The notes under the pieces: generated by a model | Seen by the model: only the letters and a program-made list of their open reading frames with translations | Database searches by the model: none | Told to the model about the DNA's origin: nothing | Made by a program: the position numbers and the translations under genes | Assembly (NCBI RefSeq): GCF_030295405.1 | Contig: NZ_AP027080.1 | Location: 3,642,001-3,706,000 of the forward strand | Source: Mesoterricola silvestris | Lineage (GTDB): Bacteria > Acidobacteriota > Holophagae > Holophagales > Holophagaceae | Direction: 5' to 3' | DNA length: 64,000 nt | Shown here: positions 1-64,000 of the stretch, piece after piece | Numbering within the stretch: the stretch's first letter is position 1 | Layout of the letters: each line of letters opens with the position of its first letter

Positions 1-749
1 TCGTAGCGGTCCCAGTCGTAGGGCCCGAAGAGCCCCTCGGCGCGCACGATCATGTCCTCCACGCCGGCGAATTCCCAGGCGGCCTTTTCGATGGTGGTGG
101 GTTCCGCCCACACCCGGGCCCGGGGGCTCAGGTCGCGGCTCTCCAGTTCGCCCACGGCCAGGGCCAGGAGGTAGGGGGGGATGGGCTGGGGCATGGAGAA
201 GCGGAAGACCCGCGTGCCGGGGACCTCCCCGGCGCCGTCCCAGGCGGGCCCGGCGGACATGACCGCCGAGAGGGCCTCGGGCACCACCACCTCGGCGTCG
301 TAGCTGACCCGGGCGTAGGCCGAATCCTGGCAGGGCACCAGGGTGCGGGCGTGGATGGCCTGGCACTGGCTGAAGAGGAAGGGGTGCCTCCCGCCCTCGG
401 TCTGGGCCGGCTCCAGCCACTGGAGGCCGATGGCCTCGGGGCTGGTCTCGTAGGCGATGACCACGGCCCCGGCCCCCGGGGGCAGCTCCAGCCGCATCCG
501 GCGGCCCAGGATGGGATCCTCCGCCCCCAGCTCGAAGGGCACGTCCTGATCCAGGGCCGGCACCCAGGCCCGGAAAACGGTCAGCCCCTTGGTGTCCAGG
601 TCCAGGGTCCCGCCCGCGGAGGCCGTGAACACCAGCGTGGCCTCGCCGTTCAGCACCCGGCGGTCGAAGTCCACCAGGAAGCGCAGGTGCCACCGCTCCG
701 TGCGGGGCTGGCGGTCGTCGTAGTACGAATGGGGATCGAGCCGGGCCAT
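1..749 (-). CDS. M1 family aminopeptidase (leukotriene A4 hydrolase-like), N-terminal part
   Basis: The reading frame is open from an ATG at 749 to the window edge, so about 249 residues are visible and the C-terminus lies outside. Recognisable stretches are DPHSYYDD near the start, QCQAIHARTLVPCQD near residue 130 and MPQPIPPYLLALAVG near residue 185. Together they are the N-terminal beta-saddle domain of LTA4-hydrolase-type M1 aminopeptidases, where the QCQ motif helps bind the substrate N-terminus. The zinc-binding HExxH motif would follow beyond the window, so catalytic competence cannot be judged. No signal peptide is seen, suggesting a cytosolic enzyme that trims N-terminal residues from peptides. 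Confidence 0.85.
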   Translation of the reverse strand, partial: MARLDPHSYYDDRQPRTERWHLRFLVDFDRRVLNGEATLVFTASAGGTLDLDTKGLTVFRAWVPALDQDVPFELGAEDPILGRRMRLELPPGAGAVVIAYETSPEAIGLQWLEPAQTEGGRHPFLFSQCQAIHARTLVPCQDSAYARVSYDAEVVVPEALSAVMSAGPAWDGAGEVPGTRVFRFSMPQPIPPYLLALAVGELESRDLSPRARVWAEPTTIEKAAWEFAGVEDMIVRAEGLFGPYDWDRY

Positions 750-882
750 GAATGTTCCTCGTGGATGGACGGGAGTTGGATTTTCGCGACGCGTTTCGGA
801 AGTTCCAAGGGACTCCGGCCATTATCCACCGGCGGCGCCGGCATGGGGATCACAATTCGAGGTAGCCCGGGGTCCTCTCCCC

Positions 883-2517
883 TCAGTGCCCCTTCTTTTC
901 CGCCTCGGGGATCCGGATGGCGTCGCCCTTGTCCCGGACGATGGCGCGGTACCAGTCGGGGTTGTAGGGGGGGTGGGTCACTTCGCCCTTGGCGTCGCGG
1001 ACGTTGCCGTCCAGGTACTTCCAGATGAGGGTCTCCCCCAGCTTGCGCCAGCGGGCGGTGACCATGTCGCCCTGGCGGCAGGAGTAGTCCGTGAGGTAGG
1101 CCTTGGCCAGCTCGGGGGACTGCTGGTAGAGCGCCTTGGCGTGGGCCTCCACCTCGGGCTGGTGGGCCAGGAAGCCGCCCTCCAGTTCGCGCTGCACCTT
1201 CTGGATGTCCACGATCATCTCGTCGTAGCGGCTGTAGGCGTAGTTGGCCACGAAATTGAAGGTCCAGAAGGCGCTGTCCCAGCTGAACTCGTTCCAGGTG
1301 CCGGTGCCCTCGGCGAAGCTGTGGGGCACGGCCTTGTTGGCGCAGTACATGGGCACGTAGACGGTGGAATAGGTGTCGTCCACGCCGAACCACAGCACCC
1401 CGCCGATGGCGTCGGGGAGCCAGGACCGGGACTGGCTCACGTAGGACCAGCCGGTCTGCTGGGTGGAGATGGCGCGCTCGTGGAGGTAGGCCTTGCCGTC
1501 CACCTTCCACTCCATGGGCCGCCACCGGTAGGGCGTGTGGTAGGGGCCGGCGCCCACGTCCTTGGTCATGTCCAGATCGGTGCCCTCGTAGTGGTCCCGC
1601 ATGAGCTCCATGACATCGCGCACGCTCAGCTTGTGGTCGGGGGTGACGCACAGCGGCATGGGCTTGGCGCCGGGGGTGCCCTTGGCGATGTCGATGGGGA
1701 TCTTCAGGGACGGCGCGGCGCGGTTGAACACGCTCCACACCCGGGCCTCGCAGAAGCGCAGGGCGCCGAAATCGGCGGGGGCGTAGACGTCGGTGAAGCT
1801 GAAATCCTTGTCCTCGCCCTTGAAGTAGCCCTTGTCCCGGGCGAAGGAGATGACGTCCTTGGCATAGAGGCAGGTCTTGGGGTCGTTCAGGGGGAAGCGG
1901 CTGATGCGGGCGTGGTTGGCGTGGGCGGAAATGGTGCCGTCCGGGACCTTCACGGCCACCCACACGGCGCCCTTCTGGCCCTTGCCCTTGCCGATGATCT
2001 CGAAGATCCAGGCCTCGTTGGGGTCGCCCACGGAGATGGACTCGCCTTCGCTGGCGTAGCCGTACTTGGCCACGAGCTCGCCCATGATCTGCACCGCCTC
2101 GCGGGCGGTCTTGGAACGCTCCAGGGCGATGTACATCAGGCTCCCGTAGTCCACGGTGCCCGCGGGCACCTGCAGCTCATCGCGGCCGCCGAAGGTGGTC
2201 TCGCCGATCACCACCTGGAACTCGTTCATGTTGCCCACGCGGGTGTAGGTGACCGGGGCCTCCTGGATGCGGCCCAGGAACTTGCCCGTGTCCCACTCCA
2301 CGATGTCGCGCTGCTCGGTGGGCAGATGCTGGGCGCCCGCCTTGAAGTAGAGCTCGCCGTAGAGCGTGTGGCTGTCCGCGGCGTACGTGATCATGGTGGA
2401 GCCGTCCTTGCTGGCCCCCTTGGTGACCAGGATATTGGTGCAGGCCACCAGGGGCTGTGCGAGGCTGGAGACCAGGACCACCGAGGCGGCCGTCAGGGTT
2501 CGGAACAGGGACTTCAT
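883..2517 (-). CDS. C69 family dipeptidase, secreted
   Basis: A 544-residue protein. I start it at the ATG at 2517, behind an AAAGGACG Shine-Dalgarno, rather than at the longer frame, because this gives a clean signal-like N-terminus (MKSLFRTLTAASVVLVSSLAQ). The motif ACTNILVTKGASKDGS follows at about residue 25. In the C69/U34 dipeptidase family the Cys after such a prosequence becomes the N-terminal nucleophile after self-cleavage. Further family features are the TYAADSHT segment and the VGDPNEAWIFEI segment. It probably hydrolyses dipeptides outside the cytoplasm. It is separate from the M1 gene downstream (about 130 bp gap) and divergent from the hydrolase gene at 2640. Confidence 0.88.
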   Translation of the reverse strand: MKSLFRTLTAASVVLVSSLAQPLVACTNILVTKGASKDGSTMITYAADSHTLYGELYFKAGAQHLPTEQRDIVEWDTGKFLGRIQEAPVTYTRVGNMNEFQVVIGETTFGGRDELQVPAGTVDYGSLMYIALERSKTAREAVQIMGELVAKYGYASEGESISVGDPNEAWIFEIIGKGKGQKGAVWVAVKVPDGTISAHANHARISRFPLNDPKTCLYAKDVISFARDKGYFKGEDKDFSFTDVYAPADFGALRFCEARVWSVFNRAAPSLKIPIDIAKGTPGAKPMPLCVTPDHKLSVRDVMELMRDHYEGTDLDMTKDVGAGPYHTPYRWRPMEWKVDGKAYLHERAISTQQTGWSYVSQSRSWLPDAIGGVLWFGVDDTYSTVYVPMYCANKAVPHSFAEGTGTWNEFSWDSAFWTFNFVANYAYSRYDEMIVDIQKVQRELEGGFLAHQPEVEAHAKALYQQSPELAKAYLTDYSCRQGDMVTARWRKLGETLIWKYLDGNVRDAKGEVTHPPYNPDWYRAIVRDKGDAIRIPEAEKKGH

Positions 2518-2639
2518 GGGCGTCCTTTCGGTTGGGAACAAGCCCCCATCATAGCAATGCCGCCTCACGAAGCGAGGCATGCCCTCCGCCTTGTTGAAAC
2601 CATCACACCTCTCTGAGCATTGACCTTGCAGGAGCGCCC

Positions 2640-3578
2640 ATGATGCCCGTCCCCCCCGCCCAGGTCCAGGAGGCCCCCACCCCCCGGGAGGTGGCCTTCG
2701 ACGGCTTCAACCGGTTCCCCCTGAAGGGCACCGTGCAACCAGCCGAGGGAGGGTCCTGGTTCGCCGTGCTGGTGGGCGATTCCGGCCCCCTGGACCGGGA
2801 TTGGAGCCAGCCCCGGCTGCCGGCCCACACCGGCCGGGCCCTGGCCCATTGGCTCCGGGACCAGGGGGTGGGCTCCCTGCGCTTCGACAAGCGCATCGCC
2901 GGCAGCCGGGACCCCAAGCTCAACGCCTCCCTGGACGCCCAGTCCGGGGATATCCTGGCGGCCCTGGCCGCCGCCCGGGCCCTGCCCGAGGCCCGGAACC
3001 GGCGGATCCTGCTGGTGGGCCACGGGGAGGGCGCCCTGTTGAGCCTCCTGGCGGCCCGGGAGGCGGACGCCCTCCTGCTCCTGGCCATGCCCAGCCAGCC
3101 CATGGGCAAGGCCCTGGCCGAGCAGGTCGCCCTGCAGCTGCATGCCAGTCAGGCCGCTCCCAACCGCGCCTACCTGGACGCCGTGCTCCAGGCCATCCGG
3201 TCCGGCCGCCCCGCACCGGCCCCCGGCCCGGACGTGCTCCCCCCCCTGGTGCGCTTGGCCAAGGGGCTCATGGCTCCGGAAACTCTTGATTTTGTCAGAG
3301 ATACCCTGGACCTGGACCCCTGGGCCATGGTCGCACGTGTGGCCGTTCCCGTGGCGGTGGCCTGGGGGGGTAAGGATATCCAGACCTGGAAGCCCGCCCA
3401 GATCCCCGCGGCCTTCCGGGGGACCGTGCTGGACCTGCCGGACGCGAACCACGTGTTCCGCAGGGAACCCGGGGCCCGGTCCGAACTGGACGGCGCCCGG
3501 GCCCTGGAGGGCTACCGGGACGAGCGGCCGCTGGCGGACTTGTCCCCCATCTCGGCCTGGATCAGGACTTTGAAGTAG
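2640..3578 (+). CDS. alpha/beta hydrolase fold protein with non-canonical nucleophile elbow
   Basis: A 312-residue protein with the layout of a dienelactone hydrolase/serine aminopeptidase-like alpha/beta hydrolase: an oxyanion-side strand (FAVLVGDSGP) near residue 45, an elbow LLVGHGEGALLSLL near residue 125, a charge-relay aspartate in WGGKDIQ near 245 and a histidine in DANHVF near 265. The elbow normally reads G-H-S-E-G; here the serine codon is GGG, so glycine sits at the nucleophile position. The Asp and His remain. It may be inactive or use another nucleophile. No signal peptide is evident. The 3' end overlaps the convergent DUF4136 gene by 17 bp. Confidence 0.72.
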   Translation: MMPVPPAQVQEAPTPREVAFDGFNRFPLKGTVQPAEGGSWFAVLVGDSGPLDRDWSQPRLPAHTGRALAHWLRDQGVGSLRFDKRIAGSRDPKLNASLDAQSGDILAALAAARALPEARNRRILLVGHGEGALLSLLAAREADALLLLAMPSQPMGKALAEQVALQLHASQAAPNRAYLDAVLQAIRSGRPAPAPGPDVLPPLVRLAKGLMAPETLDFVRDTLDLDPWAMVARVAVPVAVAWGGKDIQTWKPAQIPAAFRGTVLDLPDANHVFRREPGARSELDGARALEGYRDERPLADLSPISAWIRTLK

Positions 3579-4110
3579 GCGGGAAGCGCTTCAGCATCTT
3601 CCGCACGGCCTCCGTCACGGCGGCGTCCGCGTCCTCGGGGCTTTCCGAGCCGTCCAGCACATCCTCGGCGGCCGCCTTCCAGACCAGCTGGCTTGTCTTG
3701 AAGTCCTTGATTTCCAGGACGATGGACGTGACCTGGCCGGAGGAGCGTGCCCCGAGGGGCGCCGCGAGGCCCAGGCCCAGGCCCACGGGTCCCCCGCCCA
3801 TGCCCAGGCCGATGCTCACGGCGCCCCGGGAGCGGCGGCGGGCGGCGAAGGCGGGGTAGTAGGTGACCAGGAACTGCGGATCGGCGGAGGTTTCCCGCCG
3901 GAAGCCGCGCTGGGCCAGTTCGGCCTCCACGGCCCGGCGCACCCGGTTGTCCAGGATCGGGTTGCCGGCGGCGGCCTTGGGGGCGGCATACCAGTCGTAG
4001 GCCTGATACGCCTGGTAGTTGGCCCGGGCGTCGTAATCGAACCGGATCTCGGGGCCCGCGCACCCCAGGGACAGGGCCAGGACCACGAGGCTGGAGGCGA
4101 GGATGCGCAT
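3562..4110 (-). CDS. DUF4136 domain lipoprotein
   Basis: A 182-residue protein starting at the ATG at 4110. The N-terminus MRILASSLVVLALSLGCAG is a lipoprotein signal with Cys at residue 17. The mature part contains YDARANYQAYQAYDWY, PILDNRVRRAVEAELAQRGF and FLVTYYPAF, the pattern of DUF4136 lipoproteins, followed by a glycine-rich GLGMGGGPVGLGLGLAAP stretch and a beta-rich end (VLEIKDFKTSQLVWK). Function of the family is unknown; a periplasm-facing lipid-anchored location is expected. It lies 50 bp downstream of the M28 peptidase gene on the same strand, so the two may be co-transcribed. Confidence 0.82.
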   Translation of the reverse strand: MRILASSLVVLALSLGCAGPEIRFDYDARANYQAYQAYDWYAAPKAAAGNPILDNRVRRAVEAELAQRGFRRETSADPQFLVTYYPAFAARRRSRGAVSIGLGMGGGPVGLGLGLAAPLGARSSGQVTSIVLEIKDFKTSQLVWKAAAEDVLDGSESPEDADAAVTEAVRKMLKRFPPTSKS

Positions 4111-4160
4111 GGTACCCCTTTCGTTGAGCCTTTGACCAACCGGCCGGCCTTCGGGTTGAA

Positions 4161-5486
4161 TCAGGGCACCCGGGTGGGGGCCACGGCCATGGATTCGTTG
4201 CCGTCCCGGTCCCGGGTGGCCACCGCGAAAAAGAAATTGTCCGTGCCCACCCCGGGCAGGTCCGCGTGATCCCCCACGGGCACGGCCTTGTCCTCCTGCC
4301 AGGCCACGGCGTCCGCGCTCCGGCGGTACACCACCATGGAGGCGACCCGGGGGTCGGTGATGGGGGTCCAGCTCAGCCGGGCATCGGGGGTGGCGGCGCC
4401 GGAGAGGGTGACGTTGCGCGGCGCCTCCGGGGCCAGGGCCAGGCCGTGGAAGGCGCCCACCATCTCGCGGGTGATCTTGGCGCAGTAGCCGGGGTCGAAG
4501 AAGGCGGGGGAATCCCCGTAGGTGCGCCCGCCCTCGACGCGGGGGATCTGGTGCTGGCGGTCGAAGTTCTCCTGGGTCTCCGTCACCCGGGCCGCGGGGA
4601 AGCCCTCCCGGTTGAAGGCGAGGTGGTCGCCGCCCCGCCCCACGCGGTCCCGGCGGAGCATCACCTTCATTTCCAGCTGGTCCGCGAAGCGCTCCCCGAA
4701 CCGCTTGAGGTACCGCGCGAACTCCCGGCTGGGGGAATCGTTCTCGCCGCCCAGGGCCTCCCGGGCCCGCTTCTGGGCCTCGGTCTCCGCCGCGGGCACG
4801 CCCTCGGAGAAGATGCGGACGGTGCCCCCGGCCTTGGCGCCGCCGGGGCCCGAGGTGTTGCCCACGGTGTCCGCGGCCAGCATCGCGATGACGTTGACCC
4901 CCTCGGCCTTGAGGCGCCGGGCCAGGTGGGCCGCGCCCAGGAGGCCCTGCTCCTCGCCGGCGGTGGCCACGAAGTAGACGTTGACGGCGGTGCGGTCCGC
5001 GCACATGACGTGGGCCATCTCGAAGGCCAGGGCCACGCCGCTGGCGTTGTCCACGGCCCCGGGGGCGTCGCTCTCGGCGTCCATGACGTCGGAGGCGCGG
5101 CTGTCGTAGTGGGCGCACACCACCAGGGCGTCCTTCACCCGGGAGGGGTCCAAGGCCGGGAGCAGCACCCCGACGTTGACCATCTCCGTGGCCTTGGGGA
5201 CCCGGGGGCCCGGCTCCTGGATGAACCGGTCCTCGAAGGGGATGAGGCGGGAACCCGGCAGCATGGCCAGGTCCCGGGTCTCGCCGATGAGCCAGTTCCG
5301 GGCCGCCACGATGCCCCGGGCCTCGGTGGAGGCCTTGGAGAGGGAGTGGCGGGTGCCGAAGGCCGCGAGGCGTTCCACGGTCCTGCGCAGCCGCGCGGAT
5401 TCCACGTGGCCGGCCATGTCCTTGGCCGTTGGCGGAACCTGGGCCCCCAGGGCCAGGGCCAGGGAGAGATAGAGGGGAAGGCGCAT
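4161..5486 (-). CDS. M28 family metallopeptidase with C-terminal Fn3-like domain
   Basis: A 441-residue secreted protein; the ATG at 5486 gives a signal peptide (LPLYLSLALALGAQ). Di-zinc M28 motifs are visible: CAHYDS near residue 125 (His ligand), APGAVDNASG near 145 (bridging Asp), GEEQG near 175 (catalytic Glu and ligand), a further Asp before TVGNTSG near 210, and GGDHLAFN near 295 (His ligand). Residues 350-441 look like a fibronectin type III-like tail (PDARLSWTPITDP). The enzyme should remove N-terminal residues from peptides outside the cytoplasm. The frame stays open upstream to 5732, but that extension lacks a signal and is unlikely to be translated. Confidence 0.87.
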   Translation of the reverse strand: MRLPLYLSLALALGAQVPPTAKDMAGHVESARLRRTVERLAAFGTRHSLSKASTEARGIVAARNWLIGETRDLAMLPGSRLIPFEDRFIQEPGPRVPKATEMVNVGVLLPALDPSRVKDALVVCAHYDSRASDVMDAESDAPGAVDNASGVALAFEMAHVMCADRTAVNVYFVATAGEEQGLLGAAHLARRLKAEGVNVIAMLAADTVGNTSGPGGAKAGGTVRIFSEGVPAAETEAQKRAREALGGENDSPSREFARYLKRFGERFADQLEMKVMLRRDRVGRGGDHLAFNREGFPAARVTETQENFDRQHQIPRVEGGRTYGDSPAFFDPGYCAKITREMVGAFHGLALAPEAPRNVTLSGAATPDARLSWTPITDPRVASMVVYRRSADAVAWQEDKAVPVGDHADLPGVGTDNFFFAVATRDRDGNESMAVAPTRVP

Positions 5487-5577
5487 GGGGACTCCGGAGC
5501 TCTTCCCCATCCTACCCCTTCCGGGCAAAGGCCGGTCCCCGGTGCTAGACTTTCCAACTATTGTCCAGGGAGTCATC

Positions 5578-6330
5578 ATGTTCGAACTCAAAGGCAGGAT
5601 TGCCCTCATCACCGGCGCCAGCCAGGGCATCGGCGAAACCATCGCCCGGAATCTGGCCCGCCAGGGCGCCTTCACCGTCTGCGCCAGCCTTCCCTCCACC
5701 GAGGAGGACCTGAAGAAGGTCGTCGCCGGCATCCAGGCCGAGGGCGGCCAGGCCGACTACGTCCTGCTGGACATGGGCAAGGGCGAGACCATCCGCGCCG
5801 CCGTGGCCACGGTCCTGGAGCGCCACGGCGCCCTCCACATCCTGGTGAACAACGCCGGCATCACCAAGGACAAGCTCATGATCCAGATGAAGGAGGAGGA
5901 GTTCGAGCTGGTGCTCGACATCAACCTCAAGGGTTCCTGGCTGGCCACCCAGGCCGTGGCCAAGGCCATGATGAAGCAGCGCTGGGGCCGGATCATCAAC
6001 ATCGTCTCCGTGGTGGGCCAGATGGGCAACGCCGGCCAGAGCAACTACGTGGCCTCCAAGGCCGGCCTCATCGGCCTCACCAAGACCGTGGCCCGGGAAT
6101 TCGCCAGCCGCAACATCACCTGCAACGCCGTGGCCCCCGGCTACATCGCCACCGCCATGACCGACAAGCTCCCCGAGGAGGTGAAGGCCGAATTCAACCG
6201 CCAGATCCCCCTGGGCCGCATGGGCACCCCCACGGACATCGCCAACGCGGTCTCCTTCCTGGCGTCCGAGGAGGCCGAGTACATGACCGGCCAGGTGCTC
6301 AGCGTGAACGGCGGAATGCTCATGCCGTAG
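5578..6330 (+). CDS. fabG: 3-oxoacyl-ACP reductase-type SDR (FabG family)
   Basis: A 250-residue classical short-chain dehydrogenase. Visible motifs are the NADP-binding TGASQGIGE near residue 13, NNAG near 88, the catalytic Ser in NIVSVVG near 140, and the Tyr-Lys pair in SNYVASKAG near 155. The length and the C-terminal NGGML are typical of FabG. It probably reduces 3-oxoacyl-ACP, but FabG paralogues often serve special pathways. The ATG at 5578 was preferred over the longer open frame because homologues begin with the MFELKGRIALITG type of start. It sits 75 bp upstream of the Pls-type synthetase gene and may be co-transcribed with it. Confidence 0.85.
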   Translation: MFELKGRIALITGASQGIGETIARNLARQGAFTVCASLPSTEEDLKKVVAGIQAEGGQADYVLLDMGKGETIRAAVATVLERHGALHILVNNAGITKDKLMIQMKEEEFELVLDINLKGSWLATQAVAKAMMKQRWGRIINIVSVVGQMGNAGQSNYVASKAGLIGLTKTVAREFASRNITCNAVAPGYIATAMTDKLPEEVKAEFNRQIPLGRMGTPTDIANAVSFLASEEAEYMTGQVLSVNGGMLMP

Positions 6331-6405
6331 GTTAAACGTCGGGAGGGCGCCCCGGGTCACACCTGGGACGCCCGCCCTGTGCGCCCCCTGACTTCGAGGT
6401 CCGCT

Positions 6406-9400
6406 GTGCAAACCCTCCCGACGCCGGCCGCCCCGGACGTGGTGCGCGGGGAGCTCCTCGCCGGGCTCTTCGAGGCCACCGCCGACCGGTACGGGAACCG
6501 CACCGCCCTGGAGTTCGAGGGGCGCAGCCTCACCTACGGGGAACTGGACGCCAGGGCCAACCGCCTGGCCCGGCTCCTCCAGGAGCGGGGGGCGGGGCCC
6601 GGCGTCTACGTGGGCCTCTTCCTTCCCCGGGGCCTGGACGCCCTGGTCGCGCTGCTGGCCATCCTCAAGGCCGGCGCGGCCTACGTGCCCCTGGACCCCG
6701 ATACGCCCCCGGACCGGGTGCGGGCCATCCTCCAGGATTCCTCCGCGAGGCTCCTGGTGTCCTCCCTGGGCCTGGCGGCCCCGGTGGCCGGGGGTCCCTG
6801 GACCCCGGTGCTCCTGGAGGAGGAGGCCGCGGCCCTGGAGGCCCTCTCCCCCGCGCGGCCCCCCTGCCGGGCCCGGCCCGGGGACCCCTGCTACGCCATC
6901 TTCACCAGCGGATCCACGGGGCGCCCCAAGGGCGTGGCCGTGGCGCACCGGTCCGTGTGCAACCTGGTGCGCGCCGAAGGGGGGATCTTCGGGGTCAACG
7001 ACGGGGACCGGGTCTTCCAGGGCTTCTCCCTGGCCTTCGACGCCTCGGTGGAGGAGATCTGGCTGGCCTGGCACGCCGGCGCCGCCCTGGTGGCGGGCGG
7101 AGCCGCCGTCGTCAAGAACGGCCCCGCCCTTCCCGCGTGGCTGCGGGAGCGGGGCATCACGGTGCTCTCCACCGTCCCCACCCTGCTGGGGACCTTCGAC
7201 GAGGACGTGCCCGGCCTGCGCCTCCTCATCCTGGGCGGGGAGGCCTGCCCCCAGGACCTGGTGCGCCGCTGGGCGCCCTCCCGGCGCATGGTGAACACCT
7301 ACGGCCCCACCGAGGCCTGCGTCATCGCCACCTGGACCGACCTCGCCCCGGACCGCCCCGTCACCATCGGCAGGGCCATCCCCAACCTCCGCACCTACGT
7401 CCTGGACCCGGACCTGGCCCCGGCGTCGGAGGGGGAGCTGTGCCTGTCGGGCATCGGCCTCGCCCTGGGCTACCTGGGCCGCCCCGACCTCACCGCGGAG
7501 CGCTTCCCCGCCAATCCCTACGCGGACGGCCCCCACACGGAGCGCCTCTACCGCACCGGCGACAAGGTGCGCGTGGACGCCGCGGGGGACCTGGAATTCC
7601 TGGGGCGCCTGGACGACCAGGTCAAGCTCCGCGGGTTCCGGGTGGAGCTGGGCGAGATCGAGGCCGCCCTGCGCGCACAGGCCGGCGTCCAGGGCGCGGC
7701 CGCCGCGGTGCGCAGCGAGGGCGGACCTGACCAGCTGGTGGGCTACGTGGCGCCGGGCCCCGCGGACGAGGACGCCCTGCGCGCCGCCCTGCGCAGGACC
7801 CTGCCCTCGTACATGATCCCCGCCCGCATCGTCGCCCTGGAGGCCCTGCCCGTGCTCCCCAGCGGCAAGCTGGACCGCAAGGCCCTCCCGGCCCCCCCGC
7901 CCCGGGCCGCGGCGGACCGGACCCCCGAGGCCCCGTCCTCCCCCCGGGAGCGGGCCCTGGCCGAAGCCTGGGCCCGGCTCTTCCACCTGGAGGCCGTGGG
8001 CCTGGACCAGGACTTCTTCACGGACCTGGGGGGCCACTCGCTCCTGGCCGCCCTCATGGTCTCGGAACTGCGCAGGACCGGCGCGTTCCTGGGTCTCTCG
8101 GTGCCCGATGTGTACGCGTGCCCCACGGTGCGCCTCCTGGCAAAGGAGATGGACGCCCGGAACCCCGCGCCCCAGGCGCCGGCCCCCGTGACGGCCCCCC
8201 GGCCCCGCTGGGTCCGGTGGCTCTGCCAGGGGGCCCAGGCCGCGGGGCTCTACCCGCTCCTGGGCTATTTCGGCCTGCAGTGGCTGGCCCCCTACCTCAC
8301 CTACAGCTGGCTCATCGACCACGACTTCGACCGGGCCCCGGCCCTGGCCGCGGCCGCGGGGGTGATCCTGGTGCTCAACCCCGCGATGTTCCTGCTGTCC
8401 ATCGCCGCCAAGTGGATCCTCCTGGGCCGGGTGCGGCCGGGGATCCACCCCCTGTGGGGCTCGTACCACCTGCGCTGGTGGCTGGCGACGCGCATCCAGG
8501 CCGCGACCCCCACCGGCTACCTGGTGGGCACCCCCTGGATGCGGGCCTACCTGCGCCTCATGGGCGCCCGGGTGGGGCCCCACACCCACTTCGCCACGGA
8601 CTGCATGCGGGGCTTCGACCTCCTTTCGGTGGGCGCCGACACCTGCATCGGCGTGGACGCGCGCCTGGAGGCCTACGTCATCGAGAACGGCGCCCTGCGC
8701 CTGGGGCCCATCACCGTGGGTTCCCGCTGCTGCGTGGGCGCCCGGGCCGTGCTGGCCCCCGGGACCGTCATGGAGGACGGCGCCGAGCTGGGCGACCTGA
8801 GCATGCTCCCCGAGGGCGCGCGCATTCCGGCCGAAAAGCACTGGGTGGGCTCCCCCGCCCTGCCCCTGCCGGGCCCGGACCGGTCCGGGCTGGCCCCCTC
8901 CCGCCCGGGGCGCGCCCGCATCGCGGCCATGGCCGTGGCCCAGGGATTGGCGGCCTTCCTGGTGCCCGTGGTCTTCCTCGCCTCCATCCTCCCCGGCATG
9001 ATGCTGCTGAACGAGCTGTGGATCGATATCCCCGGCTACTTCGGCTACCTGTGGGCGGTGCCCCTGGCGGCCATCTCGTACGTGGTGCTCCTGAGCCTGA
9101 TCATCGTCGGCGTCAAGCGCGCCGCCATCGGCCGGGTGAAGGCGGGCACCTACGACCTGACCTCCTTCTACTACCTGCGGAAGTGGTTCGTGGACCAGCT
9201 CATGGAGATCTCCCTGGATCTCCTGGGCCCCCTCTACGCCACGCTCTACCTGAACCCCTGGTTCCGGGCCCTGGGCGCCACCATCGGGCGGCGCGCCGAG
9301 ATCTCCACCGCCGGCGCCGCCACGCCGGACCTCCTGGAGATCGGGGAGGAGACCTTCATCGCCGACGCGGCCTCCCTGGGCACCCCCCGCTTCGACCTGG

Positions 9401-10317
9401 GCCGGGTCACCCTGGCGCCGACCCGCGTGGGCCGGCGGGCCTTCGTGGGCAACAGCTCCGCGGTGCCCGGGGGCACGTCCCTGGGGGACCTCGCCCTGGT
9501 GGGGGTCCTTTCCGTGCCGCCCCTGGATCCCGCCGAGGCCGCGAGGGTCGACGCCTCCTGGCTGGGCTCCCCCGCCATCTTCCTGCCCCGGCGCCACCAC
9601 GCCGAGGGGTTCGGGGAGGACCGCACCTTCACCCCTTCCCGCAGGCTGGTGGCCCTGCGCCTGGGCATCGAGTTCTTCCGGGTGACCCTGCCGGCCATGG
9701 CCTACGCCCTCCTCACCTGCCTGATGCTCACCACCCTCACCGTCCTGGAGGAGCGCATCGGCCTGGGAAGGGCCATCCTGCTCTTCCCCCTCCTGTACTT
9801 CGCCGCCGGGGTCGCCGCGTCGATCTTCACCGTGGCCATGAAGTGGGTCCTCATCGGCCGCTACCGCCCCTGCGAAAAGCCCCTGTGGTGCGGGTTCGTG
9901 TGGCGCACCGAGCTGGTGTCGTCCCTCCACGAGAACCTGGCCGCGTCCTGGCTCCTGAACCTCTGCCAGGGCACGGCCCTGCTGCCCGCGTACTTCCGGC
10001 TCCTGGGCGCCCGCGTCGGCCGGGGCGTGCACATGGAGACCATCTGGATGACGGAGTTCGATCTGGTGCGCATCGGCGACGGCGTCTGCCTGGGTCCAGA
10101 CTGCACCCTCCAGACCCACCTCTTCGAGGACCGGGTCATGAAGATGTCCACCGTCGACCTGGGCGAGGGCTGCTCCGTGGGCACCGACGCCGTGGTACTC
10201 TACGGCACCCGCCTGGAACCCGGCTCCCACCTGGGGGACCTCTCCCTCCTCATGAAGGGGGAGACCCTCCCCGAAGGCACCCGCTGGCACGGGAGCCCCG
10301 CCCGGCGCCTCCCGTGA
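6406..10317 (+). CDS. Pls/PosA-family membrane-bound non-ribosomal peptide synthetase
   Basis: A protein of about 1300 residues (GTG at 6406 behind GAGG; GTG at 6379 is the alternative). The adenylation domain covers residues 15-500 with YAIFTSGSTGRPKGVAV, NTYGPTEA, YRTGDKV and GRLDDQVKLRGFRVELGEIE. A carrier domain follows with LGGHSLLA (phosphopantetheine Ser near 545). The remaining 700 residues hold about six membrane segments and three hexapeptide-repeat-like soluble blocks (for example GPITVGSRCCVGARAVL). This A-T-transmembrane layout is that of Pls, the epsilon-poly-L-lysine synthetase family (TIGR02353 type), which has no ordinary condensation or thioesterase domain. The substrate cannot be named from sequence alone; FDASVEEIW shows the usual binding-pocket Asp. 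The PPTase gene overlaps its end. Confidence 0.86.
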   Translation: MQTLPTPAAPDVVRGELLAGLFEATADRYGNRTALEFEGRSLTYGELDARANRLARLLQERGAGPGVYVGLFLPRGLDALVALLAILKAGAAYVPLDPDTPPDRVRAILQDSSARLLVSSLGLAAPVAGGPWTPVLLEEEAAALEALSPARPPCRARPGDPCYAIFTSGSTGRPKGVAVAHRSVCNLVRAEGGIFGVNDGDRVFQGFSLAFDASVEEIWLAWHAGAALVAGGAAVVKNGPALPAWLRERGITVLSTVPTLLGTFDEDVPGLRLLILGGEACPQDLVRRWAPSRRMVNTYGPTEACVIATWTDLAPDRPVTIGRAIPNLRTYVLDPDLAPASEGELCLSGIGLALGYLGRPDLTAERFPANPYADGPHTERLYRTGDKVRVDAAGDLEFLGRLDDQVKLRGFRVELGEIEAALRAQAGVQGAAAAVRSEGGPDQLVGYVAPGPADEDALRAALRRTLPSYMIPARIVALEALPVLPSGKLDRKALPAPPPRAAADRTPEAPSSPRERALAEAWARLFHLEAVGLDQDFFTDLGGHSLLAALMVSELRRTGAFLGLSVPDVYACPTVRLLAKEMDARNPAPQAPAPVTAPRPRWVRWLCQGAQAAGLYPLLGYFGLQWLAPYLTYSWLIDHDFDRAPALAAAAGVILVLNPAMFLLSIAAKWILLGRVRPGIHPLWGSYHLRWWLATRIQAATPTGYLVGTPWMRAYLRLMGARVGPHTHFATDCMRGFDLLSVGADTCIGVDARLEAYVIENGALRLGPITVGSRCCVGARAVLAPGTVMEDGAELGDLSMLPEGARIPAEKHWVGSPALPLPGPDRSGLAPSRPGRARIAAMAVAQGLAAFLVPVVFLASILPGMMLLNELWIDIPGYFGYLWAVPLAAISYVVLLSLIIVGVKRAAIGRVKAGTYDLTSFYYLRKWFVDQLMEISLDLLGPLYATLYLNPWFRALGATIGRRAEISTAGAATPDLLEIGEETFIADAASLGTPRFDLGRVTLAPTRVGRRAFVGNSSAVPGGTSLGDLALVGVLSVPPLDPAEAARVDASWLGSPAIFLPRRHHAEGFGEDRTFTPSRRLVALRLGIEFFRVTLPAMAYALLTCLMLTTLTVLEERIGLGRAILLFPLLYFAAGVAASIFTVAMKWVLIGRYRPCEKPLWCGFVWRTELVSSLHENLAASWLLNLCQGTALLPAYFRLLGARVGRGVHMETIWMTEFDLVRIGDGVCLGPDCTLQTHLFEDRVMKMSTVDLGEGCSVGTDAVVLYGTRLEPGSHLGDLSLLMKGETLPEGTRWHGSPARRLP

Positions 10318-10862
10318 GGCCGGCCTTCGCCCTCCTCCCGGCCTTCACCGAGGCCACCGCCCTGCCCGGCCTGGCCCGGGAGCTGGGCCTGGACGCCCCT
10401 GCCCGCTTCGCCGGCCACGACGCCCACGGCCGCCCCCTGGCCGAGGCCGCGGGCCTCCCGGTGCCGGTGAGCCTCAGCCGCTGCGGGCCCGTCACGGCCG
10501 TCGCCCTGGGATCCGCGGGCCGGGTGGGCGTGGACCTGGTGGACCCCCGCTGCGGCATCCCCACCGGGGGCCTCCTGGACCTCGCCGCCCCCGGGGAGCG
10601 GACCTGGCTGGAACCCCTTTCCGGTCCCGAGCTGCGCCGCAGGGTCTTCCAGGTGTGGGCCTGCCGGGAGGCGCTGCTCAAGGCCCTGGGCCTGGGCCTC
10701 ACCCTGGATCCCGGGGCCGTGGAGCTGGAACCCGACGGCGAGGGCCTCCGCCCCTCCCGCGTCCTGGGCAGCCCGGCACCCCCCACCGGCTGGCACGTGC
10801 AGCTGCTGGACGGGGAGGGGCTGGCGGAAGGGTTGATCCTGGCCCTGGCCTGGGCGGACTAA
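10314..10862 (+). CDS. 4'-phosphopantetheinyl transferase (Sfp-type)
   Basis: A 182-residue protein starting at GTG 10314, overlapping the synthetase stop as GTGA. The Sfp-type motifs are VGVDLVDPR near residue 60 (Mg-binding Asp) and WACREALLKALGLGL near residue 115, the equivalent of the W-x-x-K-E-A-x-x-K box, with Arg where Lys is usual in the first position. It should convert the apo carrier domain of the upstream synthetase to the holo form using CoA. It is shorter than Sfp (about 224 residues) and its N-terminal half is poorly conserved. Translational coupling strongly implies a dedicated partner of the Pls-like enzyme. Confidence 0.82.
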   Translation: MRPAFALLPAFTEATALPGLARELGLDAPARFAGHDAHGRPLAEAAGLPVPVSLSRCGPVTAVALGSAGRVGVDLVDPRCGIPTGGLLDLAAPGERTWLEPLSGPELRRRVFQVWACREALLKALGLGLTLDPGAVELEPDGEGLRPSRVLGSPAPPTGWHVQLLDGEGLAEGLILALAWAD

Positions 10863-10878
10863 AGCGTGTCGGCAGACC

Positions 10879-11991
10879 CTAGAGCGTGCGCTTGAAGAGC
10901 CTCGTCGCCAGCACCAGGGCCAGGGTCCCGATGAGCCCCAGGTAGAGCAGGTCCGGCGCCAGCGCCGCGAAGCCGGCGTCCTTGAGCAGCACCGCCTTGA
11001 AGCCGTGCACCGCGTAGGTGAAGGGATCCACCCGCGCGATGGCCCGGAGCCAGCCCGGGAAGGCCGCGATGGGGTAGATGGCGCCGCTGGGGAAGTAGAG
11101 GAGCGTATTGAGGACCCCGAACATGGCCCGGGGCACCAGGGGGTCCTCCACCCGCACCATCAGGAGGAACATCAGCGAATTGAAGGCGAAGGACGTGGCC
11201 ACGATCATCAGCAGGAGCTGCAGCAGCAGCGCGGGGTGGAACACCACGTCCATGCCCGCGATGAGGCTGCCCAGGAGCGTCAGGACGACCCCGGCGAGGA
11301 TGGCCTTGATGGCCCCCGAGGCCACAAGGCCGAGCACCAGCTCCAGCCGGGTGATGGGCGTGACCAGGAAGCCCTCGTGCACGCCCCTGGCCTTGTCGTC
11401 GATGTAGAGCATGCCGCCGCCGATCATGACGGAGACGAACATGGCCAGGGTGATGGAGCCCGGCAGCAGGTACTTCATGTACTCCACGAAGGGGTACAGC
11501 TCCACGATGCGCAGCGCCACGGTGTTCACCACCCGCTGGTCCACCCGGGGCCGGTTCAGGGCGTCAGTGAGGGCCTGCATCTCCGCGGTGAGGCTGCCGC
11601 TGAGGAACTGGTCCGAATTGTCCACCACGAACCCGATGGAGGGATTCTCCCCGCTGAGGGCCCGGCGCGAGAACTGGGGCGGGATGACCACGGCCGCGTC
11701 CAGGCGCCCGGAGCGCACGTCCTCCTGGGCCTTCTTGTCGCTGTCGTAGCGGATGGTGCGGAAGGTCCGGATGTTGGCGGCCACGGAATCGAAGGCTTCG
11801 TGGATCCGCAGGGCCTGGGGCCCGCCGTCGTAGTCCACCACGCCCACCCGGGCGTCGGTGATCTTCCCGCCGAAGGCGTTGCCCAGGATGACCAGCTGGA
11901 TGAGGGGGGCCACCATGGCGGTGAGCATGAGGGAGGGGGAGCGGAAGAACTTCCGGAGCTCCCGCTCGACGATGGCGAGAAGACGGGTCAT
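10879..11991 (-). CDS. ABC-2 type transporter permease
   Basis: A 370-residue integral membrane protein starting at the ATG at 11991, which overlaps the ATPase stop as ATGA. An N-terminal helix (PSLMLTAMVAPLIQLVILGNAFG) is followed by a large extracytoplasmic domain (residues 45-175, with VGVVDYDGG and DAAVVIPPQFS) and then five membrane segments, ending in LLYLGLIGTLALVLATRLFKRTL. This is the YhhJ/YbhR-like ABC-2 exporter layout. With the ATPase and the membrane fusion protein upstream it forms an efflux pump for drugs or lipids; the substrate is not indicated. It is the last gene of the operon and converges on the PPTase gene, with only 16 bp between the stops. Confidence 0.9.
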   Translation of the reverse strand: MTRLLAIVERELRKFFRSPSLMLTAMVAPLIQLVILGNAFGGKITDARVGVVDYDGGPQALRIHEAFDSVAANIRTFRTIRYDSDKKAQEDVRSGRLDAAVVIPPQFSRRALSGENPSIGFVVDNSDQFLSGSLTAEMQALTDALNRPRVDQRVVNTVALRIVELYPFVEYMKYLLPGSITLAMFVSVMIGGGMLYIDDKARGVHEGFLVTPITRLELVLGLVASGAIKAILAGVVLTLLGSLIAGMDVVFHPALLLQLLLMIVATSFAFNSLMFLLMVRVEDPLVPRAMFGVLNTLLYFPSGAIYPIAAFPGWLRAIARVDPFTYAVHGFKAVLLKDAGFAALAPDLLYLGLIGTLALVLATRLFKRTL

Positions 11992-13013
11992 GGCTGCATC
12001 CCCGGCCTGGGCGGCATGAAGGCGGTGTAGGTCTTGACCTGGGTGTCCCGGAGCTGGCGCCCCGTGTAGTGCACGAAGACGTCGTCCAGGGTGGTGTTCT
12101 GCACGGTGAGGGTGCGGATGGCGATGCCGCCGCGCACGGCCAGCTCCACCAGCTCCGTGGTGGTGCGCGAGCCGTTGGTGGTGAGCACCCGGAACATCCC
12201 GGCCCCCTCGGCCTGGATGCTGGTGACCTCCCCCAGCGCCCGGAGCCGGTCCTCCCAGTCCTCCGGGGGCGCCTCGAACTGCGCCTCGATGACGTTGTTG
12301 CCGGGCACGCTCTGCTTGAGCCGGGCGGGGGTGTCCAGGGCCACGAGCTTGCCGTGGTCCACGATGGCGATGCGGTCGCAAAGGCGGTCCGCCTCGTCCA
12401 TGTAGTGGGTCGTGATGAGGATGGTGAGCTGCTTGCGGGCCTTGAGCTTGTTGAGCATCTCCCACACCGCCACCCGGGACACCGGATCCAGGCCCGTGGT
12501 GGGCTCGTCCAGGAAGAAGATGCGGGGGTTGTGCACCAGCCCGCGGGCGATCTCCAGGCGCCGGCGCATGCCGCCCGAGAGGGTCTTCGTCTCGGCGTCC
12601 CGCCATTTTGTCAGGTCCACCGCCTCCAGGAGCTCCTCGATGTTGGCGCGGCGCTGGGCCCGGGGCACGTTGTAGAGCTTGGCGTAGATGGAGAGGTTCT
12701 CCTCCACCGTGAGGTTGATGTCGCTGGTGAGGGCCTGGGGGATGACGCCCATGCAGTGCCGCGCGGCGTCGGCCTCCTGGGAGACGTCGTGGCCCTCGAT
12801 CCAGGCCCGTCCGGAGGTGATGGGGATGAGCGTGGTCATCATGCGGATGAGGGTGCTCTTCCCGGCGCCGTTGGGGCCCAGGAGGCCGAAGGTCTCGCCG
12901 GGCTTCACCTCCAGGCTGATGCCCTTGACGGCCTCGAAGTCGCCGAAGCGCTTGACGACGTTCTCGACCCGGATGGCCGCGCCCGGGGCGGCGGCGGGGG
13001 CGTGGACCTTCAC
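11988..13013 (-). CDS. ABC transporter ATP-binding protein
   Basis: A 341-residue ABC ATPase. Walker A is GPNGAGKST near residue 45, the signature is LSGGMRRRLEIARG near 145, Walker B is RIFFLDEPTTGLDP near 165 and the switch His lies in TTHYMDEAD near 200. The 100-residue tail resembles the C-terminal extension of DrrA/YbhF-type exporter ATPases. The frame is open far upstream, but a GTG at 13013 overlaps the HlyD stop codon as GTGA, in line with the other coupled starts in this operon. It powers the ABC-2 permease encoded next. Confidence 0.91.
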   Translation of the reverse strand: MKVHAPAAAPGAAIRVENVVKRFGDFEAVKGISLEVKPGETFGLLGPNGAGKSTLIRMMTTLIPITSGRAWIEGHDVSQEADAARHCMGVIPQALTSDINLTVEENLSIYAKLYNVPRAQRRANIEELLEAVDLTKWRDAETKTLSGGMRRRLEIARGLVHNPRIFFLDEPTTGLDPVSRVAVWEMLNKLKARKQLTILITTHYMDEADRLCDRIAIVDHGKLVALDTPARLKQSVPGNNVIEAQFEAPPEDWEDRLRALGEVTSIQAEGAGMFRVLTTNGSRTTTELVELAVRGGIAIRTLTVQNTTLDDVFVHYTGRQLRDTQVKTYTAFMPPRPGMQP

Positions 13014-14032
13014 CGGCGCACCAGCCGGGCCTTGGGCACCAGCACCTCGGCGGTCATGCCGGGCACGTAGCGCTCCCCGGGATTCGGGATGAGCAGCTTG
13101 ATCCGCACGGTCTTGATGTCCCGCTTGCGCCGGCTCACGTCCCGCTGGGTGGCGAAATCGCCCTCGGCGGCCTTGAGGAGCACGGTGCCCTGCACCAGGG
13201 CCCCGCCCGGCATGCGCACCTTCAGGACGTCGCCCAGCTGCACGGCGTCGGCCTCGGTTTCGGCCACCGCCGCGTAGACCCAGGTCTGGCCCAGGTCCAC
13301 GATCGTCACGATGGGCGCGCCCGCGTTGACCACCTCGCCCTGCCTGGCCGCCCAGATCCCCACCTTGCCCGAGACCGGGGCCAGGATGCGGGTGTAGCCC
13401 AGGCGGGCCCCGGCCAGGGCGTCCTGGGCCCGGGCGGAGGCGGCGTTCTCCTCGGCCGCCACCGCCTGGCGGGTGCGGGCCTGGGCGGCCCTCAGGGCCG
13501 CCTCGGCGGCCGCGGCCTGGTCCCGGGCGGCGCGTTCCCGGGCCTGCACGGCCTTGAGGGTCTGCTCGGCGGTGTCCCGGTCCTGGGCGCTGAGGATCCC
13601 CTGGCCCGCCAGGGCCACGGTGCGCCCGGTGAGTTTTTCCTGGTTCTCCCGGTTGGCGGTGGCCTCCGCGAGGGCGGCCGCGGCGGCGCTGCGCGTGGCC
13701 TGGGCGCTGGCCACGGTCTGTTCCGTGTCCCCGCGGGTGCTCTCGGCCGTGGCCCTCAGGGCGCCGTACTGGGCCGCGGAGGCGCCCTTGGCCGCGGCGA
13801 GCTCGCCGGGGTCGAGGATCGCGATGAGGTCGCCGGCCTTGACGTCCTGGCCTTCGGTCACGGCCAGCTTCTCGATGCGCCCCAGGATCTGGGCGCTGAC
13901 CACCACCTGGTTGGCGTCCACGGTGCCCAGCAGGGCCAGGTCCGGGGAGTGGTCGGTGGTGGCGTAGAAGTAGCCCAGGGCCACCAGGAGGAGCGCGCCC
14001 AGCAGGGCGAAGATGCGGTAGCGGGGATTCAC
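13010..14032 (-). CDS. HlyD family membrane fusion protein (periplasmic adaptor)
   Basis: A 340-residue protein with one N-terminal membrane anchor (IFALLGALLLVALGYFYATT). A biotinyl-lipoyl-like hairpin follows (VVVSAQILGRIEKLAVTEGQ near residue 45), then a long alanine-rich coiled coil (residues 80-205) and the second lipoyl half (LAPVSGKVGIWAARQGEVV near 215). This is the YhiI/YbhG-type adaptor that couples ABC-2 exporters to an outer membrane channel. No TolC-like gene is adjacent. The start overlaps the TetR stop as ATGA. Confidence 0.9.
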   Translation of the reverse strand: MNPRYRIFALLGALLLVALGYFYATTDHSPDLALLGTVDANQVVVSAQILGRIEKLAVTEGQDVKAGDLIAILDPGELAAAKGASAAQYGALRATAESTRGDTEQTVASAQATRSAAAAALAEATANRENQEKLTGRTVALAGQGILSAQDRDTAEQTLKAVQARERAARDQAAAAEAALRAAQARTRQAVAAEENAASARAQDALAGARLGYTRILAPVSGKVGIWAARQGEVVNAGAPIVTIVDLGQTWVYAAVAETEADAVQLGDVLKVRMPGGALVQGTVLLKAAEGDFATQRDVSRRKRDIKTVRIKLLIPNPGERYVPGMTAEVLVPKARLVRR

Positions 14033-14712
14033 GGCAGATCACCTCGGGATTCGGAAAGGACCCGCGCCGCCACGAGGCGGCCCTGGGCGGGATCGGTGAA
14101 GAGGATGCTGGCGGCGAAGTCCAGCAGCGCTTCCCGCTGCCGGGCCATCCGCCCCGGGTCCCGCGGATCCAGGCCGGTGATCTCCCGGTAGAAGGGCGCG
14201 GAAATGAAGTAGAAGGTGTTCGCCCCGGTGAGGGAGACCAGGACCGGCTCCGGATCCTGGTCCCGCAGCTCGCCGCTGCGGGCGCCCTCGGCCAGGGCCG
14301 CGGTCAGGGCCGCGTGCATGGGGCGGAAGGCGATGTCCACGATGCGCGAGATCCAGCTGGCCTGCCCCGCCCGGGCCCGCATCATCTCGTGGCCCAGGAT
14401 CCGGGTGAAGGTCCCGGCCGAGGCCAGGTGGTCGAAGTGGCCCAGGAAGTGCCGCAGCAGCCGTTCCCCCGGGGTCCCGGGTCCCTGGAGGTTGCGCAGG
14501 AACCGCTCCATCAGCCCCGTGAACACCTCGTCCAGCACTGCCGCGTAGAGCCCTTCCTTGGTGCCGAAGTAATAGTGGATCAAGGCCTTGTTCACCCCGG
14601 CGGCCCGGGCGATGGCATCGGTGCGGGCCCCGGCCTCCCCCTCCCGGGCGAACTCGGCGACGGCCGCCTTCAGGATGGCCCTGCGGGAATCGTCGTGGTT
14701 TTCGTGGGCCAT
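14029..14712 (-). CDS. TetR/AcrR family transcriptional regulator
   Basis: A 227-residue protein with an N-terminal helix-turn-helix: SRRAILKAAVAEFAREG near residue 10, then RTDAIARAAGVNKALIHYYFGTKEGLYAAVL near 30-60, the canonical TetR signature. The C-terminal ligand-binding domain resembles the CecR/YbiH type, which often controls exporters of this same layout. It is the first gene of the four-gene efflux operon, and a perfect palindrome overlaps its start codon, so autorepression of the operon with release by an exported ligand is the likely mode. Confidence 0.9.
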   Translation of the reverse strand: MAHENHDDSRRAILKAAVAEFAREGEAGARTDAIARAAGVNKALIHYYFGTKEGLYAAVLDEVFTGLMERFLRNLQGPGTPGERLLRHFLGHFDHLASAGTFTRILGHEMMRARAGQASWISRIVDIAFRPMHAALTAALAEGARSGELRDQDPEPVLVSLTGANTFYFISAPFYREITGLDPRDPGRMARQREALLDFAASILFTDPAQGRLVAARVLSESRGDLP

Positions 14713-14735
14713 GGTTTAACCAAAAAGTTAAACCA
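14712..14735. promoter_or_regulatory. candidate TetR operator
   Basis: Two perfect 9-bp arms (TGGTTTAAC and GTTAAACCA) are separated by 6 bp and overlap the tetR start codon. A further TATGGTTAA half-site follows at 14736-14744. The position at the head of the efflux operon fits an autoregulatory operator. Confidence 0.7.
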
Positions 14736-14762
14736 TATGGTTAAGCCTCCGCGAGGGCCTTG

Positions 14763-16067
14763 TCAAGGGTCGAGTCGCGCGCCCCTGGCCCCGTCCTGCC
14801 ACTGCAGTTCCACCCGGGCCCCGGGCCCGGCCTGGGCGGCGCGGGTGAGGACCCGCCCCTGGGCGTCCTTCACCAGGGCGAAGCCCCGGTCCAGGGGGCC
14901 CCGGGGATCCATGGGCCCCAGCCGGGCCTCCAGCACCTCCAGGCGGTGGGAGCGCCGGCGCAGGCCGCCGTCGGCGGCGGGGGCGAGGCGCTGGCGCAGC
15001 AGGTCCAGGCGGGCCCCGGCCTGGTCCAGGCGGCGCTGGGGGTGCGCCAGGTGGAGGCGCTGGACCAGGGCCTGGAAGCGGGGAAAGGCGCCGGGACCGG
15101 CCAGCTGGAGCCGGTGGCGGAGGGCCGCTAGGCGCTCCCCGGCGCGCCGGAGGCGGTCGGGGACGGCGTGCATGCCGCGGCTGTCGGCGAGGAGGTTCAG
15201 GGTGCTCTCCAGGCCCCGGAGGCGCCAGGCCATGCGGGCCACCAGGGCCTCGGTGCGCCGGCGCAGTTCGCTGGCCAGCGCCGCGCGGTCGGGGGTGGCG
15301 AATTCCGCGGCCTGGCTGGGGGTGGCGGCGCGGCGGTCCGCGGCCAGGTCCACCAGGGTGGTGTCGATCTCGTGGCCCACGCCCGTGACGATGGGCAGGC
15401 GGCACGCGGCCACCGCCTTCACCAGTTCCGGATCGTTGTAGGACCACAGGTCCTCCAGGCTGCCCCCGCCCCGCACCAGGAGGATGGCGTCGCAGCCCCA
15501 GAAGGCGTCCTGGATCTCCTGCAGGGCCAGGAGGTTCTCCGGCACCGACCGGTCCCCCTGGGCCGCGGCGGGGGCGATGAGCAGATCCACCCCGGGGGCC
15601 CGGCGCAGGGTCACCTCCAGCACGTCCCGCAGGGCCGCGCCCCCCAGGGCGGCCACGATGCCCAGCTTCCGGGGGGAGGCCGGAAGGGGGCGCCGGGGCC
15701 GGTCGAAGACCCCCTGGGCCCGGAGATCGGCCTCCAGCTGGCGCAGCCGGGCCTGGAGATCGCCCTTGCCCGCGGGTTCGCAGTGGGTGACCGCCAGCGT
15801 GAGGCTCCCTCCGGCCACGTAGAGGTTCAGGGAGCCCTTCACCACCACCCGGTCCCCGTCCCGGGGCGCGGCCTTCAGGAACCGCTGCTGGCTGGCCCAC
15901 ACCGCGCAGGAAAGGGCCGCGCCCTCCTCCTTGAGGGTGAAGTACCAGTGGCGCCCCGAGGTGCGCGCGTTGGAAACCTCGCCCTGCACGCACACGGCGG
16001 CGAAGGGCGGCTCGATGCGGGTCTTGATCTGCTCAAGCAGCCGTTTGACGGAGAGCGGCGCGTCCAC
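14763..16067 (-). CDS. xseA: exodeoxyribonuclease VII large subunit
   Basis: A 434-residue protein that begins with an OB-fold (FAAVCVQGEVSNARTSGRHWYFTLKE, residues 22-47), as in XseA. The nuclease core follows with GIVAALGGAALRDVL near 135, LLVRGGGSLEDLWSYNDPEL near 200 and VGHEIDTTLVDLAADRRAATPS near 235, then the long helical arm. With the small subunit XseB (not seen here) it degrades single-stranded DNA to oligonucleotides in both directions. It begins 3 bp after the decarboxylase stop, so the two are co-transcribed; 50 bp separate it from tetR. Confidence 0.95.
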   Translation of the reverse strand: MDAPLSVKRLLEQIKTRIEPPFAAVCVQGEVSNARTSGRHWYFTLKEEGAALSCAVWASQQRFLKAAPRDGDRVVVKGSLNLYVAGGSLTLAVTHCEPAGKGDLQARLRQLEADLRAQGVFDRPRRPLPASPRKLGIVAALGGAALRDVLEVTLRRAPGVDLLIAPAAAQGDRSVPENLLALQEIQDAFWGCDAILLVRGGGSLEDLWSYNDPELVKAVAACRLPIVTGVGHEIDTTLVDLAADRRAATPSQAAEFATPDRAALASELRRRTEALVARMAWRLRGLESTLNLLADSRGMHAVPDRLRRAGERLAALRHRLQLAGPGAFPRFQALVQRLHLAHPQRRLDQAGARLDLLRQRLAPAADGGLRRRSHRLEVLEARLGPMDPRGPLDRGFALVKDAQGRVLTRAAQAGPGARVELQWQDGARGARLDP

Positions 16068-16070
16068 GGT

Positions 16071-17495
16071 TCATCCCGCGACGCGCATGGAGGCCTCGAT
16101 GAGCGCCTTCCAGAGCCCCTCCACATCGGCCAGTTCCGTGGCCGAAGCCCCGATGGAGACCCGGAGGATCTGCCGGCCCTTGAGGACGGAGGGCGTGAGG
16201 TAGTACGTCCCCGCCTTGTTCACCGCCGCCAGGAGGGCGAGGTTGTGGGCCCGCAGCTCGGCCTCGTCCGTCATGCCTACGGGGACGTGGCGCACGCAGA
16301 CGGTCTGCAGGTTCACGGGGGCCATGAGCTCCCACCCGCCCGTGGCCAGCACCTGGGCCTTCAGCCACTGCGCGTTGGCCAGGTCCCGGCGGATGCGGGC
16401 CTGGAGGCCCTCCACCCCCTGGGAGCGCACCAGGAACCAGAGCTTGAGGGCCCGGAAGCGCCGGCCCAGGGGGATGCCCCAGTCCCGCAGGTTCTTGACC
16501 TGGCCGTCCTGCTCGGTGTGCAGGTAGCTGGGATTGGTGCTCATGACCCGTATGAGGTGCTCGGGGTCCTTGACGAAGTAGGCGGAGAGGTCGAAGCCCG
16601 TGCCCATCCACTTGTGGGGGTTCAGCACGATGGAATCCGCGCTTTCGATGCCCTCCCACATGGGGCGGCACTCGGGGCAGATCATGGCCGTGCCGGCCAT
16701 GGCCGCGTCCACGTGGAGCCAGATGCCGTGACGGGCCGAAAGCCGGGCCATGCCCGCCAGGGGATCCACGGCCGTGGTGGCCGTGGTGCCGATGGCCGCC
16801 ACCATGGCGCAGGGCCTGCGCCCCGCGGCCAGATCGTCCACGATGGCCGCCTCCAGGAGGTCCATGCGCAGGGCGTGATCGGCGTCCGTGGGGATCAGGC
16901 GCAGGTTGTTGCGGCCGAACCCCGCCAGGAGCGCGGCCTTCTCGATGGAGCTGTGGGCCTGGTCCGAGGCGTACACCACCAGGGGCGCCTCCTCCGCCTG
17001 GAGCCCGCCCCGGGCCTGGCCGAAGGCGGAGGACCATTCCCGCGCGCAGAGCAGCGCGCAGAACGTGGAGGTGGACGCCGTGTCCTGGATGACGCCGGTG
17101 AATTCCGGCCCGAGGCCCAGCATCACCCGGAGCCACTCCATGACCACTTCCTCCACCTCCGTGGCGGCGGGACTGGTCTGCCAGCTCATGCCCTGGGCCC
17201 CCAGCCCCGCGCAGGCCATGTCCGCCAGGACCGAAGCCAGATCGGAATTGGAGGGGAAGTAGGCGAAAAACCCCGGATGGTTCCAGTGGGTGATCCCCGG
17301 CAGGACGATGCGGTCCAGGTCCCCGGTCACCCCCTCCAGGCTCCCCCCCTTAAGGGGAGGGGCCGCCGGAAGCATCCGCTTCACGTCCCCCGGCTCCAGG
17401 GGACTCATGACGGGCAGATCAGCCATCCGCTCCCGGTAGCCTGCGATCCACTCGACCATCTCATGGCCTAACCGTCGAAACTCTTGGGTATCCAT
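16071..17495 (-). CDS. PLP-dependent group II amino acid decarboxylase
   Basis: A 474-residue protein starting at the ATG at 17495 (MDTQEFRRLGHEMVEWI); the upstream in-frame extension runs into a hairpin and is not coding. It carries DTASTSTFCALLCARE near residue 150, the pyridine-stacking region HVDAAMAG near 260, and the PLP lysine in VLNPHKWMGTGFD near 300. The length and the N-terminal FFAYFPSN segment match aromatic-L-amino-acid decarboxylases (tyrosine/tryptophan type), but the substrate is uncertain. It is placed between an 85-nt hairpin and xseA. Confidence 0.9.
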   Translation of the reverse strand: MDTQEFRRLGHEMVEWIAGYRERMADLPVMSPLEPGDVKRMLPAAPPLKGGSLEGVTGDLDRIVLPGITHWNHPGFFAYFPSNSDLASVLADMACAGLGAQGMSWQTSPAATEVEEVVMEWLRVMLGLGPEFTGVIQDTASTSTFCALLCAREWSSAFGQARGGLQAEEAPLVVYASDQAHSSIEKAALLAGFGRNNLRLIPTDADHALRMDLLEAAIVDDLAAGRRPCAMVAAIGTTATTAVDPLAGMARLSARHGIWLHVDAAMAGTAMICPECRPMWEGIESADSIVLNPHKWMGTGFDLSAYFVKDPEHLIRVMSTNPSYLHTEQDGQVKNLRDWGIPLGRRFRALKLWFLVRSQGVEGLQARIRRDLANAQWLKAQVLATGGWELMAPVNLQTVCVRHVPVGMTDEAELRAHNLALLAAVNKAGTYYLTPSVLKGRQILRVSIGASATELADVEGLWKALIEASMRVAG

Positions 17496-17535
17496 GTCCC
17501 TATATTCAACCCAGAACGCCGGGGAAGTCCAGATC

Positions 17536-17620
17536 GCACGTGTCCCGGACGGGCGCCAGGGATTCGCCGACGCAGGCAAGCTGCGTCAGCGAATCCCTGG
17601 CAAAAGTCCGGAACACGTGC
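17536..17620. repeat. long imperfect hairpin in the intergenic space
   Basis: An 85-nt inverted repeat with outer arms GCACGTGTCCCGGAC / GTCCGGAACACGTGC and an inner stem CCAGGGATTCGCCGACGCAG / CTGCGTCAGCGAATCCCTGG closed by a 4-5 nt loop. It lies between the lipoprotein stop and the decarboxylase start. It is far longer than a simple terminator and has no terminal T-run on the transcribed (minus) strand, so a REP- or MITE-like element is as likely as a terminator. Confidence 0.75.
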
Positions 17621-17628
17621 AATTACCC

Positions 17629-19650
17629 TTACGGTGCCTCCGAATACAGCACATAGGTTGCGGGGCTCGAGCTGGAGGTGTAGCCGATCATCTGCAGGAG
17701 GTAGAACTTGTCGTTGCCGTCGAAGCCCAGATAGGGCCGGTTGCTTTCGTAGGGACCGAGGGTCTGGCTCGACCAGACATCGTTGGAGAAGGTCACGAGC
17801 TGCTGTCCGGAGGGACCCCTGAAGTGGATGACGATCCGGTCGGTCTTGGCGGATCTTGCGAAATAGGCATTCTGGGTGCTTCCATTGGCCCCCGTCGTGC
17901 CGATGACCTGGACGGGCGTCCACGCGCCGTCGACCTTGCGGATCTCGCACAGCTCCGAACCGATCGACGAATCATAGGGGGTATGGGGGCGCGTGTAGAA
18001 GACGTGGAGGTCGCCCCGGTAGCTGAACAGGAGGTCCAGGGTGTCGTACCAGCTGCTGATGGCCACGCCGGTGGGGATCTTTTCCCACTTCCAGGCGTTC
18101 GGGCCCTGGCGCTGGAGCAGGTAGAGTTCCTGCCACGCCCCCAGGAGCACGCTGGGGACACCGCTGGCGTCCGTCGTCAGGCGGAAGGAATAGACCACGC
18201 CCGGGGCCGGCGAGACCACATCCAGGGACTCCACCTTCCAGGTTCCGGTGGCGTCCTTGTAGGCGTACTCGAACCCCGTGGCGCTATAGCTGTCCTTCGA
18301 CCAGGCCACGTGGAGGGCATCGGCCCCGTCCAGGGTGAACGTGATGGTGTTCGTGGAGGAGCTGTAGCCGAGGGTCCTGCGCGCCACCTCTTCGGTCTGC
18401 CAGACTGCGCCATCAGACCAGGCGTGCACGATCGCCATTTCGGAACTCCCCTGCATGACCTGCCGCAGGTACACGGTGTGGGGCCGGCCCTGGGAATCCA
18501 GCCTGAGCTTGGGCTCCACGAGGGAAGCGGCATTGGTCAGGGGGTTCGTGACCCAGCCCGTCGGGGACGGGGTGGCGATGACGTAGGAGGAGTAGTTCAC
18601 ATACTGCGCGAAGGTCCAGGCCCCGTTGCCATCCAGGGCGCCCATCACCGAAGGAGGCAAGGACTTGATCACCGGGGCGGCCAGGGACAGCGATCCCGCC
18701 GTCGGAAGGGTGACCACCATCACGGGAAGGCTGGGCGCGGCCGCCGAACCCGTTTTCCGCGCCTCGATCCGGTAGGTGTAGTATCCGGAGGCCAGCAGGA
18801 GGTCCTGGTACGAGGAGGCGGTCGGGGCGAGATGCGCGACATCCTGGTAACTGGGATAGGTGGAAAGGCCACTGGCCCGGGTGACAACCACTTCGGTGGC
18901 CCCCGCGCTGTGGTTCTGCCAGGTCAGGCTCACCCCCTCCACCAGGGGCGTCGCCACCACCGAACCGGGCGATTTCAGACCGGTGCTCAGGGGATCGCTG
19001 GTCGCTTGCACGGTCTTGGTGCCCTTGGAATAGGTGATCCGGTAGCAAACGTAGCCGCCCTCGGGGGCCTGGCTATCCAGGTAGTCGGTGGCGCCGAAGC
19101 TCACGCCGGGAATCACGTCCCACGCATAGGTCGAACCGTAGGTGGCCGAGGTCCCCCGCTCCAGCGTCATGGCATCCGCCACGGAACTGTTGTTGGTCCA
19201 CTTCAGGCTGATCCCCCCCACGACGCTGGTGGCGCTGGTGAAGGTGGGCGCCTTCAACCCCAGGGGGGAGCGGACCTCATTGCTGTAGGGCGAGTAGGTC
19301 GTGCCCAGGACGGCACGCATCCGGGCCCGCAGTTCCGAGTTCTCCGGCAGGGCGGCGGGGTCGAAGGTGGCATAGGCCGCGGTCCAGGAGGCCGGGACGA
19401 GATCCTGGCCCAGCTTGGTGAAGCTGCCGTCGCCGAGGGCCACTTCGAACTCGTACCCGTCGATGCGGTTCGTAGGGGCGGTCCAGGTGTAGTTGAGGTA
19501 CGGGGAGACGGAAAGGTCACCGGTCACCGTGAGGTTGGTGGGTCCGTTGAGGCCCGACGTCCCGCCCCCCTTCCCGGAACTGCATCCGGAGGCGCCCAGC
19601 AGGGCGAGGAGTCCCACAAGGACAATTAGCCAAACGGAGGGCCGGGGCAT
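17629..19650 (-). CDS. secreted lipoprotein with fibronectin type III-like repeats
   Basis: A 673-residue protein starting at the ATG at 19650. The N-terminus MPRPSVWLIVLVGLLALLGASGCSSG is a lipoprotein signal with Cys at 23. Residues 35-330 hold three Fn3-like units (NLTVTGDLSVSPYLNYTWTAP, ISLKWTNNSSVADAMTLERG, VSLTWQNHSAGATEVVVTRA). The C-terminal half has repeats of the kind RPHTVYLRQ, DALHVAWSKD and GDLHVFYTR, which suggest a beta-propeller-like fold. It is probably a surface-exposed binding or adhesion protein; no catalytic motif was recognised. The frame is open upstream past the tRNA but the lipoprotein start is clear. It is a single gene, upstream of the decarboxylase on the same strand. 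Confidence 0.8.
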   Translation of the reverse strand: MPRPSVWLIVLVGLLALLGASGCSSGKGGGTSGLNGPTNLTVTGDLSVSPYLNYTWTAPTNRIDGYEFEVALGDGSFTKLGQDLVPASWTAAYATFDPAALPENSELRARMRAVLGTTYSPYSNEVRSPLGLKAPTFTSATSVVGGISLKWTNNSSVADAMTLERGTSATYGSTYAWDVIPGVSFGATDYLDSQAPEGGYVCYRITYSKGTKTVQATSDPLSTGLKSPGSVVATPLVEGVSLTWQNHSAGATEVVVTRASGLSTYPSYQDVAHLAPTASSYQDLLLASGYYTYRIEARKTGSAAAPSLPVMVVTLPTAGSLSLAAPVIKSLPPSVMGALDGNGAWTFAQYVNYSSYVIATPSPTGWVTNPLTNAASLVEPKLRLDSQGRPHTVYLRQVMQGSSEMAIVHAWSDGAVWQTEEVARRTLGYSSSTNTITFTLDGADALHVAWSKDSYSATGFEYAYKDATGTWKVESLDVVSPAPGVVYSFRLTTDASGVPSVLLGAWQELYLLQRQGPNAWKWEKIPTGVAISSWYDTLDLLFSYRGDLHVFYTRPHTPYDSSIGSELCEIRKVDGAWTPVQVIGTTGANGSTQNAYFARSAKTDRIVIHFRGPSGQQLVTFSNDVWSSQTLGPYESNRPYLGFDGNDKFYLLQMIGYTSSSSPATYVLYSEAP

Positions 19651-19866
19651 GGTTTTTCTCCAGGAATGAAGCTTTGGAATGAAGCAAGTGTGACCATCCA
19701 CTCCGGGACAAGCAAGGCCGAATCCCCCATCCGGAGGCCGCACCTGGGATCGCCGCCGCCCACCCCACCGCCAGGGAATCCCAGGATGGGGTGGCGCACG
19801 CGAGGGGATTCGCGGTAGGATCAAGGTCTGGCAAAAACCGATGCAAGGGCCAGACAAAACACGAAA

Positions 19867-19943
19867 GCAGCCGTAGCTCAGTTGGATAGAGTATTGGCCT
19901 CCGAAGCCAAGGGTCGCGCGTTCGAGTCGCGCCGGCTGCACCA
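19867..19943 (+). tRNA. tRNA-Arg (anticodon CCG)
   Basis: A 77-nt cloverleaf including an encoded CCA. The acceptor stem pairs GCAGCCG with CGGCTGC, the D-arm is GCTCAGTTGGATAGAGT, the anticodon stem TTGGC/GCCAA holds the loop CTCCGAA with anticodon CCG, and the T-arm contains GTTCGAGTC. It reads CGG codons, which should be common in such a GC-rich genome. Confidence 0.95.
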
Positions 19944-20099
19944 GATCAAAGCCCTGAAATCCATGCAACGCATAGGTTTCAGGGCTTCCGTTTTGCTTGT
20001 CTGCACTCCGAAGACACTTGCATCGTGCCCCCGTTCCACACTTCCGGTGAGGCCTTGCGCGACCTAGCACGGCGATAGCGTGAAGAAGAATTTTCCTCG

Positions 20100-20465
20100 C
20101 TAATGTCGATAGGGAATGAAGGTCGCCCCGCCACTTCCATCCCTGGACACACCATCCTGGCAATAGTTCATCTGCACGGGTTGCCAGGGAACGGAAACCA
20201 TGGGCGGGTTGATCAGCCGGTCAAGGGAGTATCCCATTCCGCCGATCAAGCCGCCTCCAACCGCTCCCATAGGAGCGGCAGCGACACCAGTCTACGCCGC
20301 AGCAGCCAGGCCGCCGCCGACGGCCCCTACCGCCAGGGCACTACCAAAGGCTTTCTGGTTGAAACTGAAATCGGGCTTCATGTATTGCGTCGAAGGAAAC
20401 ATCCCGCCTGTTATGAGAATAAGATCCCTATCCGCATAAATATCGATGGATCGAAAGGGTTTCAT
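20100..20465 (-). pseudogene. small glycine/alanine-rich protein gene interrupted by an amber codon
   Basis: An ATG at 20465 has an excellent Shine-Dalgarno (AAAGGAGAAGACC before it). The frame runs MKPFRSIDIYADRDLILITG onward for 57 residues to a glycine-rich ALAVGAVGGGLAAAA, then meets TAG at 20292-20294. It then continues in the same frame through APMGAVGGGLIGGMGYSLDRL to a stop at 20100-20102. Similar composition on both sides of the stop suggests one 121-residue gene with a nonsense mutation. A short 57-residue product is the alternative. The glycine-rich middle resembles glycine-zipper segments. Function unknown. Confidence 0.55.
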
Positions 20466-20506
20466 GGTCTTCTCCTTTTATTGGGCCCCAAATTGAATTG
20501 TTTTCA

Positions 20507-20737
20507 TCAGAAGGGAACAATTTCCCCTCGGCTTGAAACCCGGGAATGGCATTGGGGACATTGCCATCCGCCCAAAAGAAGTTCTCGCATGGAGTGCGGC
20601 CATCGAAAGCGCGGAAAGACGTACAAACACTTTGGACAGAATCGTCTTGGTTTCCAGAGGTAAAAGGCAACCAATAATAGGATTGTTATAATATATTGCA
20701 TAACATTGGACCTAGGCCTGTTCGTTTTTACGGACAT
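20507..20737 (-). CDS. small membrane protein with zinc-ribbon-like Cys pairs
   Basis: A 76-residue protein from the ATG at 20737, preceded by a GGGTGGGGA Shine-Dalgarno. A membrane helix (VMQYIITILLLVAFYLW) is followed by a cytoplasmic tail with two cysteine pairs, FCPKC near residue 35 and CPQC near 62, spaced as in a zinc ribbon. It lies downstream of the group II intron and upstream of the interrupted glycine-rich gene, with markedly lower GC than the core genes. I do not recognise the family. Confidence 0.5.
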   Translation of the reverse strand: MSVKTNRPRSNVMQYIITILLLVAFYLWKPRRFCPKCLYVFPRFRWPHSMRELLLGGWQCPQCHSRVSSRGEIVPF

Positions 20738-20872
20738 CCATTCCCCACCCAATATGAAATTGATCGAAATGGCACCGATGTTTCCGAATTTAAAATATTT
20801 CCAATTAATCAGCCTCAGAGGCCAGGCGGAGTCAGCGGTCGGATCCGCGACGTCAATGGGGGAACTTGCAGC

Positions 20873-20903
20873 CTTTTCCTTATCCTGTGCATCCCCGTCC
20901 ATC
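20873..20903 (+). repeat. left arm of inverted repeat flanking the group II intron
   Basis: The arm reads CTTTTCCTTATCCTGTGC followed by ATCCCCGTCCATC. Its reverse complement recurs with few changes at 22914-22944. A smaller stem-loop with CCCCGGC / GCCGGGG arms lies just inside at 20913-20935. Confidence 0.6.
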
Positions 20904-21002
20904 ACCGTTCATCCCCGGCCAGTCAATAGCCGGGGTGGGTCAGCGCGATGGGGTCCAGCTTCGGAGTCAGGCTGCGGCGGCATGCAGCGCCTTGTTCAGC
21001 CG

Positions 21003-22912
21003 GGTCGAGTAGCGCGGGGGAACTGCCCCCCCGCGCCCTCACGGATCCGGACGTGAGACTCTCACCTCATCCGGCTCGTCCTGCCCAGCCTCCAGGTCGT
21101 ATTCCCAGGGTCCAGTGGTAGAACAGCCCTTCTTGCCGCTGGTGGGCAATGTCGCCCAACCAACGAAAGGCTGCCGTCCAGTCCCGGTGGAACCGCTTGT
21201 ATTTCCGTTTGGCCCAGCGGGCCAGGACCAGATTCAGGTAGTCGAGAAGTTCCAGGCACTCCGAGCGGTGGAACCGCCCATAGTAGTTGACCCATCCCCT
21301 GACGATGGGATTGATGAACGAGGCAAGCTCGCTCAGGGTCTTGGTGTTCATCTTCGTCGTCAGTTTCCACTCCCGGATGGCTTCCCGAGCGGCCTTCTTC
21401 GCCTTGTCGCTCATGGCCGGATTGAAGCCCACAAAGAGCTTTCCGTCCCGGGTCTTCACCGACCGCCCCCGAAAGGTGTAGCTCAGGAAGTCGAAGGCCG
21501 TGTGGTCATGGTCCCCCGGGCGCGAATCGTCCTTACAGTAGACGATCTTCGTTTTCTCCGGGTGGAGTTCCAGCCCCTTGTCCTTCAATCGCCTGCGCAC
21601 CCCTTCCAGGACGTATTTGGCCTGGGCCAGGCTCACGCAATGGATCACCGCATCGTCGGCATACCGCTCGAACGGGACGTTCGGAAAGACCCGCCCCATC
21701 CAGGCATCGAACGCATAGTGCATGAACAGGTTGGCCAGCAATGGGCTGATCACCCCGCCCTGCGGCGTTCCCGCCGTCCGTTCCTGCAGGGTTCCGTCCT
21801 CCCGTTGGGCCGGGGCCTTGAGCCACCGTTCCACGTACAGGGGGATCCACTTCAGGGCCGAATCCGACTCGGTATGGTGCCGAACCGCCTTGAGGATCAG
21901 GTCATGCGGCAGGTTATCAAAGAATCCTTTGATATCCAGATCGATGACCCAGTCCAGGCGCCAGCAGCGCTCCCTTGCCTTTGCTACGGCATCCAGTGCC
22001 GAACGACCCGGCCGATAGCCGTAGGAGTCCTCGTGGAACATGGGTTCCACCAAAGGCTCCAATACCTGCTTGGCTACCATCTGGGCCACTCGGTCCGCCA
22101 CGGTCGGAATGCCCAAGGGTCTCGTCCGGCCGTCCTTTTTGGGAATCTCCACCCGCTTCACCGGCGGCGGGAAGTAGCTGCCCGACGACATCCGATTCCA
22201 GATCTTGTAGAGGTTGCCCTCCAGATCCTTGTCAAACATCGACAGGGTTTCTCCATCCACGCCCCCTGCTCCCCGGTTGGCCCGGACCAGACGCCATGCC
22301 TCGGCGACCTGTTCCCTGGAAATGCTGTAAGGCTTCGCTTCAGACACGTGCTCTTCCCCCGGAGGGTTGACCCGCATTTGAAGCCGGACAGGCCGGTCCC
22401 TTGGCTCCACCCGCATTACCGGGCATCGTCGCTACTACGGACCGGTCCGCCCCGGCGCCCCGCTTCGGTACTCTCGCCCTACGGGGGACTACCCCTCGGA
22501 CTTCTCCCTTGGCATCGGGACGCTCGGTTCCCACGTTCCACACAAGAGCCTGGACAGGGCTCGCGCCGCTTCTACGCCGGCCACCGCCCGGACCGTAAGC
22601 AGGTCCCTTCCGGGCTTGGTCCCAGGACTTCATCCGGAGCCTGGTTTCGATGGCTTTTGATCTCTTTCGACGCCTCATCAGCGGTTCACTTTTGTTCGCC
22701 TTCCCTGTCCCTACCTGACGGGGGTTCCCCCGCCTTTTCCGGGTCCGCTCACCACCTGGGGTGTCACCCCCACGCAGCGCCCGGTGGTTTGGGATCTGGC
22801 CCTGCAGCCCGACCCCGGGGGGCCTACCCCCATCTCTCATGCAGCACAGCTGCTATCTCTCAGGTTGTTTTATTTGGACCTCCTGGGAGATGAAGCGCCT
22901 TTCGTGGCGCAC
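21003..22912 (-). mobile_element. group II intron
   Basis: About 1.9 kb on the minus strand. The 5' end at 22912 reads GTGCGCCACGAAAGGCGC, the conserved start of bacterial group II introns. The RNA-only region (domains I-III) runs to the reverse transcriptase gene. Domain V is at about 21037-21070, starting GAGCCGGATGAGG and ending CACGTCCGGATC, followed by a GC-rich domain VI hairpin (GCGCGGGGG / CCCCCGCGC) and a 3' end near CTACTCGAC. The 3' boundary is accurate to a few bases. The intron sits one base inside the right arm of a 31-bp inverted repeat, so it appears to have inserted into a palindromic element rather than a gene. Confidence 0.88.
21067..22347 (-). CDS. ltrA: group II intron reverse transcriptase/maturase
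   Basis: A 426-residue protein starting at GTG 22347 (SEAKPYSISREQVAEAW), which has a GGGGGAAGAG Shine-Dalgarno and matches the usual start of these proteins; longer frames to 22416 are open. Reverse transcriptase blocks are visible: RPLGIPTVADRVAQ, DSYGYRPGRSA, VIDLDIKGFFDN, GTPQGGVISPLLANL and the catalytic FERYADDAV. A maturase/GIIM-type C-terminus follows (SELASFINPIVRGWVNYYGRF). No HNH endonuclease domain is seen. It should splice the intron RNA and drive retrohoming. All catalytic motifs are intact. Confidence 0.95.
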   Translation of the reverse strand: MSEAKPYSISREQVAEAWRLVRANRGAGGVDGETLSMFDKDLEGNLYKIWNRMSSGSYFPPPVKRVEIPKKDGRTRPLGIPTVADRVAQMVAKQVLEPLVEPMFHEDSYGYRPGRSALDAVAKARERCWRLDWVIDLDIKGFFDNLPHDLILKAVRHHTESDSALKWIPLYVERWLKAPAQREDGTLQERTAGTPQGGVISPLLANLFMHYAFDAWMGRVFPNVPFERYADDAVIHCVSLAQAKYVLEGVRRRLKDKGLELHPEKTKIVYCKDDSRPGDHDHTAFDFLSYTFRGRSVKTRDGKLFVGFNPAMSDKAKKAAREAIREWKLTTKMNTKTLSELASFINPIVRGWVNYYGRFHRSECLELLDYLNLVLARWAKRKYKRFHRDWTAAFRWLGDIAHQRQEGLFYHWTLGIRPGGWAGRAG

Positions 22913-23311
22913 GGATGGACGGGGATAGGCGAGGATAAGAAAAGATATAAAAGGGCTTGTGCTGGCTTCGGCTGGGGCGGCTCACGCATCGCCCGCCCTT
23001 GACGGGCGGTATGCCTTGTAACAACTCGCCCAACCATCAGCTTCTGCTTTTCCCAGCGCCCCAGCGAGCCCTCTGCGCCTCTGCGTTTGATTTTTTTCCC
23101 AATTCCCGAATCGCTTGTCCCCCTCGCGCCACGGCAACCTAGAAAAGGATCAAACGCAGAGGCACAGAGGGCTCGCTGGGGCGCTGGGAAATGATTGTCC
23201 GGGAATGCGGGTCTTCCTCCCAGGCTTGGGTACCACGGCCTAACGGTGGTCCATCGACCTCACCTGCGTACCGGTGGATGATGGTTCCAGATCCTCACCC
23301 CAGGAGCCCCC
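22913..23311. repeat. gene-free stretch with two inverted repeats
   Basis: No credible gene. It begins with the right arm (22914-22944) of the repeat flanking the intron, then a small CGCCCGCC/GGGCGG stem near 22990. A strong inverted repeat follows with 40-nt arms at 23052-23091 and 23149-23188 (39 of 40 positions pair), starting CCCAGCGCCCCAGCGAGC. A T-run follows the left arm. The same GCGCTGGGG/CTCGCTGGGG core recurs at 49.1 kb, so this is a dispersed palindromic element. Confidence 0.75.
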
Positions 23312-23713
23312 ATGGGCGAATCGAGCCTCGAAGACCTGATTGCCCTCCGCAAGCGGGAGCGGGAGGAGGAGCAGCTCACCCATACCCGCGAAACGGCCCG
23401 GGCGGTGGACGAGGCCCTGGGGCCGCGGGTGCTGGCGGCCATGGACCCCGGCGGGGCCCAGGGCTGGACCTTCAGCCATGCCACGGGGATGCGGCGCCTC
23501 CACCTGCGCACGGGCGAGTACCACCTGGTTCTCACGGCCATGCGGGGCGTCGGGCGGGTGGAGGTGGAACTGCGCCACATCGATTCCCGCTTCGCCTCCC
23601 TGGCCAAGCGGGCCTCCCTGGCGGACCTCTCGGAGGACTGGTTCCTCAATGCCGCCGAAAGCCTTTCCGCCCAGGTGCAGGACCGCCTCACGAGCCCGAA
23701 GAACTTCGTCTGA
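23312..23713 (+). CDS. hypothetical protein
   Basis: A 133-residue protein beginning MGESSLEDLIALRKRERE, with a charged N-terminal helix and a mixed alpha/beta core (TFSHATGMRRLHLRTGEYHLVL near residue 50; VEVELRHIDSRF near 80). No signal peptide or membrane segment. The coding frame overlaps the convergent photolyase gene by 26 bp. GC-rich codon use matches the core genome. I do not recognise a family; a cytosolic single-domain protein is likely. Confidence 0.6.
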   Translation: MGESSLEDLIALRKREREEEQLTHTRETARAVDEALGPRVLAAMDPGGAQGWTFSHATGMRRLHLRTGEYHLVLTAMRGVGRVEVELRHIDSRFASLAKRASLADLSEDWFLNAAESLSAQVQDRLTSPKNFV

Positions 23714-24968
23714 GGTGGGCCTTGGCCCGCTGGAGGAAGGCCTCCCGGGCCGCGGCGTGGTCCACGATGGGCGGGGGGTAGCCGGCGGGGAGGGGGCCCT
23801 CCCAGGGGCTGTGGATGCGGTTGGCCGGAAGGGTGGCCAGTTCGGGCACCCAGGCGCGCACGTAGGCGCCCTCGGGGTCGAAGCGCCGGCCCTGGAGCAC
23901 GGGGTTGAAGACCCGGAACCAGGGCTGGGCGTCGCAGCCGCAGCCGGCGCTCCATTGCCAGCCCATGGAATTGTTGGCCAGATCCCCGTCCTGGAGGTGC
24001 GCGAGGTAGTGGGCCTCGCCCAGGCGGTAGTCCAGGAGCAGGTGCTTGGCCAGGAAGCTCGCGGCCACCATGCGGGCCCGGTTGTGCACGTAGCCGGTGG
24101 CCAGGAGCTGCCGGGCGGCAGCGTCCACGATGGGGTAGCCGGTGCGGCCCTCCGCCCAGGCCCGGAAGAGGCCCGGATCGCTGCGCCAGGGGAAGTCCCG
24201 GAAGGCGTCCTGGAAGGGGCCTTCCAGGACGCCGGGCCAGGCGCGCACCAGGTGGTGGGCGAACTCCCGCCACACCAGTTGCCGCTGCCAGGCCTCCGCG
24301 CCGGGGCGGCCGGAGGCCTCGGTCCAGCAGGTGAGGGCGCTCACCCGGCCGAAGTGGAGGTCGGCGGAAAGTCGGGAGGTGCCGTCCCGGTCCATGCGGT
24401 CCCGGCCCTGGGCATAATCGGCCAGCCGATCCTCCAGGAAGGGTTCCAGGCCCAGGGGCAGCAGAGGCCCGGCGGGCCACCGGGGCAGTTCGGGGAGGAC
24501 CGGCAGGCGCCGGGGCGCCGGCAGAGGGGCTTCCAGGCGGGCCTCCCGCTGGAAGGTCCGGTGGAAGGCCGTGAAGACCCGGTGGCGGCCCAGGGGCCCC
24601 GCCAGGGTCTCCCCGGGGAAGAGGCGCAGGGGGCACGGGAGCGCCTGGGCCAGGCGGTCCTCCTGGAGCCGGGCGGCCGGTTCGGTGAAGCCATGGGCCG
24701 CCACGGCGGAGGCGCCCAGATGCGCGGCGAGGCGGGGGAGCTCCTCCCGGGGGTCGCCGGGCAGCCAGACCAGGCCCGACCCCAGGGCCTCCAACCGGGC
24801 CGCCAGGTCCCCCAGGCGGGGGGCGACCCGCTCCGGCACGGGCCCGGCGAATACCGGCACCGCCCCCTCCCCGGCGTGCACCAGGGGGGCGTGGTCCGCC
24901 ACGCGCAGGTCCTTCTCCCGGTACCAGACCAGGACGGCCGCGGGCTTTTCCTTGGGTTTGCCAACCAT
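23688..24968 (-). CDS. phrB: deoxyribodipyrimidine photolyase (cryptochrome/photolyase family)
   Basis: A 426-residue protein starting at the ATG at 24968. The N-terminal antenna domain opens VLVWYREKDLRVADHAPL, the photolyase strand-helix pattern. The FAD domain holds GTSRLSADLHFGRVS near residue 205, VWREFAHHLVR near 240, TGYPIVDAAARQL near 285, RMVAASFLAKHLLLDYRLGE near 310 and NNSMGWQWSAGCG near 345, the classical FAD- and lesion-binding signature of CPD photolyases. It repairs UV-induced pyrimidine dimers with blue light. Somewhat short (typical 450-480) because the linker is compact. Confidence 0.92.
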   Translation of the reverse strand: MVGKPKEKPAAVLVWYREKDLRVADHAPLVHAGEGAVPVFAGPVPERVAPRLGDLAARLEALGSGLVWLPGDPREELPRLAAHLGASAVAAHGFTEPAARLQEDRLAQALPCPLRLFPGETLAGPLGRHRVFTAFHRTFQREARLEAPLPAPRRLPVLPELPRWPAGPLLPLGLEPFLEDRLADYAQGRDRMDRDGTSRLSADLHFGRVSALTCWTEASGRPGAEAWQRQLVWREFAHHLVRAWPGVLEGPFQDAFRDFPWRSDPGLFRAWAEGRTGYPIVDAAARQLLATGYVHNRARMVAASFLAKHLLLDYRLGEAHYLAHLQDGDLANNSMGWQWSAGCGCDAQPWFRVFNPVLQGRRFDPEGAYVRAWVPELATLPANRIHSPWEGPLPAGYPPPIVDHAAAREAFLQRAKAHLRRSSSGS

Positions 24969-25026
24969 TCCGGCCTCCGGCGGGGCTGGGCTTTTGGGAT
25001 AATCTGGAGGTGAAACGGAGAGGCCC

Positions 25027-26040
25027 ATGCCCGAAACCGCCATCACGTTCGACGACGTCCTGATGATACCGGCGTACAACCACCACGAGTCCCGCCGGAT
25101 CGTGGACATCAGCATGACCGACAAGAGCGGCAAGCTCACCCTGGACCTGCCGATCATGACGGCCAATATGGACACCATCACCGAGGACGCCATGGCCGAT
25201 TTCATCGGCGGGCGCGGGGGCATCGGCACCCTGCACCGGTTCTGCTCCATCGAAGAGAACGTCGCCATGTTCAAGCGCTGCCAGACCAAGGTCTTCTGCT
25301 CGGTGGGCACCTCCGAGAAGGAGATGGAGCGGGTGGAGGCCCTCAAGGACGCCGGGGCCCAGTACTTCTGCGTGGACGTGGCCCACGGGCACGCCAAGTA
25401 CGTGGGGAAGATGATCAAGCGCATGCGCCAGAAGCTGCCCAACGAGTGCATCATGGCGGGCAACGTGGCCACCTACGCCGGCGCGGACTACCTGGCCTCG
25501 GTGAAGGCCGACATCATCAAGGTGGGCATCGGCCCGGGCAGCGTCTGCACCACGCGCATCAAGACCGGCTTCGGGGTCCCCCAGATCACCGCCATCCAGG
25601 AATGCGCCCGGGCCGACCGGTCCATCGTGGCGGACGGGGGCATCCGCTACCCCGGGGACATCGTGAAGGCCCTGGCCTTCGGCGCGGATTTCGTCATGGT
25701 GGGCGGCATGCTGGCGGGCACCCGCCCCACCCCCGGCGAACCCATCCTCAACGAAAAGGGCGAGCCCACCCACAAGAGCTACCGGGGCATGGCCAGCAAG
25801 GAGGCCGCCGACGACCACCTGGGCGGCCTTACGGGCTGGAAGACGGCTGAAGGCGTGGCCACCAAGGTGCCCTACCGGGAGGACGAGGAGGAGATCATCG
25901 CCGACATCGTCGGCGGCCTGCGCTCCGGCCTCACCTACGCCGGGGCCAACACCATCCGGGAACTGCAGCGCAAGCTCAACTACATGGTCGTCTCCCCCGC
26001 CTCCCGGGTGGAGAGCCTCCCCCACAAGCTGCTGCAGTAG
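25027..26040 (+). CDS. GMP reductase / IMP dehydrogenase family protein
   Basis: A 337-residue TIM-barrel protein without CBS domains. It shows [17 protein letters not shown] at the start, TANMDTIT near residue 40, the catalytic-loop Cys in [17 protein letters not shown] near 165-180, [10 protein letters not shown] near 200 and the mobile-flap region YRGMASKEA near 245. The length and lack of CBS favour GMP reductase (GMP to IMP using NADPH), but family members of this size have been called IMP dehydrogenase too. The phosphoribosyltransferase gene starts 9 bp downstream, so the pair likely forms a purine-salvage operon. Confidence 0.85.
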
Positions 26041-26049
26041 AGGACGGAC

Positions 26050-26565
26050 ATGCCCGAGAAGCGCTTCTTCAGCTACAACGAGATCCACCGCACGGTGGCC
26101 GAACTGTCCAAGGTCATCCAGGCCAGCGGGTTCGATCCGGACGTGACGGTGGCCATCGGCACCGGCGGCTTCATCCCCGCCCGCATCCTCAAGACCTTCC
26201 TGAAGAAGCCCATCCTCACCGTGGGCGTGAAGCTCTACGGGGACGACAACACCATCGAGGGCGGCCCCTCCAAGGTCCAGTGGATCGACGAGGTGGAGCG
26301 CAAGCTCAAGGGCCGCAAGGTGCTGCTCATCGACGAGGTGGACGACACCCGCACCACCCTGGCCTACTGCCTGCGGGAGCTGCTCTCCCACCAGCCCGCG
26401 GAGATCGCCGTGGCGGTGCTGCACTGCAAGGACAAGCCGAAGCTGGACCAGTTGCCTCCCCAGGTGACCCGCTACTGGGCCGGCCAGCACCTGGACGACA
26501 TCTGGGTGGTCTACCCCTGGGACGCCGTGGACATCGACGAACATTCCAGGCAGGCCGGGGCCTGA
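26050..26565 (+). CDS. purine phosphoribosyltransferase
   Basis: A 171-residue type I phosphoribosyltransferase. The PRPP-binding motif is VLLIDEVDDTRTTLAYC near residue 95, with Arg where Gly is common. The N-terminal VTVAIGTGGFIPARIL near 35 supplies the pyrophosphate-binding loop, and DDIWVVYPWDAVD near 155 is the base-side end typical of xanthine/hypoxanthine enzymes of the yeast Hpt1/Xpt1 type. It should join hypoxanthine, xanthine or guanine to PRPP. It is co-transcribed with the GMP reductase-like gene 9 bp upstream. Confidence 0.85.
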   Translation: MPEKRFFSYNEIHRTVAELSKVIQASGFDPDVTVAIGTGGFIPARILKTFLKKPILTVGVKLYGDDNTIEGGPSKVQWIDEVERKLKGRKVLLIDEVDDTRTTLAYCLRELLSHQPAEIAVAVLHCKDKPKLDQLPPQVTRYWAGQHLDDIWVVYPWDAVDIDEHSRQAGA

Positions 26566-26768
26566 GGGGATTGGAAAATCGCCTTGGCAAATTAAATTGA
26601 TTTCCTGAATAAATGAGCGCTTAAATATGTGCCAACACGGGTTATATGAACGTGTATTGATTAAAGCCTACAAAATAAGTGCTTCCAAAACCGGCATATA
26701 GGCTTATCTTTCCTTTGAGGTCCTCAATTCTGCCCGCCCGGTCAGACCGTGGGGGTTCGGAGGGAAGA
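26566..26768. other. AT-rich intergenic region
   Basis: About 200 bp of notably AT-rich sequence (TAAATTGATTTCC, TAAATATGTG, GGTTATATGAACG) between the phosphoribosyltransferase and the next gene. It is likely to carry the promoter of the gene at 26769. No terminator with a T-run or clear -35/-10 pair could be fixed. Confidence 0.4.
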
Positions 26769-27173
26769 ATGAACCAAGTCGTCGCCCGGTACCTGGATGG
26801 CCACCTCCTCAAGGGCCATACGGTCGATTTCCTGCCCACCAGCGACCGCTTCCACCTGTTCCCCGCCGGGTCGTACCCGGGCTCCCGGCCCCTGGAGATC
26901 GACGTGCACGACCTCAAGGGGGTCTTCTTCGTGAAGAACCTCCAGGGCAACCCCGCCCACGTGAAGCGCAACATCTTCGAACCCACCAACCTCACCCCGG
27001 GCAAGCGCATCCGGGTGGTGTTCAAGGACGGGGAAGTGCTCCTGGGGCATGCCCAGGGCTACCACCCGGAGCGCAAGGGCTTCTTCATCCTGCCGGCGGA
27101 CCAGCGCAGCAACAACGAGCGGTGCTACGTGATCTCGTCGGCCACCCGGGAAGTGTCGGTCATCGCGTCCTGA
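26769..27173 (+). CDS. hypothetical protein, DUF6982-like
   Basis: A 134-residue protein beginning MNQVVARYLDGHLLKGHTVD at the ATG at 26769; the longer frame to 26679 covers an AT-rich promoter region. Repeated beta-strand patterns (FHLFPAGS, LEIDVHDLKGVFFVKNL, RIRVVFKDGEVLLGHAQGY, GFFILPAD) suggest two small beta-barrel units. The opening VVARYLDG...GxTxDFxP is a pattern I associate with DUF6982 proteins. Function unknown; cytosolic. Its end overlaps the convergent ferritin-like gene by 14 bp. Confidence 0.65.
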   Translation: MNQVVARYLDGHLLKGHTVDFLPTSDRFHLFPAGSYPGSRPLEIDVHDLKGVFFVKNLQGNPAHVKRNIFEPTNLTPGKRIRVVFKDGEVLLGHAQGYHPERKGFFILPADQRSNNERCYVISSATREVSVIAS

Positions 27174-27657
27174 ACATGAGGTCCAGGTCCTCCTTGAGGC
27201 CCTGGAGATCCTCCTCGTGCTCCACCTCCTGGGTGAGGATGGTGAGGGCGATGTTGTAGGTGACGGGGTCGGCCTCGCGGGTGACGTCCATCAGGTGCTT
27301 GTAGGTGGAGATGGCGCACTGCTCGCCGGAGATGTTCTGGTCCAGGAGGGTCCCCACGTAGGGATCCGCCGGGGCGTCGTAGGCGCAGGGGCTGAATTCC
27401 GTCCACTGGGCCGGGGCCAGGACCGGCGTGCCCCCCAGCTGGATGATGCGGTTGGACAGGAGCAGGGCGTGGCCCAGTTCCTCGGTGGCGTGCAGGTTCA
27501 GCTCCGCGGCCACCGCGTCCTTCATGGGCCCCTTGATGAGCTTGGCGCCCAGCCAGTACTGGTAGTAGGCCAGCCACTCGCTGGCGTAGGCGGCGTTGAG
27601 AAGCCTGAGCAGTTCGTTGACGTCCATCCCCACGATCGATGTTCCCCGCGTGCCCAT
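27160..27657 (-). CDS. ferritin-like (bacterioferritin/DUF892-like) protein
   Basis: A 165-residue four-helix-bundle protein from the ATG at 27657, preceded by GAAGGAGG. Di-iron ligands typical of the ferritin-like fold are visible: Glu in AAYASEWLAYYQYW near residue 25, E-x-x-H in ATEELGHALLLSNRI near 60, Glu in ISGEQCAISTYKHL near 110 and EVEHEEDLQGL near 145. It may store iron or protect DNA in the manner of Dps/bacterioferritin, but iron storage is not proven by sequence. It is divergent from the Pta-Buk fusion gene. Confidence 0.82.
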   Translation of the reverse strand: MGTRGTSIVGMDVNELLRLLNAAYASEWLAYYQYWLGAKLIKGPMKDAVAAELNLHATEELGHALLLSNRIIQLGGTPVLAPAQWTEFSPCAYDAPADPYVGTLLDQNISGEQCAISTYKHLMDVTREADPVTYNIALTILTQEVEHEEDLQGLKEDLDLMFRTR

Positions 27658-27760
27658 GGGAGCCTCCTTCGGGGGCCAGCATATCCCAGTTGTGATCGAC
27701 TTGCATGGCGCCCTCGCTACAATCCACTGTCCTGAAGGGTTGGAATCGCCGGAGGCTCGC

Positions 27761-29992
27761 ATGTTCGACATCGAAGGGTCCATGGACCAGCAGATCCTCG
27801 CCGAGGGCAGGACGCGGCCCGCCGTGGTCTTCCCCGAGGCCCTGGATCCGCGCATCATCGAAGCCGCGTGCAACCTCACCCGCTTCGCCCGGCCCGTGTT
27901 CCTGGCCACCGAAGGGGAGGTGCGGGAGGTCATCGCCCGGGACCTGGCGCACCTCGATCCCACGCGGGTGGAATTCGCCCTTTCGGAAAGCGCCTTCGTG
28001 GACATCGGCAAGCGCCCCGACCTGGTGGAGCAGTTCGCCAGGCTCCACCAAGAGGAGCAGCGCGCCGAGGGCCGCGAGGTGAACCTCTTCGACGCCATGT
28101 GCTGGGCCTCCGTGCCCGTGAACTTCGGCATCTGCGCGGTGGCCCAGGGCCACGCGGACACCGTGGTGGGGGGCGTGTCCACCGGGGAAAAGCTCTTCTT
28201 CCGGCCCATGCTCAAGGCCCTGAAGGCCCAGGAGCACTGCTGCGAGGCCGGGATCTTCGTGCTCCCCGACGAGCATCCCAAGGACATCATGAACGAGAAT
28301 ATCGTCGTGTTCGGCGACGTGGGCGTGAACGCCGTCATGACCCCGGAGGCCCTGGCCGCCGCGGCGGTGGGCACCTGCGCCATCGCCCGGGACCTCATCC
28401 CCGAATCCGTGCTGCCGGTGATCCACGGCGCCATCGTCTCCTACTCCAACCGCGGCTCCGACGAGGGCCCCGGGCCCGACCTGGTGCGCCAGGCCACGGC
28501 CCTGGTGCCGGCCCTGCTGGAGCAGCGCGTCCAGCGCGGGGAGCGCTACCGCACCATCCAGATCGAGGGCGAGGTGAAGGTGAACGTCGCCCTCTCCCAG
28601 CGGTCCGCCACCTACTACCAGGGCGGCAAGGACGTGAAGTGGCCGGGATCGGCCAACGTGATCATCTGCCCCAACCTGGACATGGGCAACCTGCTCTACC
28701 ACCTGTACGCCACCCGCTTCCCGGACGCCAAGAAGTTCCCCGTGCTCTTCGGCCTGCGCTTCAAGGGCGTGGACCTGGCCATGGACTGCACCCCCGAGGA
28801 CATCCGCCTGGCCGTGAAGGCCTCGGTGCTGCGCATGTTCAAGTACGGCGCCTGGGACGAGACCCCCAAGGACACCTTCTTCCGCCGCTACCGGGTGCTA
28901 GCCATCAACCCCGGCTCCACCTCCACCAAGATCGCGTTCTTCGAGGGGGAGAAGGAGCGCTTCACCCAGGAGCTGCAGCATTCCGCGGAGGAGCTGCACC
29001 CCTTCGAAGGCCAGAGCATCACGTCCCAGTTCGCCTTCCGCAAGGAGGCCATCCTGAGGTTCCTGGCCGACAGCGGCCTCACCGTGGACGCGCTGGACGC
29101 CGTGGCGGGCCGGGGCGGACTCCTGTGGCCCATGTCCCACGGCACCTTCACGGTCAACGACCTCATGGCCAAGGACCTGCTGGAGGGCGTCCAGGGCGAC
29201 CACGCCTCCAACCTGGGCGGCCTCATCGCCCGGGAACTGGTGGCCGGCTCGGCCCGGCCCGCCTTCATCGTGGACCCCGTCGTGGTGGACGAGGTGGAGG
29301 AGGTCGCCAAGATCACCGGCGTCAAGCGCATCCGCCGGGTGGTCATCAGCCACGCCCTGAACCAGATCGCCACGGCCCGCCGCTACGCCGAGGAGCGGGA
29401 GACCTTCTACGAGCGCATCAACGTCGTCGTAGCCCACCTGGGCGGCGGCATCTCGGTGGGCGCCCACTGCCGGGGCCACTACGTGGACGTGAACAACGCC
29501 CTGGACGGGGAAGGCCCCTTCACCCCCCAGCGCTCCGGGTCCCTGCCCGTGGGCCAGCTCATCGATCTCTGCTTCTCCGGGGACCTCACCCGGGAGGAAC
29601 TCAAGCGGCTGAACAAGGGCCGGGGCGGCCTCATCGATCTGCTGGGCACCGCCGACCTGAGGGCCCTGGAGGCCCGCTACCTGGCCGGGGAGGCCGAGGT
29701 GGTGCTGGTCATGGACGCCATGGCCTACCAGATCGCCAAATGGATCACCTCCCTCCTGCCGGCCTTCCACGGCCAGCCGGTGGACCAGGTGCTCCTCACC
29801 GGCGGCATGGCCCGCTGCCGGCCCACCGTCGACTACATCCGCCGGTCCCTGGCGGCCATGGGCTGCGGGGTCACCGTCTACCCCGGGGAAAACGAAATGT
29901 TCGCCCTGGCCAAGGGCGCCCTGCGGGTTCTGGCGGGCAAGGAATCCCCGAAGACGTACACTGGTCGGAAATCCGAACCCGTCATGGCCTAA
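27761..29992 (+). CDS. fused phosphate acyltransferase (Pta-like) - butyrate kinase
   Basis: A 743-residue two-domain protein. Residues 1-375 form a PTA/PTB domain: RPAVVFPEALDPRIIEAA near 22, VAQGHADTVVGGVSTGEK near 130, NENIVVFGDVGVNAVMTPE near 175, VSYSNRGSDEGPGPDLVRQA near 225. Residues 380-735 are a complete acetokinase-fold butyrate kinase: VLAINPGSTSTKIAFFEGE near 382, VAGRGGLLWPMS near 447, HASNLGGLIARE near 480, HLGGGISVGAH near 562, NNALDGEGPFTPQRSG near 580. It would make and use acyl phosphates in one polypeptide: acyl-CoA to acyl-phosphate to acid plus ATP. The start at ATG 27761 has GGAGG upstream. Confidence 0.88.
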   Translation: MFDIEGSMDQQILAEGRTRPAVVFPEALDPRIIEAACNLTRFARPVFLATEGEVREVIARDLAHLDPTRVEFALSESAFVDIGKRPDLVEQFARLHQEEQRAEGREVNLFDAMCWASVPVNFGICAVAQGHADTVVGGVSTGEKLFFRPMLKALKAQEHCCEAGIFVLPDEHPKDIMNENIVVFGDVGVNAVMTPEALAAAAVGTCAIARDLIPESVLPVIHGAIVSYSNRGSDEGPGPDLVRQATALVPALLEQRVQRGERYRTIQIEGEVKVNVALSQRSATYYQGGKDVKWPGSANVIICPNLDMGNLLYHLYATRFPDAKKFPVLFGLRFKGVDLAMDCTPEDIRLAVKASVLRMFKYGAWDETPKDTFFRRYRVLAINPGSTSTKIAFFEGEKERFTQELQHSAEELHPFEGQSITSQFAFRKEAILRFLADSGLTVDALDAVAGRGGLLWPMSHGTFTVNDLMAKDLLEGVQGDHASNLGGLIARELVAGSARPAFIVDPVVVDEVEEVAKITGVKRIRRVVISHALNQIATARRYAEERETFYERINVVVAHLGGGISVGAHCRGHYVDVNNALDGEGPFTPQRSGSLPVGQLIDLCFSGDLTREELKRLNKGRGGLIDLLGTADLRALEARYLAGEAEVVLVMDAMAYQIAKWITSLLPAFHGQPVDQVLLTGGMARCRPTVDYIRRSLAAMGCGVTVYPGENEMFALAKGALRVLAGKESPKTYTGRKSEPVMA

Positions 29993-30177
29993 GGGCCCCT
30001 TCCCGGGAGGAAGGAATAAACATCTGATCAAAAAGTAGGCATATATTGCGAATTTCAAGATTGATATAAATTTCTAATCGCAATCCATTTAGCCTCTCCG
30101 AAGCGGTTGCTTATTCCGGGGATCACCCTATCTTGATATCCCCGGTCGGGGCGGGACCCGCGAGGCGGGAGGTGGCC

Positions 30178-30459
30178 GTGTCCGAAGGATCTGCGATGGA
30201 CGTGTTGGGCCTGGAGACCTTGCTCCAGGACATCGCCCCTCCGTTCCAGCAGGACTTCCTGTCGGCCCTGGTGAAGGAAGGATTCGAGATCACGCGTGGC
30301 ATCCCCAACCTGCAGCTGCCCCAGGAGATCGAAGACTCGATCGGCTGGCTGGCGGATGCCCGGTTCGGGGATACCTGGGTCCGGCTCCATCGCGTGCTTG
30401 CCCACGCCGCGGTGGACGGGACCCTGGTGGATCTGAGTTTCGGGGCCGGCGGCTCCTGA
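30178..30459 (+). CDS. hypothetical protein
   Basis: A 93-residue protein from GTG 30178 (Shine-Dalgarno GGGAGG; ATG 30196 and the 30133 ATG are alternatives). It is acidic and helical, with a DVLGLETLLQDIAPPFQQDF start and a middle EIEDSIGWLADARFGD segment. No membrane segment, signal or known motif. It sits between the Pta-Buk fusion and the convergent ptb gene, after an AT-rich gap of 130 bp. Function unknown. Confidence 0.5.
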   Translation: MSEGSAMDVLGLETLLQDIAPPFQQDFLSALVKEGFEITRGIPNLQLPQEIEDSIGWLADARFGDTWVRLHRVLAHAAVDGTLVDLSFGAGGS

Positions 30460-30494
30460 GGGGGGATTGTGCTGCCGGCCCCGCGGGGGAAGGG

Positions 30495-31400
30495 TCACTT
30501 GGCGGTGAGGGCCGCCAGGGTGATGGAGTAGAGCTTCGTCAGGACGCTGTCGCCCCGGGAGCTGAGGATGCAGGGGGCCTGGGCCCCGGCCACCATGGCG
30601 GCCAGTTCGCACCCGGCGAGCTTGCTGCTCGTCTTGTAGAAGACGTTGCCCGCGTCGATGTTGGGGAACACCAGGCAGTCCGCGTCCCCGGCGACGCTGC
30701 CGGCGATGCCCTTGGTGGCGGCGGATTCGCCGTCCACGGCCACGTCCAGGGCCATGGGGCCGTCCACGAAGGCGCCCTTGATCTGGCCCCGCTCGGCCAT
30801 CTTGGCGATGATGGCCGCGTCGATGGTGGCCTGGACCTTGGGCAGCACCTGCTCGGAGGCCGCGATCAGGGCCACCTTGGGCTTGGGGATGCCCAGGGCC
30901 TGGGCCACGCCGATGACGTAGTTCGTGATGGCCACCTTCTCCTTGAGGTCGGGATAGGGCAGCACGGCCACGTCGCCGCAGACGATGAGCTTGGGGTAGG
31001 TGGGGTACTGGATCACCGACACGTGGGAGAGGATGGCCCCGGGGCTCATGAGGCCCGCCTCCTTGTGGAGGATGGCGCGCATGTACTTGTCCGTGCTCAC
31101 CAGGCCCTTCATGAGGATCTGGCCCCCGGCGCTCCTCACCAGGGCCACGGCCCTGGCGGCGGCCTGGGTGTCCACGGGCTCGTGCACGAAGGTGAACCGC
31201 GCGGGATCGAAGCCGTGGTCGGCGCACACCTGGCGCATCACGGCCTCGTCGCCCACCAGGGTGGCCTCCACGATGCCGCGCTCCACCGCGTCGTGCACCG
31301 CCTCGATGGTGTGGGCGTCGTTGGCGTAGGCCGCCACCAGGCGCCTCCGGGGGCGGGACTTGACGGCTTCGAGCATCTGTTCGAGACGGGTGATGGGCAT
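30495..31400 (-). CDS. ptb: phosphate butyryltransferase
   Basis: A 301-residue protein, the standard length for Ptb, starting at ATG 31400 behind GGAGGTCCG. It shows RLVAAYANDAHTIEAVHDAVE near 17, GGQILMKGLVSTDKYMRAIL near 87, SHVSVIQYPTYPKLIVCGD near 120, VALIAASEQVLPKVQATIDA near 170, DGPMALDVAVDGESAATKGI near 205 and CLVFPNIDAGNVFYK near 240, the bacterial phosphotransbutyrylase pattern. It exchanges acyl-CoA with acyl-phosphate. It lies 0.5 kb from the fused acyltransferase-kinase gene, converging on it, so the locus encodes two acyltransferases and one kinase. Confidence 0.92.
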   Translation of the reverse strand: MPITRLEQMLEAVKSRPRRRLVAAYANDAHTIEAVHDAVERGIVEATLVGDEAVMRQVCADHGFDPARFTFVHEPVDTQAAARAVALVRSAGGQILMKGLVSTDKYMRAILHKEAGLMSPGAILSHVSVIQYPTYPKLIVCGDVAVLPYPDLKEKVAITNYVIGVAQALGIPKPKVALIAASEQVLPKVQATIDAAIIAKMAERGQIKGAFVDGPMALDVAVDGESAATKGIAGSVAGDADCLVFPNIDAGNVFYKTSSKLAGCELAAMVAGAQAPCILSSRGDSVLTKLYSITLAALTAK

Positions 31401-31504
31401 CGGACCTCCGGTGGCGTTCGGGTACAAGGGTTCGCCGAAAGTGTACAACGGCCCTCCGGAGGCCCCGGGGCGTTGTGACGGCCATCATCCGGTAGGATGG
31501 AGGC

Positions 31505-32158
31505 ATGGCGAATCCCCTGGCGGTGATCCTCGGCGCGGGCCCCGGCATCGGGTTGGCGGCGGCCCTGCGCTTCCGGCGCGAGGGTTTCCGGGTGGCCATG
31601 GTGGCCCGGCCCGGCGACGACCTGAAGGGCTTCGGGCGGGCCCTGGACGGGGGCCTGGTGCTGGGGGCGGACCTGGCCGAGGGGGTGCCCACCGCCGCCA
31701 TCGAGGCCTGGGGCGGGCCGCCCCGGGTGCTGGTGTACAACGCCTCGGCGGGCGCCCCGGGCCCCGCCGCCGAGCTGACGCCCGAACAGGTGATGCGCGA
31801 TCTCCAGGTGAACGTGGCCGCGGCCCTGGCCGGGGCGCGGTGGGCCCTGCCCTCCATGCGCGGCGCGGGCGAGGGGACGCTGCTCTTCACGGGCGGCGGC
31901 ATCGGGCTCAAGCCCCAGCCGGGCCTGGCCTCCGGGTCCCTGGGCAAGGCGGCCCTGCGCAGCCTGGCCCTGAGCTTCGCCGCGGAGCTGGAGCCCGAGG
32001 GCATCCACGCGGCCACGGTGACGGTGCGCGGCTTCGTCCAGGCGGGGACGGCCCTGAGCCCCGAGGCCGTCGCCGCCTGCTTTTGGGACCTGCACGCCCA
32101 GCCCCGGGACCGCTGGGAAAGGGAGCGGGTCTTGCCATGGGACGGACCTGGGACATAA
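31505..32158 (+). CDS. atypical short-chain dehydrogenase/reductase
   Basis: A 217-residue SDR. The nucleotide-binding motif GAGPGIGLAAALRFRREGF sits near residue 9, and the NAG-like motif is YNASAG near 80. The catalytic Tyr-x-x-x-Lys is missing: the region reads GLASGSLGKAALRSLA, with Lys present but no Tyr four residues before it. This pattern occurs in atypical SDRs of unknown or non-redox function. It lies 104 bp from ptb, divergent, and 8 bp upstream of clpS on the same strand. Confidence 0.75.
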   Translation: MANPLAVILGAGPGIGLAAALRFRREGFRVAMVARPGDDLKGFGRALDGGLVLGADLAEGVPTAAIEAWGGPPRVLVYNASAGAPGPAAELTPEQVMRDLQVNVAAALAGARWALPSMRGAGEGTLLFTGGGIGLKPQPGLASGSLGKAALRSLALSFAAELEPEGIHAATVTVRGFVQAGTALSPEAVAACFWDLHAQPRDRWERERVLPWDGPGT

Positions 32159-32166
32159 TCGGGGCC

Positions 32167-32508
32167 ATGGGCAAACCTTTCTCAGACGATTCCAGGGATG
32201 GCCAGGGGGGCGTCGGCACCCGCACGGCGCCGCGCACCCGGCTCAGGCTCAGCCCGCCGGTGCTGTGGAAGGTGATCCTCCACAACGACGATTTCACCAC
32301 CCGGGAGTTCGTGGTCATGATCCTGGAGACGGTCTTCCGGAAGCCGGAGGCCGAGGCGGTGCGCATCATGCTGGACGTCCACCGCCGGGGCACGGGCGTG
32401 GCGGGGGTCTACCCCTTCGACGTGGCCGACACGAAGGTGGCCCAGGTGCGGGCCCTGGCCGAGGAGAAGGAATTCCCCCTCCTCTGCACCCTGGAACCGG
32501 AGGCCTGA
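32167..32508 (+). CDS. clpS: ATP-dependent Clp protease adaptor ClpS
   Basis: A 113-residue protein with the N-recognin core: WKVILHNDDFTTREFVVMILETVF near residue 35 (the HNDD motif), AEAVRIMLDVHRRGTGVAGVYPFDVADTK near 62 and a terminal FPLLCTLEPE. The N-terminal 30 residues are a disordered leader. It delivers N-degron substrates to ClpA. The clpA GTG begins 1 bp after its stop codon, so the two are translationally coupled. Confidence 0.95.
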   Translation: MGKPFSDDSRDGQGGVGTRTAPRTRLRLSPPVLWKVILHNDDFTTREFVVMILETVFRKPEAEAVRIMLDVHRRGTGVAGVYPFDVADTKVAQVRALAEEKEFPLLCTLEPEA

Positions 32509-32509
32509 C

Positions 32510-34762
<2,253 letters not shown>

Positions 34763-34879
34763 GGGGGCCTGGGCCACCAGCGTGGCAAAGGGAGCATGGG
34801 CGATAAGAACCAACACTGGGTCAGGCTAGGGATATTTCGACAGAGCCCGGAGCTCTCTGGCCAGTGGGGCTTTTAACCC

Positions 34880-35030
34880 TTTTGCTGTCCCATTGAACGT
34901 AACCAGCGAATGCTATTGAAAGCTTCCTGGTAGCCACGCATTCCCTGAGATAGAGGTTGATTAAGGTTTGGCAAGGGATGGCCATTTCTTGGGAAAGCGC
35001 CTTGATGGTGTTGCGACTTCGCAAGGAAAA
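34880..35030 (-). pseudogene. C-terminal remnant of a BrnA/CopG-type antitoxin
   Basis: On the minus strand the frame reads FSLRSRNTIKALSQEMAI, then PCQTLINLYLRECVATRK. The QTLINLYLRE pattern is that of BrnA/CopG ribbon-helix-helix antitoxins (usually IPYQTLI). The N-terminal half is missing: upstream of 35030 the frame runs antisense-like through another gene. The break coincides with the distal end of the integron array, so it may mark a deletion scar that also removed the last attC. Identification is tentative. Confidence 0.4.
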
Positions 35031-35040
35031 GGTGTTTCGA

Positions 35041-35472
35041 TTACTTCTTCTCTTCGGTTGAAGGTTGATCTGTGGTTGGTACCTTTGCTTTTGCAATCTC
35101 TGCCTTTTTCTTTTGGGTTGGCAATTTCGCAGCCTTGGCCGCAGCATCGCTGGCAGCCTTCGCATTCTTACCTGCCTGAACCTTGCGGGTTTCTGCATTT
35201 TTTTCGGCGGCCAGATTCGCATGTGCCTTGCGGGATTCGCGTATTGCAATTCGGGCTTGATGATCGGCTTCTTTGTAGGCCAGCTTGGCGGATTTTAGCG
35301 ATTCCATCGCCTTGGAAACATCTGCTTTGGCCTTGGTGACAGCCGCCAATGCAGTTTTCACAGCCGGATCATTGGCGACCTCGGGCGGTAGGCGGCTTGA
35401 ATTGCCAGATAGCAATGGAGCAGCAGAAGCTACAAATACTAAAAGAAACGAGGCGAGGTTTCTTGAACGCAC
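35041..35472 (-). CDS. cassette 13: secreted alanine/lysine-rich coiled-coil protein
   Basis: A 143-residue protein from GTG 35472 with AAGGAG upstream. A signal peptide (NLASFLLVFVASAAPLLSG) is followed by a charged helical region of about 90 residues (AVKTALAAVTKAKADVSKAM, HANLAAEKNAETRK) that should form a coiled coil, and a PTTDQPSTEEKK tail. No enzymatic motif. It is the most distal cassette gene: its start follows the R' end of the attC at 35541-35666, but no attC is found after its stop. Confidence 0.65.
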   Translation of the reverse strand: MRSRNLASFLLVFVASAAPLLSGNSSRLPPEVANDPAVKTALAAVTKAKADVSKAMESLKSAKLAYKEADHQARIAIRESRKAHANLAAEKNAETRKVQAGKNAKAASDAAAKAAKLPTQKKKAEIAKAKVPTTDQPSTEEKK

Positions 35473-35540
35473 TGGGGCTCCTTGAAAAATGTGCTGTTGA
35501 AGGTAAGGCCAAGCGTCTAAGCGCTGGGTGCTGGGAGAAG

Positions 35541-35666
35541 TCTAACGCTGGCGTTGAGCGGCCCCATGCCTGGCGGCGCGTTTGTTGGTGGAGAAAGGAA
35601 TGGAACGCCGAAGAGCTGAAAGGGGCAAGCCAGGTATGGGGTCCGCGCTCGAACGCTGGGTTAGGC
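35541..35666 (-). repeat. attC site 1
   Basis: About 126 bp. The R' end is TCTAACGC in plus orientation and the R'' end is GGGTTAGGC. The inner stem pairs CCCCATGCCTGGC with GCCAGGTATGGGG, a version unique to this site. Confidence 0.88.
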
Positions 35667-35776
35667 AGACAAACTTTGGTGATTTGACTCAGAGTCGCGG
35701 CGCCTTGGAGCAATGCCGCTGGATGTTACTTTGGCGAAGGCAGCGCCAGCGTTAGGAAATAGCCTGGGACAGTGGC

Positions 35777-36151
35777 TCAGTGTAAGACAAAAGGCATGAC
35801 TAGCTGAAAACGAACCGCCCTTGGCCGGCCATTGATGATCGAGGGTTTGAACTTCCATTGTAGGCCATATTGCTCGGCCGTTTGATGAAGTTCTGCTGGG
35901 CCATCTATGGCCTTTGAGCTGACTGTTTCGCCGCGTTCATCGACGATAAAAACAACTGTAACCCGGCCTTGAATGCCCTGCGCTTTGGCTGCTTCCGGGT
36001 AGTGGGGGGACGGTGGCTGGAATCGAATCGTCATGACACCAAAGTCGACATCAAGAATGGCTTGATCAATATTTACGGGTGGTTTGGCGGCTGGTTGAGG
36101 GGTTACGCAGCACATCGTAGATGCCATGAGGATCGGAGCAAGGAATCGCAT
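35777..36151 (-). CDS. cassette 12: TonB C-terminal domain lipoprotein
   Basis: A 124-residue protein. A short lipoprotein-like signal (MRFLAPILMASTMCC) leads into a complete TonB C-terminal fold: HYPEAAKAQGIQGRVTVVFIV near residue 50, VDERGETVSSKAIDGPAEL near 70 and WKFKPSIINGRPRAVRFQLVMPF near 98. The usual TonB N-terminal transmembrane helix and proline-rich spacer are absent, so energy transduction with ExbBD is unlikely; stand-alone TonB-C proteins of this size are common but of unknown role. Flanked by attC sites 1 and 2. Confidence 0.82.
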   Translation of the reverse strand: MRFLAPILMASTMCCVTPQPAAKPPVNIDQAILDVDFGVMTIRFQPPSPHYPEAAKAQGIQGRVTVVFIVDERGETVSSKAIDGPAELHQTAEQYGLQWKFKPSIINGRPRAVRFQLVMPFVLH

Positions 36152-36217
36152 TTTGGAGCCTGTTGAGTTCGGTCGGATGGGTTACGCAGCGGGATTAATC
36201 GTTGCGTGCTGGTTGAT

Positions 36218-36343
36218 GCCTAACGCCGAAGTTGAGTCGGACCCAACCTGGCGGCGCGAGTGGAGGAGAAGGGAGGTTGGAATGACGATACCACCAAGGG
36301 GAGACGCGCAGGTTGGGGTCCGACCTCGAACGCTGGGTTAGGG
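36218..36343 (-). repeat. attC site 2
   Basis: 126 bp; starts GCCTAACGCC, ends GGGTTAGGG. Class A: CCCCAACC(T)-type inner stem partnered by GGTTGGGG. Confidence 0.9.
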
Positions 36344-36527
36344 CCGGCGCGTGGACAGTACCTAGTTGGGAAGGCGCGGTGGGATTGGCGTTCAGCTGAA
36401 TCGCCCGGAGGAGGGGAAGGACGCTGATTGCCGATCGGGTTGCGGCTTGCCCTGCTGAGTAGGCGGGTCCAGCGCACCCTTGCCCGCACCTCCTTTGGAG
36501 CGGCCGTAACCCGTGCAACCAAAGGAT

Positions 36528-36857
36528 TCAATCGACAATGAAGAGCTTGGCACCGCCGTTGGTAGATGAACGGTGAGCTTCCGCATTATCTGCGACTTGA
36601 TAGCTCATGCCAGGCTTCAAAACAAAGGACCGGCCATCATCGAGCTCGGTGAGGAGCTCACCTTCAACGCAAAGCAGAATGTGGCCCTTTCTGCACCAAT
36701 GGTTTGCCTTATAACCCGGAGAGTATTCAACCATTCGCACCCGGATGCCATTAAAAGTTTTCGTTCGCCAAGAGGCAGAACCCGTTTCCCCCACATGCTC
36801 TGTGGATTCAACGAGGGTCCAGTCGGTAATGCCAAAAGGAGTAGCGGAGATCTGCAC
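36528..36857 (-). CDS. cassette 11: small cupin (DHCW-motif type)
   Basis: A 109-residue single-domain cupin from GTG 36857 with a GGAGG Shine-Dalgarno. The first cupin motif is YKANHWCRKGHILLCVEGEL near residue 50, and the second is the LKPGMSYQVADN segment near 82, ending EAHRSSTNGGAKLFIVD. It matches the DHCW-motif cupin family, with Asn in place of the first Asp. His and Cys residues could bind a metal. Biochemical role unknown. About 184 bp of the cassette lie between the stop and attC 2, containing the conserved pre-attC extension. Confidence 0.78.
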   Translation of the reverse strand: MQISATPFGITDWTLVESTEHVGETGSASWRTKTFNGIRVRMVEYSPGYKANHWCRKGHILLCVEGELLTELDDGRSFVLKPGMSYQVADNAEAHRSSTNGGAKLFIVD

Positions 36858-36907
36858 ATTGCCTCCGTGGGAAACACCAACGATTGAAGTGGGGAGTGGT
36901 GGGTGAT

Positions 36908-37033
36908 GCCTAACGCCGAAGTTGACCGGCCCCAGCCTGGCGGCGCGGTTGAAGGAGAAGGCATACGGAAGATGCCGAAATCATAGCAGGAGCCGCTGGC
37001 GGCTGGGGTCCGGGGTCGAACGCAATGTTAGGC
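36908..37033 (-). repeat. attC site 3
   Basis: 126 bp; starts GCCTAACGCC, ends ATGTTAGGC. Class C: inner stem CCCCAGCC / GGCTGGGG and a GTTGACCGG left arm. Confidence 0.9.
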
Positions 37034-37050
37034 GCTCAATGGAGTTATCG

Positions 37051-37249
37051 CTAAAACACCTGGAAATTTGGATCGAGGCGAGCATTCAATGCTTTGATAA
37101 GTTCCTTGGTGCGATTCCCATATGGCCACATGGGGGCATTGACGCATGACCTACGGATTGTCTTTCCCCCACAATCCAGCTCCATAAGTGCGTTTGTGCC
37201 ATCGGTTGTGTATAAAAGCTTCTGTAAGTTAGCCCCCGCGCCATTCCAG
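37051..37249 (-). pseudogene. cassette 10 gene, C-terminal half, cut by IS256-family element
   Basis: The minus-strand frame from the insertion element reads TWNGAGANLQKLLYTTDG, ALMELDCGGKTIRRSC and PMWPYGNRTKELIKALNARL to a stop at 37051. The other half lies at 38790-39116. Joined, the pieces give a secreted protein of about 170 residues with a DGT...CGG...C pattern. An ATG inside the insertion element makes a chimeric 91-residue frame that is unlikely to be functional. Confidence 0.7.
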
Positions 37250-38789
37250 GTGTCCGGGTAGCAAAGGGGCCACTGGCTCCAGTAGGTTTGAAGTTGCGAG
37301 CAAGCAAGCCTACGAAAGGAAGCCAATGGCCGAGTTGAAGTTTGAGGTCCCCGAGGGGACTGTGGAAGGACTGTTTTCGCAGCCAGGAGGCGAGGGCTTC
37401 CGAGTGCTGGTGGAAGCCGTGGCCCAGGCCCTGATCAACAGCCAGGCCGACGCCCATTTCGAGGCGCCCTGGAACGCCCGGGGCATGGAACGGCCTAACG
37501 GCTATCGCAATGGCTACAAGGATCGTGGCTTCCAGACCGTGGCCGGCGCCCTGGAGCTATCTGTACCGCAGGCCCGGAACGGCTCCTTCCGGCCGGCCCT
37601 ATTCGAGCGCTGGCAGAGATCCGAGCGCGCCCTGCTGGCCGCTTGCGGCCAGATGGTGCTGGCCGGGGTGTCCAACCGGAACGTGAGCAGGCTGGCGGAG
37701 GAGGCCTTCGGGGCAGAGGTCAGTCCCAGCCTGGTATCCCAGATCCTAAAGGACATCGAGCCGGCCGTGGAAGCGTTTCGGACCCGGCCCTTGGGTGCCT
37801 TTCCGTATCTCCTCGTTGACGCCCGGTTCGACAAAGTCCGGGAAGGCCACCGCGTCCGCAGCCGGGCCTTCCTATGGGCTGCTGGGGTCAACGAGAAGGG
37901 GGAGCGAGAGGTCCTGGGCTGGCTGGATTGGGGCGGAGAGACCGAGGTGGCCTGGGAGGGCCTGTTCAAGGACCTGAAGGGTCGTGGCCTGCATGGGGTC
38001 GACCTGCTGGTCTCGGACGCCCACGAGGGCCTCTGCCAGGCCGCGACGAAGGCGTTTCCCGGATCGAGCTGGCAGGAGTGCCAGGCGCACTTCCTCCGCA
38101 GGTCGATCGAGCAGGTCAAGGCGGCGGACCAGAAGGCCTTCCGGGAAGACGTGAGGGCCGTGCTCCACGCCGTGGACTACGTCCGGTCGCAGGAGTTGCT
38201 CGGTCTGCTGAGGGCGCGCTGGGAGGAGAAATCGCCCAAGGCAGTGGACTACGTGGAGGAGCACCTGGACAGCCTCCAGGCCGTCCTGGCGCTACCCGAG
38301 GGCCATCATAAGCGGCTGCGGACGACCAATATGGTCGAGCGATTCAACCAGGAGCTGAAGCGAAAGAGCCGACTGGTGCGGGTTTGGCCCAATGCGGAAA
38401 GCCGGGAACGCGTCTACGGGGCGCTTCTCATGGAACAGAACGAGGCCTGGACCGGCCAGGCATGGGTGCACATGGGGGGACCGGCGTGATCTTGTTCCTA
38501 TGGTCGCTCCATGCCCTGATGGCGCCGACCCATGCTCTGTGGAGCGTGCTCAGGCATGGAAAGCCTGTGGACTGCGCTTCGCGCACCGGCCCTGCGGGCC
38601 TGCCCGCACCCTTTCCACACCCTCGGGCTGCGCCTGGAGACCGCTGCGCGTTCTCCACATGCCCCACAGCGGATGGTCATCAGCAGGAATCTGATCGGTT
38701 TCGCCGGGCCGGGCGGGGTCCGCCTGCGGCTGCCCGCCCTAGACTGAGGAAATCCCTACTGGAGCGGACTTACAGAAAATTCTGGACAC
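37250..38789 (+). mobile_element. IS256-family insertion sequence
   Basis: About 1540 bp. The left end begins GTGTCCGGGTAGC and the right end finishes ATTCTGGACAC; both terminal repeats share GTGTCC at the tip and GCTCCAGTAGG about 30 bp inside, with a less conserved middle. One intact transposase gene lies within. No target duplication of 8-9 bp is visible at the ends as drawn, so the ends may be off by a few bases or the element has recombined. It splits a cassette gene. Confidence 0.8.
37326..38489 (+). CDS. IS256-family (Mutator-type) transposase
   Basis: A 387-residue protein. Mutator-type landmarks: ERPNGYRNGYKDRGFQTVAG near residue 57, LSVPQARNGSFRPALFERWQR near 78, the first catalytic Asp in YLLVDARFDKVREGHRV near 160, the second in GVDLLVSDAHEGL near 225, and the conserved Glu region RTTNMVERFNQELKRKSR near 340. 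It appears complete and could be active. It is in plus orientation, opposite to the cassette gene it interrupts. Confidence 0.95.
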   Translation: MAELKFEVPEGTVEGLFSQPGGEGFRVLVEAVAQALINSQADAHFEAPWNARGMERPNGYRNGYKDRGFQTVAGALELSVPQARNGSFRPALFERWQRSERALLAACGQMVLAGVSNRNVSRLAEEAFGAEVSPSLVSQILKDIEPAVEAFRTRPLGAFPYLLVDARFDKVREGHRVRSRAFLWAAGVNEKGEREVLGWLDWGGETEVAWEGLFKDLKGRGLHGVDLLVSDAHEGLCQAATKAFPGSSWQECQAHFLRRSIEQVKAADQKAFREDVRAVLHAVDYVRSQELLGLLRARWEEKSPKAVDYVEEHLDSLQAVLALPEGHHKRLRTTNMVERFNQELKRKSRLVRVWPNAESRERVYGALLMEQNEAWTGQAWVHMGGPA

Positions 38790-39116
38790 AACTGTGCCAT
38801 CGGCCCACCACCCAGTAGGCTTCTCAGAGAAATCTGAAGCTGCCTTAGCGAGCCCAAGAATTCTCAGCGTCACTTCCTGGGGAATGACGGTTTGGAAGAC
38901 TGCCTCAGTTAGCTTCCCCTGGTCTGTGAAAGGCATCCCTCTCTTGGTGACATTCAACGTTCCATCCCGCGAAAGTGAAAGCAGAAACTCGTCAGCTCCA
39001 GGCAACCCACCGCCGGTGTGCAGTTTCATGGATCGTGGTTCACCAGCCACGACCGTGGACATGGCGAGCCCAGCGATTACTGCAATTCGGGTTGGAAAAG
39101 CGAAGACAAGTCTCAT
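38790..39116 (-). pseudogene. cassette 10 gene, N-terminal half, cut by IS256-family element
   Basis: From an ATG at 39116 the frame starts with a signal peptide (FAFPTRIAVIAGLAMSTVVAG) and continues PGADEFLLSLSRDGTLNVT, QTVIPQEVTLRILGLAKAA and KPTGWWADGT, where the insertion element begins. The truncated reading frame ends inside the element at 38739. The remaining half is at 37051-37249. Intact, it would be a periplasmic or exported protein of unknown function. Confidence 0.7.
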
Positions 39117-39156
39117 CGGGGTGCTCTTAACGCTGAATTAATTCGGTGTGGGTGCT

Positions 39157-39282
39157 GCCTAACGCCGAAGTTGAGTCGGCCCCAACCTTGCGGCGCGAGT
39201 GGAGGAGAAGGAAGGTTGGAAAGACGATACCACCAAGGGGAGAAGTGCAGGTTGGGGTCCGACCTCGAACGCTGGGTTAGGA
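39157..39282 (-). repeat. attC site 4
   Basis: 126 bp; starts GCCTAACGCC, ends GGGTTAGGA. Class A. A lone TTAACGCTGAA half-site remnant lies just outside at 39127. Confidence 0.9.
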
Positions 39283-39355
39283 CCGGCACGCACAAATTCC
39301 CTCGTTGGGGCGGCGCCGTGGGACTGGGATTCGAGGTTAAAATCCTGCTGGAATT

Positions 39356-39745
39356 TTACTTGGGTTTTACCAGAGAAATGGCACGTTTGACTGCCTGAAT
39401 AATCTCAGGGTTTGAGTTCATCGGTGGAAATTGGTCGCAATACTTCGAAGCCCGGCGAAGCGCTTCTATTGAGTTGGGGTTGTCGTGTTTAAAGTGCTCG
39501 ACGTAAATCCCAAGACTGGTGATGTCGCCTGCGAGGAGGATTTCCTGCTCAGCAATTGCCTCCTCGTTTTTGGCGGTCCTAAGCTGTCGAAGGAGCCGAA
39601 CGCGTTCAAATGTTGATGCGCAATACCGCCATTCAGAAGTTTCCGCATTGGATTTGATCCTATACCTGGTTGCCAGCCACCCTCCGACAATGCCGCCGAT
39701 AATGGCCGTCGCGATTGGAATAATGATGTGCCGGTTTACGCGCAT
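39356..39745 (-). CDS. cassette 9: hypothetical single-pass membrane protein
   Basis: A 129-residue protein starting 7 bp from attC site 5; its Shine-Dalgarno is the AGGA of that site's R' box (GTTAGGA then ATCCAC then ATG). One N-terminal helix (HIIIPIATAIIGGIVGGWLA) anchors a soluble helical domain (TFERVRLLRQLRTAKNEEAI, LGIYVEHFKHDN). Not recognised; the family is unknown to me. Lower GC than core genes, as for most cassettes here. Confidence 0.68.
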   Translation of the reverse strand: MRVNRHIIIPIATAIIGGIVGGWLATRYRIKSNAETSEWRYCASTFERVRLLRQLRTAKNEEAIAEQEILLAGDITSLGIYVEHFKHDNPNSIEALRRASKYCDQFPPMNSNPEIIQAVKRAISLVKPK

Positions 39746-39751
39746 GTGGAT

Positions 39752-39877
39752 TCCTAACGCCGAAGTTGAGTCGGCCCCAACCTGGAGGCGCGAGTGGGGG
39801 AGAGGGGAGGCAGGAACGACGATACCACCAAGGGGAGAAGGGCAGGTTGGGGTCCGACCTCGAACGCTGGGTTAGGA
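39752..39877 (-). repeat. attC site 5
   Basis: 126 bp; starts TCCTAACGCC, ends GGTTAGGA. Class A. Confidence 0.9.
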
Positions 39878-40050
39878 CCGGCGCGTGAATAGCACCTCGT
39901 TGGGGCGGCGCAGAGAAGCCCGCCTACCCCTACCGTGGCCTTTGAGGGAGTCGCTTCAGGACACGGCGCGAAGGGCAATGCCGGTGAAAAGGTGCCAGGG
40001 ATGTAGGTAACAAGCAAAGACCCTTACATTGATTTGCGCCCCGCATTCGT

Positions 40051-40401
40051 TCAACGATTTGGCCCCATGCAAATCATGAGGATGAAGAGCAACAGGATGG
40101 TTGTGTTCCAGGCCAGAATGCAAAGACGCAAACGGCGAAGATATTTCAGGGCCTCGGGTACAGTCTCCGCCCATGTAGGCGTCTTAAAAAGGAGCCGGAA
40201 GGAAAGTCGATTAACGGCAAGGCGGCTTCTGATGGCGGTGCATTCAGGTGCCCTCCAAATGAAGCCGCTTGGCTTACCATCGGCTTCCCAATCTTTTCGG
40301 GCAGACTCGTACTCAAGACGGATTACCTGATCGAATGAAAGGAAGCCGAGGATTAGGACGGCGAGAGCAGGGATCATGATTACTGGGAACAGGAACTCCA
40401 A
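40051..40401 (-). CDS. cassette 8: hypothetical two-helix membrane protein
   Basis: A 116-residue protein from TTG 40401 (GAGGAAATCACA upstream). Helix one is FLFPVIMIPALAVLILGFLSF, helix two is ILAWNTTILLLFILMICMG near the C-terminus. The loop contains ARKDWEADGKPSGFIWRAPE, a W-x-x-D-G-K-P pattern I have seen in small uncharacterised membrane proteins. Function unknown. Downstream of the half-sites at 40452-40515 and followed by attC site 5. Confidence 0.62.
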   Translation of the reverse strand: MEFLFPVIMIPALAVLILGFLSFDQVIRLEYESARKDWEADGKPSGFIWRAPECTAIRSRLAVNRLSFRLLFKTPTWAETVPEALKYLRRLRLCILAWNTTILLLFILMICMGPNR

Positions 40402-40451
40402 TTGTGATTTCCTCGGTGGTGTCTGGCCCTGAATGGGGAGGTGGTGGGTGG

Positions 40452-40515
40452 TCCTAACGCTGACTGGGCTTGTGCTAGGAACCGCCTAACGCTGACTGGG
40501 CTGTGGCTGCGTGAA
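40452..40515 (-). repeat. two tandem attC half-sites
   Basis: CCTAACGCTGACTGGGCT occurs twice in a row (40452 and 40484), each an R' end without its R'' partner. The ACGCTGACTGGGCTG unit also occurs in the two copies of the geneless cassette. These look like scars of past deletion or one-ended recombination. Confidence 0.6.
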
Positions 40516-40638
40516 GCCTAACGCCCGGCTTGACCGGCCCCAAAGTGGCGGCGCCGTTGGCGGAGAAGGATGGTGGGGTTCGAGGAGACTCGGTGGGATG
40601 AATGCACTTTGGGGTCCGGGTCGAAGCGATGGTTAGGC
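40516..40638 (-). repeat. attC site 6
   Basis: 123 bp; starts GCCTAACGCC, ends GGTTAGGC. Class B: inner stem CCCCAAAGTG / CACTTTGGGG. Confidence 0.88.
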
Positions 40639-40728
40639 AGACGGGGGTTTCGTGATGAGACCCGAGAACCGGCGCGGTGGGGCAATGCCGCTGGGTGGAA
40701 CGACTGCATAGGGGACAATTGAGGATAA

Positions 40729-40790
40729 GCCTAACGCCCTTTGGCCTGGCAGGTAAGGTACCTCTGGCCAGTTCTGGCTGACGAGGTGAG
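40729..40790 (-). repeat. attC half-site
   Basis: GCCTAACGCCCTTTGGCC begins as an R' end, but no GTTAG-type R'' end follows within 150 bp. It separates attC site 6 from the higBA genes. Confidence 0.45.
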
Positions 40791-40861
40791 GGTGAAGAAG
40801 GCGAATTCATCCTTGCACGGTATTCGTGTATGTCTATCATGAAGGGATAGGAGGCTGGCGA

Positions 40862-41152
40862 GTGATTGTGACCTTTGGCGATTTGTCAACGAAGGCCCTT
40901 TACGACGGCAGCCCCCGGAAGGACTTCAAAGCCATTCCTCCTAACATCCACAGTTCAGCGCTGAGGAAGCTCGACATGCTCAATGCTGCAACGACCCTTG
41001 GTGATTTGCGGTCGCCGCCAGGCAACCGTCTTGAGGCCCTTGAGGGAGATTTGGCGGGCTGGCACAGCATTCGGATCAACGATCAATGGCGAATCATATT
41101 CCGCTGGCAAGGTTCCGACGCTGCAGACGTTCATATAGTCGATTACCACTGA
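40862..41152 (+). CDS. higB: cassette 7: HigB-type RelE/ParE toxin
   Basis: A 96-residue toxin from GTG 40862 with a strong AGGAGG Shine-Dalgarno; a longer frame from 40826 lacks one. The family pattern is complete: VIVTFGDLSTKALYDG near the start, FKAIPPNIHSSALRKLDML near 21, DLRSPPGNRLEALEGDLAG near 48, and WHSIRINDQWRIIF near 68, ending in VDYH. HigB is a ribosome-dependent mRNA interferase. Together with higA it forms a toxin-antitoxin cassette that lies opposite to the array and must carry its own promoter. Confidence 0.92.
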   Translation: MIVTFGDLSTKALYDGSPRKDFKAIPPNIHSSALRKLDMLNAATTLGDLRSPPGNRLEALEGDLAGWHSIRINDQWRIIFRWQGSDAADVHIVDYH

Positions 41153-41159
41153 GGCTGCC

Positions 41160-41447
41160 ATGATTCCGACCCACCGCATTCCGACCCATCCGGGAGAAAT
41201 CCTCCTTGAGGAGTTCCTGGTGCCGATGGCCATCACCCAGGTTCATCTGGCAGGCCATATCGGGGTACCTACGCAGCGGGTTAATGAATTGATCCGCGGC
41301 AAGCGTGGGGTGACGCCTGATACTGCCTGGTTGCTGAGCAAGGCCTTTAGCACCAGCCCTGAATTTTGGCTGAACCTGCAAACTGCATATGACCTAGCCA
41401 AGGCTCGTCCCCATCGAACGATCAGACCAATGGGGAAGGTCAGCTAG
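41160..41447 (+). CDS. higA: cassette 7: HigA-type antitoxin
   Basis: A 95-residue XRE-family helix-turn-helix protein. It opens with the HigA signature PTHPGEILLEEFLVPMAITQ, then the recognition region LAGHIGVPTQRVNELIRGKRGVT near residue 38, and ends TSPEFWLNLQTAYDLAKA. It starts 7 bp after higB and neutralises it while repressing the operon. TA cassettes are thought to stabilise integron arrays; here it stands in the middle of the array. Confidence 0.93.
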   Translation: MIPTHRIPTHPGEILLEEFLVPMAITQVHLAGHIGVPTQRVNELIRGKRGVTPDTAWLLSKAFSTSPEFWLNLQTAYDLAKARPHRTIRPMGKVS

Positions 41448-41505
41448 GCATTGATGCGGTTCGTGTTGGGTATACCACGCGCTGAACCGCCGCGGATTGG
41501 GTGAC

Positions 41506-41630
41506 GCCTAACGCCGAAGTTGAGTCGGTCCGAACCTGGCGGCGCGAGTGAAGGAGAAGGGAGGCTGGAATGACGATACCACCAGGGGAGAAGTGCCGGT
41601 TGGGGTCCGACCTCGAACGCTGGGTTAGGA
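41506..41630 (-). repeat. attC site 8
   Basis: 125 bp; starts GCCTAACGCC, ends GGGTTAGGA. Class A with CCGAACC in the left arm and GGTTGGGG on the right. Confidence 0.9.
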
Positions 41631-41642
41631 CCGGCGCGCCCA

Positions 41643-42050
41643 TCATGCCGCGGTAGGACGGCGCCCGAACTCGTTCTTGTGTTTGTGTAACCCAAAGATG
41701 ATGAGACAGTTCACGAACCCTAAAGCGAAGACAAGAAGAACCACTAACCCAAAAGGTGGTTGGGGCTTCATTGGCATTGAATCCACGCCCGCCCATTTAC
41801 CGAGGATCCCGAAGGGAATGATCAGCATCAGGTAGAAGTGAAGGCTGAGGGCCACGAATCTGGCGAGCCTGAACCTTAGCCAGAGCCCAGCCACTAGGCC
41901 TGGCCAGAAAATCAGGCCAATGATGCCGAAGGTCAAGTGTCCGTGAACTACGGCTCGGACGTGCAGACAGGCAAGGAATAGGTAAAAAGCTGAAAGAAGC
42001 CAAAGAACCCATCGAATCGGCAATTCCAGATGCTTAAGGTTTGCCCACAT
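41643..42050 (-). CDS. cassette 6: hypothetical polytopic membrane protein
   Basis: A 135-residue protein with four membrane segments: WVLWLLSAFYLFLACLHV, TFGIIGLIFWPGLVAGLWL, ALSLHFYLMLIIPFGILG and FGLVVLLVFALGFVNCLIIFG. It starts 7 bp from attC site 9, whose R' box (GTTAGGG) supplies the Shine-Dalgarno. Short polar loops, no catalytic motif. Function unknown. Confidence 0.72.
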   Translation of the reverse strand: MWANLKHLELPIRWVLWLLSAFYLFLACLHVRAVVHGHLTFGIIGLIFWPGLVAGLWLRFRLARFVALSLHFYLMLIIPFGILGKWAGVDSMPMKPQPPFGLVVLLVFALGFVNCLIIFGLHKHKNEFGRRPTAA

Positions 42051-42056
42051 GGGATA

Positions 42057-42182
42057 CCCTAACGCTGGCGTTGACCGGCCCCAGCCTGGCGGCGCGGATG
42101 AAGGAGAAGGAAGGTTGAAGATGCCGAAAGCATAGCAGGAGCCACTGAAGGCTGGGGTCCGGGGTCGAACGCATGGTTAGGC
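42057..42182 (-). repeat. attC site 9
   Basis: 126 bp; starts CCCTAACGC, ends TGGTTAGGC. Class C: inner stem CCCCAGCCT / GGCTGGGG. Confidence 0.9.
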
Positions 42183-42243
42183 AGTCGGCGAAGAGAAAGA
42201 CCTTGCGAGTTCGCGGCGCGATGGGGCAATGCCGCAGGGTAGG

Positions 42244-42720
42244 TTACCGATTTGGGATTCGTGGGGGCCGAAGCTTGGTGTGGCATTTTTGCGCCTCGGC
42301 CTGAGCAAGGTTCAGTAGATATGCCTTCATCATGGCATATTGCCTATCGTCATAAATGCAGATGTGGTATCGGAAGATCTCGTCATCAGAGGTTCGAAAT
42401 GAGCAGATTTCTCGTACTCCGTAACCCTTTCCGAGTTCTTTAAAGTCCTTCGGCAACTTCTCGTCAAAACAGTCTTCGATGATGGTGCCGAACACCTCGC
42501 GAATCGGGATAGGGACAGAGTACCCCTTGATTTGGATTGTTCGTGGATCATCAATGCCTCGGACAAGTTCCGCGACAGGCGGAAGATGGTCTTCGAGGCT
42601 GTAAATGTACCGGGCAAGCCCCGGGACCGTTTTCACTTTACGCAGGCGCTCGATTGAACCTGCCATGGCTGGTGACACGATCAGGCCTGCAAGTAGAAAA
42701 GCGAGCAAATGACAACGCAT
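42244..42720 (-). CDS. cassette 5: hypothetical exported protein
   Basis: A 158-residue protein with a signal peptide (LLAFLLAGLIVSPAMAG). The mature part holds RKVKTVPGLARYIYSLEDH, IPIREVFGTIIEDCFDEKL and FRYHICIYDDRQYAMMKAYL; two of its cysteines could pair outside the cytoplasm. Its Shine-Dalgarno (TTAGGT) comes from the R' half-site at 42729, immediately before the start. Not recognised. Confidence 0.65.
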   Translation of the reverse strand: MRCHLLAFLLAGLIVSPAMAGSIERLRKVKTVPGLARYIYSLEDHLPPVAELVRGIDDPRTIQIKGYSVPIPIREVFGTIIEDCFDEKLPKDFKELGKGYGVREICSFRTSDDEIFRYHICIYDDRQYAMMKAYLLNLAQAEAQKCHTKLRPPRIPNR

Positions 42721-42728
42721 GGGAAATA

Positions 42729-42759
42729 CCTAACGCAGAAATGATGCGGGCTGGGTGAT
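42729..42759 (-). repeat. attC half-site
   Basis: CCTAACGCAGAAATGATG is a second R'-like end directly beside attC site 10 and lacks its own R''. It provides the Shine-Dalgarno of the cassette 5 gene. Confidence 0.5.
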
Positions 42760-42882
42760 GCCTAACGCAGAAGCTGACCGGCCCCAAAGTGGCGGCGCGG
42801 TTGGCGGAGAAGGACGATGGGGTTCAAGGAGCGCTGGTGGCATGAAGGCACTTTGGGGTCCGGGTCGAGCGCAAGGTTAGGC
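42760..42882 (-). repeat. attC site 10
   Basis: 123 bp; starts GCCTAACGC, ends GGTTAGGC. Class B: inner stem CCCCAAAGTG / CACTTTGGGG. Confidence 0.9.
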
Positions 42883-42979
42883 AGACGGACGTTTGGTGAT
42901 GTGATCCAAGGCGCGGCGCGATGGGGCAATGCCGCTGGGCGGAACGACTGCGACGGGAGCGATGGTGCAAAGGGCGGCG

Positions 42980-43558
42980 TCACTTTGGGCAGGGTTCAGA
43001 GAAACTGGTGAATTTCATTTTTCCTGGGGGACGGTGCATTCTCGTGATTCGTTTGATTTCGCCGCCAGTGGTGACTTGATAGATGATTTTGAACTCGGTA
43101 GGGAGGCCGGGCTGATCACTGTGCCCTTCGGCACCAACTTCCAAGACGTTCGGTGATAGCCAACGTCTGCCAACGACATAGTAGTGGATATTCCAGATGT
43201 CATCCGGGAAGGCCTTGAGGATCAGGCCATCGATGGAAAGTTGATTTTGAGGTGCGGAGAGGTTGATGATCATTGATTCTGCGACGTTTGACCCAGGGTA
43301 ATCGGTCAAAGCTAATGTGGCGCTGTCTGGCGACCAGAGAGCGGTCAAGTAGCGGTCGAAATGGTAAATTTCACTTTCTGATTTACCTTTCAGGCACCTA
43401 AGAATCAAATGGAAATCCTCTGAACCTGGCTTGCCTAGACAGAAGATTTCATATTCGCCATTCGGCGAGCGAAGTCGCTGTTTGCTTGGCCAACGCCCTT
43501 CCTTAGCCTGCCCAAAGGTGGTGAGGGCGACGATGAGGAGCAATAGAAGGGCTTTCAC
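42980..43558 (-). CDS. cassette 4: hypothetical exported protein
   Basis: A 192-residue protein from GTG 43558 (AGGAAG upstream) with a signal peptide (ALLLLLIVALTTFGQA). The mature part alternates short strands: RLRSPNGEYEIFCLG near residue 28, WSPDSATLALTDYPGSN near 75 and VGRRWLSPNVLEVGAEGH near 128. The SPDS...LALTD motif resembles a WD/TolB-like propeller blade, too short for a complete propeller. Function unknown. Confidence 0.68.
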   Translation of the reverse strand: MKALLLLLIVALTTFGQAKEGRWPSKQRLRSPNGEYEIFCLGKPGSEDFHLILRCLKGKSESEIYHFDRYLTALWSPDSATLALTDYPGSNVAESMIINLSAPQNQLSIDGLILKAFPDDIWNIHYYVVGRRWLSPNVLEVGAEGHSDQPGLPTEFKIIYQVTTGGEIKRITRMHRPPGKMKFTSFSEPCPK

Positions 43559-43596
43559 GATGCTTCCTGGCGATTAATTGCTGCGGGCTGGGGGAT

Positions 43597-43722
43597 GCCT
43601 AACGCCGAAGTTGAGTCGGCCCCAACCTGGCGGCGCGAGTGGAGGAGAAGGGAGGTTGGAATGACGATACCACCAAGGGGAGAAGTGCAGGTTGGGGTCT
43701 GACCTCGAACGCTTGGTTAGGA
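43597..43722 (-). repeat. attC site 11
   Basis: 126 bp; starts GCCTAACGCC, ends GGTTAGGA. Class A, with a TTGGTTAGG R'' end shared only with attC site 13. Confidence 0.92.
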
Positions 43723-43987
43723 CCGGCGCGTGAATATTACCTCGTTGGGACGACGCGGTGGGATAGGCGCGCAGTTGAAGCGCCCGGAGGTTGACGTCGC
43801 TGATTGCAGATCGAGCTGCTGCTTGCCCTGGTGATGTAGCTCTGGGCTTTTCTCCCACTGAGGCCGGCGCGGATAAGCCCGCCTACCTTGACCTTCGAGC
43901 GATCCGCAGCGTGACGCGGCGCAATGCGGGGCCCTCGGGTTCAGCTCGCCCCCTGCCCTCACGCTGACTGGGCTGGGGCTTGGTGAA
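43723..43987 (-). repeat. cassette 3: geneless cassette, second copy
   Basis: 265 bp without a credible gene. Together with attC site 11 it matches the segment 44589-44986 over about 398 bp with no difference I can see. It begins with the conserved ACCGGCGCG extension and ends CTGGGGCTTGGTGAA before the next attC. Confidence 0.85.
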
Positions 43988-44113
43988 GCCTAACGCACGG
44001 CTTGACCGGCCCCAGCCCTGGCGGCGCTGTCAGCGGAGAAGTTCGATTGGAGATGACGAAGAACTGATTGGGGTGAAACAGGGCTGGGGTCCGAGTCGAA
44101 GCGATGGTTAGGC
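43988..44113 (-). repeat. attC site 12
   Basis: 126 bp; starts GCCTAACGCA, ends TGGTTAGGC. Class B/C intermediate: inner stem CCCCAGCCCTGG / CAGGGCTGGGG. Confidence 0.9.
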
Positions 44114-44258
44114 AGGCGATGGCTCTGTGATGAGACCCGAGACGCGGCGTGATACGTCAATACCGCTGGGTGGAACAACTGCAATGGTAACGATGGGGGG
44201 AATGCTACCACCCTTCTGCACGTGAATATGCTGGGTTGCTAGGCAATTGCGACCTCGA

Positions 44259-44549
44259 TTAGAAGTAAACCCAAGTGCCTCGGCTACCCTCAAATTCAAA
44301 TTCGGCCTGGTCAATGGCTTCGGCAATTGCGGAGTGCCAGGTATCGGAGCAGACAACCCAGTTTGCATCACACCCGAAGAGGTAAAAGGAGCCCTCGCCT
44401 TTGTCGTGGCAAATGGCAAGGCCGGAGGATGGTTCAAGTTTTGGGTTTGCTACTCGATGAGCCGTGCTGCCTGTTTGGCGATGGCGGCCATCAATCGGTG
44501 TGAAGCAAACGACTTCTATCCCACCGAGTTCTCTTGGGCAAGCGACCAT
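44259..44549 (-). CDS. cassette 2: hypothetical protein
   Basis: A 96-residue protein. Its C-terminal half, FYLFGCDANWVVCSDTWH then SAIAEAIDQAEFEFEG, has the look of small immunity-like or uncharacterised proteins with an alpha/beta fold and ends in a W-x-Y-F tail. No signal or membrane helix. The cassette sits between the two identical geneless cassettes. Confidence 0.6.
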   Translation of the reverse strand: MVACPRELGGIEVVCFTPIDGRHRQTGSTAHRVANPKLEPSSGLAICHDKGEGSFYLFGCDANWVVCSDTWHSAIAEAIDQAEFEFEGSRGTWVYF

Positions 44550-44588
44550 TGTTTATGCCTCAATGAGAATTGCTGGGAGATGGGAGAT

Positions 44589-44714
44589 GCCTAACGCCGA
44601 AGTTGAGTCGGCCCCAACCTGGCGGCGCGAGTGGAGGAGAAGGGAGGTTGGAATGACGATACCACCAAGGGGAGAAGTGCAGGTTGGGGTCTGACCTCGA
44701 ACGCTTGGTTAGGA
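44589..44714 (-). repeat. attC site 13
   Basis: 126 bp; starts GCCTAACGCC, ends GGTTAGGA. Class A, identical by eye to attC site 11. It is the first attC after the head of the array. Confidence 0.92.
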
Positions 44715-44979
44715 CCGGCGCGTGAATATTACCTCGTTGGGACGACGCGGTGGGATAGGCGCGCAGTTGAAGCGCCCGGAGGTTGACGTCGCTGATTGCA
44801 GATCGAGCTGCTGCTTGCCCTGGTGATGTAGCTCTGGGCTTTTCTCCCACTGAGGCCGGCGCGGATAAGCCCGCCTACCTTGACCTTCGAGCGATCCGCA
44901 GCGTGACGCGGCGCAATGCGGGGCCCTCGGGTTCAGCTCGCCCCCTGCCCTCACGCTGACTGGGCTGGGGCTTGGTGAA
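44715..44979 (-). repeat. cassette 1: geneless cassette, first copy
   Basis: 265 bp with no gene; the head-proximal copy of the 398-bp duplicated cassette. It lies directly against the attI-like core at 44980-44986. A promoter function for the array is possible but no clear -35/-10 pair was found. Confidence 0.85.
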
Positions 44980-45353
44980 GCCTAACCATAATTGGGTGTC
45001 GGACGGGGAATCGAACGCTGGCGTGTAAAGACCGGGAAATTTATTGGCCCGCACCGTCTGGGGTGAGTCGGTATTAACGCATTGGGTGGACTTGGGCGCG
45101 TCGCTTCGGGAGGGCAGTTTTCTTCATTCTGCATTGGCTTGGACGCACATGCAAAAGGTTCCGGACGGATGTCGTTCCGGGATTGGGCGACCGTGGGGAT
45201 GCCGCCTATTCCGGGCTGGATCCGGATTAGGCGACGAGCTCGAAGGCGGCCAAAGGGCCTTGGGGAAGGGATTCAGGCGAACAGTCGAAGGTTCAGGACC
45301 TTCGCGGCAAGCCGGGTTTGCCGACCTTGACACGTTTGATGGGAACCCTAGAT
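44980..45353 (-). other. putative attI region and intI upstream region
   Basis: On the minus strand the core site GTTAGGC at 44986-44980 marks the junction of the first cassette with non-cassette DNA. Outside it the sequence continues ATTATGG, then a GGGGAATCGAACGCTGG segment (plus strand) that resembles the L-box of the attC family. No other cassette gene is present. Close to the intI start, TTGACA at 45327 and TAGATA 16 bp further could be an intI promoter, although they would overlap the ATG drawn here. Confidence 0.55.
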
Positions 45354-45704
45354 ATGGCGGAATTCCACGAATCGAGGTCTGCCTTGTCCCCCCTGCCCTT
45401 CCCGTCCGAACCCAGCGCCGGCACCGGAATGCTGGGCTTGGAATCGGATGAGGCCGATCGTCTTGGCCCGGCCCTATGGCTGCTGGACCGGGTCCGGCAC
45501 TACAGCATCCGCACGGAGGATACGGGGGTGGATTGGATTCGGAAGTTCATTCTTCATCACGGGAAACGCCTTCCCGCGGGCATGGGAGCGGCAGAGGTGA
45601 AAGCCTTCCTGACCCTCCTTGCTTTGGAGGGTTAGGCCCCCGCGGCCACCCAGAACCAAGCGAAGGCCGCCATCCTGTTCCTGTATTCGAGAACCCCGGC
45701 TTAA
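45354..45704 (+). pseudogene. intI: integron integrase intI, truncated and nonsense-interrupted
   Basis: The frame from ATG 45354 has a 40-residue leader, then LLDRVRHYSIRTEDTGVDWI, RKFILHHGKRLPAGMG and AAEVKAFLTLLALEG, then TAG at 45633-45635. In the same frame it goes on APAATQNQAKAAILFLYSRT to 45701. This is the SAM-like N-terminal domain of IntI (compare the HYS-RTE-YV-WI-RF---H--RHP and TQ-QA--A--FLY patterns). Several residues seem to be missing between LLDRVR and HYSIRTE. The catalytic domain with the R-H-R-Y residues and the IntI-specific patch is gone; the frame stops at the tail of the convergent gene at 45701. Divergent from the array, as in intact integrons. Confidence 0.85.
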
Positions 45705-46309
45705 CCTTTGGCGTTCTTCAGCTTGACAAGATCGCTATGGAACTTGTCCAGGGTCATCTGCAGAGTGAGCACCAGCCGGTCGCAGAGGCCCAGGCACGCC
45801 TTGACCTTGGCGCTCGGGTTGCGATCCCGCTTGATCGCGTCCTTGGCGGTAACCATTTTCCGGCTCAGGTTCTGCAGCCGGGCGCTGCCGAGGATGACAT
45901 CCTTCAGGTCCAGCGCGGAGAGGCGCAGCTTTTCCCGGTCGATGCGGGAGAGGCCGGCGTCGGGGTTGGGCAGGAGGATGCACTTGCGGACGGCCTGGAC
46001 CCAGCTGCGATCGCGCTCCTCGATGAGGCCTTCACTCGCCGCGTCCATGGCCCTCATGGCTTCAAGCATGTCCGCGCGCGGGCTGTTTTCCTGGAGGTAG
46101 GCGCGCACATCCCTCATGAGCCTTCTCCAGTCGGAGACGTCGTCCAGGGGCGTCTTTTCGAAGGGCTTGAGCAGCAGGTTCTCCTGGCCGTAGACCCGGG
46201 TGTGGAGGCTCGTGATCCGCCGGCCGAGATCATCGCCAGCGTCGGCCAGGATGGGCGGCGCACAGAGCACCGCCATGGACGCCGCGAGGGTCCAAGTGGG
46301 TAAACGCAT
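45701..46309 (-). CDS. hypothetical exported helical protein
   Basis: A 202-residue protein with a signal peptide (MRLPTWTLAASMAVLCAPPILA). The mature part is helical and charged: LGRRITSLHTRVYGQENLLL near residue 28, DWRRLMRDVRAYLQEN near 58, ARLQNLSRKMVTAKDAIKRD near 140 and LQMTLDKFHSDLVKLKN at the end. No motif recognised. GC-rich codon use matches the core genome, so it marks the flank of the integron; its tail abuts the intI remnant. Confidence 0.68.
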   Translation of the reverse strand: MRLPTWTLAASMAVLCAPPILADAGDDLGRRITSLHTRVYGQENLLLKPFEKTPLDDVSDWRRLMRDVRAYLQENSPRADMLEAMRAMDAASEGLIEERDRSWVQAVRKCILLPNPDAGLSRIDREKLRLSALDLKDVILGSARLQNLSRKMVTAKDAIKRDRNPSAKVKACLGLCDRLVLTLQMTLDKFHSDLVKLKNAKG

Positions 46310-46413
46310 GGTTCCTCCGTGGATCGAGTAATATTAATTACCCATTATCCCGAATCATAGGCCGCAGGCCCGCGGTGGCAAGCCGCGGTTTCCCAGCCCG
46401 CCCCGGAGCGGGG

Positions 46414-47757
46414 CTACGGCTTCAGGATGTCCTTGTGGATGCGGCCGTCCTTCATGATCACGACGAAATTCCTGTCCGCGTCCTCCACCAGCTTGAGGTC
46501 GGCCAGGGGATTCCCTTCCACCAGGAGCAGGTCCGCCAGGGCGCCTTCCTCCACCACGCCGAGCCGGCCCGGGTACGGATTGCGGGGGCCCGATAGCGCC
46601 AGGAGCTCGGCGTTGACCCGGGTGGCCATGGCCAGGACCTCGGCGGGCGGGTACCAGCGGCCCATCTTCGCCAGCTGGAAGCCCTGGCGCGCGGCGAGGC
46701 GGGCGTCGAAGAGCACGTCGGTGCCCCAGGCGGTCTTGATGCGGTACTTGCGGGCCAGGGCGTAGGCGGTGTCGGTGCCGTGGCTCATCTGCAGCTGCTT
46801 GGCGCGGTTGTCCGAGCCCGGGGGGAAGGGCGCAGCATCCTCGTCGTCCAGGAAGGGCTGCAGGCAGAGCCAGATGCCCTTTTCGGCCAGGAGCCTGGCG
46901 GTGGGCTCGTCCAGGAGCTGGCCGTGGTCGATGCAGCGCACCCCGCCGCGCACCGCGGTCTGGATGGCCCGGGGCGTGTAGGCGTGGACGGTGACGTACG
47001 TGCCCCAGTTCTCCGCCGCCTCCACGGCGGCGCGGAACTCGGCCTCGGTGTATTGGCTGGCGTCCAGGGGGTCGTAGTTGGAGGATACGCCCCCGCCCGC
47101 GGCCAGCTTGAGGAAGACCGCGCCGTGCATGAACTGCTCCCGGGACCGCAGCCGCACCTCGTCGGGATTGTCGGCGATGGCCGACATGCCCCCCGCCTCG
47201 GGGTGGCTCAGGGCCCCGCCGGGGGTCTTGGGAATCTCGTAGGGCAGGCGGAAATCCCCGTGGCCTCCGGTCTGGGAGATCATGGCGCCGGAGGGCCAGA
47301 TGCGGGGCCCTTCCAGGACGCCCTCGTCGATGGCGCGCTTGAGCCCGAAGACCGGCCCCGACAGGTCCCGGACGCTGGTGAAGCCCCGCATCAGCGTGTT
47401 GCGGGCCTCCCTGCCGGCCACCAGGGTGAGGTAGCCCGGATCCGCCGTCATGCTCACGGAGATGGGCGGCACGGCCAGGGCCGCGTGCCAGTGGGCGTCG
47501 ATGAGCCCCGGCATGAGGGTCCGCCCGCCCCCGGGGATCACCCGCAGCCCCGCCTTCCTCTCCGCGGGCAGGAGGCCCGGGGCGATGCGCTCGATGCGGT
47601 TGCCCCGCACCAGGACGCTGGAGGGGGCGGAAAGCTCCGCCCCCTTGCCGTCGAAGATCCGCACGTTCTCGAAGAGGACCCCGGCGGGTTCAGGGGGCGC
47701 CGCCAGGGCGGCCAGGCCCAGGGCGAGCACGTGGAGAAGGGCGATCCTGCGTCGCAT
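46414..47757 (-). CDS. secreted amidohydrolase family protein
   Basis: A 447-residue protein with a signal peptide (IALLHVLALGLAALAAPPE). It shows the amidohydrolase N-terminal beta-sandwich (VLFENVRIFDGKGAEL), the metal-binding H-x-H in LIDAHWHAALAV near residue 85, a carboxylate-lysine candidate in GAVFLKLAAGGGVSSNYD near 210, HAYTPRAIQTAVRGG near 258, CIDHGQLLDEPT near 275 and the metal Asp in TAWGTDVLFDARLA near 345. It resembles imidazolonepropionase-like and Xaa-Pro/prolidase-type amidohydrolases, so the substrate is likely a cyclic amide or dipeptide in the periplasm. Confidence 0.88.
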   Translation of the reverse strand: MRRRIALLHVLALGLAALAAPPEPAGVLFENVRIFDGKGAELSAPSSVLVRGNRIERIAPGLLPAERKAGLRVIPGGGRTLMPGLIDAHWHAALAVPPISVSMTADPGYLTLVAGREARNTLMRGFTSVRDLSGPVFGLKRAIDEGVLEGPRIWPSGAMISQTGGHGDFRLPYEIPKTPGGALSHPEAGGMSAIADNPDEVRLRSREQFMHGAVFLKLAAGGGVSSNYDPLDASQYTEAEFRAAVEAAENWGTYVTVHAYTPRAIQTAVRGGVRCIDHGQLLDEPTARLLAEKGIWLCLQPFLDDEDAAPFPPGSDNRAKQLQMSHGTDTAYALARKYRIKTAWGTDVLFDARLAARQGFQLAKMGRWYPPAEVLAMATRVNAELLALSGPRNPYPGRLGVVEEGALADLLLVEGNPLADLKLVEDADRNFVVIMKDGRIHKDILKP

Positions 47758-47787
47758 TTCGCCTCCGATGGATGGGATGCGGGAATT

Positions 47788-48876
47788 CTACACCCGGCCG
47801 GAAGCGGCGGGGCCCCGGGATGGGGGCACGGAACGGGATGCCGAATCCCGTTTCAGCAATCGGACAGCGGCTTCCCGGATGGCCTCGGGCTTCACGGCCT
47901 CCCACCGGACTCCGGCCGGGGGCCCGTTCAGGCCAAGGATCTGGGCCAAATCCCGCATTACCAGGCGATTGGCGTACGGGTGCGGCAGGTTGCGTTGATC
48001 GGAAAGGTTCGCGCTGAAGGCCCGCAGCAGCGAGGCCTGGGTGGTCGTCGCCCGGGAAAGCTCGGCCAGCTTGGCGCGGTACTCGAGCTCGGGCTGCTCC
48101 AGCCCCGGGAAGCGGCGGCTGTCCGCGAAGTGCTGGCCTTCATGGACCAGGTAGCTGACGTGGAAGGCCTCCGAGGCGAGGTCATAGCTGCCCTTCAGGC
48201 AGAAGAGGCGGTCCGGACGGGTCCATCCACCCGTATGGTAGGTGTCGCCCGTGGCGAAACCCATCCAGCCCAGGCAAAGGAAGCCGTCCAGCATGACGAC
48301 GCGCACCTCCTCGTGCCCCTCGGGCAGTTCGACGCCAAAGTGCCGTTCCTCCTCCGAAGTCCACAGCATGCATTCGCGGAAGGGGCGGGTGTAGCCGAAG
48401 AGGGCGTGGATGCCCCGCTCCCGAAGCCTGGTCTCCAGGAGGGGTTCCAGGGCGCCCACGCCATCCCCGGGCGACCCGGTCCCGATCTGGGCCAAGGGGG
48501 CCAGGGCCCTGAACAGGTCCCGTTCCGCGGCCTCGGGGGTCGCCTGGCCAAGCATCGCCTGCTTCCAGTAGGCTTCGTAGGCCGCCAGGACGTGGGCCAC
48601 CCAGGGATCCCGGGCCGTGGACGGCCTGGGGGAGGGACTGAACCGCGCAAGGAGGGTCTGGACGGCTTGGGATTGTGCCTTTTCCAGGGCTTCCAAAGGC
48701 AGGGCTTGGAACAGGGGAAGGGCGGTCTTCATATCGCCCTGGAGGGCGGAATTCATGGCTTGGTGGTACGTTTCGACGGCCTGGGCGCCTGCGGTTGAGG
48801 CTGGCGGTTCAGCGGCTGCGCCGGCGCATGAAAGGCACCCTCCGAGGAGAAGGCGGATACTCCAGGATTTCAGCAT
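47788..48876 (-). CDS. exported protein with an HExxH-like motif
   Basis: A 362-residue protein with a signal-like N-terminus (SIRLLLGGCLSCAGAAAE; Cys 18 or nearby could be lipidated). The middle holds SYLVHEGQHFADSRRFPG near residue 228, followed by LEQPELEYRAKLAELSRA. HEGQH fits the zinc-binding HExxH motif, and the Glu in ELEYRAK could be the third ligand, as in gluzincins or Zincin-like DUFs. If so it is an extracytoplasmic metalloprotease. I do not recognise the family. Downstream of an element-containing gap and 30 bp before the amidohydrolase gene on the same strand. Confidence 0.65.
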   Translation of the reverse strand: MLKSWSIRLLLGGCLSCAGAAAEPPASTAGAQAVETYHQAMNSALQGDMKTALPLFQALPLEALEKAQSQAVQTLLARFSPSPRPSTARDPWVAHVLAAYEAYWKQAMLGQATPEAAERDLFRALAPLAQIGTGSPGDGVGALEPLLETRLRERGIHALFGYTRPFRECMLWTSEEERHFGVELPEGHEEVRVVMLDGFLCLGWMGFATGDTYHTGGWTRPDRLFCLKGSYDLASEAFHVSYLVHEGQHFADSRRFPGLEQPELEYRAKLAELSRATTTQASLLRAFSANLSDQRNLPHPYANRLVMRDLAQILGLNGPPAGVRWEAVKPEAIREAAVRLLKRDSASRSVPPSRGPAASGRV

Positions 48877-49445
48877 GCGGTAAGCCTATCAGTCCTGTGG
48901 GGGCGGGGGGGACACGGGAACCTGACCTCGGTCGGGCGGGAATCCGAAAGGTGGGTTGTCCGCCAACTCGCCCCGAGATCCGAGGCTTGCGCCGACGAGG
49001 TCCGTGAATCGGCGGAAAGGACTTGGATTGCAGTGTTGTCAGGTTGGGGGGACGGATTGTAAGGAGCGGATCGGAAGGGGCATCGAAAAGAAAACGCTGG
49101 GGCGCTGGGGCTCGCTGGGGCGCTGGGGAAAAGAAGGGAATGCTTGGGGGGGGACGGGACCCGCCGAGTCGTCCATCAAGAGGTTTTTTTTTCAGCGCCC
49201 CAGCGAGTCCCCAGCGCCCCAGCGTTTCATCCTTTTGCCAGGTGATCCAACACCACGGGTTCGTGCGTTGACATCAAGCATTCCCGTGGATCCACCCTTC
49301 ACCGGCCCGCCGTGTTCAAGCCAACCATGTCAAGCAATCAAGGGCAGTCCCCATCGAAGCGAAGCATTCCGGCGCGATCTTCGGGAAAAAAGCCTGGCCT
49401 TCATTTCGAATGTCTTTTCATCGCCTCCGCATGCGTGGAGAGGAA
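48877..49445. repeat. gene-free stretch with palindromic element
   Basis: No credible gene in about 570 bp. An inverted repeat has arms near 49092-49126 and 49193-49228, reading GAAAACGCTGGGGCGCTG outward and pairing over about 35 nt with one bulge, next to a nine-T run. The core is the same as at 23052-23188. The rest is unremarkable. Confidence 0.7.
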
Positions 49446-49793
49446 TCACCGTCCCCCTTCCCCCGCCCCCCCGAGCCTTTGCGCCCAGGCCGCCTTGCGT
49501 TCCTTCAGGGTCTCCTTGAGCACCAGGGGGCTCGCGCAGGGCTCCAGCACTTCCAGGACCACGTATTCGAAGGCGTCCTGGCCGAGGCGGGTCCATTCCG
49601 CCTGGAGGTCCTTGGCCAGGTGGCGGCCCTCGTTGAGGACGCCCCACTGGCCGTTGCGGGTGGCGTCCAGGTCGTTGGCGGAACCGGGCCAGGTGCGGCC
49701 GGTGGCCTTGAGGCGGATGCCGTAGATGCCGGAGCGGACCTTCCGTTCCTTGTAGGCCCTGAGGGCCGCCTTGCGATCGAAGGGGGAATCCAT
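49446..49793 (-). CDS. GIY-YIG nuclease family protein
   Basis: A 115-residue protein from ATG 49793 (the TTG at 49799 is an alternative), starting 2 bp after the DUF2239 stop. The domain opens KVRSGIYGIRLKATGRTWPG near residue 18 (GIY... and the paired tyrosine/Arg segment) and continues ANDLDATRNGQWGVLNEGRH, with the Glu candidate in YVVLEVLEP near 80. The second YIG-like half is altered (TWPGSA), so nuclease activity is uncertain. Possibly a DNA repair or restriction-type enzyme. Co-transcribed with the DUF2239 gene. Confidence 0.75.
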   Translation of the reverse strand: MDSPFDRKAALRAYKERKVRSGIYGIRLKATGRTWPGSANDLDATRNGQWGVLNEGRHLAKDLQAEWTRLGQDAFEYVVLEVLEPCASPLVLKETLKERKAAWAQRLGGAGEGGR

Positions 49794-49795
49794 GG

Positions 49796-50365
49796 TCAAC
49801 CTCGGGAAAGGGCCGGCTGGGCCAGGCGGAGGGTGGTGGCGCGCACGTCCCCGGGCCAGGCCCGGGTGTTCAGGTCGAAGGCCTCCGGGTCCCCGGCGAA
49901 GAGGGCGCGCAGGGCCTCCTCGTACCCGGGCTCGTCGCCGGCCATGGCGGACATGAAGCGGTAGGCGGCCTCCTGGGCGGCGCGGCGGCGGTCGGGGCCG
50001 GCCTGGGCGCGGCGGGCCTCCTCCACCAGCCGGCGCAGGGCCACGGAGGCCCCCCCGGGCTGGGTATTGAGCCAGTCCCAGTGCCGGGGAAGGAGGGTCA
50101 CCTCCCGGGGGACGACCCCCAGCCGGGGGCGGCCCCGGCCCCGGGCGGGGGCGGGCGGATCCAGGCGGGCCAGCACCTCCTCGTCGGAACCGCGGGTGTC
50201 CAGGTCGATCACCCCGCCGGTGGCGTCGTCGAAGGTGAGGATGGGACCGCAGGCCGTGCGTTCCAGGGCGGCCTTCACGGCCAGGGCCACCTCCCGGAGG
50301 GGGCCGGAAGCCAGGCGGAGCCTGCCTTCGAAGGCGGTGGCGGGGCGGGTGGGCGACGTTTCCAT
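49796..50365 (-). CDS. DUF2239 family protein
   Basis: A 189-residue cytosolic protein from ATG 50365 (METSPTRPATAFEGRLRLAS). It has ILTFDDATGGVIDLDTRGS near residue 43, GRPRLGVVPREVTLLPRHWDWL near 75 and ALRRLVEEARRAQAGPDRRRAAQEA near 105, then AYRFMSAMAGDEPGYEEALRALF, a pattern characteristic of DUF2239. Function unknown. A 16-bp perfect palindrome 24 bp upstream suggests regulation. The GIY-YIG gene follows directly. Confidence 0.82.
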   Translation of the reverse strand: METSPTRPATAFEGRLRLASGPLREVALAVKAALERTACGPILTFDDATGGVIDLDTRGSDEEVLARLDPPAPARGRGRPRLGVVPREVTLLPRHWDWLNTQPGGASVALRRLVEEARRAQAGPDRRRAAQEAAYRFMSAMAGDEPGYEEALRALFAGDPEAFDLNTRAWPGDVRATTLRLAQPALSRG

Positions 50366-50388
50366 GGGACCTCGAACCTCCAGGATAA

Positions 50389-50404
50389 TTTTACCCGGGT
50401 AAAA
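50389..50404. promoter_or_regulatory. perfect palindrome, candidate operator
   Basis: TTTTACCCGGGTAAAA, centred about 30 bp upstream of the DUF2239 start and between it and the divergent thioesterase gene. It fits an autoregulatory or TetR-type operator; the regulator is not known. Confidence 0.6.
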
Positions 50405-50466
50405 ATCAAGCACTTTCCTCGGCCCCCGCCCGGCCCCACCCCTACAATGGGAACGAGAGCGAGCCC

Positions 50467-51402
50467 ATGACCCCTGCGGAAATCCCCATCCCCGACCTCC
50501 TGCGCCGGTTCGACGAGCGCATGGCGATCATTCCCTATTCCCGCATGGCGGGCATGTCCGTGGTCGGCCTGGACGAGGGGGGGGTGACGCTGCACCAGCC
50601 CGCCCGTCCCGAATGGAGCGGGGACGTGTCCCGCGGGCGGATCCACACCGGGTGCATCTGCGCCCTGGCCGACACGGCCTGCGGGTTCGCGGTGGGGGCG
50701 TCCCTGGGGGAGGCGGGGAATTTCGCCACCCTGGATCTGCGCATGGACTACCTGCGTTCGGCGGAAGTGGCCGGGGACCTCACGGCCCGGGCCCGGTGCC
50801 ACCGGGTGTCCCGCAGCGTGGCCTTCGTCACCGGGGAGGTGCGCCAGCCGGGCAGCGACGAGGCGGTGGCCCTGGTGAACGCCACCTTCATGCGGACCGC
50901 GGGCACCGCGGGCGGCGGGCCGCGCCGGGCCCTCATCCCCGCCGCGCCCCTGAACCCCGTGTCCCCCGAGGCCCAGGAGGCCGCCTCCCAGGCCACCCAC
51001 CCCGCGATCCCCGAAGGCCGCTCGCCCTACGTGGATCTCCTGGGCGTCGTCCTGCACCCCCAGGTGGAGGCCGGGCCGATCCTGCGCATGCCCTTCCGGG
51101 ACGAGCTCATCGGCAACCCGCGCTTGCCGGCCATCCACGGCGGCGTGCTGGCGGGCTTCGCGGAAACGGTGATGTTCATGCACCTGGTGGCCACCAGCGC
51201 CCCCATGCTGCCGGCCATCCCCAAGGCGGTGGACTTCTCCATCGACTACCTGCGGCCGGCCCGGCCCGTGGACACCTTCGGGCAGGGCATCACCATCCGC
51301 CTGGGCAACCGGGTCTCCCTGGTCCAGGCCAGCCTCTGGCAGGAGGACCCCCAGCGCCCCGTGGCCGCCACCCGGGGCCACTGGCTCATGCCCGGAGCCT
51401 GA
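50467..51402 (+). CDS. tandem hotdog-fold thioesterase (PaaI/YbgC-like, two domains)
   Basis: A 311-residue protein with two hotdog domains. The first, residues 20-145, holds GRIHTGCICALADTACGFAV and LDLRMDYLRSAEVAGDLTAR. The second, residues 175-305, holds IHGGVLAGFAETVMFMHLVA and VDFSIDYLRPARPVDTFGQG. The paired pattern of a helix carrying G-x-x-x-x-x-x-D/E and a D-Y-L-R strand is that of PaaI-type acyl-CoA thioesterases, so an internal dimer is expected. The substrate acyl-CoA is unknown. Divergent from the DUF2239 gene. Confidence 0.82.
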   Translation: MTPAEIPIPDLLRRFDERMAIIPYSRMAGMSVVGLDEGGVTLHQPARPEWSGDVSRGRIHTGCICALADTACGFAVGASLGEAGNFATLDLRMDYLRSAEVAGDLTARARCHRVSRSVAFVTGEVRQPGSDEAVALVNATFMRTAGTAGGGPRRALIPAAPLNPVSPEAQEAASQATHPAIPEGRSPYVDLLGVVLHPQVEAGPILRMPFRDELIGNPRLPAIHGGVLAGFAETVMFMHLVATSAPMLPAIPKAVDFSIDYLRPARPVDTFGQGITIRLGNRVSLVQASLWQEDPQRPVAATRGHWLMPGA

Positions 51403-51488
51403 TCCAGGCGGCTGGCCGCTATGGATGTTTTTTTCCTGTTCCTCCGCATAAGTGGGACACTACCGGCATCAACCCGGAAGGAGCCCCC

Positions 51489-53960
51489 ATGGCCGTCCAC
51501 TTGGAGCTAACGGCTCCCCTTTCAGGGGTCCTTGTCCCGCTCGACGACGTGCCGGATCCGGTCTTCGCCGGCCGGCTCACGGGGGACGGGATCGCCATCG
51601 ATCCCACCTCCACCGAGCTCCTGGCGCCCCTGGCGGGCACCGTCTCCCAGCTGCATGCCGCCCGCCACGCGGTGGCCATCACCTCCGACCAGGGCCTGGA
51701 GGTCCTCCTGCACATCGGGATCGATACGGTGGCCCTGAAGGGGGACGGCTTCGAGGCCCGGGTGCGGGTGGGGGACCGGGTGCGCCAGGGCCAGCCCCTC
51801 CTCGCCTTCGACCCGGTCCTGGTGGGGCGCCGGGCCCGGAGCCTCCTCACCCTGATGGTCATCCCCGACGGCGCGCGGGTGAGGTCCCTGCGCCCGGCTT
51901 CGGGGCGGGTGGCGGCGGGGCGCGATGCGGCCCTGGCCCTCACCCTGGAGGAGGCCGGGGCCGGCCCCGGAGCGGCCGGGGGCGAAGCGGTGGAATGCGG
52001 GCCGGTGGTCCTGCCCAACCCCGCCGGCCTCCACGCGCGGCCCGCCGCGATCCTGGCGGCCGAGGCCAAGCGCTTTCCCGGGTCCATCCTGATCCTGAAG
52101 GGCGACGCCCAGGCCAACGCCAAATCCGTGGTAGCCCTCCTGGGGCTGGGGGCCGGGGGCGGGGACGCCCTGCGGGTGCGGGCCACCGGCCCCGGCGCGG
52201 CCGGGGCGGCCGGCGCCCTGGCCGCGCTGCTGGCTGCAGGCTGCGGCGACACGGCGGCCGAAGCCCCCGCCCCGGCGCCGCGGGCCGCCGCGGGCGCGGG
52301 GGAGCTGGCGGGACTGCCCGCGTCCCCGGGGCTGGCGGTGGGCCGGATCCATCAGCACCGCCCGGAGGCCGCCGAAGTGGAGGAAACCCCCGACCCGGCC
52401 CGGGACCCCTCCCGCCTGGAAGCCGCCCTGGCGGCGGCCCGGCTCCAGTTGGACGCCACCCTCTCCACCATGGAGGCCGGTTCGCCCCGGCGGAAGATCC
52501 TGGAGGCCCACCGGGAGCTTCTGGAGGACCCCGAGCTCACGGGCCCGGCCTTCGCGGGCATCGCCTCGGGCCTGGGCGCCGCCAAGGCCTGGCGGGAGGC
52601 CTTCAGCCGCCAGGCCGCGATCCTGGGCGGCCTGGATTCGGCCCTCCTGCGGGAGCGGGCCGGGGATATCCGGGACGTGGGGCGCCGGGTGCTGGCCCAG
52701 CTCACGGGAGCCCAGGCGGCGCCCCTGGAGGTGCCCGAGAGCGCCATCCTGGTGGCCGAGGAACTGACCCCGTCGGAGGCGGCCCAGCTGGACCGCACCC
52801 GGGTGCGGGGCCTCTGCACCACCACCGGGGGCCCCACGGGCCACGTGGCCCTCCTGGCCCGGTCCATGGGGATCCCCGCCATCTGCGGCCTGGACCCGGC
52901 CGCCCTGGACCTGCCCGACGGCACCCCGGCGGTGGTGGACGGCACCCTGGGCCTTTTGCGCCGGGATCCGGGCGAGGCGGACCTGGCCCGCCTGGAGCGA
53001 CAGGCCGCGCAGCGGGCCCTGGAGCGGGAGGCGGCGCAGCGCCCCGCCCTCACCGCCGACGGCTTCAAGGTGGAGGTGGCCGCCAATATCCGCGACGCCC
53101 GGGACGCCCGGGAGGCCGTGGCCGCGGGGGCCGAGGCCGTCGGGCTGCTGCGCAGCGAATTCCTCTTCCGGGACCGCGCCGAGGCGCCCTCCGAGGACGC
53201 CCAGACCGGGGCCTACGGCGCCTGCGCCGAGGCCCTGGGCCCGGGCCGCAAGCTCGTGGTGCGCACCCTGGACGTGGGCGGCGACAAGCCCCTGGCCTAC
53301 CAGCCCCTGCCCCGGGAGGAGAACCCCTTCCTGGGCCTGCGGGGGGTGCGGGTGAGCCTGGACCGCCCGGAGCTGTTCCGGGCCCAGCTCCGCGCCCTCC
53401 TGCGGGCCGCGCCCCTGGGGGACCTGCACATCATGTTCCCCATGGTGGCCACCCTGGAGGAGCTGCGCGCCGCCAAGGCCCTCCTGGCGGAGGAGGCGGG
53501 GGCGCAGTACCCGGCGGTGAAGGTGGGCGCCATGATCGAGGTGCCCTCGGCCGCGCTCATCGCCGACGCCCTGGCCCGGGAGGTGGATTTCCTCTCCATC
53601 GGCACCAACGACCTCACCCAGTACTGCCTGGCCATGGACCGCGGCCACCCCAAGCTGGCGAAGCAGGCCGATGGCCTGCACCCCGCGGTGCTGCGCCTCA
53701 TCGCCCTCACCGTGGAGGCGGCGCACCGCCACGGCAAATGGGTGGGGGTCTGCGGCGGACTGGCCTCGGACCCGCTGGCCCTCCCCGCCCTCCTGGGGCT
53801 GGGCGTGGACGAGCTGTCCGTGGACATCCCCGCCATCGGCGCCGTGAAAGTCCGGCTTTCGCGCCTGGTCCGCGCCGAGTGCGTGGCCCTGGCCCGGGAA
53901 CTGCTCACCCTTTCCACCGCGACGGAGGTCCGGGCGCGCCTGGCTTCCGTGGCCGATTGA
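51489..53960 (+). CDS. PTS multiphosphoryl transfer protein (EIIA-HPr-EI fusion)
   Basis: An 823-residue protein from ATG 51489 with GGAAGGAG upstream. Residues 1-155 are EIIA(Glc)-like, with the phospho-His in [19 protein letters not shown] near 77. HPr follows at about 170-255: [19 protein letters not shown] with His15-equivalent near 183. EI covers 280-820: the active His in [20 protein letters not shown] near 450, [20 protein letters not shown] near 680 and [18 protein letters not shown] near 755. It carries phosphate from PEP to the transporter gene 13 bp downstream. The fused layout replaces separate ptsHI and crr. Confidence 0.92.
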
Positions 53961-53973
53961 CGGGAGCCCGGCC

Positions 53974-55653
53974 ATGAACCTCAATCCGTTCCAGTTCCTC
54001 CAGAAGGTGGGCAAGGCCCTGATGCTGCCGGTGGCCGTGCTCCCCGTGGCGGGGTTGCTGCTGGGCATCGGCGCGGCCAACTTCGCCCTCATCCCGGCCA
54101 CGGCCTCCAGCATCATGAAGGCCTCCGGGGACGTCATCTTCGGGAGCCTGCCGCTCATCTTCGCCGTCGGCGTGGCCCTGGGCTTCACGGACGACGACGG
54201 CGTTTCGGCGGTGGCCGCGGCCATCGGCTTCCTGGTGATGACGGCCACCCTGGGCGTCATGGCCGGCGTCTTCCACGTGCCCCCGAAGCTGGTCATGGGC
54301 ATCCCCTCCATGCAGACCGGGGTCTTCGGGGGCATCCTGGCCGGGGGCCTCGCGGCCTTCATGTTCAACCGCTTCTACCGCATCTCCCTGCCGGACTACC
54401 TGGGGTTCTTCGGCGGCAAGCGGTTCGTGCCCATCATCACCGCGCTGGGGGCCATCCTCCTGGGCGTCCTGCTCTCGGTCATCTGGCCCCCGGTGCAGGG
54501 CGGCATCGACGCCTTCTCCCGGTGGGCGGCGGTGGGCAGCCCCCGCACCGCGGCCACCATCTACGGCTTCGTGGAGCGGCTCCTGCTCCCCTTCGGGCTC
54601 CACCACATCTGGAACGTCCCCTTCTTCTTCGAGATGGGCAGCTACACGGACGCCGCCGGCAAGGTGGTCAGCGGCGACATCAACCGCTTCTTCGCGGGGG
54701 ACCCCACGGCGGGGATCCTATCGGGGGCCTTCCTCTTCAAGATGTTCGGCCTGCCCGGGGCGGCCATCGCCATCTGGCACACGGCCCGGCCCGAGAACCG
54801 CGTGAAGGTGGGCGGCATCATGGTCTCCGCGGCCCTCACCTCCTTCCTCACGGGCATCACCGAACCCATCGAGTTCGCCTTCATGTTCGTGGCGCCGGCC
54901 CTCTACGCCGTCCACGCGGTGCTGGCCGCCTCCACCCAGTTCCTGGCCAACACCCTGGGCATCCACATGGGCTTCACCTTCTCCCAGGGGGGCATCGACT
55001 TCCTGATGTTCAACGCCCTGGGCCGCTTCGCCCAGCGGTGGTGGCTGGTGCTCCTGGTGGGGCCGGCCTACGGACTGCTCTACTACGGCATCTTCCGCTG
55101 GGTGATCCTGCGCTTCGATCTGCGCACCCCGGGGCGCGAAACCGAGGAGGGCGCAGCCCAGGTCCGCGGGGGGGGCACCGGAAGCGACCTGGTGGCGGCC
55201 TTCGGCGGCGCCGGCAACATCGCGAGCCTCGACGCCTGCATCACCCGGCTCCGGGTGGCGGTGCGGGACGCTGCCCGGGTGGACGACGCCCGGCTCAAGG
55301 CCCTGGGCGCCTCCGCCGTGCTCCACATCGGCAACGGCGTCCAGGCCATCTTCGGCCCCCGCTCGGAGAACCTGAAGACGGACATGGAGATCCACCTCCG
55401 GGGCGGCGCCCCCCCGGACCGGGCCCAGCGGATCCTGGCGGCCCTCAAGGGCCGAAGCAACGTTCTGGCCCTGGAGGCGGTGGCCGCCACGCGCCTGCGG
55501 GTGCGCCTGGCGGACCCGCGCCTGGACGCGGCGGCCCTGGAGGCCGCCGGCGTGATGGCGGTCATGGACCTGCCCGGGGGGGAGCGGGATCTCATCGTTG
55601 GCAAGGAGGCGGAAGAGCTGGGCCGGGCCCTCAGTTCCCCAGGATCCCCTTGA
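53974..55653 (+). CDS. nagE: PTS EIICB transporter (N-acetylglucosamine type) with an extra EIIB-like domain
   Basis: A 559-residue membrane protein, best matched to the NagE/PtsG glucose superfamily. EIIC opens [20 protein letters not shown] and contains [22 protein letters not shown] near residue 290. EIIB follows with the phospho-Cys in [15 protein letters not shown] near 415. A second EIIB-like unit of about 70 residues follows, [19 protein letters not shown] near 500, in which the Cys position is Ala. N-acetylglucosamine is the likely substrate, by family resemblance only; glucose is possible. It receives phosphate from the fused protein upstream, which supplies EIIA. Confidence 0.87.
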
Positions 55654-57565
55654 GCTGCTCCTCGGCGCTCTGCGCCGAGAGGGTGCTCCCTTCCAGTGAG
55701 CGGATCTGCTGCTGGGACAGGTCGATGCGGGGGCCGAAGGCCCGGTGGTGGAAGCGCCTGCAGAATTCCCGCACCGTGGCGTCCCGGTCCGGGCCGGGCG
55801 GCACCTGGAAGCGGCACAGCACCGTGCCCTGGGGGCTGTCCAGGCCCCCCTGGAGGCCGCCCCCGGCGATGGCCTCCACCGTCACCCGGAAGCCGGCGGG
55901 GTCCCGGGTGAAGCGGGGGGAGGAGGCCAGGAGCCCGGCGGCCTCCCGGGCCAGGGGGCCCACGGCCTGGATGTGGCAGGGAAGGCTCACCCCCAGGCGC
56001 CGCAGTTCGCCCCCGTCCCGCTGCAGCACGCCCGTGAGGGAGACCAGGGCCCCGGCCCGGTCGCCCCGCAGGGTCTGGGCCTTGGCCCGCAGGGCCAGCA
56101 GCTGGGTGTGGAGCACGGCGTATTCCGCGGGCAGCGCCGGTTCCGCGGCGCCCAGGGCCTCCAGGGCCCCCCGGGCGTCGCCCCGCTCCAGCCGCGCGGC
56201 GCCCAGGGCCAGGAGCAGGAAGCCCCGCTCCCGCTCGGCCATGGGCCCGGTGCGGCCCAGGAGCCGCCCGGCCTCGGCTTCCGCCACCCCGGGGCCGGCG
56301 ATGCGCGGCAGGAGCACCTCGCCGCCGGGCAGTTCCGCCACGGCCTGGGGCGCCAGCACGCGCAGGGAGTGGCCCAGGCGGTCCGGGTTGGCCATGAGGA
56401 GGGTGCCGGCCCGGCGCCGCGCCAGGGCGGCTTCCACGGCGTGGCCGGCCATGCGCGCCAGGATGCCGGGGCGGCGCTTCCAGGGCGCGTAGCTCAGTTC
56501 CTCCCCGTCCCGGGCCAGGGCGTCCAGGAGGGCCTGGTACAGGAAGACCTGGGTGCCCGCCTCCCGCTGGCCGTCCCGGGCCGAGCCCGTGGCGTGCCGG
56601 TCGGGGCGCTCCCGCACGCGCCTGGCCACGGCCAGGGCCTCGTCGGTGGCCCCGCAGTACAGCAGGAGCCCGCCCGTGAGGATCTGGCGGGTGCTCCAGT
56701 GGGTTTCCGCGGCCAGGGGCCGGGAATGGAAGGCCCACTGGTGCATGCGCTTCACGGCGTCCATGGCTTCGGGGAGCCGCTGCTCCTCCAGGTAGAGGCC
56801 GGCCAGGTCGCCCCAGGGGTTGGTGACGGTGCCGGCCTGGAAGTGATCCGCGGCCTCCAGCAGGAGCTGCTCGGCCCGCGCCGTCTGGCCCAGGTGCCAG
56901 GCCCCGTCGGCGGCGTTGCGGATCAGGGTGCAGTCCCGGTCCTTGCCCGCGGCCTTCTCCAGGTCGTAGATCCGCATCTGGGTGGCGAAGGCCGCCTCGG
57001 GCCGGTCCGATTCGGCCTCCATGGCGGCCAGGGTGTTGAGGGCGTTGGCCACGTCCTTGGGGTCGCCCCCGGCCACGGCCTCGTCGATCTTGAGGCGGGC
57101 CTCGCGGTCGCGGCCCAGCTTCATGAGGGGCCAGGCGTGGTCCACGGGGCGCTTCTTCACGAACAGGCGGTCGTGGACGTCCAGGGTCCTGAGCGCGTCC
57201 TGGTAGCGCTCCATGCGGTACTGGGTGGAGGCCTGGAAGCCCAGCACGGAGCTGTAGTAGCCCGTGGGCGTCCCGGGGCCCCAGGCGCCGCCGTAGGCGC
57301 GCTCCAGCAGCTCCCGGGACCGGGTGAAGTAGTACAGGGCCCGGGGCAGGTCCCCGTCGGTGGAAAGGCACACCATGCCGATGACCTCGCAGGCCAGCCA
57401 GGAGTCCGGATGCCGGGCCAGGTAGGCCTTGGCGGCCTCCCGGGCCTCCAGGGGGTGGTGGTCCCGGTCCAGCATTTCGGCGAAGCGGGCCTCCTCCGGG
57501 GCGGGCCGGAACGGCGCGGCGAAGGCCGCGCACGCCACCAGGACCGCCGCCAGGGCGCGGAGCAT
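55631..57565 (-). CDS. exported tetratricopeptide-like repeat protein
   Basis: A 644-residue protein from ATG 57565 with a signal peptide ([18 protein letters not shown]). Helical repeats of TPR type run through the length: [20 protein letters not shown] near residue 40, [19 protein letters not shown] near 70, [15 protein letters not shown] near 225, [16 protein letters not shown] near 475. No enzymatic motif. It probably serves as a periplasmic scaffold for the MoxR/transglutaminase system upstream, with which it overlaps by one base. Its end overlaps the convergent PTS gene by 23 bp. Confidence 0.78.
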
Positions 57566-58560
57566 CAGGCCCTCCCCCGCAGCGTGGCCCGGCTCAGGGC
57601 CTCCATGGGCTCCGCCAGGCAGGCCCGCACCACCTCGGCGGGGGAGGGCGCCCCGGGGCCCAGCTCCATGCGGTGCCCGAAGACCAGCGGCGCCAGCCAC
57701 GCCACGTCCTCCCCGGAGACGAAGTCCCGGCCGCGCAGGGCCGCGGCGGCCTTGAGGGCGGGCACCAGGAGCACCAGGCTGCGGGTGGAGACCCCCTGCA
57801 CCACCTGGGGGTGGCCGCGCAGGGCCCGGGCCAGGTCCACCAGGCAGTGGTTCACCGGTTCGGCCACGAAGACCCCCGTCTCCACCTGGGCGCGGGCCTC
57901 CAGGAGCTCGGCGCGGGTGACGGGGGGCCCCCCGGGTTCGGCCCGGCGCGCCAGGCGCGTGGCGAGCACCTGCAGTTCGGCCTCCCGGGAGATGTGGTCC
58001 ATGCGGATCTTGAAGAGGAAGCGGTCCAGTTGGGGCAGCGGCAGGGGGTAGGTGCCCGCCACGTCCCGGGGGTTCTGGGTGGCGATGACGAAGAAGAGCT
58101 CGTCCAGGGGCCGGGTGACGTTGTCCACCGTCACCTGCTTCTCGGCCATGGCCTCCAGCATCGCGGCCTGCACCTTGGGGGAGGTGCGGTTGATCTCGTC
58201 GGCCAGCACCACGTGGGCGAAGAGCGGCCCAGGACGGAACGCGAAGTCGCCGGTGCCCGGTTCGAAGACCGAGACGCCGGTGATGTCCGAAGGCAGCAGG
58301 TCGGGGGTGAACTGGATGCGCCGGAAGGGCGGCAGATCCCGGCCCTCGCCGTCCTCCAGGGCCTCGCCCAGGGCCTTGGCCAGGGTCGTCTTGCCCGAGC
58401 CCGGATAGTCCTCCAGGAGCACGTGGCCGTCGGCCAGGAGCGCCACCATGACCAGGTCCACCACCTCGTCCCGGCCCAGCACCTGGAAGCGCATCCGCTC
58501 CCCCAGGCGGGCCAGGACGGACCGGGCGCGATCGAGGCCTTCGGGATCGGTGGGGAGCAT
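57565..58560 (-). CDS. MoxR family AAA+ ATPase
   Basis: A 331-residue ATPase starting at ATG 58560, which has AAAGGAG ahead of it; the ATG at 58575 overlaps the upstream stop but has no Shine-Dalgarno. Walker A is LEDYPGSGKTTLAKALG near residue 48, Walker B is VVLADEINRTSPKVQAAMLE near 112, sensor 1 is FFVIATQNPRDVAGTYPLP near 148 and the arginine-finger region is STRSLVLLVPALKAAA near 265. MoxR proteins act as chaperones for metal- or VWA-domain partners; here the neighbours are a transglutaminase-like and a DUF58 protein. Confidence 0.93.
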   Translation of the reverse strand: MLPTDPEGLDRARSVLARLGERMRFQVLGRDEVVDLVMVALLADGHVLLEDYPGSGKTTLAKALGEALEDGEGRDLPPFRRIQFTPDLLPSDITGVSVFEPGTGDFAFRPGPLFAHVVLADEINRTSPKVQAAMLEAMAEKQVTVDNVTRPLDELFFVIATQNPRDVAGTYPLPLPQLDRFLFKIRMDHISREAELQVLATRLARRAEPGGPPVTRAELLEARAQVETGVFVAEPVNHCLVDLARALRGHPQVVQGVSTRSLVLLVPALKAAAALRGRDFVSGEDVAWLAPLVFGHRMELGPGAPSPAEVVRACLAEPMEALSRATLRGRA

Positions 58561-58574
58561 GGCGGCTCCTTTCA

Positions 58575-60683
58575 TCAGTGGACCCGGGCCCAGGCCAGGG
58601 GGTTCAGGAAGGAGAGGACGCGCAGGGCGGGGTGGGCGCCGGCGCGGAACTGGGATCGGGCCTCCCGGGCCAGGCGCAGGCAGTCCCGGGCCGGGGGCGT
58701 CCCCGGGGCTCCCAGGGCCCAGCGCAGGTGGAGGGCCGTGAGAGCGGCGAAGGCGGGGCTGCCCGCGCGGGCCGCGAAGGCCTCCCGGGATTCCCCCCGG
58801 GCGCGGGCGAGACCGTGGGCGCTGGCGGCGTCCAGGGCGGCCCGGTAGGCCAGGCGGGGCGCCTGGGCGGGGCCGCAGAGGGCGGGGGCGAAGCGTCGCC
58901 AGAGCTTCACGGCGTAGGCCGCGGGCAGGGCCAGCGCCGCGGCGGCGCCCAGGAGCAGGGCCAGGATCCGGGCCACGGCCGCGGGTTCGAAGGGGGGCCG
59001 GTCCAGGCCGGGAGGGGGCGGCGGCGGGGGCTTCTCGGACAGGGCCATCTCCCCCAGCATCTGCTGGAGGTCCTTGTCCGGGGCCTGCTGGGGCATCACT
59101 TCGCTGCGGGCCGGGGTGATGTCCAGGGGCGTCCAGCCGTAGCCCTGGAGGCGCACTTCGGGCCAGGCGTGGGCGTTGGAGGCCCGCAGCAGGAGGGAGG
59201 CGCCGCCGAAGCGGAAGGAGGGGTCGGCCGCGTAGCCCGCGGCCACCCGGGCCGGGACGCCCGCGGCGCGGTAGAGGAGGCAGGCCGCGTGGGCCAGGTA
59301 GACGCAGTGCCCCCGCAGGTCCCCGAAGAGGAAATCGGCCAGGGGGTCGGGGCTGGCCCCGTGGGTGGTGTCCAGGCTGTAGGTGGCGTTGGCGTCCAGC
59401 CACAGCTTGATGGCCAGGGCCCGGGCGAAGCGGTCCTCCCGGAACTCCGGGCGCAACGTCTCCAGGATCCGGCCGGCCAATTGCCCGTAGCGGGGATCCC
59501 CGGGCCCCTCGGTGTAGTGGGCGAAGGTGGCGGCGTCCCAGGCGGGGTCCCCCACGGGGGTGCCCACCAGGTCCTTGGGGTGGATGGCGCAGACCCGGGA
59601 GACCACGTCGTAGGCCTGGAAGAACCGCTTGGGATCGGGGTTCCCCGCCTCCCGGAAGGACACGGGGCCCACCAGGCCGAAGGGCCTGGCGTGGGCGGCC
59701 ATGACGGCCACGGTGGTGCGCACCTCCCGGCCCCGCAGCGTGGAATCGGGGGCCGCGCCCAGGGCCGGGAGGTCGGTGTCGTAGCGCCCTCCCGCGTCCT
59801 GCACGACCCGGAGGCCGTTGAAGGCGCTGAAGGCGGTCTCGCGGAAGTAGAACGCGCCCAGGGGGGGCGTGAAGTCGTTGTGGAACACCACCACCGCCAG
59901 GGGCGCGTCGGAGGGCTGTTCGGACTGGTTCTCGAAGCTGTCCGGCGGCGCCTGGCCCTTCCCGGAACTGGAGCCGGAGCCGGAGCCGCCGTCCTCCTGG
60001 GGCTTGCCGTCCCCCAGCACCCGGTGGAGTTCCGTGATCTGCTTGAGGTGGCGCTGGGGCAGCGCCAGGAAGATCGCCGCCAGGGCCGCCACCACCATGG
60101 CCGTGCCCGCCAGCCCCCGGCGCCCGGAATCCGCGCCCACAAGCACCAGGGCCAGCAGCGCCGCCAGGGCCAGGCCCAGCAGCAGGAACCACGGCAGGGG
60201 GTCCATCCCCCGGCCCCACAGGGGATCCACCAGGAAGTAGGGCCGGTTGAGGAAGCCCTCCCGGTGGGCCGCGAAGAGCGACGCGAAGAGCCCCCCCAGC
60301 AGGGTGAGCCCCGCGATCCTCCAGGCGGGATGGCGCCGCGCCAGGGCCTCCTGGGCGCCCACCAGGGCCAGGGGCAGGGCCAGGGCGGGAAGGCACTCGG
60401 CGAGGGCGTACACGGCCCGGGGCCCCAGGAGCCGGGCCGGGCCGGGCCACCGGGACAGGAGGGCCGAGAGCAGGAGGGCGCCCCCGGCGCAGGCCAGGGG
60501 CGGCAGCGGCAGGGCCCAGGTGCGCAGGCGGCTCGCGGCCAGGCGGGGCCCCGCGAGGACGCCCAGCAGCGCCCCCAGCGCCGACGCGGCGATCCCCGCG
60601 GGCAGCGTGTAGCGCCCCGCGGCCAGGGCCACCACGGCCATCCAGAGGGCGGCGTGGACGGCGGTCCAGAGGCGCGGCCTCAC
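58575..60683 (-). CDS. transglutaminase-like membrane protein (DUF3488/DUF4129 type)
   Basis: A 702-residue protein. About six N-terminal membrane segments (residues 1-200) are followed by an exported domain with the transglutaminase triad: Cys in GDLRGHCVYLAHAACLLYRA near 445, His in NAHAWPEVRLQGYGWT near 505 and Asp in PLDITPARSE near 525. One more helix (ARILALLLGAAAALALPAAYAVKLW near 570) and a cytoplasmic tail close it. This layout is typical of the MoxR-DUF58-transglutaminase operons; the substrate is unknown. Confidence 0.9.
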   Translation of the reverse strand: MRPRLWTAVHAALWMAVVALAAGRYTLPAGIAASALGALLGVLAGPRLAASRLRTWALPLPPLACAGGALLLSALLSRWPGPARLLGPRAVYALAECLPALALPLALVGAQEALARRHPAWRIAGLTLLGGLFASLFAAHREGFLNRPYFLVDPLWGRGMDPLPWFLLLGLALAALLALVLVGADSGRRGLAGTAMVVAALAAIFLALPQRHLKQITELHRVLGDGKPQEDGGSGSGSSSGKGQAPPDSFENQSEQPSDAPLAVVVFHNDFTPPLGAFYFRETAFSAFNGLRVVQDAGGRYDTDLPALGAAPDSTLRGREVRTTVAVMAAHARPFGLVGPVSFREAGNPDPKRFFQAYDVVSRVCAIHPKDLVGTPVGDPAWDAATFAHYTEGPGDPRYGQLAGRILETLRPEFREDRFARALAIKLWLDANATYSLDTTHGASPDPLADFLFGDLRGHCVYLAHAACLLYRAAGVPARVAAGYAADPSFRFGGASLLLRASNAHAWPEVRLQGYGWTPLDITPARSEVMPQQAPDKDLQQMLGEMALSEKPPPPPPPGLDRPPFEPAAVARILALLLGAAAALALPAAYAVKLWRRFAPALCGPAQAPRLAYRAALDAASAHGLARARGESREAFAARAGSPAFAALTALHLRWALGAPGTPPARDCLRLAREARSQFRAGAHPALRVLSFLNPLAWARVH

Positions 60684-61924
60684 GCGGCCCTCCCGGCGCG
60701 CTTGCGCAGGTAGGCCTCGGGGTGGTCCAGCACGTCGCCGCTGCGGATGTCCACCAGGGTCGCCCCCGTGGGGGGCGCGGCGATGCGGCCCAGCAGGTCC
60801 AGCACCTCCTCCGGGGCGGCCCCGTCCTCAGGCTCCGGGCGCAGGAAGGCCCGGCGCCACGGAGAGGGGGCGGGCTCCCGCCAGCCGTCCAGGGCGAAGA
60901 CGGCCTGGACCCGCAGGGGCGCCGTGGCCAGGGCGGCCTGGACCGGCGCCGTCCAGGGCCCGTCCCGGCCGGGGAGGAGGAGGATGCAGGCGCCGAACCC
61001 GTCCCGCCGGGCCCGCTCCAGGAAGGCCGCGAACCCCCCTGCCCCGCCCGAGGATCCGGACCGGGCCAGGGCCTCCCGGGCGCCCTCCAGGTCCTCGGCG
61101 TCCTCGGCCCCGTCGGCCCCGAAGCGCCAGCCCGGCCCCAGCAGGCCCCGCTCCAGGAGGGTGCGCGCCAGGCGCGCCGGGGGCTCGTCCCAGGGATGGG
61201 CGGGGAGGTAGGCGCAGACCCGGGGCGCGGGTTCCACGGCCCGCTCGGGAATGCGCACGAAGGCCTTGCGGGTGCGGGCGTAGACCTTCCAGAGGATCAT
61301 GCGCAGGGGGTCGCCGTGGCCGTACTTGCGGATATCCACGCGATCGCCCTGGGGCTCGCCCCGGGGATCGGTCTGGTCCTCCCCCCGCACCAGCCCGCTC
61401 AGCACGGCGCCGGGGTCCAGGGCCGCGCGCCGGGGCAGGATCCGGGCCGGGGTGGGCGCCTGGGCGCGCCAGCCGGTCTCGGTGAGGCCGAGGATATCGC
61501 CCACCCGCACGGTGCGCGTCACCGAGGGGACCAGGGCCCGCCGTCCCGGCAGCACGTGCTCCTGGCCCGAGGGCAGGCGCAGATCGGCCCGCAGGTCCCC
61601 GGGGGCCTCCCAGGCCACCCGCACCCGCAGGAAGGGCAGCCACCGGGACAGGGGCACCCGGTAGCCCGTGGGACTCCAGGTGCCGCATTCCAGCGCCAGG
61701 CTCCCCGGCCCGCCCCCGGCGCGCCGGCGCAGCACCAGGGCCGCGGCCAGGGTGGCCAGGCCCAGGCCCGCCACCAGGACCGCGGCCAGGACGCTGGCGG
61801 CGAGGAGCACCAGGTCCAGCCGGCCCACGCCCTGGAACCAGAAGGCGGCCCCCGCGAGGCCCAGGAGGGCCCACCCCGCGAAGGTGACGGGAAAGGCCTC
61901 CCTGAGCGCCGCCAGCGGCTTCAT
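60680..61924 (-). CDS. DUF58 domain membrane protein
   Basis: A 414-residue protein with two N-terminal membrane segments (FAGWALLGLAGAAFWFQGVG, LVLLAASVLAAVLVAGLGLATL) and the DUF58 signature near residue 200: DRVDIRKYGHGDPLRMILWKVYARTRKAFVRI. The VWA-like C-terminal part follows. DUF58 proteins accompany MoxR ATPases. Its stop overlaps the transglutaminase start as ATGA. Confidence 0.92.
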   Translation of the reverse strand: MKPLAALREAFPVTFAGWALLGLAGAAFWFQGVGRLDLVLLAASVLAAVLVAGLGLATLAAALVLRRRAGGGPGSLALECGTWSPTGYRVPLSRWLPFLRVRVAWEAPGDLRADLRLPSGQEHVLPGRRALVPSVTRTVRVGDILGLTETGWRAQAPTPARILPRRAALDPGAVLSGLVRGEDQTDPRGEPQGDRVDIRKYGHGDPLRMILWKVYARTRKAFVRIPERAVEPAPRVCAYLPAHPWDEPPARLARTLLERGLLGPGWRFGADGAEDAEDLEGAREALARSGSSGGAGGFAAFLERARRDGFGACILLLPGRDGPWTAPVQAALATAPLRVQAVFALDGWREPAPSPWRRAFLRPEPEDGAAPEEVLDLLGRIAAPPTGATLVDIRSGDVLDHPEAYLRKRAGRAA

Positions 61925-61941
61925 CCTCCGTTCCTTCCCGG

Positions 61942-62457
61942 TCAGCGGTGGCCGCTCACCGAAACCGGCAGGTTCCCGGCGCGCCAGGCCCGCATGCCGC
62001 CCCGCAGGACCCGCACCCAGGTGTAGCCGCAGGACGCAAGGACATCGGCCGCCAGGTGGGAGACCCGGTCATCGTAGTCCACCAGCACCACCAGCTGGCG
62101 CTTGTCCTTGGCGATCTCGGCCAGGGCCTTGGGGAGATGGTTGAAGGGCAGGTTGAAGGCGCCCCGGATATGACCCGACGAACCGTTGAAATCCTCAGGC
62201 CTCCGCAGGTCCACCACCACCGGCGGGTCCCCGTGCAGGACCTGCTCCAGTTCGATGGGCCGGAACACCTCCTTGTGGCGGGCCCGCCGCCAGCTCTTGA
62301 AGTCCGGCCATTTGAGGATCAGGATCGCCAGCAGGGCCACCAAGCCGCCAGCCAATGGATACGCCACTTCGGGCCGCGAAACCCAGCCTGCGAAGCCGCC
62401 CGGCCCGGCCAGGACGGCGGGCGTGAAGGCCTGGAGCAGGGCATGGGAATCAAACAT
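61942..62457 (-). CDS. rhodanese-like membrane-anchored protein lacking the catalytic Cys
   Basis: A 171-residue protein with a membrane helix (YPLAGGLVALLAILIL near residue 35) and a rhodanese domain: VFRPIELEQVLHGDPPVVVDLR near 65, HIRGAFNLPFNHLPKAL near 95, and a loop LVVLVDYDDRVSHLAADVL near 118. The loop position that carries the sulfur-accepting Cys in active rhodaneses (C-x-x-G-x-R) is occupied by Asp/Tyr, so sulfur transfer is unlikely. The helix places the domain on the cytoplasmic or periplasmic face. Ends 18 bp before the DUF58 gene. Confidence 0.84.
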   Translation of the reverse strand: MFDSHALLQAFTPAVLAGPGGFAGWVSRPEVAYPLAGGLVALLAILILKWPDFKSWRRARHKEVFRPIELEQVLHGDPPVVVDLRRPEDFNGSSGHIRGAFNLPFNHLPKALAEIAKDKRQLVVLVDYDDRVSHLAADVLASCGYTWVRVLRGGMRAWRAGNLPVSVSGHR

Positions 62458-62580
62458 GGTTCGCCTCCGGTGCTGGTTTCTGCCTACCCTGGAGGTGCCG
62501 CCATGTCGAGGAGCCCTCCAGGAGCGGAATCCAGGCCATTATATACACGTGGGATGATCGAACCGATGCAAGAAGCCGCA

Positions 62581-63144
62581 ATGTCACTGGGAAAAGGAAT
62601 GCTTTTCGCCGCCGTCGCGCTGATGGCCGCCTGCGGCGGGGGCCGGGACCCCCGGCAGTTGGTGGTGGAGCCCGAGGCCCCCGCCGTGCTGGTGGGCGAG
62701 ACCCTGGCCCTTACCGCCCGCGCCCCGGGCGACGGGGCCGCGGACGCGGAGTGGGAGGTGCAGGAGCCCTACGGGGGCGGCCTCCTCCACAGCCAGGGCT
62801 CCCGGGTCACCTACGTGCCTCCCGAGGCCGCCGGCACCTACCACCTGGTGCTGCGGACCCCGGGCCACAAGCAGACCGTGGAGGTCCAGGTGCTGCCCAG
62901 CCCCGCGCTGGAGCCCCTCTCGCCGCGCATCGCCCCGGGGTCCTCCGTCACCTTCCGGGTCCGCATGCGCGGCCTCCCCCGGGACACCGCGGTGTGGACC
63001 GTGGCCGAGGCGGAGGGCGGCGAGATCACCGCCGACGGCCGGTACACGGCCCCCCGCAGGCCGGGGGTCTACCACGTCACCGCCACCTCCACCTCGGACC
63101 CCTCGGCCTCGGCCCGCGCCACGGTCACCGTGGGAGCCGATTGA
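62581..63144 (+). CDS. small lipoprotein with Ig-like beta-sandwich repeats
   Basis: A 187-residue protein from ATG 62581 (ATG 62554 is in frame but precedes the signal). The signal MLFAAVALMAACGGG has a lipobox Cys. Two beta-rich units follow: LVGETLALTARAPGDGAADAEWEV and APGSSVTFRVRMRGLPRDTAVW, the latter followed by GEITADGRYTAPRRPGVYHV, which is like bacterial Ig-like (BIG2-type) domains. Function unknown; likely surface-anchored. The BrkB-like gene starts 9 bp downstream. Confidence 0.8.
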   Translation: MSLGKGMLFAAVALMAACGGGRDPRQLVVEPEAPAVLVGETLALTARAPGDGAADAEWEVQEPYGGGLLHSQGSRVTYVPPEAAGTYHLVLRTPGHKQTVEVQVLPSPALEPLSPRIAPGSSVTFRVRMRGLPRDTAVWTVAEAEGGEITADGRYTAPRRPGVYHVTATSTSDPSASARATVTVGAD

Positions 63145-63152
63145 GGCCGCCC

Positions 63153-64000
63153 ATGGGGGAGCGCCGGACCCGCATCGCGGACCTGGCCCACCACGGCTGG
63201 GAGACGGCCCTGGAGGCCCTGGCGGGCTTCCGCGCCAACGCGGACCTGCGCCAGGCCTCCAGCCTCGCCTTCTACAGCCTGCTGGCCCTGATCCCCGCCC
63301 TGCTCCTCCTCACCTACCTCCTGGGCCTGATCATCGGCAGTTCCGCCGCGGCCCACCAGCGGGTCACGGACTACCTGGCCCGCATGGTGCCGGACCAGGC
63401 CGAGCGGGTCCTGCAGGACGTGGCCGGCCTCACGCGCCATCCCGGCACCGCGGGCTGGCTCAACCTCCTGGTGCTGGCCTGGTCCGTGTCGCCGCTGGTC
63501 TCGGCCCTGCGGGAGATCGTCCGGGGCATCTACAAGGAGCGGGAGACCCGCTCCCTGTGGCTGGTCAAGCTCATGGACCTGGCGGGGGGCGTGGCCTCCC
63601 TCACGGCCCTGGCGGCCCTGGCGGGGGCGGGGGTCTTCCTGCACTTCCTCAACGCTTCCTTCCTGGGCGCCCGCACCGTGTCCCCGGGCCTCGTCCTGCC
63701 CTTCGCGGTGAGCACGGCCCTGGTCATGGGCCTGGTGTCGTTCTACGCCCCCCGGGACGCCCGGCGCGGCCACCTGCTGGCCGGGGCCCTCACCACCACG
63801 GTGCTGTGGTTCCTGCTGCGCCCCGCCTTCACCTGGTTCCTCGCCGTGGACCCCACCTACGGCGTGGCCTTCGGTTCGTTCAAGTCCCTCTTCCTCATCG
63901 TCATCTGGATCTACGTGTCCATGGCGACCCTGCTCCTGGGCGTGGAGGTGGCCGCGGCCTGCCATCGAGGGGACGCCGTGGCCATCAAGCGGCTCATGGA
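63153..64000 (+). CDS. YihY/BrkB family inner membrane protein, 3'-truncated by the window
   Basis: The frame from ATG 63153 stays open for 282 residues to the window end. It starts with LRQASSLAFYSLLALIPALL near residue 30, the YihY/BrkB signature, and has further helices (LNLLVLAWSVSPLVSALREIV, VASLTALAALAGAGVFL, VLPFAVSTALVMGLVSFYA) and the FGSFKSLFLIVIWIYVSMATLLLGVEV segment typical of the family. The role in bacteria is not settled; some members were called virulence factors or tRNA-processing proteins by error. C-terminus lies outside. Confidence 0.9.
   Translation, partial: MGERRTRIADLAHHGWETALEALAGFRANADLRQASSLAFYSLLALIPALLLLTYLLGLIIGSSAAAHQRVTDYLARMVPDQAERVLQDVAGLTRHPGTAGWLNLLVLAWSVSPLVSALREIVRGIYKERETRSLWLVKLMDLAGGVASLTALAALAGAGVFLHFLNASFLGARTVSPGLVLPFAVSTALVMGLVSFYAPRDARRGHLLAGALTTTVLWFLLRPAFTWFLAVDPTYGVAFGSFKSLFLIVIWIYVSMATLLLGVEVAAACHRGDAVAIKRLM

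Follow-up and report, generated by a model that had tools for sequence, protein, structure and literature searches.

A predicted lysine-activating Pls/PosA-type synthetase overlapping the gene of its own putative phosphopantetheinyl transferase in a Holophagaceae acidobacterium

Two overlapping genes

The DNA analysed here (the window) is a stretch of 64,000 nucleotides from an acidobacterium of the family Holophagaceae. On its forward strand it carries a gene for a synthetase of the Pls/PosA family (6406–10317), in which an adenylation (A) and a carrier (T) domain are followed by a terminal membrane domain, and a gene for an Sfp-type phosphopantetheinyl transferase (PPTase) of 182 amino acids (10314–10862). 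The stop codon of the first gene and the start codon of the second share the bases GTGA (10314–10317, forward strand), and this overlap is kept in the close relative G070. The original prediction described a single A-T-six-helix module overlapping a PPTase gene by GTGA; the open reading frame, the domains and the junction all bear this out.

The reading frame of the synthetase (6379–10317, forward strand) offers two GTG start codons, giving 1312 amino acids from position 6379 and 1303 from position 6406. The second is most likely the better start, since a GAGG motif just 5′ of it and the GTG itself are both kept in G070, while the alignment to G070 is gapped across the stretch at 6379. Residue numbers used below for the synthetase (domains, Ser554 and QTHLFEDR) are counted from the 6379 start. 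In comparison with G070, dN/dS was 0.08/0.32 for the synthetase gene and 0.15/0.40 for the PPTase gene. Because dN lies well under dS in both, the two genes are under purifying selection and are more than chance reading frames.

Upstream of the synthetase lies a real fabG gene (5578–6330), which had tentatively been counted as part of the unit. It is found upstream in all three synthetase-bearing members of the genus, but unrelated neighbours (peptidases and a hydrolase-like gene) are shared there equally, and FabG is absent from the loci of the sister genus. For these reasons we rejected FabG as a member of the unit; it is not a conserved partner. A GC-rich hairpin (about 6341–6377; −29.7 kcal/mol, z −2.9) lies between fabG and the synthetase gene, and was dropped as a functional element because it is not conserved in G070 or G066.

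Domains of the synthetase

The synthetase has the features of the Pls/PosA family, namely one adenylation and one carrier domain followed by the NRPS_term_dom region, without a condensation domain; no condensation domain match was found anywhere in the genome. The adenylation domain (residues 31–503; 6469–7887, forward strand) matched AMP-binding (PF00501, 262.9 bits) and AMP-binding_C (PF13193), and the carrier domain (residues 526–589; 7954–8145, forward strand) matched PP-binding (PF00550, 37.1 bits), all above the Pfam cut-offs. The phosphopantetheine site is Ser554 (8038–8040, forward strand) in the motif DLGGHSLL, a residue that is invariant in the alignment of homologues. The TIGR02353/NRPS_term_dom model scored 669.9 bits over residues 620–1308, nearly the full profile, against an NCBIfam cut-off of 423.1. 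Clustering with a non-Pls clade of nonribosomal peptide synthetases would have spoken against the original assignment; both the curated model and the tree place the enzyme inside the Pls/PosA family.

The terminal domain (8236–10302, forward strand) consists of three repeats of a helix pair and a left-handed beta-helix. An AlphaFold model built from a 17-row alignment (pLDDT 90.7) has six long helices arranged in three pairs with beta-helix between them, and agrees with the published model of PosA (PMC10522769). The six helices are putative membrane helices. Within the third repeat lies the motif QTHLFEDR (residues 1245–1252; 10111–10134, forward strand). Residues Q1245, H1247, E1250, D1251 and K1255 of this region are conserved in 97% or more of the 39 homologues compared, and we propose the near-invariant motif as a candidate polymerisation site with a presumed catalytic role. 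When the terminal domain was used for a fold search of the PDB, hexapeptide acyltransferases were matched weakly (E about 1e-4). This resemblance, together with the fact that polymerisation has been demonstrated for very few members of the family, would suit an enzyme that transfers a single lysine to an acceptor such as a lipid, glycan or peptide without polymerising it. We regard such a single transfer as very improbable, since the complete three-repeat domain and the near-invariant QTHLFEDR are common to PosA, a proven polymerase (PMC10522769). A polymerising role of the terminal domain is thus preferred.

Substrate pocket and predicted monomer

In order to predict the monomer, the adenylation code was extracted, as the original prediction had suggested, by alignment to PosA using its published residue numbering (PMC10522769). 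The pocket code was DAESIGTVIK. No key residue is lost: the pocket residues are intact and include Asp at code position 1 and Glu at position 3, both of which are required in the Pls/PosA family (PMC10522769). The same code was found in all Holophagaceae of the clade to which the synthetase belongs, in the metagenome-assembled genome (MAG) locus L065 and in one Paludibacter MAG. The homologue from S. cattleyicolor has the code DAESIGTVVK, and the adenylation domain of epsilon-poly-L-lysine synthetase, for which a structure has been solved (7wew), shows these residues too in the printed alignment. The pocket of the window synthetase is therefore identical to that of 7wew at 9 of 10 positions, with V to I at position 9 and the lysine-type Ala at position 2. 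In contrast, the PosA code, DMEHNGTVSK, differs at 5 of 10 positions. A Streptomyces homologue that adjoins a diaminobutyrate transaminase gene has the code DFECLSAVTK. Since the pocket is one residue away from the lysine enzyme and unlike that of PosA, L-lysine is our best prediction of the monomer from the sequence.

The Ala at position 2 is insufficient by itself to force lysine. The M218A variant of PosA still prefers ornithine, with kcat/KM of 474 for ornithine versus 27.6 for lysine (PMC10522769), and ornithine is for this reason the main rival monomer. The same machine would then polymerise ornithine or a different diamino acid. The clade also lies nearer to the PosA side than to the S. 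cattleyicolor branch in the tree of terminal domains, although the latter branch is very long. Set against these points is the pocket itself, with its single difference from the lysine enzyme and five from PosA, and we consider a monomer other than lysine to be unlikely. Lysine is retained as the predicted monomer.

The PPTase, free and fused

The 182-residue product of the second gene (10314–10862, forward strand) matched PF01648 with 39.5 bits, above the cut-off. No match was found in a sequence search of the PDB with this protein. A structural model (pLDDT 75.5, the first 29 residues being poor) was used for a fold search of the PDB and matched the PPTase of aminoadipate-semialdehyde dehydrogenase, Sfp and PptAb, with 4mrt (Sfp) and 2c43 among the matches. 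In the alignment of these PPTases, D74, E119 and K123 are invariant, Asp74 and Glu119 being the predicted Mg-binding residues at the essential first and third positions of the triad. The protein is nevertheless divergent: the middle position of the triad is Val76 instead of Glu, and the SxSH motif has Arg where His is usual. Val as the middle triad residue has been described in fungi and plants and was absent from 361 bacterial sequences, and this residue is dispensable (PMC4103896).

In 12 of 13 intact sister-genus loci (L057 among them) the synthetase itself carries this PPTase as a C-terminal fusion, giving proteins of 1537–1781 amino acids whose last ~200 residues are the PPTase. The fused part of one of these proteins matched PF01648 with 62.6 bits, and the synthetase fragments of another sister-genus genome, G037, resemble the fused form. 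The thirteenth locus, from the complete genome G034, has a separate PPTase gene that overlaps the synthetase stop codon by ATGA. In the synthetase tree its synthetase falls within the group of fused proteins, and thus the PPTase was probably split from the synthetase in the G034 lineage. The 14 PPTases associated with Pls-type synthetases, free and fused, formed one clade (bootstrap 96, SH-aLRT 99) within a small comparison set.

Co-occurrence of the synthetase and PPTase

The synthetase was found in 17 of 77 Holophagaceae genomes (16 over the cut-off plus the fragmented G037). All 17 have at least two PF01648 matches, compared with 2 of the 60 others (Fisher p 3.5e-15), a p value that is informal because the 77 genomes share ancestry and a fused locus brings some of the co-occurrence with it automatically. 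The informative parts are that most genomes lacking the synthetase have a single PF01648 match, and that G066, whose synthetase has no adjacent PPTase, encodes two further PPTases close to genes for carriers or nonribosomal peptide synthetases.

Other carriers could be the main targets of the PPTase, for instance the small acyl carrier proteins encoded near 760–780 kb of the genome, the overlap with the synthetase gene then being incidental. The genome has eight further PP-binding matches, and there are genomes with AcpS only that carry a second kind of synthetase with the code DSECYGGVTK (e.g. G053). The fusion in the sister genus, the single PPTase clade and the co-occurrence all argue against this explanation, and we give it little credence. 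The same three observations mean that a self-contained synthetase with its own dedicated, predicted PPTase, as originally proposed, is well supported at the level of sequence; the fused homologues and the co-occurrence strengthen that proposal.

Distribution and relation to known systems

Among 396 genomes drawn from the phylum, TIGR02353 was over the cut-off in 11, and 8 of these belong to the Holophagaceae. In the terminal-domain tree the window synthetase groups with its genus and the sister genus (support 100) and then with L065 (90). This clade is separate from the lysine-type branch of S. cattleyicolor; the sole lysine-type actinomycete row (L140) is very long-branched. Overall identity to characterised enzymes is ~35–45%. 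The L065 synthetase is ~51% identical to that of the window, and comes from a MAG contig (CALQJI020000013.1) titled Klebsiella pneumoniae, a title that is probably wrong.

The original prediction noted that the organism type here differs from the actinomycetes and fungi in which such enzymes make epsilon-poly-lysine. The family is not limited to those groups: homologues, several with uncharacterised codes, are known in many phyla, and PosA itself is from Acinetobacter (PMC10522769). The presence of the family in acidobacteria is therefore an extension rather than a surprise.

The Pls of Streptomyces albulus (7wew) shares the A-T-terminal-domain layout and 9 of 10 pocket residues with the window synthetase but belongs to another clade, and no description of a PPTase overlap or fusion for it was found in the open-access literature. 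PosA of Acinetobacter baumannii, which makes delta-poly-L-ornithine (PMC10522769), shares the architecture, the near-invariant residues of the terminal domain and ~38% overall identity; it differs in its ornithine pocket. We found no description in the open-access literature of a PPTase in cis to any enzyme of the Pls/PosA family. Within the literature searched, a PPTase in cis, either fused or overlapping, is new for these enzymes.

A PPTase domain is an integral part of fungal fatty acid synthases and enediyne polyketide synthases. The sister-genus proteins resemble these in having carrier and PPTase in one polypeptide, but the products of the former are fatty acids and polyketides while the enzymes described here are predicted synthetases of an amino-acid homopolymer.

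Proposed function of the unit

We propose that the two genes form a translationally coupled unit. The Sfp-type PPTase would put the phosphopantetheine arm on the carrier domain of the synthetase. The adenylation domain, judged by its pocket, would activate L-lysine and the enzyme would load it onto its own carrier domain, after which the terminal membrane domain would repeatedly join the side-chain amine to the carboxylate. Membership of the family suggests that the product would be a cationic isopeptide polymer like epsilon-poly-L-lysine, which may serve as an antimicrobial or a surface polymer. Taken as a whole, a two-gene unit of a lysine-activating Pls/PosA-type synthetase with a dedicated predicted PPTase, making a cationic isopeptide polymer, is in our judgement a fairly likely reading. 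Several points weigh against it: the low overall identity to characterised enzymes, the clade apart from the S. cattleyicolor branch, the ornithine preference of PosA M218A, the divergent triad and SxSH motif of the PPTase, and the retention of the synthetase in G066 in the absence of a neighbouring PPTase gene.

For the broader idea that the Holophagaceae have a self-priming poly-lysine synthetase, we put the chances at about even. In the sister genus a single polypeptide would combine the adenylation and carrier domains, the membrane polymerase and the PPTase; in the window the same parts would be spread over two overlapping genes. If this is true, the polymer system would be autonomous. Polymers of the poly-lysine type are used as food preservatives, and their production in other hosts depends on active, pantetheinylated synthetase. 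A synthetase with its own PPTase would offer a simple system based on one gene, in which polymerisation by the membrane domain could be studied cleanly. The prediction also assigns a cationic polymer to a family of acidobacteria that has been little studied, and we found no account of a product of this kind in Holophagaceae in the open-access literature.

Other Pls-like loci

Several related loci were seen in the course of this analysis. At L155 (3640–9113) in G146, from another family of Acidobacteriota, a Pls homologue begins 5 bases after the end of a gene resembling lysine 2,3-aminomutase (Pfam LAM_C over the cut-off). The code of this homologue, DGESVSAVNK, is close to the epsilon-poly-beta-lysine code DGESISVVNK, and the locus is an acidobacterial candidate for an epsilon-poly-beta-lysine unit.

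The Holophagaceae synthetases with the code DSECYGGVTK make up a second Pls-like clade (L051–L056, from G053, G064, G059, G047, G044 and G040). These proteins score under the TIGR02353 cut-off, and no PPTase was found beside them in the stretches examined. A Bdellovibrionales enzyme with the identical code is reported to activate arginine weakly (PMC10522769).

Six synthetases (L039, L042, L045, L046, L047 and L050) have an extra N-terminal region of ~150 residues before the adenylation domain, ending in a stretch like the usual condensation-adenylation linker. A condensation-domain remnant was considered for this region in some of the sister-genus proteins and rejected, there being no Pfam match. 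In an unrelated proteobacterial MAG (L062), a PPTase gene (5214–5828) lies directly 5′ of a Pls homologue with the code DLEDIGSVVK, a possible independent pairing. Finally, most Holophagaceae genomes have single genes, such as that at 1297–2043 of L004, for proteins of ~250–290 amino acids with a match to a single repeat of the Pls terminal domain; these are possibly kin of the unit that gave rise to the three-repeat domain.

Follow-up and report, generated by a model that had tools for sequence, protein, structure and literature searches.

The 64-kb window, by which we mean the whole stretch of DNA analysed, contains a second integron platform on this Holophagaceae chromosome, one that is probably fed in trans by the IntI of an intact paralogous integron. 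It is a decayed chromosomal integron of 13 cassettes with 12 attC sites, an attI and a truncated, stop-containing intI (Table 1), much as the first-pass annotation had described it. That annotation also held the array to be fixed unless an integrase is supplied in trans. The local intI is indeed dead, but an intact-looking intI already lies on the same chromosome and an exact duplicated cassette sits at the attI of the dead head, so that the array is probably not fixed.

Table 1. Integron features, with positions in the window and scores against the attC covariance model R1
Feature	Coordinates	Strand	Remarks
intI remnant	45318..45704	+	N-terminal third; internal deletions, two stops, remainder of gene gone
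attI leader, intI remnant to first cassette	44980..45384	-	three copies in own genome
attI recombination core GTTAGGC	44980..44986	-	aligns with cores of two other heads in genome
Cassette 1, gene-less, at attI	44595..44985	-	391/391 identity to cassette 3; edges at G/TTAGGC cores
Cassette 2 gene, 96 aa	44259..44549	-	no family assigned
Cassette 3, gene-less	43603..43993	-	exact copy of cassette 1
Cassette 4 gene, 192 aa	42980..43558	-	no family assigned
Cassette 5 gene, 158 aa	42244..42720	-	no family assigned
Cassette 6 gene, 135 aa	41643..42050	-	no family assigned
Cassette 7, HigB-like toxin and HTH_3 antitoxin-like protein	40826..41447	+ (opposite to array)	PF05015 1.8e-22, PF01381 6.7e-7
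Cassette 8 gene, 116 aa	40051..40401	-	no family assigned; relative is a cassette gene in G025
Cassette 9 gene, 129 aa	39356..39745	-	no family assigned
Cassette 10 gene, split by insertion sequence	37051..39116	-	ORF pieces flank transposase; split read by eye
Mutator-family transposase within cassette 10	37326..38489	+	PF00872 1.8e-96
Cassette 11 gene, cupin-like	36528..36857	-	sub-threshold, PF07883 19.7 bits (cut-off 27.2)
Cassette 12 gene, TonB C-terminal domain	35777..36151	-	PF03544 3e-14
Cassette 13 gene, 143 aa	35041..35472	-	without attC beyond
attC 1	44577..44724	-	159.7 bits
attC 2	43976..44123	-	127.7 bits
attC 3	43585..43732	-	160.3 bits
attC 4	42748..42892	-	136.5 bits
attC 5	42045..42192	-	142.6 bits
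attC 6	41494..41640	-	143 bits
attC 7	40504..40648	-	128 bits
attC 8	39740..39887	-	145.4 bits
attC 9	39145..39292	-	156.9 bits
attC 10	36896..37043	-	140.5 bits
attC 11	36206..36353	-	154.5 bits
attC 12	35528..35676	-	124.9 bits

A dead head and its intact paralogue

The intI remnant matches TIGR02249 over positions 10-83 with 59 bits (cut-off 265), contains one TAG and one TAA, and gives a Pfam match to Phage_int_SAM_4. It is 73% identical to the intact IntI over residues 1-110, and its internal deletions are visible in the head alignment. Truncated and interrupted by two stops, it is not the functional-length intI that adjoins the array in a complete integron. The arrangement is nonetheless that of an integron platform, as had been proposed from the remnant and an attI-like core: the attI core stands at the array head, exactly where cassette 1 starts, and the remnant on the plus strand diverges from the minus-strand array. 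With at least two attC sites and no intact intI nearby, the array also falls under the definition of a CALIN.

The search for a second intact intI recommended by the first-pass annotation found one on the same chromosome, 1.5 Mb from the window (at ~2.18 Mb). It is intact-looking, scores 459.3 bits against TIGR02249 (cut-off 265), has no stops and adjoins a second array. Candidate catalytic residues are invariant across this IntI and those of eight aligned relatives, which are 63-72% identical to it; we take the invariant positions to be the R, H, R, H, Y set of tyrosine recombinases. The window head is paralogous to that of the intact integron (85.6% identity over 736 bp), and the two arrays share one attC family. 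A third head, consisting of an intI stub and an attI, lies inside the intact array (2186870-2187475). The three leader copies in this genome stand at 100, 90 and 84% identity, and the leader gave only three marginal matches in 59 relatives (E 8e-4 to 7e-3).

We also considered extra constraint on the orphan attI. For the attI-proximal 180 bp it was not significant on the window branch (8/176 versus 18/258, p 0.41) or, proximal versus distal, in the intact copy (p 0.12), the third head alone being significant (p 0.006), and we dropped it as evidence.

The attC sites

All of the attC sites lie on the minus strand (12/12), and the span from R'' CCTAAC to R' GTTAG is 122-126 bp; the count, orientation and single family claimed at first stand, and the claimed length of 123-126 bp needs a slight correction. 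R1 was trained on these very 12 sites, so their scores of 124.9-160.3 bits are high by construction; the next-best match in the window, among 13 further matches listed, has 11.5 bits. The independent check is a genome search, which gave 13 additional sites in a single other array, that of the intact-looking intI, all of them scoring above 98 bits, and two lone sites elsewhere at 80-85 bits. Hence 25 of the 27 matches above 80 bits fall within two cassette arrays, rather than being scattered genome-wide without cassette genes, the pattern that the first-pass annotation had set against its own reading. Of 5761 first-look candidates in this search, 150 were scored, so weak sites may be missed.

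Could the repeats belong to a REP- or MITE-like or other palindromic family instead? They are imperfect palindromes of ~125 bp in a single orientation, but this reading is barely credible given the canonical R''/R' ends, the cassette genes in between, the attI and intI at the array head, the restriction of strong R1 matches to two arrays, and covariation between paired positions. When 64 sites, drawn from this genome and four congeners, were aligned by fitting to the model, 19 of 24 pairs changed on both sides (shuffled mean 8.0; 0 of 500 shuffles as high). Beyond their ends and imperfect pairing, the window sites carry unpaired extra bases in L'' relative to L' (read by eye), as expected of attC sites. 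A small gene in one orientation precedes each attC, the gene-less cassettes 1 and 3 and the plus-strand pair of cassette 7 being the exceptions. An Rfam scan of the window gave three matches, none in the array.

Seven of the 12 window sites have a closer counterpart in the intact array than within the window, and nine have an intact-array match above the 85.6% of the heads (best 97.6%, lowest of the 12 75.9%). As mobilisation in trans requires, the cell contains an intact-looking integrase that goes with this attC type. The attC likeness between arrays could also reflect selection via the integrase, and not exchange.

Cassette contents

The 12 attC sites delimit 13 cassettes, whose genes are mostly small, single and on the minus strand, in agreement with the first description; the exceptions are the plus-strand pair, the two gene-less cassettes and the transposase. 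The cargo is made up of small proteins, mostly without known function, plus a toxin-antitoxin pair, a type of cassette thought to stabilise integron arrays. The cassette 8 protein is 39% identical over 109 aa to the product of its G025 relative. PADLOC (E <= 0.01) detected anti-phage defence in 0 of 10 window proteins, a set without the second piece of gene 10 and without cassette genes 2 and 12. A structured RNA in the gene-less cassette was rejected, folding being no better than that of shuffles (z +0.74), and no promoter-like site was found in 43500-45750.

Among nucleotide matches longer than 170 bp, no cassette gene is common to both arrays, a point against the proposed feeding in trans; only gene-less cassettes are, at 93-94% identity. 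In the intact array, a selection of ten ORFs gave a single Pfam family, DUF5991, at E <= 0.01.

An exact cassette copy at a dead head

Cassettes 1 and 3 agree at 391/391 bp, their edges falling exactly at G/TTAGGC, and cassette 1 lies at attI. By arithmetic, 0/391 sets a ceiling of ~0.4% (3/782) on divergence per copy. Within 192 bp, the intI remnant has 19 private changes where the intact copy has 4; of the 34 columns invariant in eight other IntIs, 7 are changed in the remnant against 1 in the intact copy. The duplication therefore looks far younger than the decay of the remnant, and together they provide a relative clock by which the cassette was seemingly gained well after integrase death.

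On the simplest reading, the intact integrase would have inserted a cassette at the window attI after the local intI died. Integrases recombine the folded bottom strand of attC; the full-length IntI of the intact integron would act in trans on the window attC sites, as well as on the orphan attI, and cassettes would keep entering the array despite the earlier death of the local integrase. The putative trans signature of this integron is unusually clear.

A core-to-core duplication recurs in a genome from another genus, G025, where a remote array with no intI within the 20 kb fetched carries two copies of a 508-bp cassette at 100% identity. This is the one clear recent whole-cassette duplication among seven relatives examined; none was clear in the other six, G036 being an ambiguous case at a contig end. 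That contig-end repeat and perfect matches in G013 were left out of the count. A 1411-bp perfect match between two arrays of G004 was rejected as cassette exchange and counted as an insertion sequence, because it has inverted ends and a transposase-like open frame of 400 residues (by eye).

Alternative accounts

The main alternative is gene conversion between the two cassette copies, with identity ending where homology ends. The homologous gene-less pair in the intact array has no more than 90% identity, which shows that conversion does not act generally. Is the array then a fixed fossil, in which change ended with integrase death and the identical cassettes stem from gene conversion or from duplication before intI died? 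The intI remnant is plainly dead, and the transposase in one cassette and the last cassette without attC are signs of decay. We nevertheless consider a fossil unlikely, as the perfect cassette identity stands against 19/192 changes in the remnant, the intact array's own pair is unhomogenised, and an intact-looking intI exists on the chromosome.

The island (about 34.76-50.47 kb) may instead have been transferred horizontally, already dead, from an unsampled close relative, the heads being related by descent in another species and not by duplication here. In both G004 and G005 the next conserved gene lies directly beside clpA, so the island is absent from these relatives, as transfer would have it; but clear leader copies occur in this genome only, among 60 searched, and transfer seems possible though doubtful. 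It bears on origin alone and leaves room for activity in trans.

A bolder view, which we regard as evenly balanced, is that the window holds a satellite integron: an attI platform without an integrase for most of its separate history, largely built by the intact paralogue elsewhere. The third head would then be a second satellite, and in this lineage several attI platforms would rely on a single integrase, as dependents do on a helper.

Relation to known systems

Integrons are ordinary in Holophagaceae. intI exceeds the cut-off in 22 of 37 sampled family genomes, this one included, with three partial (G003, G019 and G030), and R1 matches attC in 20 of the 37, which contradicts the initial view that such an arrangement is rarely described in genomes of this type. 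Acidobacteriota are named among the integron-bearing phyla in PMC8618304. In the open-access literature searched, no paper joined an integron integrase with Holophaga-type taxa or treated cassette duplication in integrons with CALIN, and integrons and Geothrix came together only in one sewage survey. Integrons of Geothrix and other Holophagaceae likewise have related IntI, R1-detectable attC and remote arrays, which lie far from intI in the seven relatives' genomes examined. The window array differs in its attI leader, of which the fetched parts of the remote arrays held no clear copy (0/7 genomes, some heads being beyond contig ends) and G030 a single ambiguous 226-bp match.

Vibrio-type sedentary chromosomal integrons have long homogeneous attC, small genes of unknown function and toxin-antitoxin cassettes, and the window array resembles them in each respect. 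Here, in contrast, the strong attC are divided between two arrays of 12 and 13 sites, one of which has a dead head. For V. cholerae, PMC8191803 gives an array of ~180 attC and preferential cassette insertion at attI.

Like the window array, a CALIN is an attC array without a working integrase; unlike a CALIN, the window array retains its own attI, leader and intI stub. PMC12444791 and PMC9668308 state that a CALIN can undergo mobilisation or use in trans, the latter adding that in bacteria complete integrons are fewer than arrays lacking an integrase. Usability in trans is assumed for integrase-less arrays, and a natural signature of it needs an array whose own integrase demonstrably died first. 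Chromosomal integrons with an inactivated intI, in Xanthomonas and among intI pseudogenes in general, likewise keep the array although stops or deletions have disrupted intI. According to PMC2426708, pseudogenes make up nearly one third of intI genes and 20% of bacteria have more than one integrase gene; in PMC12444791, intI inactivation is described as widespread, with arrays that are more stable in some species. What sets the window apart from these integrons is an intact paralogous integron on the same chromosome together with an apparent signature of later cassette insertion, and the intact-looking paralogue in the same cell makes feeding in trans directly testable in one organism.

Integron structure and cassette content

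The window sequence and its repeats bear out the structure proposed in the first-pass annotation, a chromosomal integron with a decayed integrase and 13 cassettes: we find 12 attC sites (122-126 bp from R'' to R'), an attI and an intI remnant with two stops. The remnant matches positions 10-83 of the integron integrase model; roughly two thirds of the gene has been lost, and a different gene, on the minus strand, ends at 45701. A covariance model (R1) made from the 12 attC sites scores them at 124.9-160.3 bits, values that are high by construction, and the best of the 13 other listed window matches at 11.5 bits. The remainder of the genome is an independent test of the model, with scoring of 150 of the 5761 candidates from a first look, so that weak sites may escape. 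It holds two lone sites and a single other array, in which 13 more sites exceed 98 bits and a further one scores 31.7; 8 of the 36 matches in the genome are weak (E 0.65-9.8). Small gene pairs, toxin-antitoxin-like by eye, lie beside both lone sites.

Across 64 sites, drawn from this genome and those of four genus-mates, both sides changed in 19 of 24 pairs (97 cells versus a shuffled mean of 21.8), in an alignment fitted to the model and thus biased towards the structure. Among 25 attC sites of both arrays, including one exact duplicate pair, the sequence just before R'' is common to different cassettes, 104 of 300 pairs exceeding the random 99.5% level; downstream, 26 of 300 do. It seems that the mobile 3' module extends beyond attC itself. 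At cassette 5' ends, a second core-like GCGT lies exactly 23 nt past R' in 9 of 25 cassettes (background 0.37% per position).

The cassettes run leftward from attI and carry small genes, mostly unassigned by domain search. Among them are genes for a TonB C-terminal protein and a cupin-like protein (Pfam match below the cut-off), a HigB-like/HTH_3 pair oriented against the array, and a gene cut in two by a Mutator-family transposase. No obvious gene lies in cassettes 1 and 3, and the last cassette has no attC. One gene-less cassette family, with a core of about 30 nt that does not vary, has four full copies in the genome, across both arrays; the genus-mate G004 shows several long partial matches in both of its arrays, another, G005, short matches only, and the remaining 57 of the 60 searched no match. 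Folding and promoter searches of this family gave neither a fold signal nor a promoter match.

The array sits in a larger insertion, also carrying an amidohydrolase and several unassigned genes, between clpA and a gene that adjoins clpA in two of five genus-mates (about 230 bp between aligned parts in G004, 34 bp in G005); downstream sequence fetched from the other three (G001, G002, G003) does not align at the locus and is uninformative on the exact site. Outside the cassette array, Rfam identifies a group II intron, and a 449-aa ORF resembles its reverse transcriptase by eye.

Coordinates of features in the window and elsewhere (G000, own genome; G025, genome from another genus; L numbers, fetched sub-regions)
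Feature	Source	Position	Strand	Detail
Group II intron	window	21004-22831	-	
Larger insertion	window	34763-50466		
12 attC sites	window	35528-44724	-	
Cassette 8 gene	window	40051-40401	-	
Tandem units	window	40453-40516		two of 32 bp
Gene-less family	window	43727-43993	-	
attI	window	44980-44986		
intI remnant	window	45318-45704	+	
Lone attC site	G000	2000582		80.1 bits; L035
Intact integrase gene	G000	2175781-2176725	-	
Other attC array	G000	2177837-2188129		
Gene-less family	G000	2181429, 2186100		
Third leader copy	G000	2186870-2187475		L040 1870-2475
Lone attC site	G000	2403229		85.2 bits; L034
Duplicated cassette	G025	L192 2721-3228		

A second integron and its relatives

The other array has an integrase gene without stops (459.3 bits; cut-off 265). 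Among the sequences compared, the head of this intact integron is closest to that of the window array (85.6% over 736 bp, some 400 bp of them non-coding leader); the runner-up intI reaches 73.5% over 200 bp. The leader has three copies in the genome (100, 90 and 84%), the third being an attI with an intI stub cut off after about 44 codons, located within the intact array towards its far end; in 59 relatives, a leader search gave three marginal matches and nothing more. On sequence comparison, the likeness of the heads and the three leader copies, one within the intact array, mark the window array as a paralogous platform rather than a piece cut out of the intact array. Seven of the 12 window attC sites are nearer to an intact-array site than to any other window site, and best matches in the intact array range from 97.6% down to 75.9%.

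An intI above the cut-off occurs in 24 of 60 genomes searched, our own included, and in 22 of 37 of the same family (three partial); R1 attC matches at E <= 0.01 occur in 21 of 60 and 20 of 37, respectively. Named matches of the genome scan were chiefly from Holophagaceae and Betaproteobacteria. In seven genomes rich in attC matches, we compared intI-linked and remote arrays, up to 20 kb each, and none showed a clear leader copy at a remote array, some heads lying beyond contig ends. In a small sample of four genomes inspected by hand, with dnaA as origin and the terminus taken as opposite, the two arrays of a genome always point the same way relative to replication: co-directional for G000, head-on for G004, G008 and G013.

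Age of the cassette duplication

Is the array fixed unless an integrase is supplied in trans, as the first-pass annotation held? Cassettes 1 and 3 are identical at 391/391 bp, from the attI core (or preceding attC core) to the next core, plus three extra bases; by arithmetic, divergence per copy is at most about 0.4%. Over 192 coding bases, 19 changes (7 silent and 12 non-silent) fall on the remnant's own branch and 4 on that of the intact copy, with 2 unassigned. Of 34 residues that do not vary among eight other integrases, 7 are altered in the remnant and 1 in the intact copy. The window copy of the distal leader has 18 changes of its own in 258 positions. Zero differences in 391 positions, set against 19 in 192, make the duplication look much younger than most of the intI decay; some part of the remnant's branch may precede the death of intI. 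Since the duplication would postdate most of the decay, and its edges match integrase-mediated recombination, the integrase was most likely supplied in trans. The main alternative is that gene conversion made the two cassettes identical, but a homologous cassette pair in the intact array is just 90% identical, so conversion would need to be a special case. With an intact-looking intI in the genome and a core-to-core duplication that looks younger than most of the decay, use of an integrase in trans is the better reading, and the array is probably not fixed.

The same inference extends to another genus on the single example of G025, where a 508-bp cassette occurs twice at 100%, core to core, in a remote array whose fetched stretch lacks intI; the other six genomes rich in attC matches showed no clear whole-cassette duplication. 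The protein of cassette 8 has a 39% identical relative encoded by this duplicated cassette, which suggests that cassette families pass between genera.

Comparison with known integrons

Our search of the open-licence PMC literature found no paper on Holophagaceae integrons. The window integron belongs to an already known kind. A list of phyla with integrons includes Acidobacteriota (PMC8618304), and Acidobacteria have one of eleven taxon-specific attC models (PMC8352920). Published work also describes intI pseudogenes as frequent (PMC2426708), integrase-less arrays as usable in trans (PMC12444791, PMC9668308) and cassettes in Vibrio cholerae as inserted preferentially at attI (PMC8191803). Within this known kind, the value of the window integron lies in its unusually clear relative timing.
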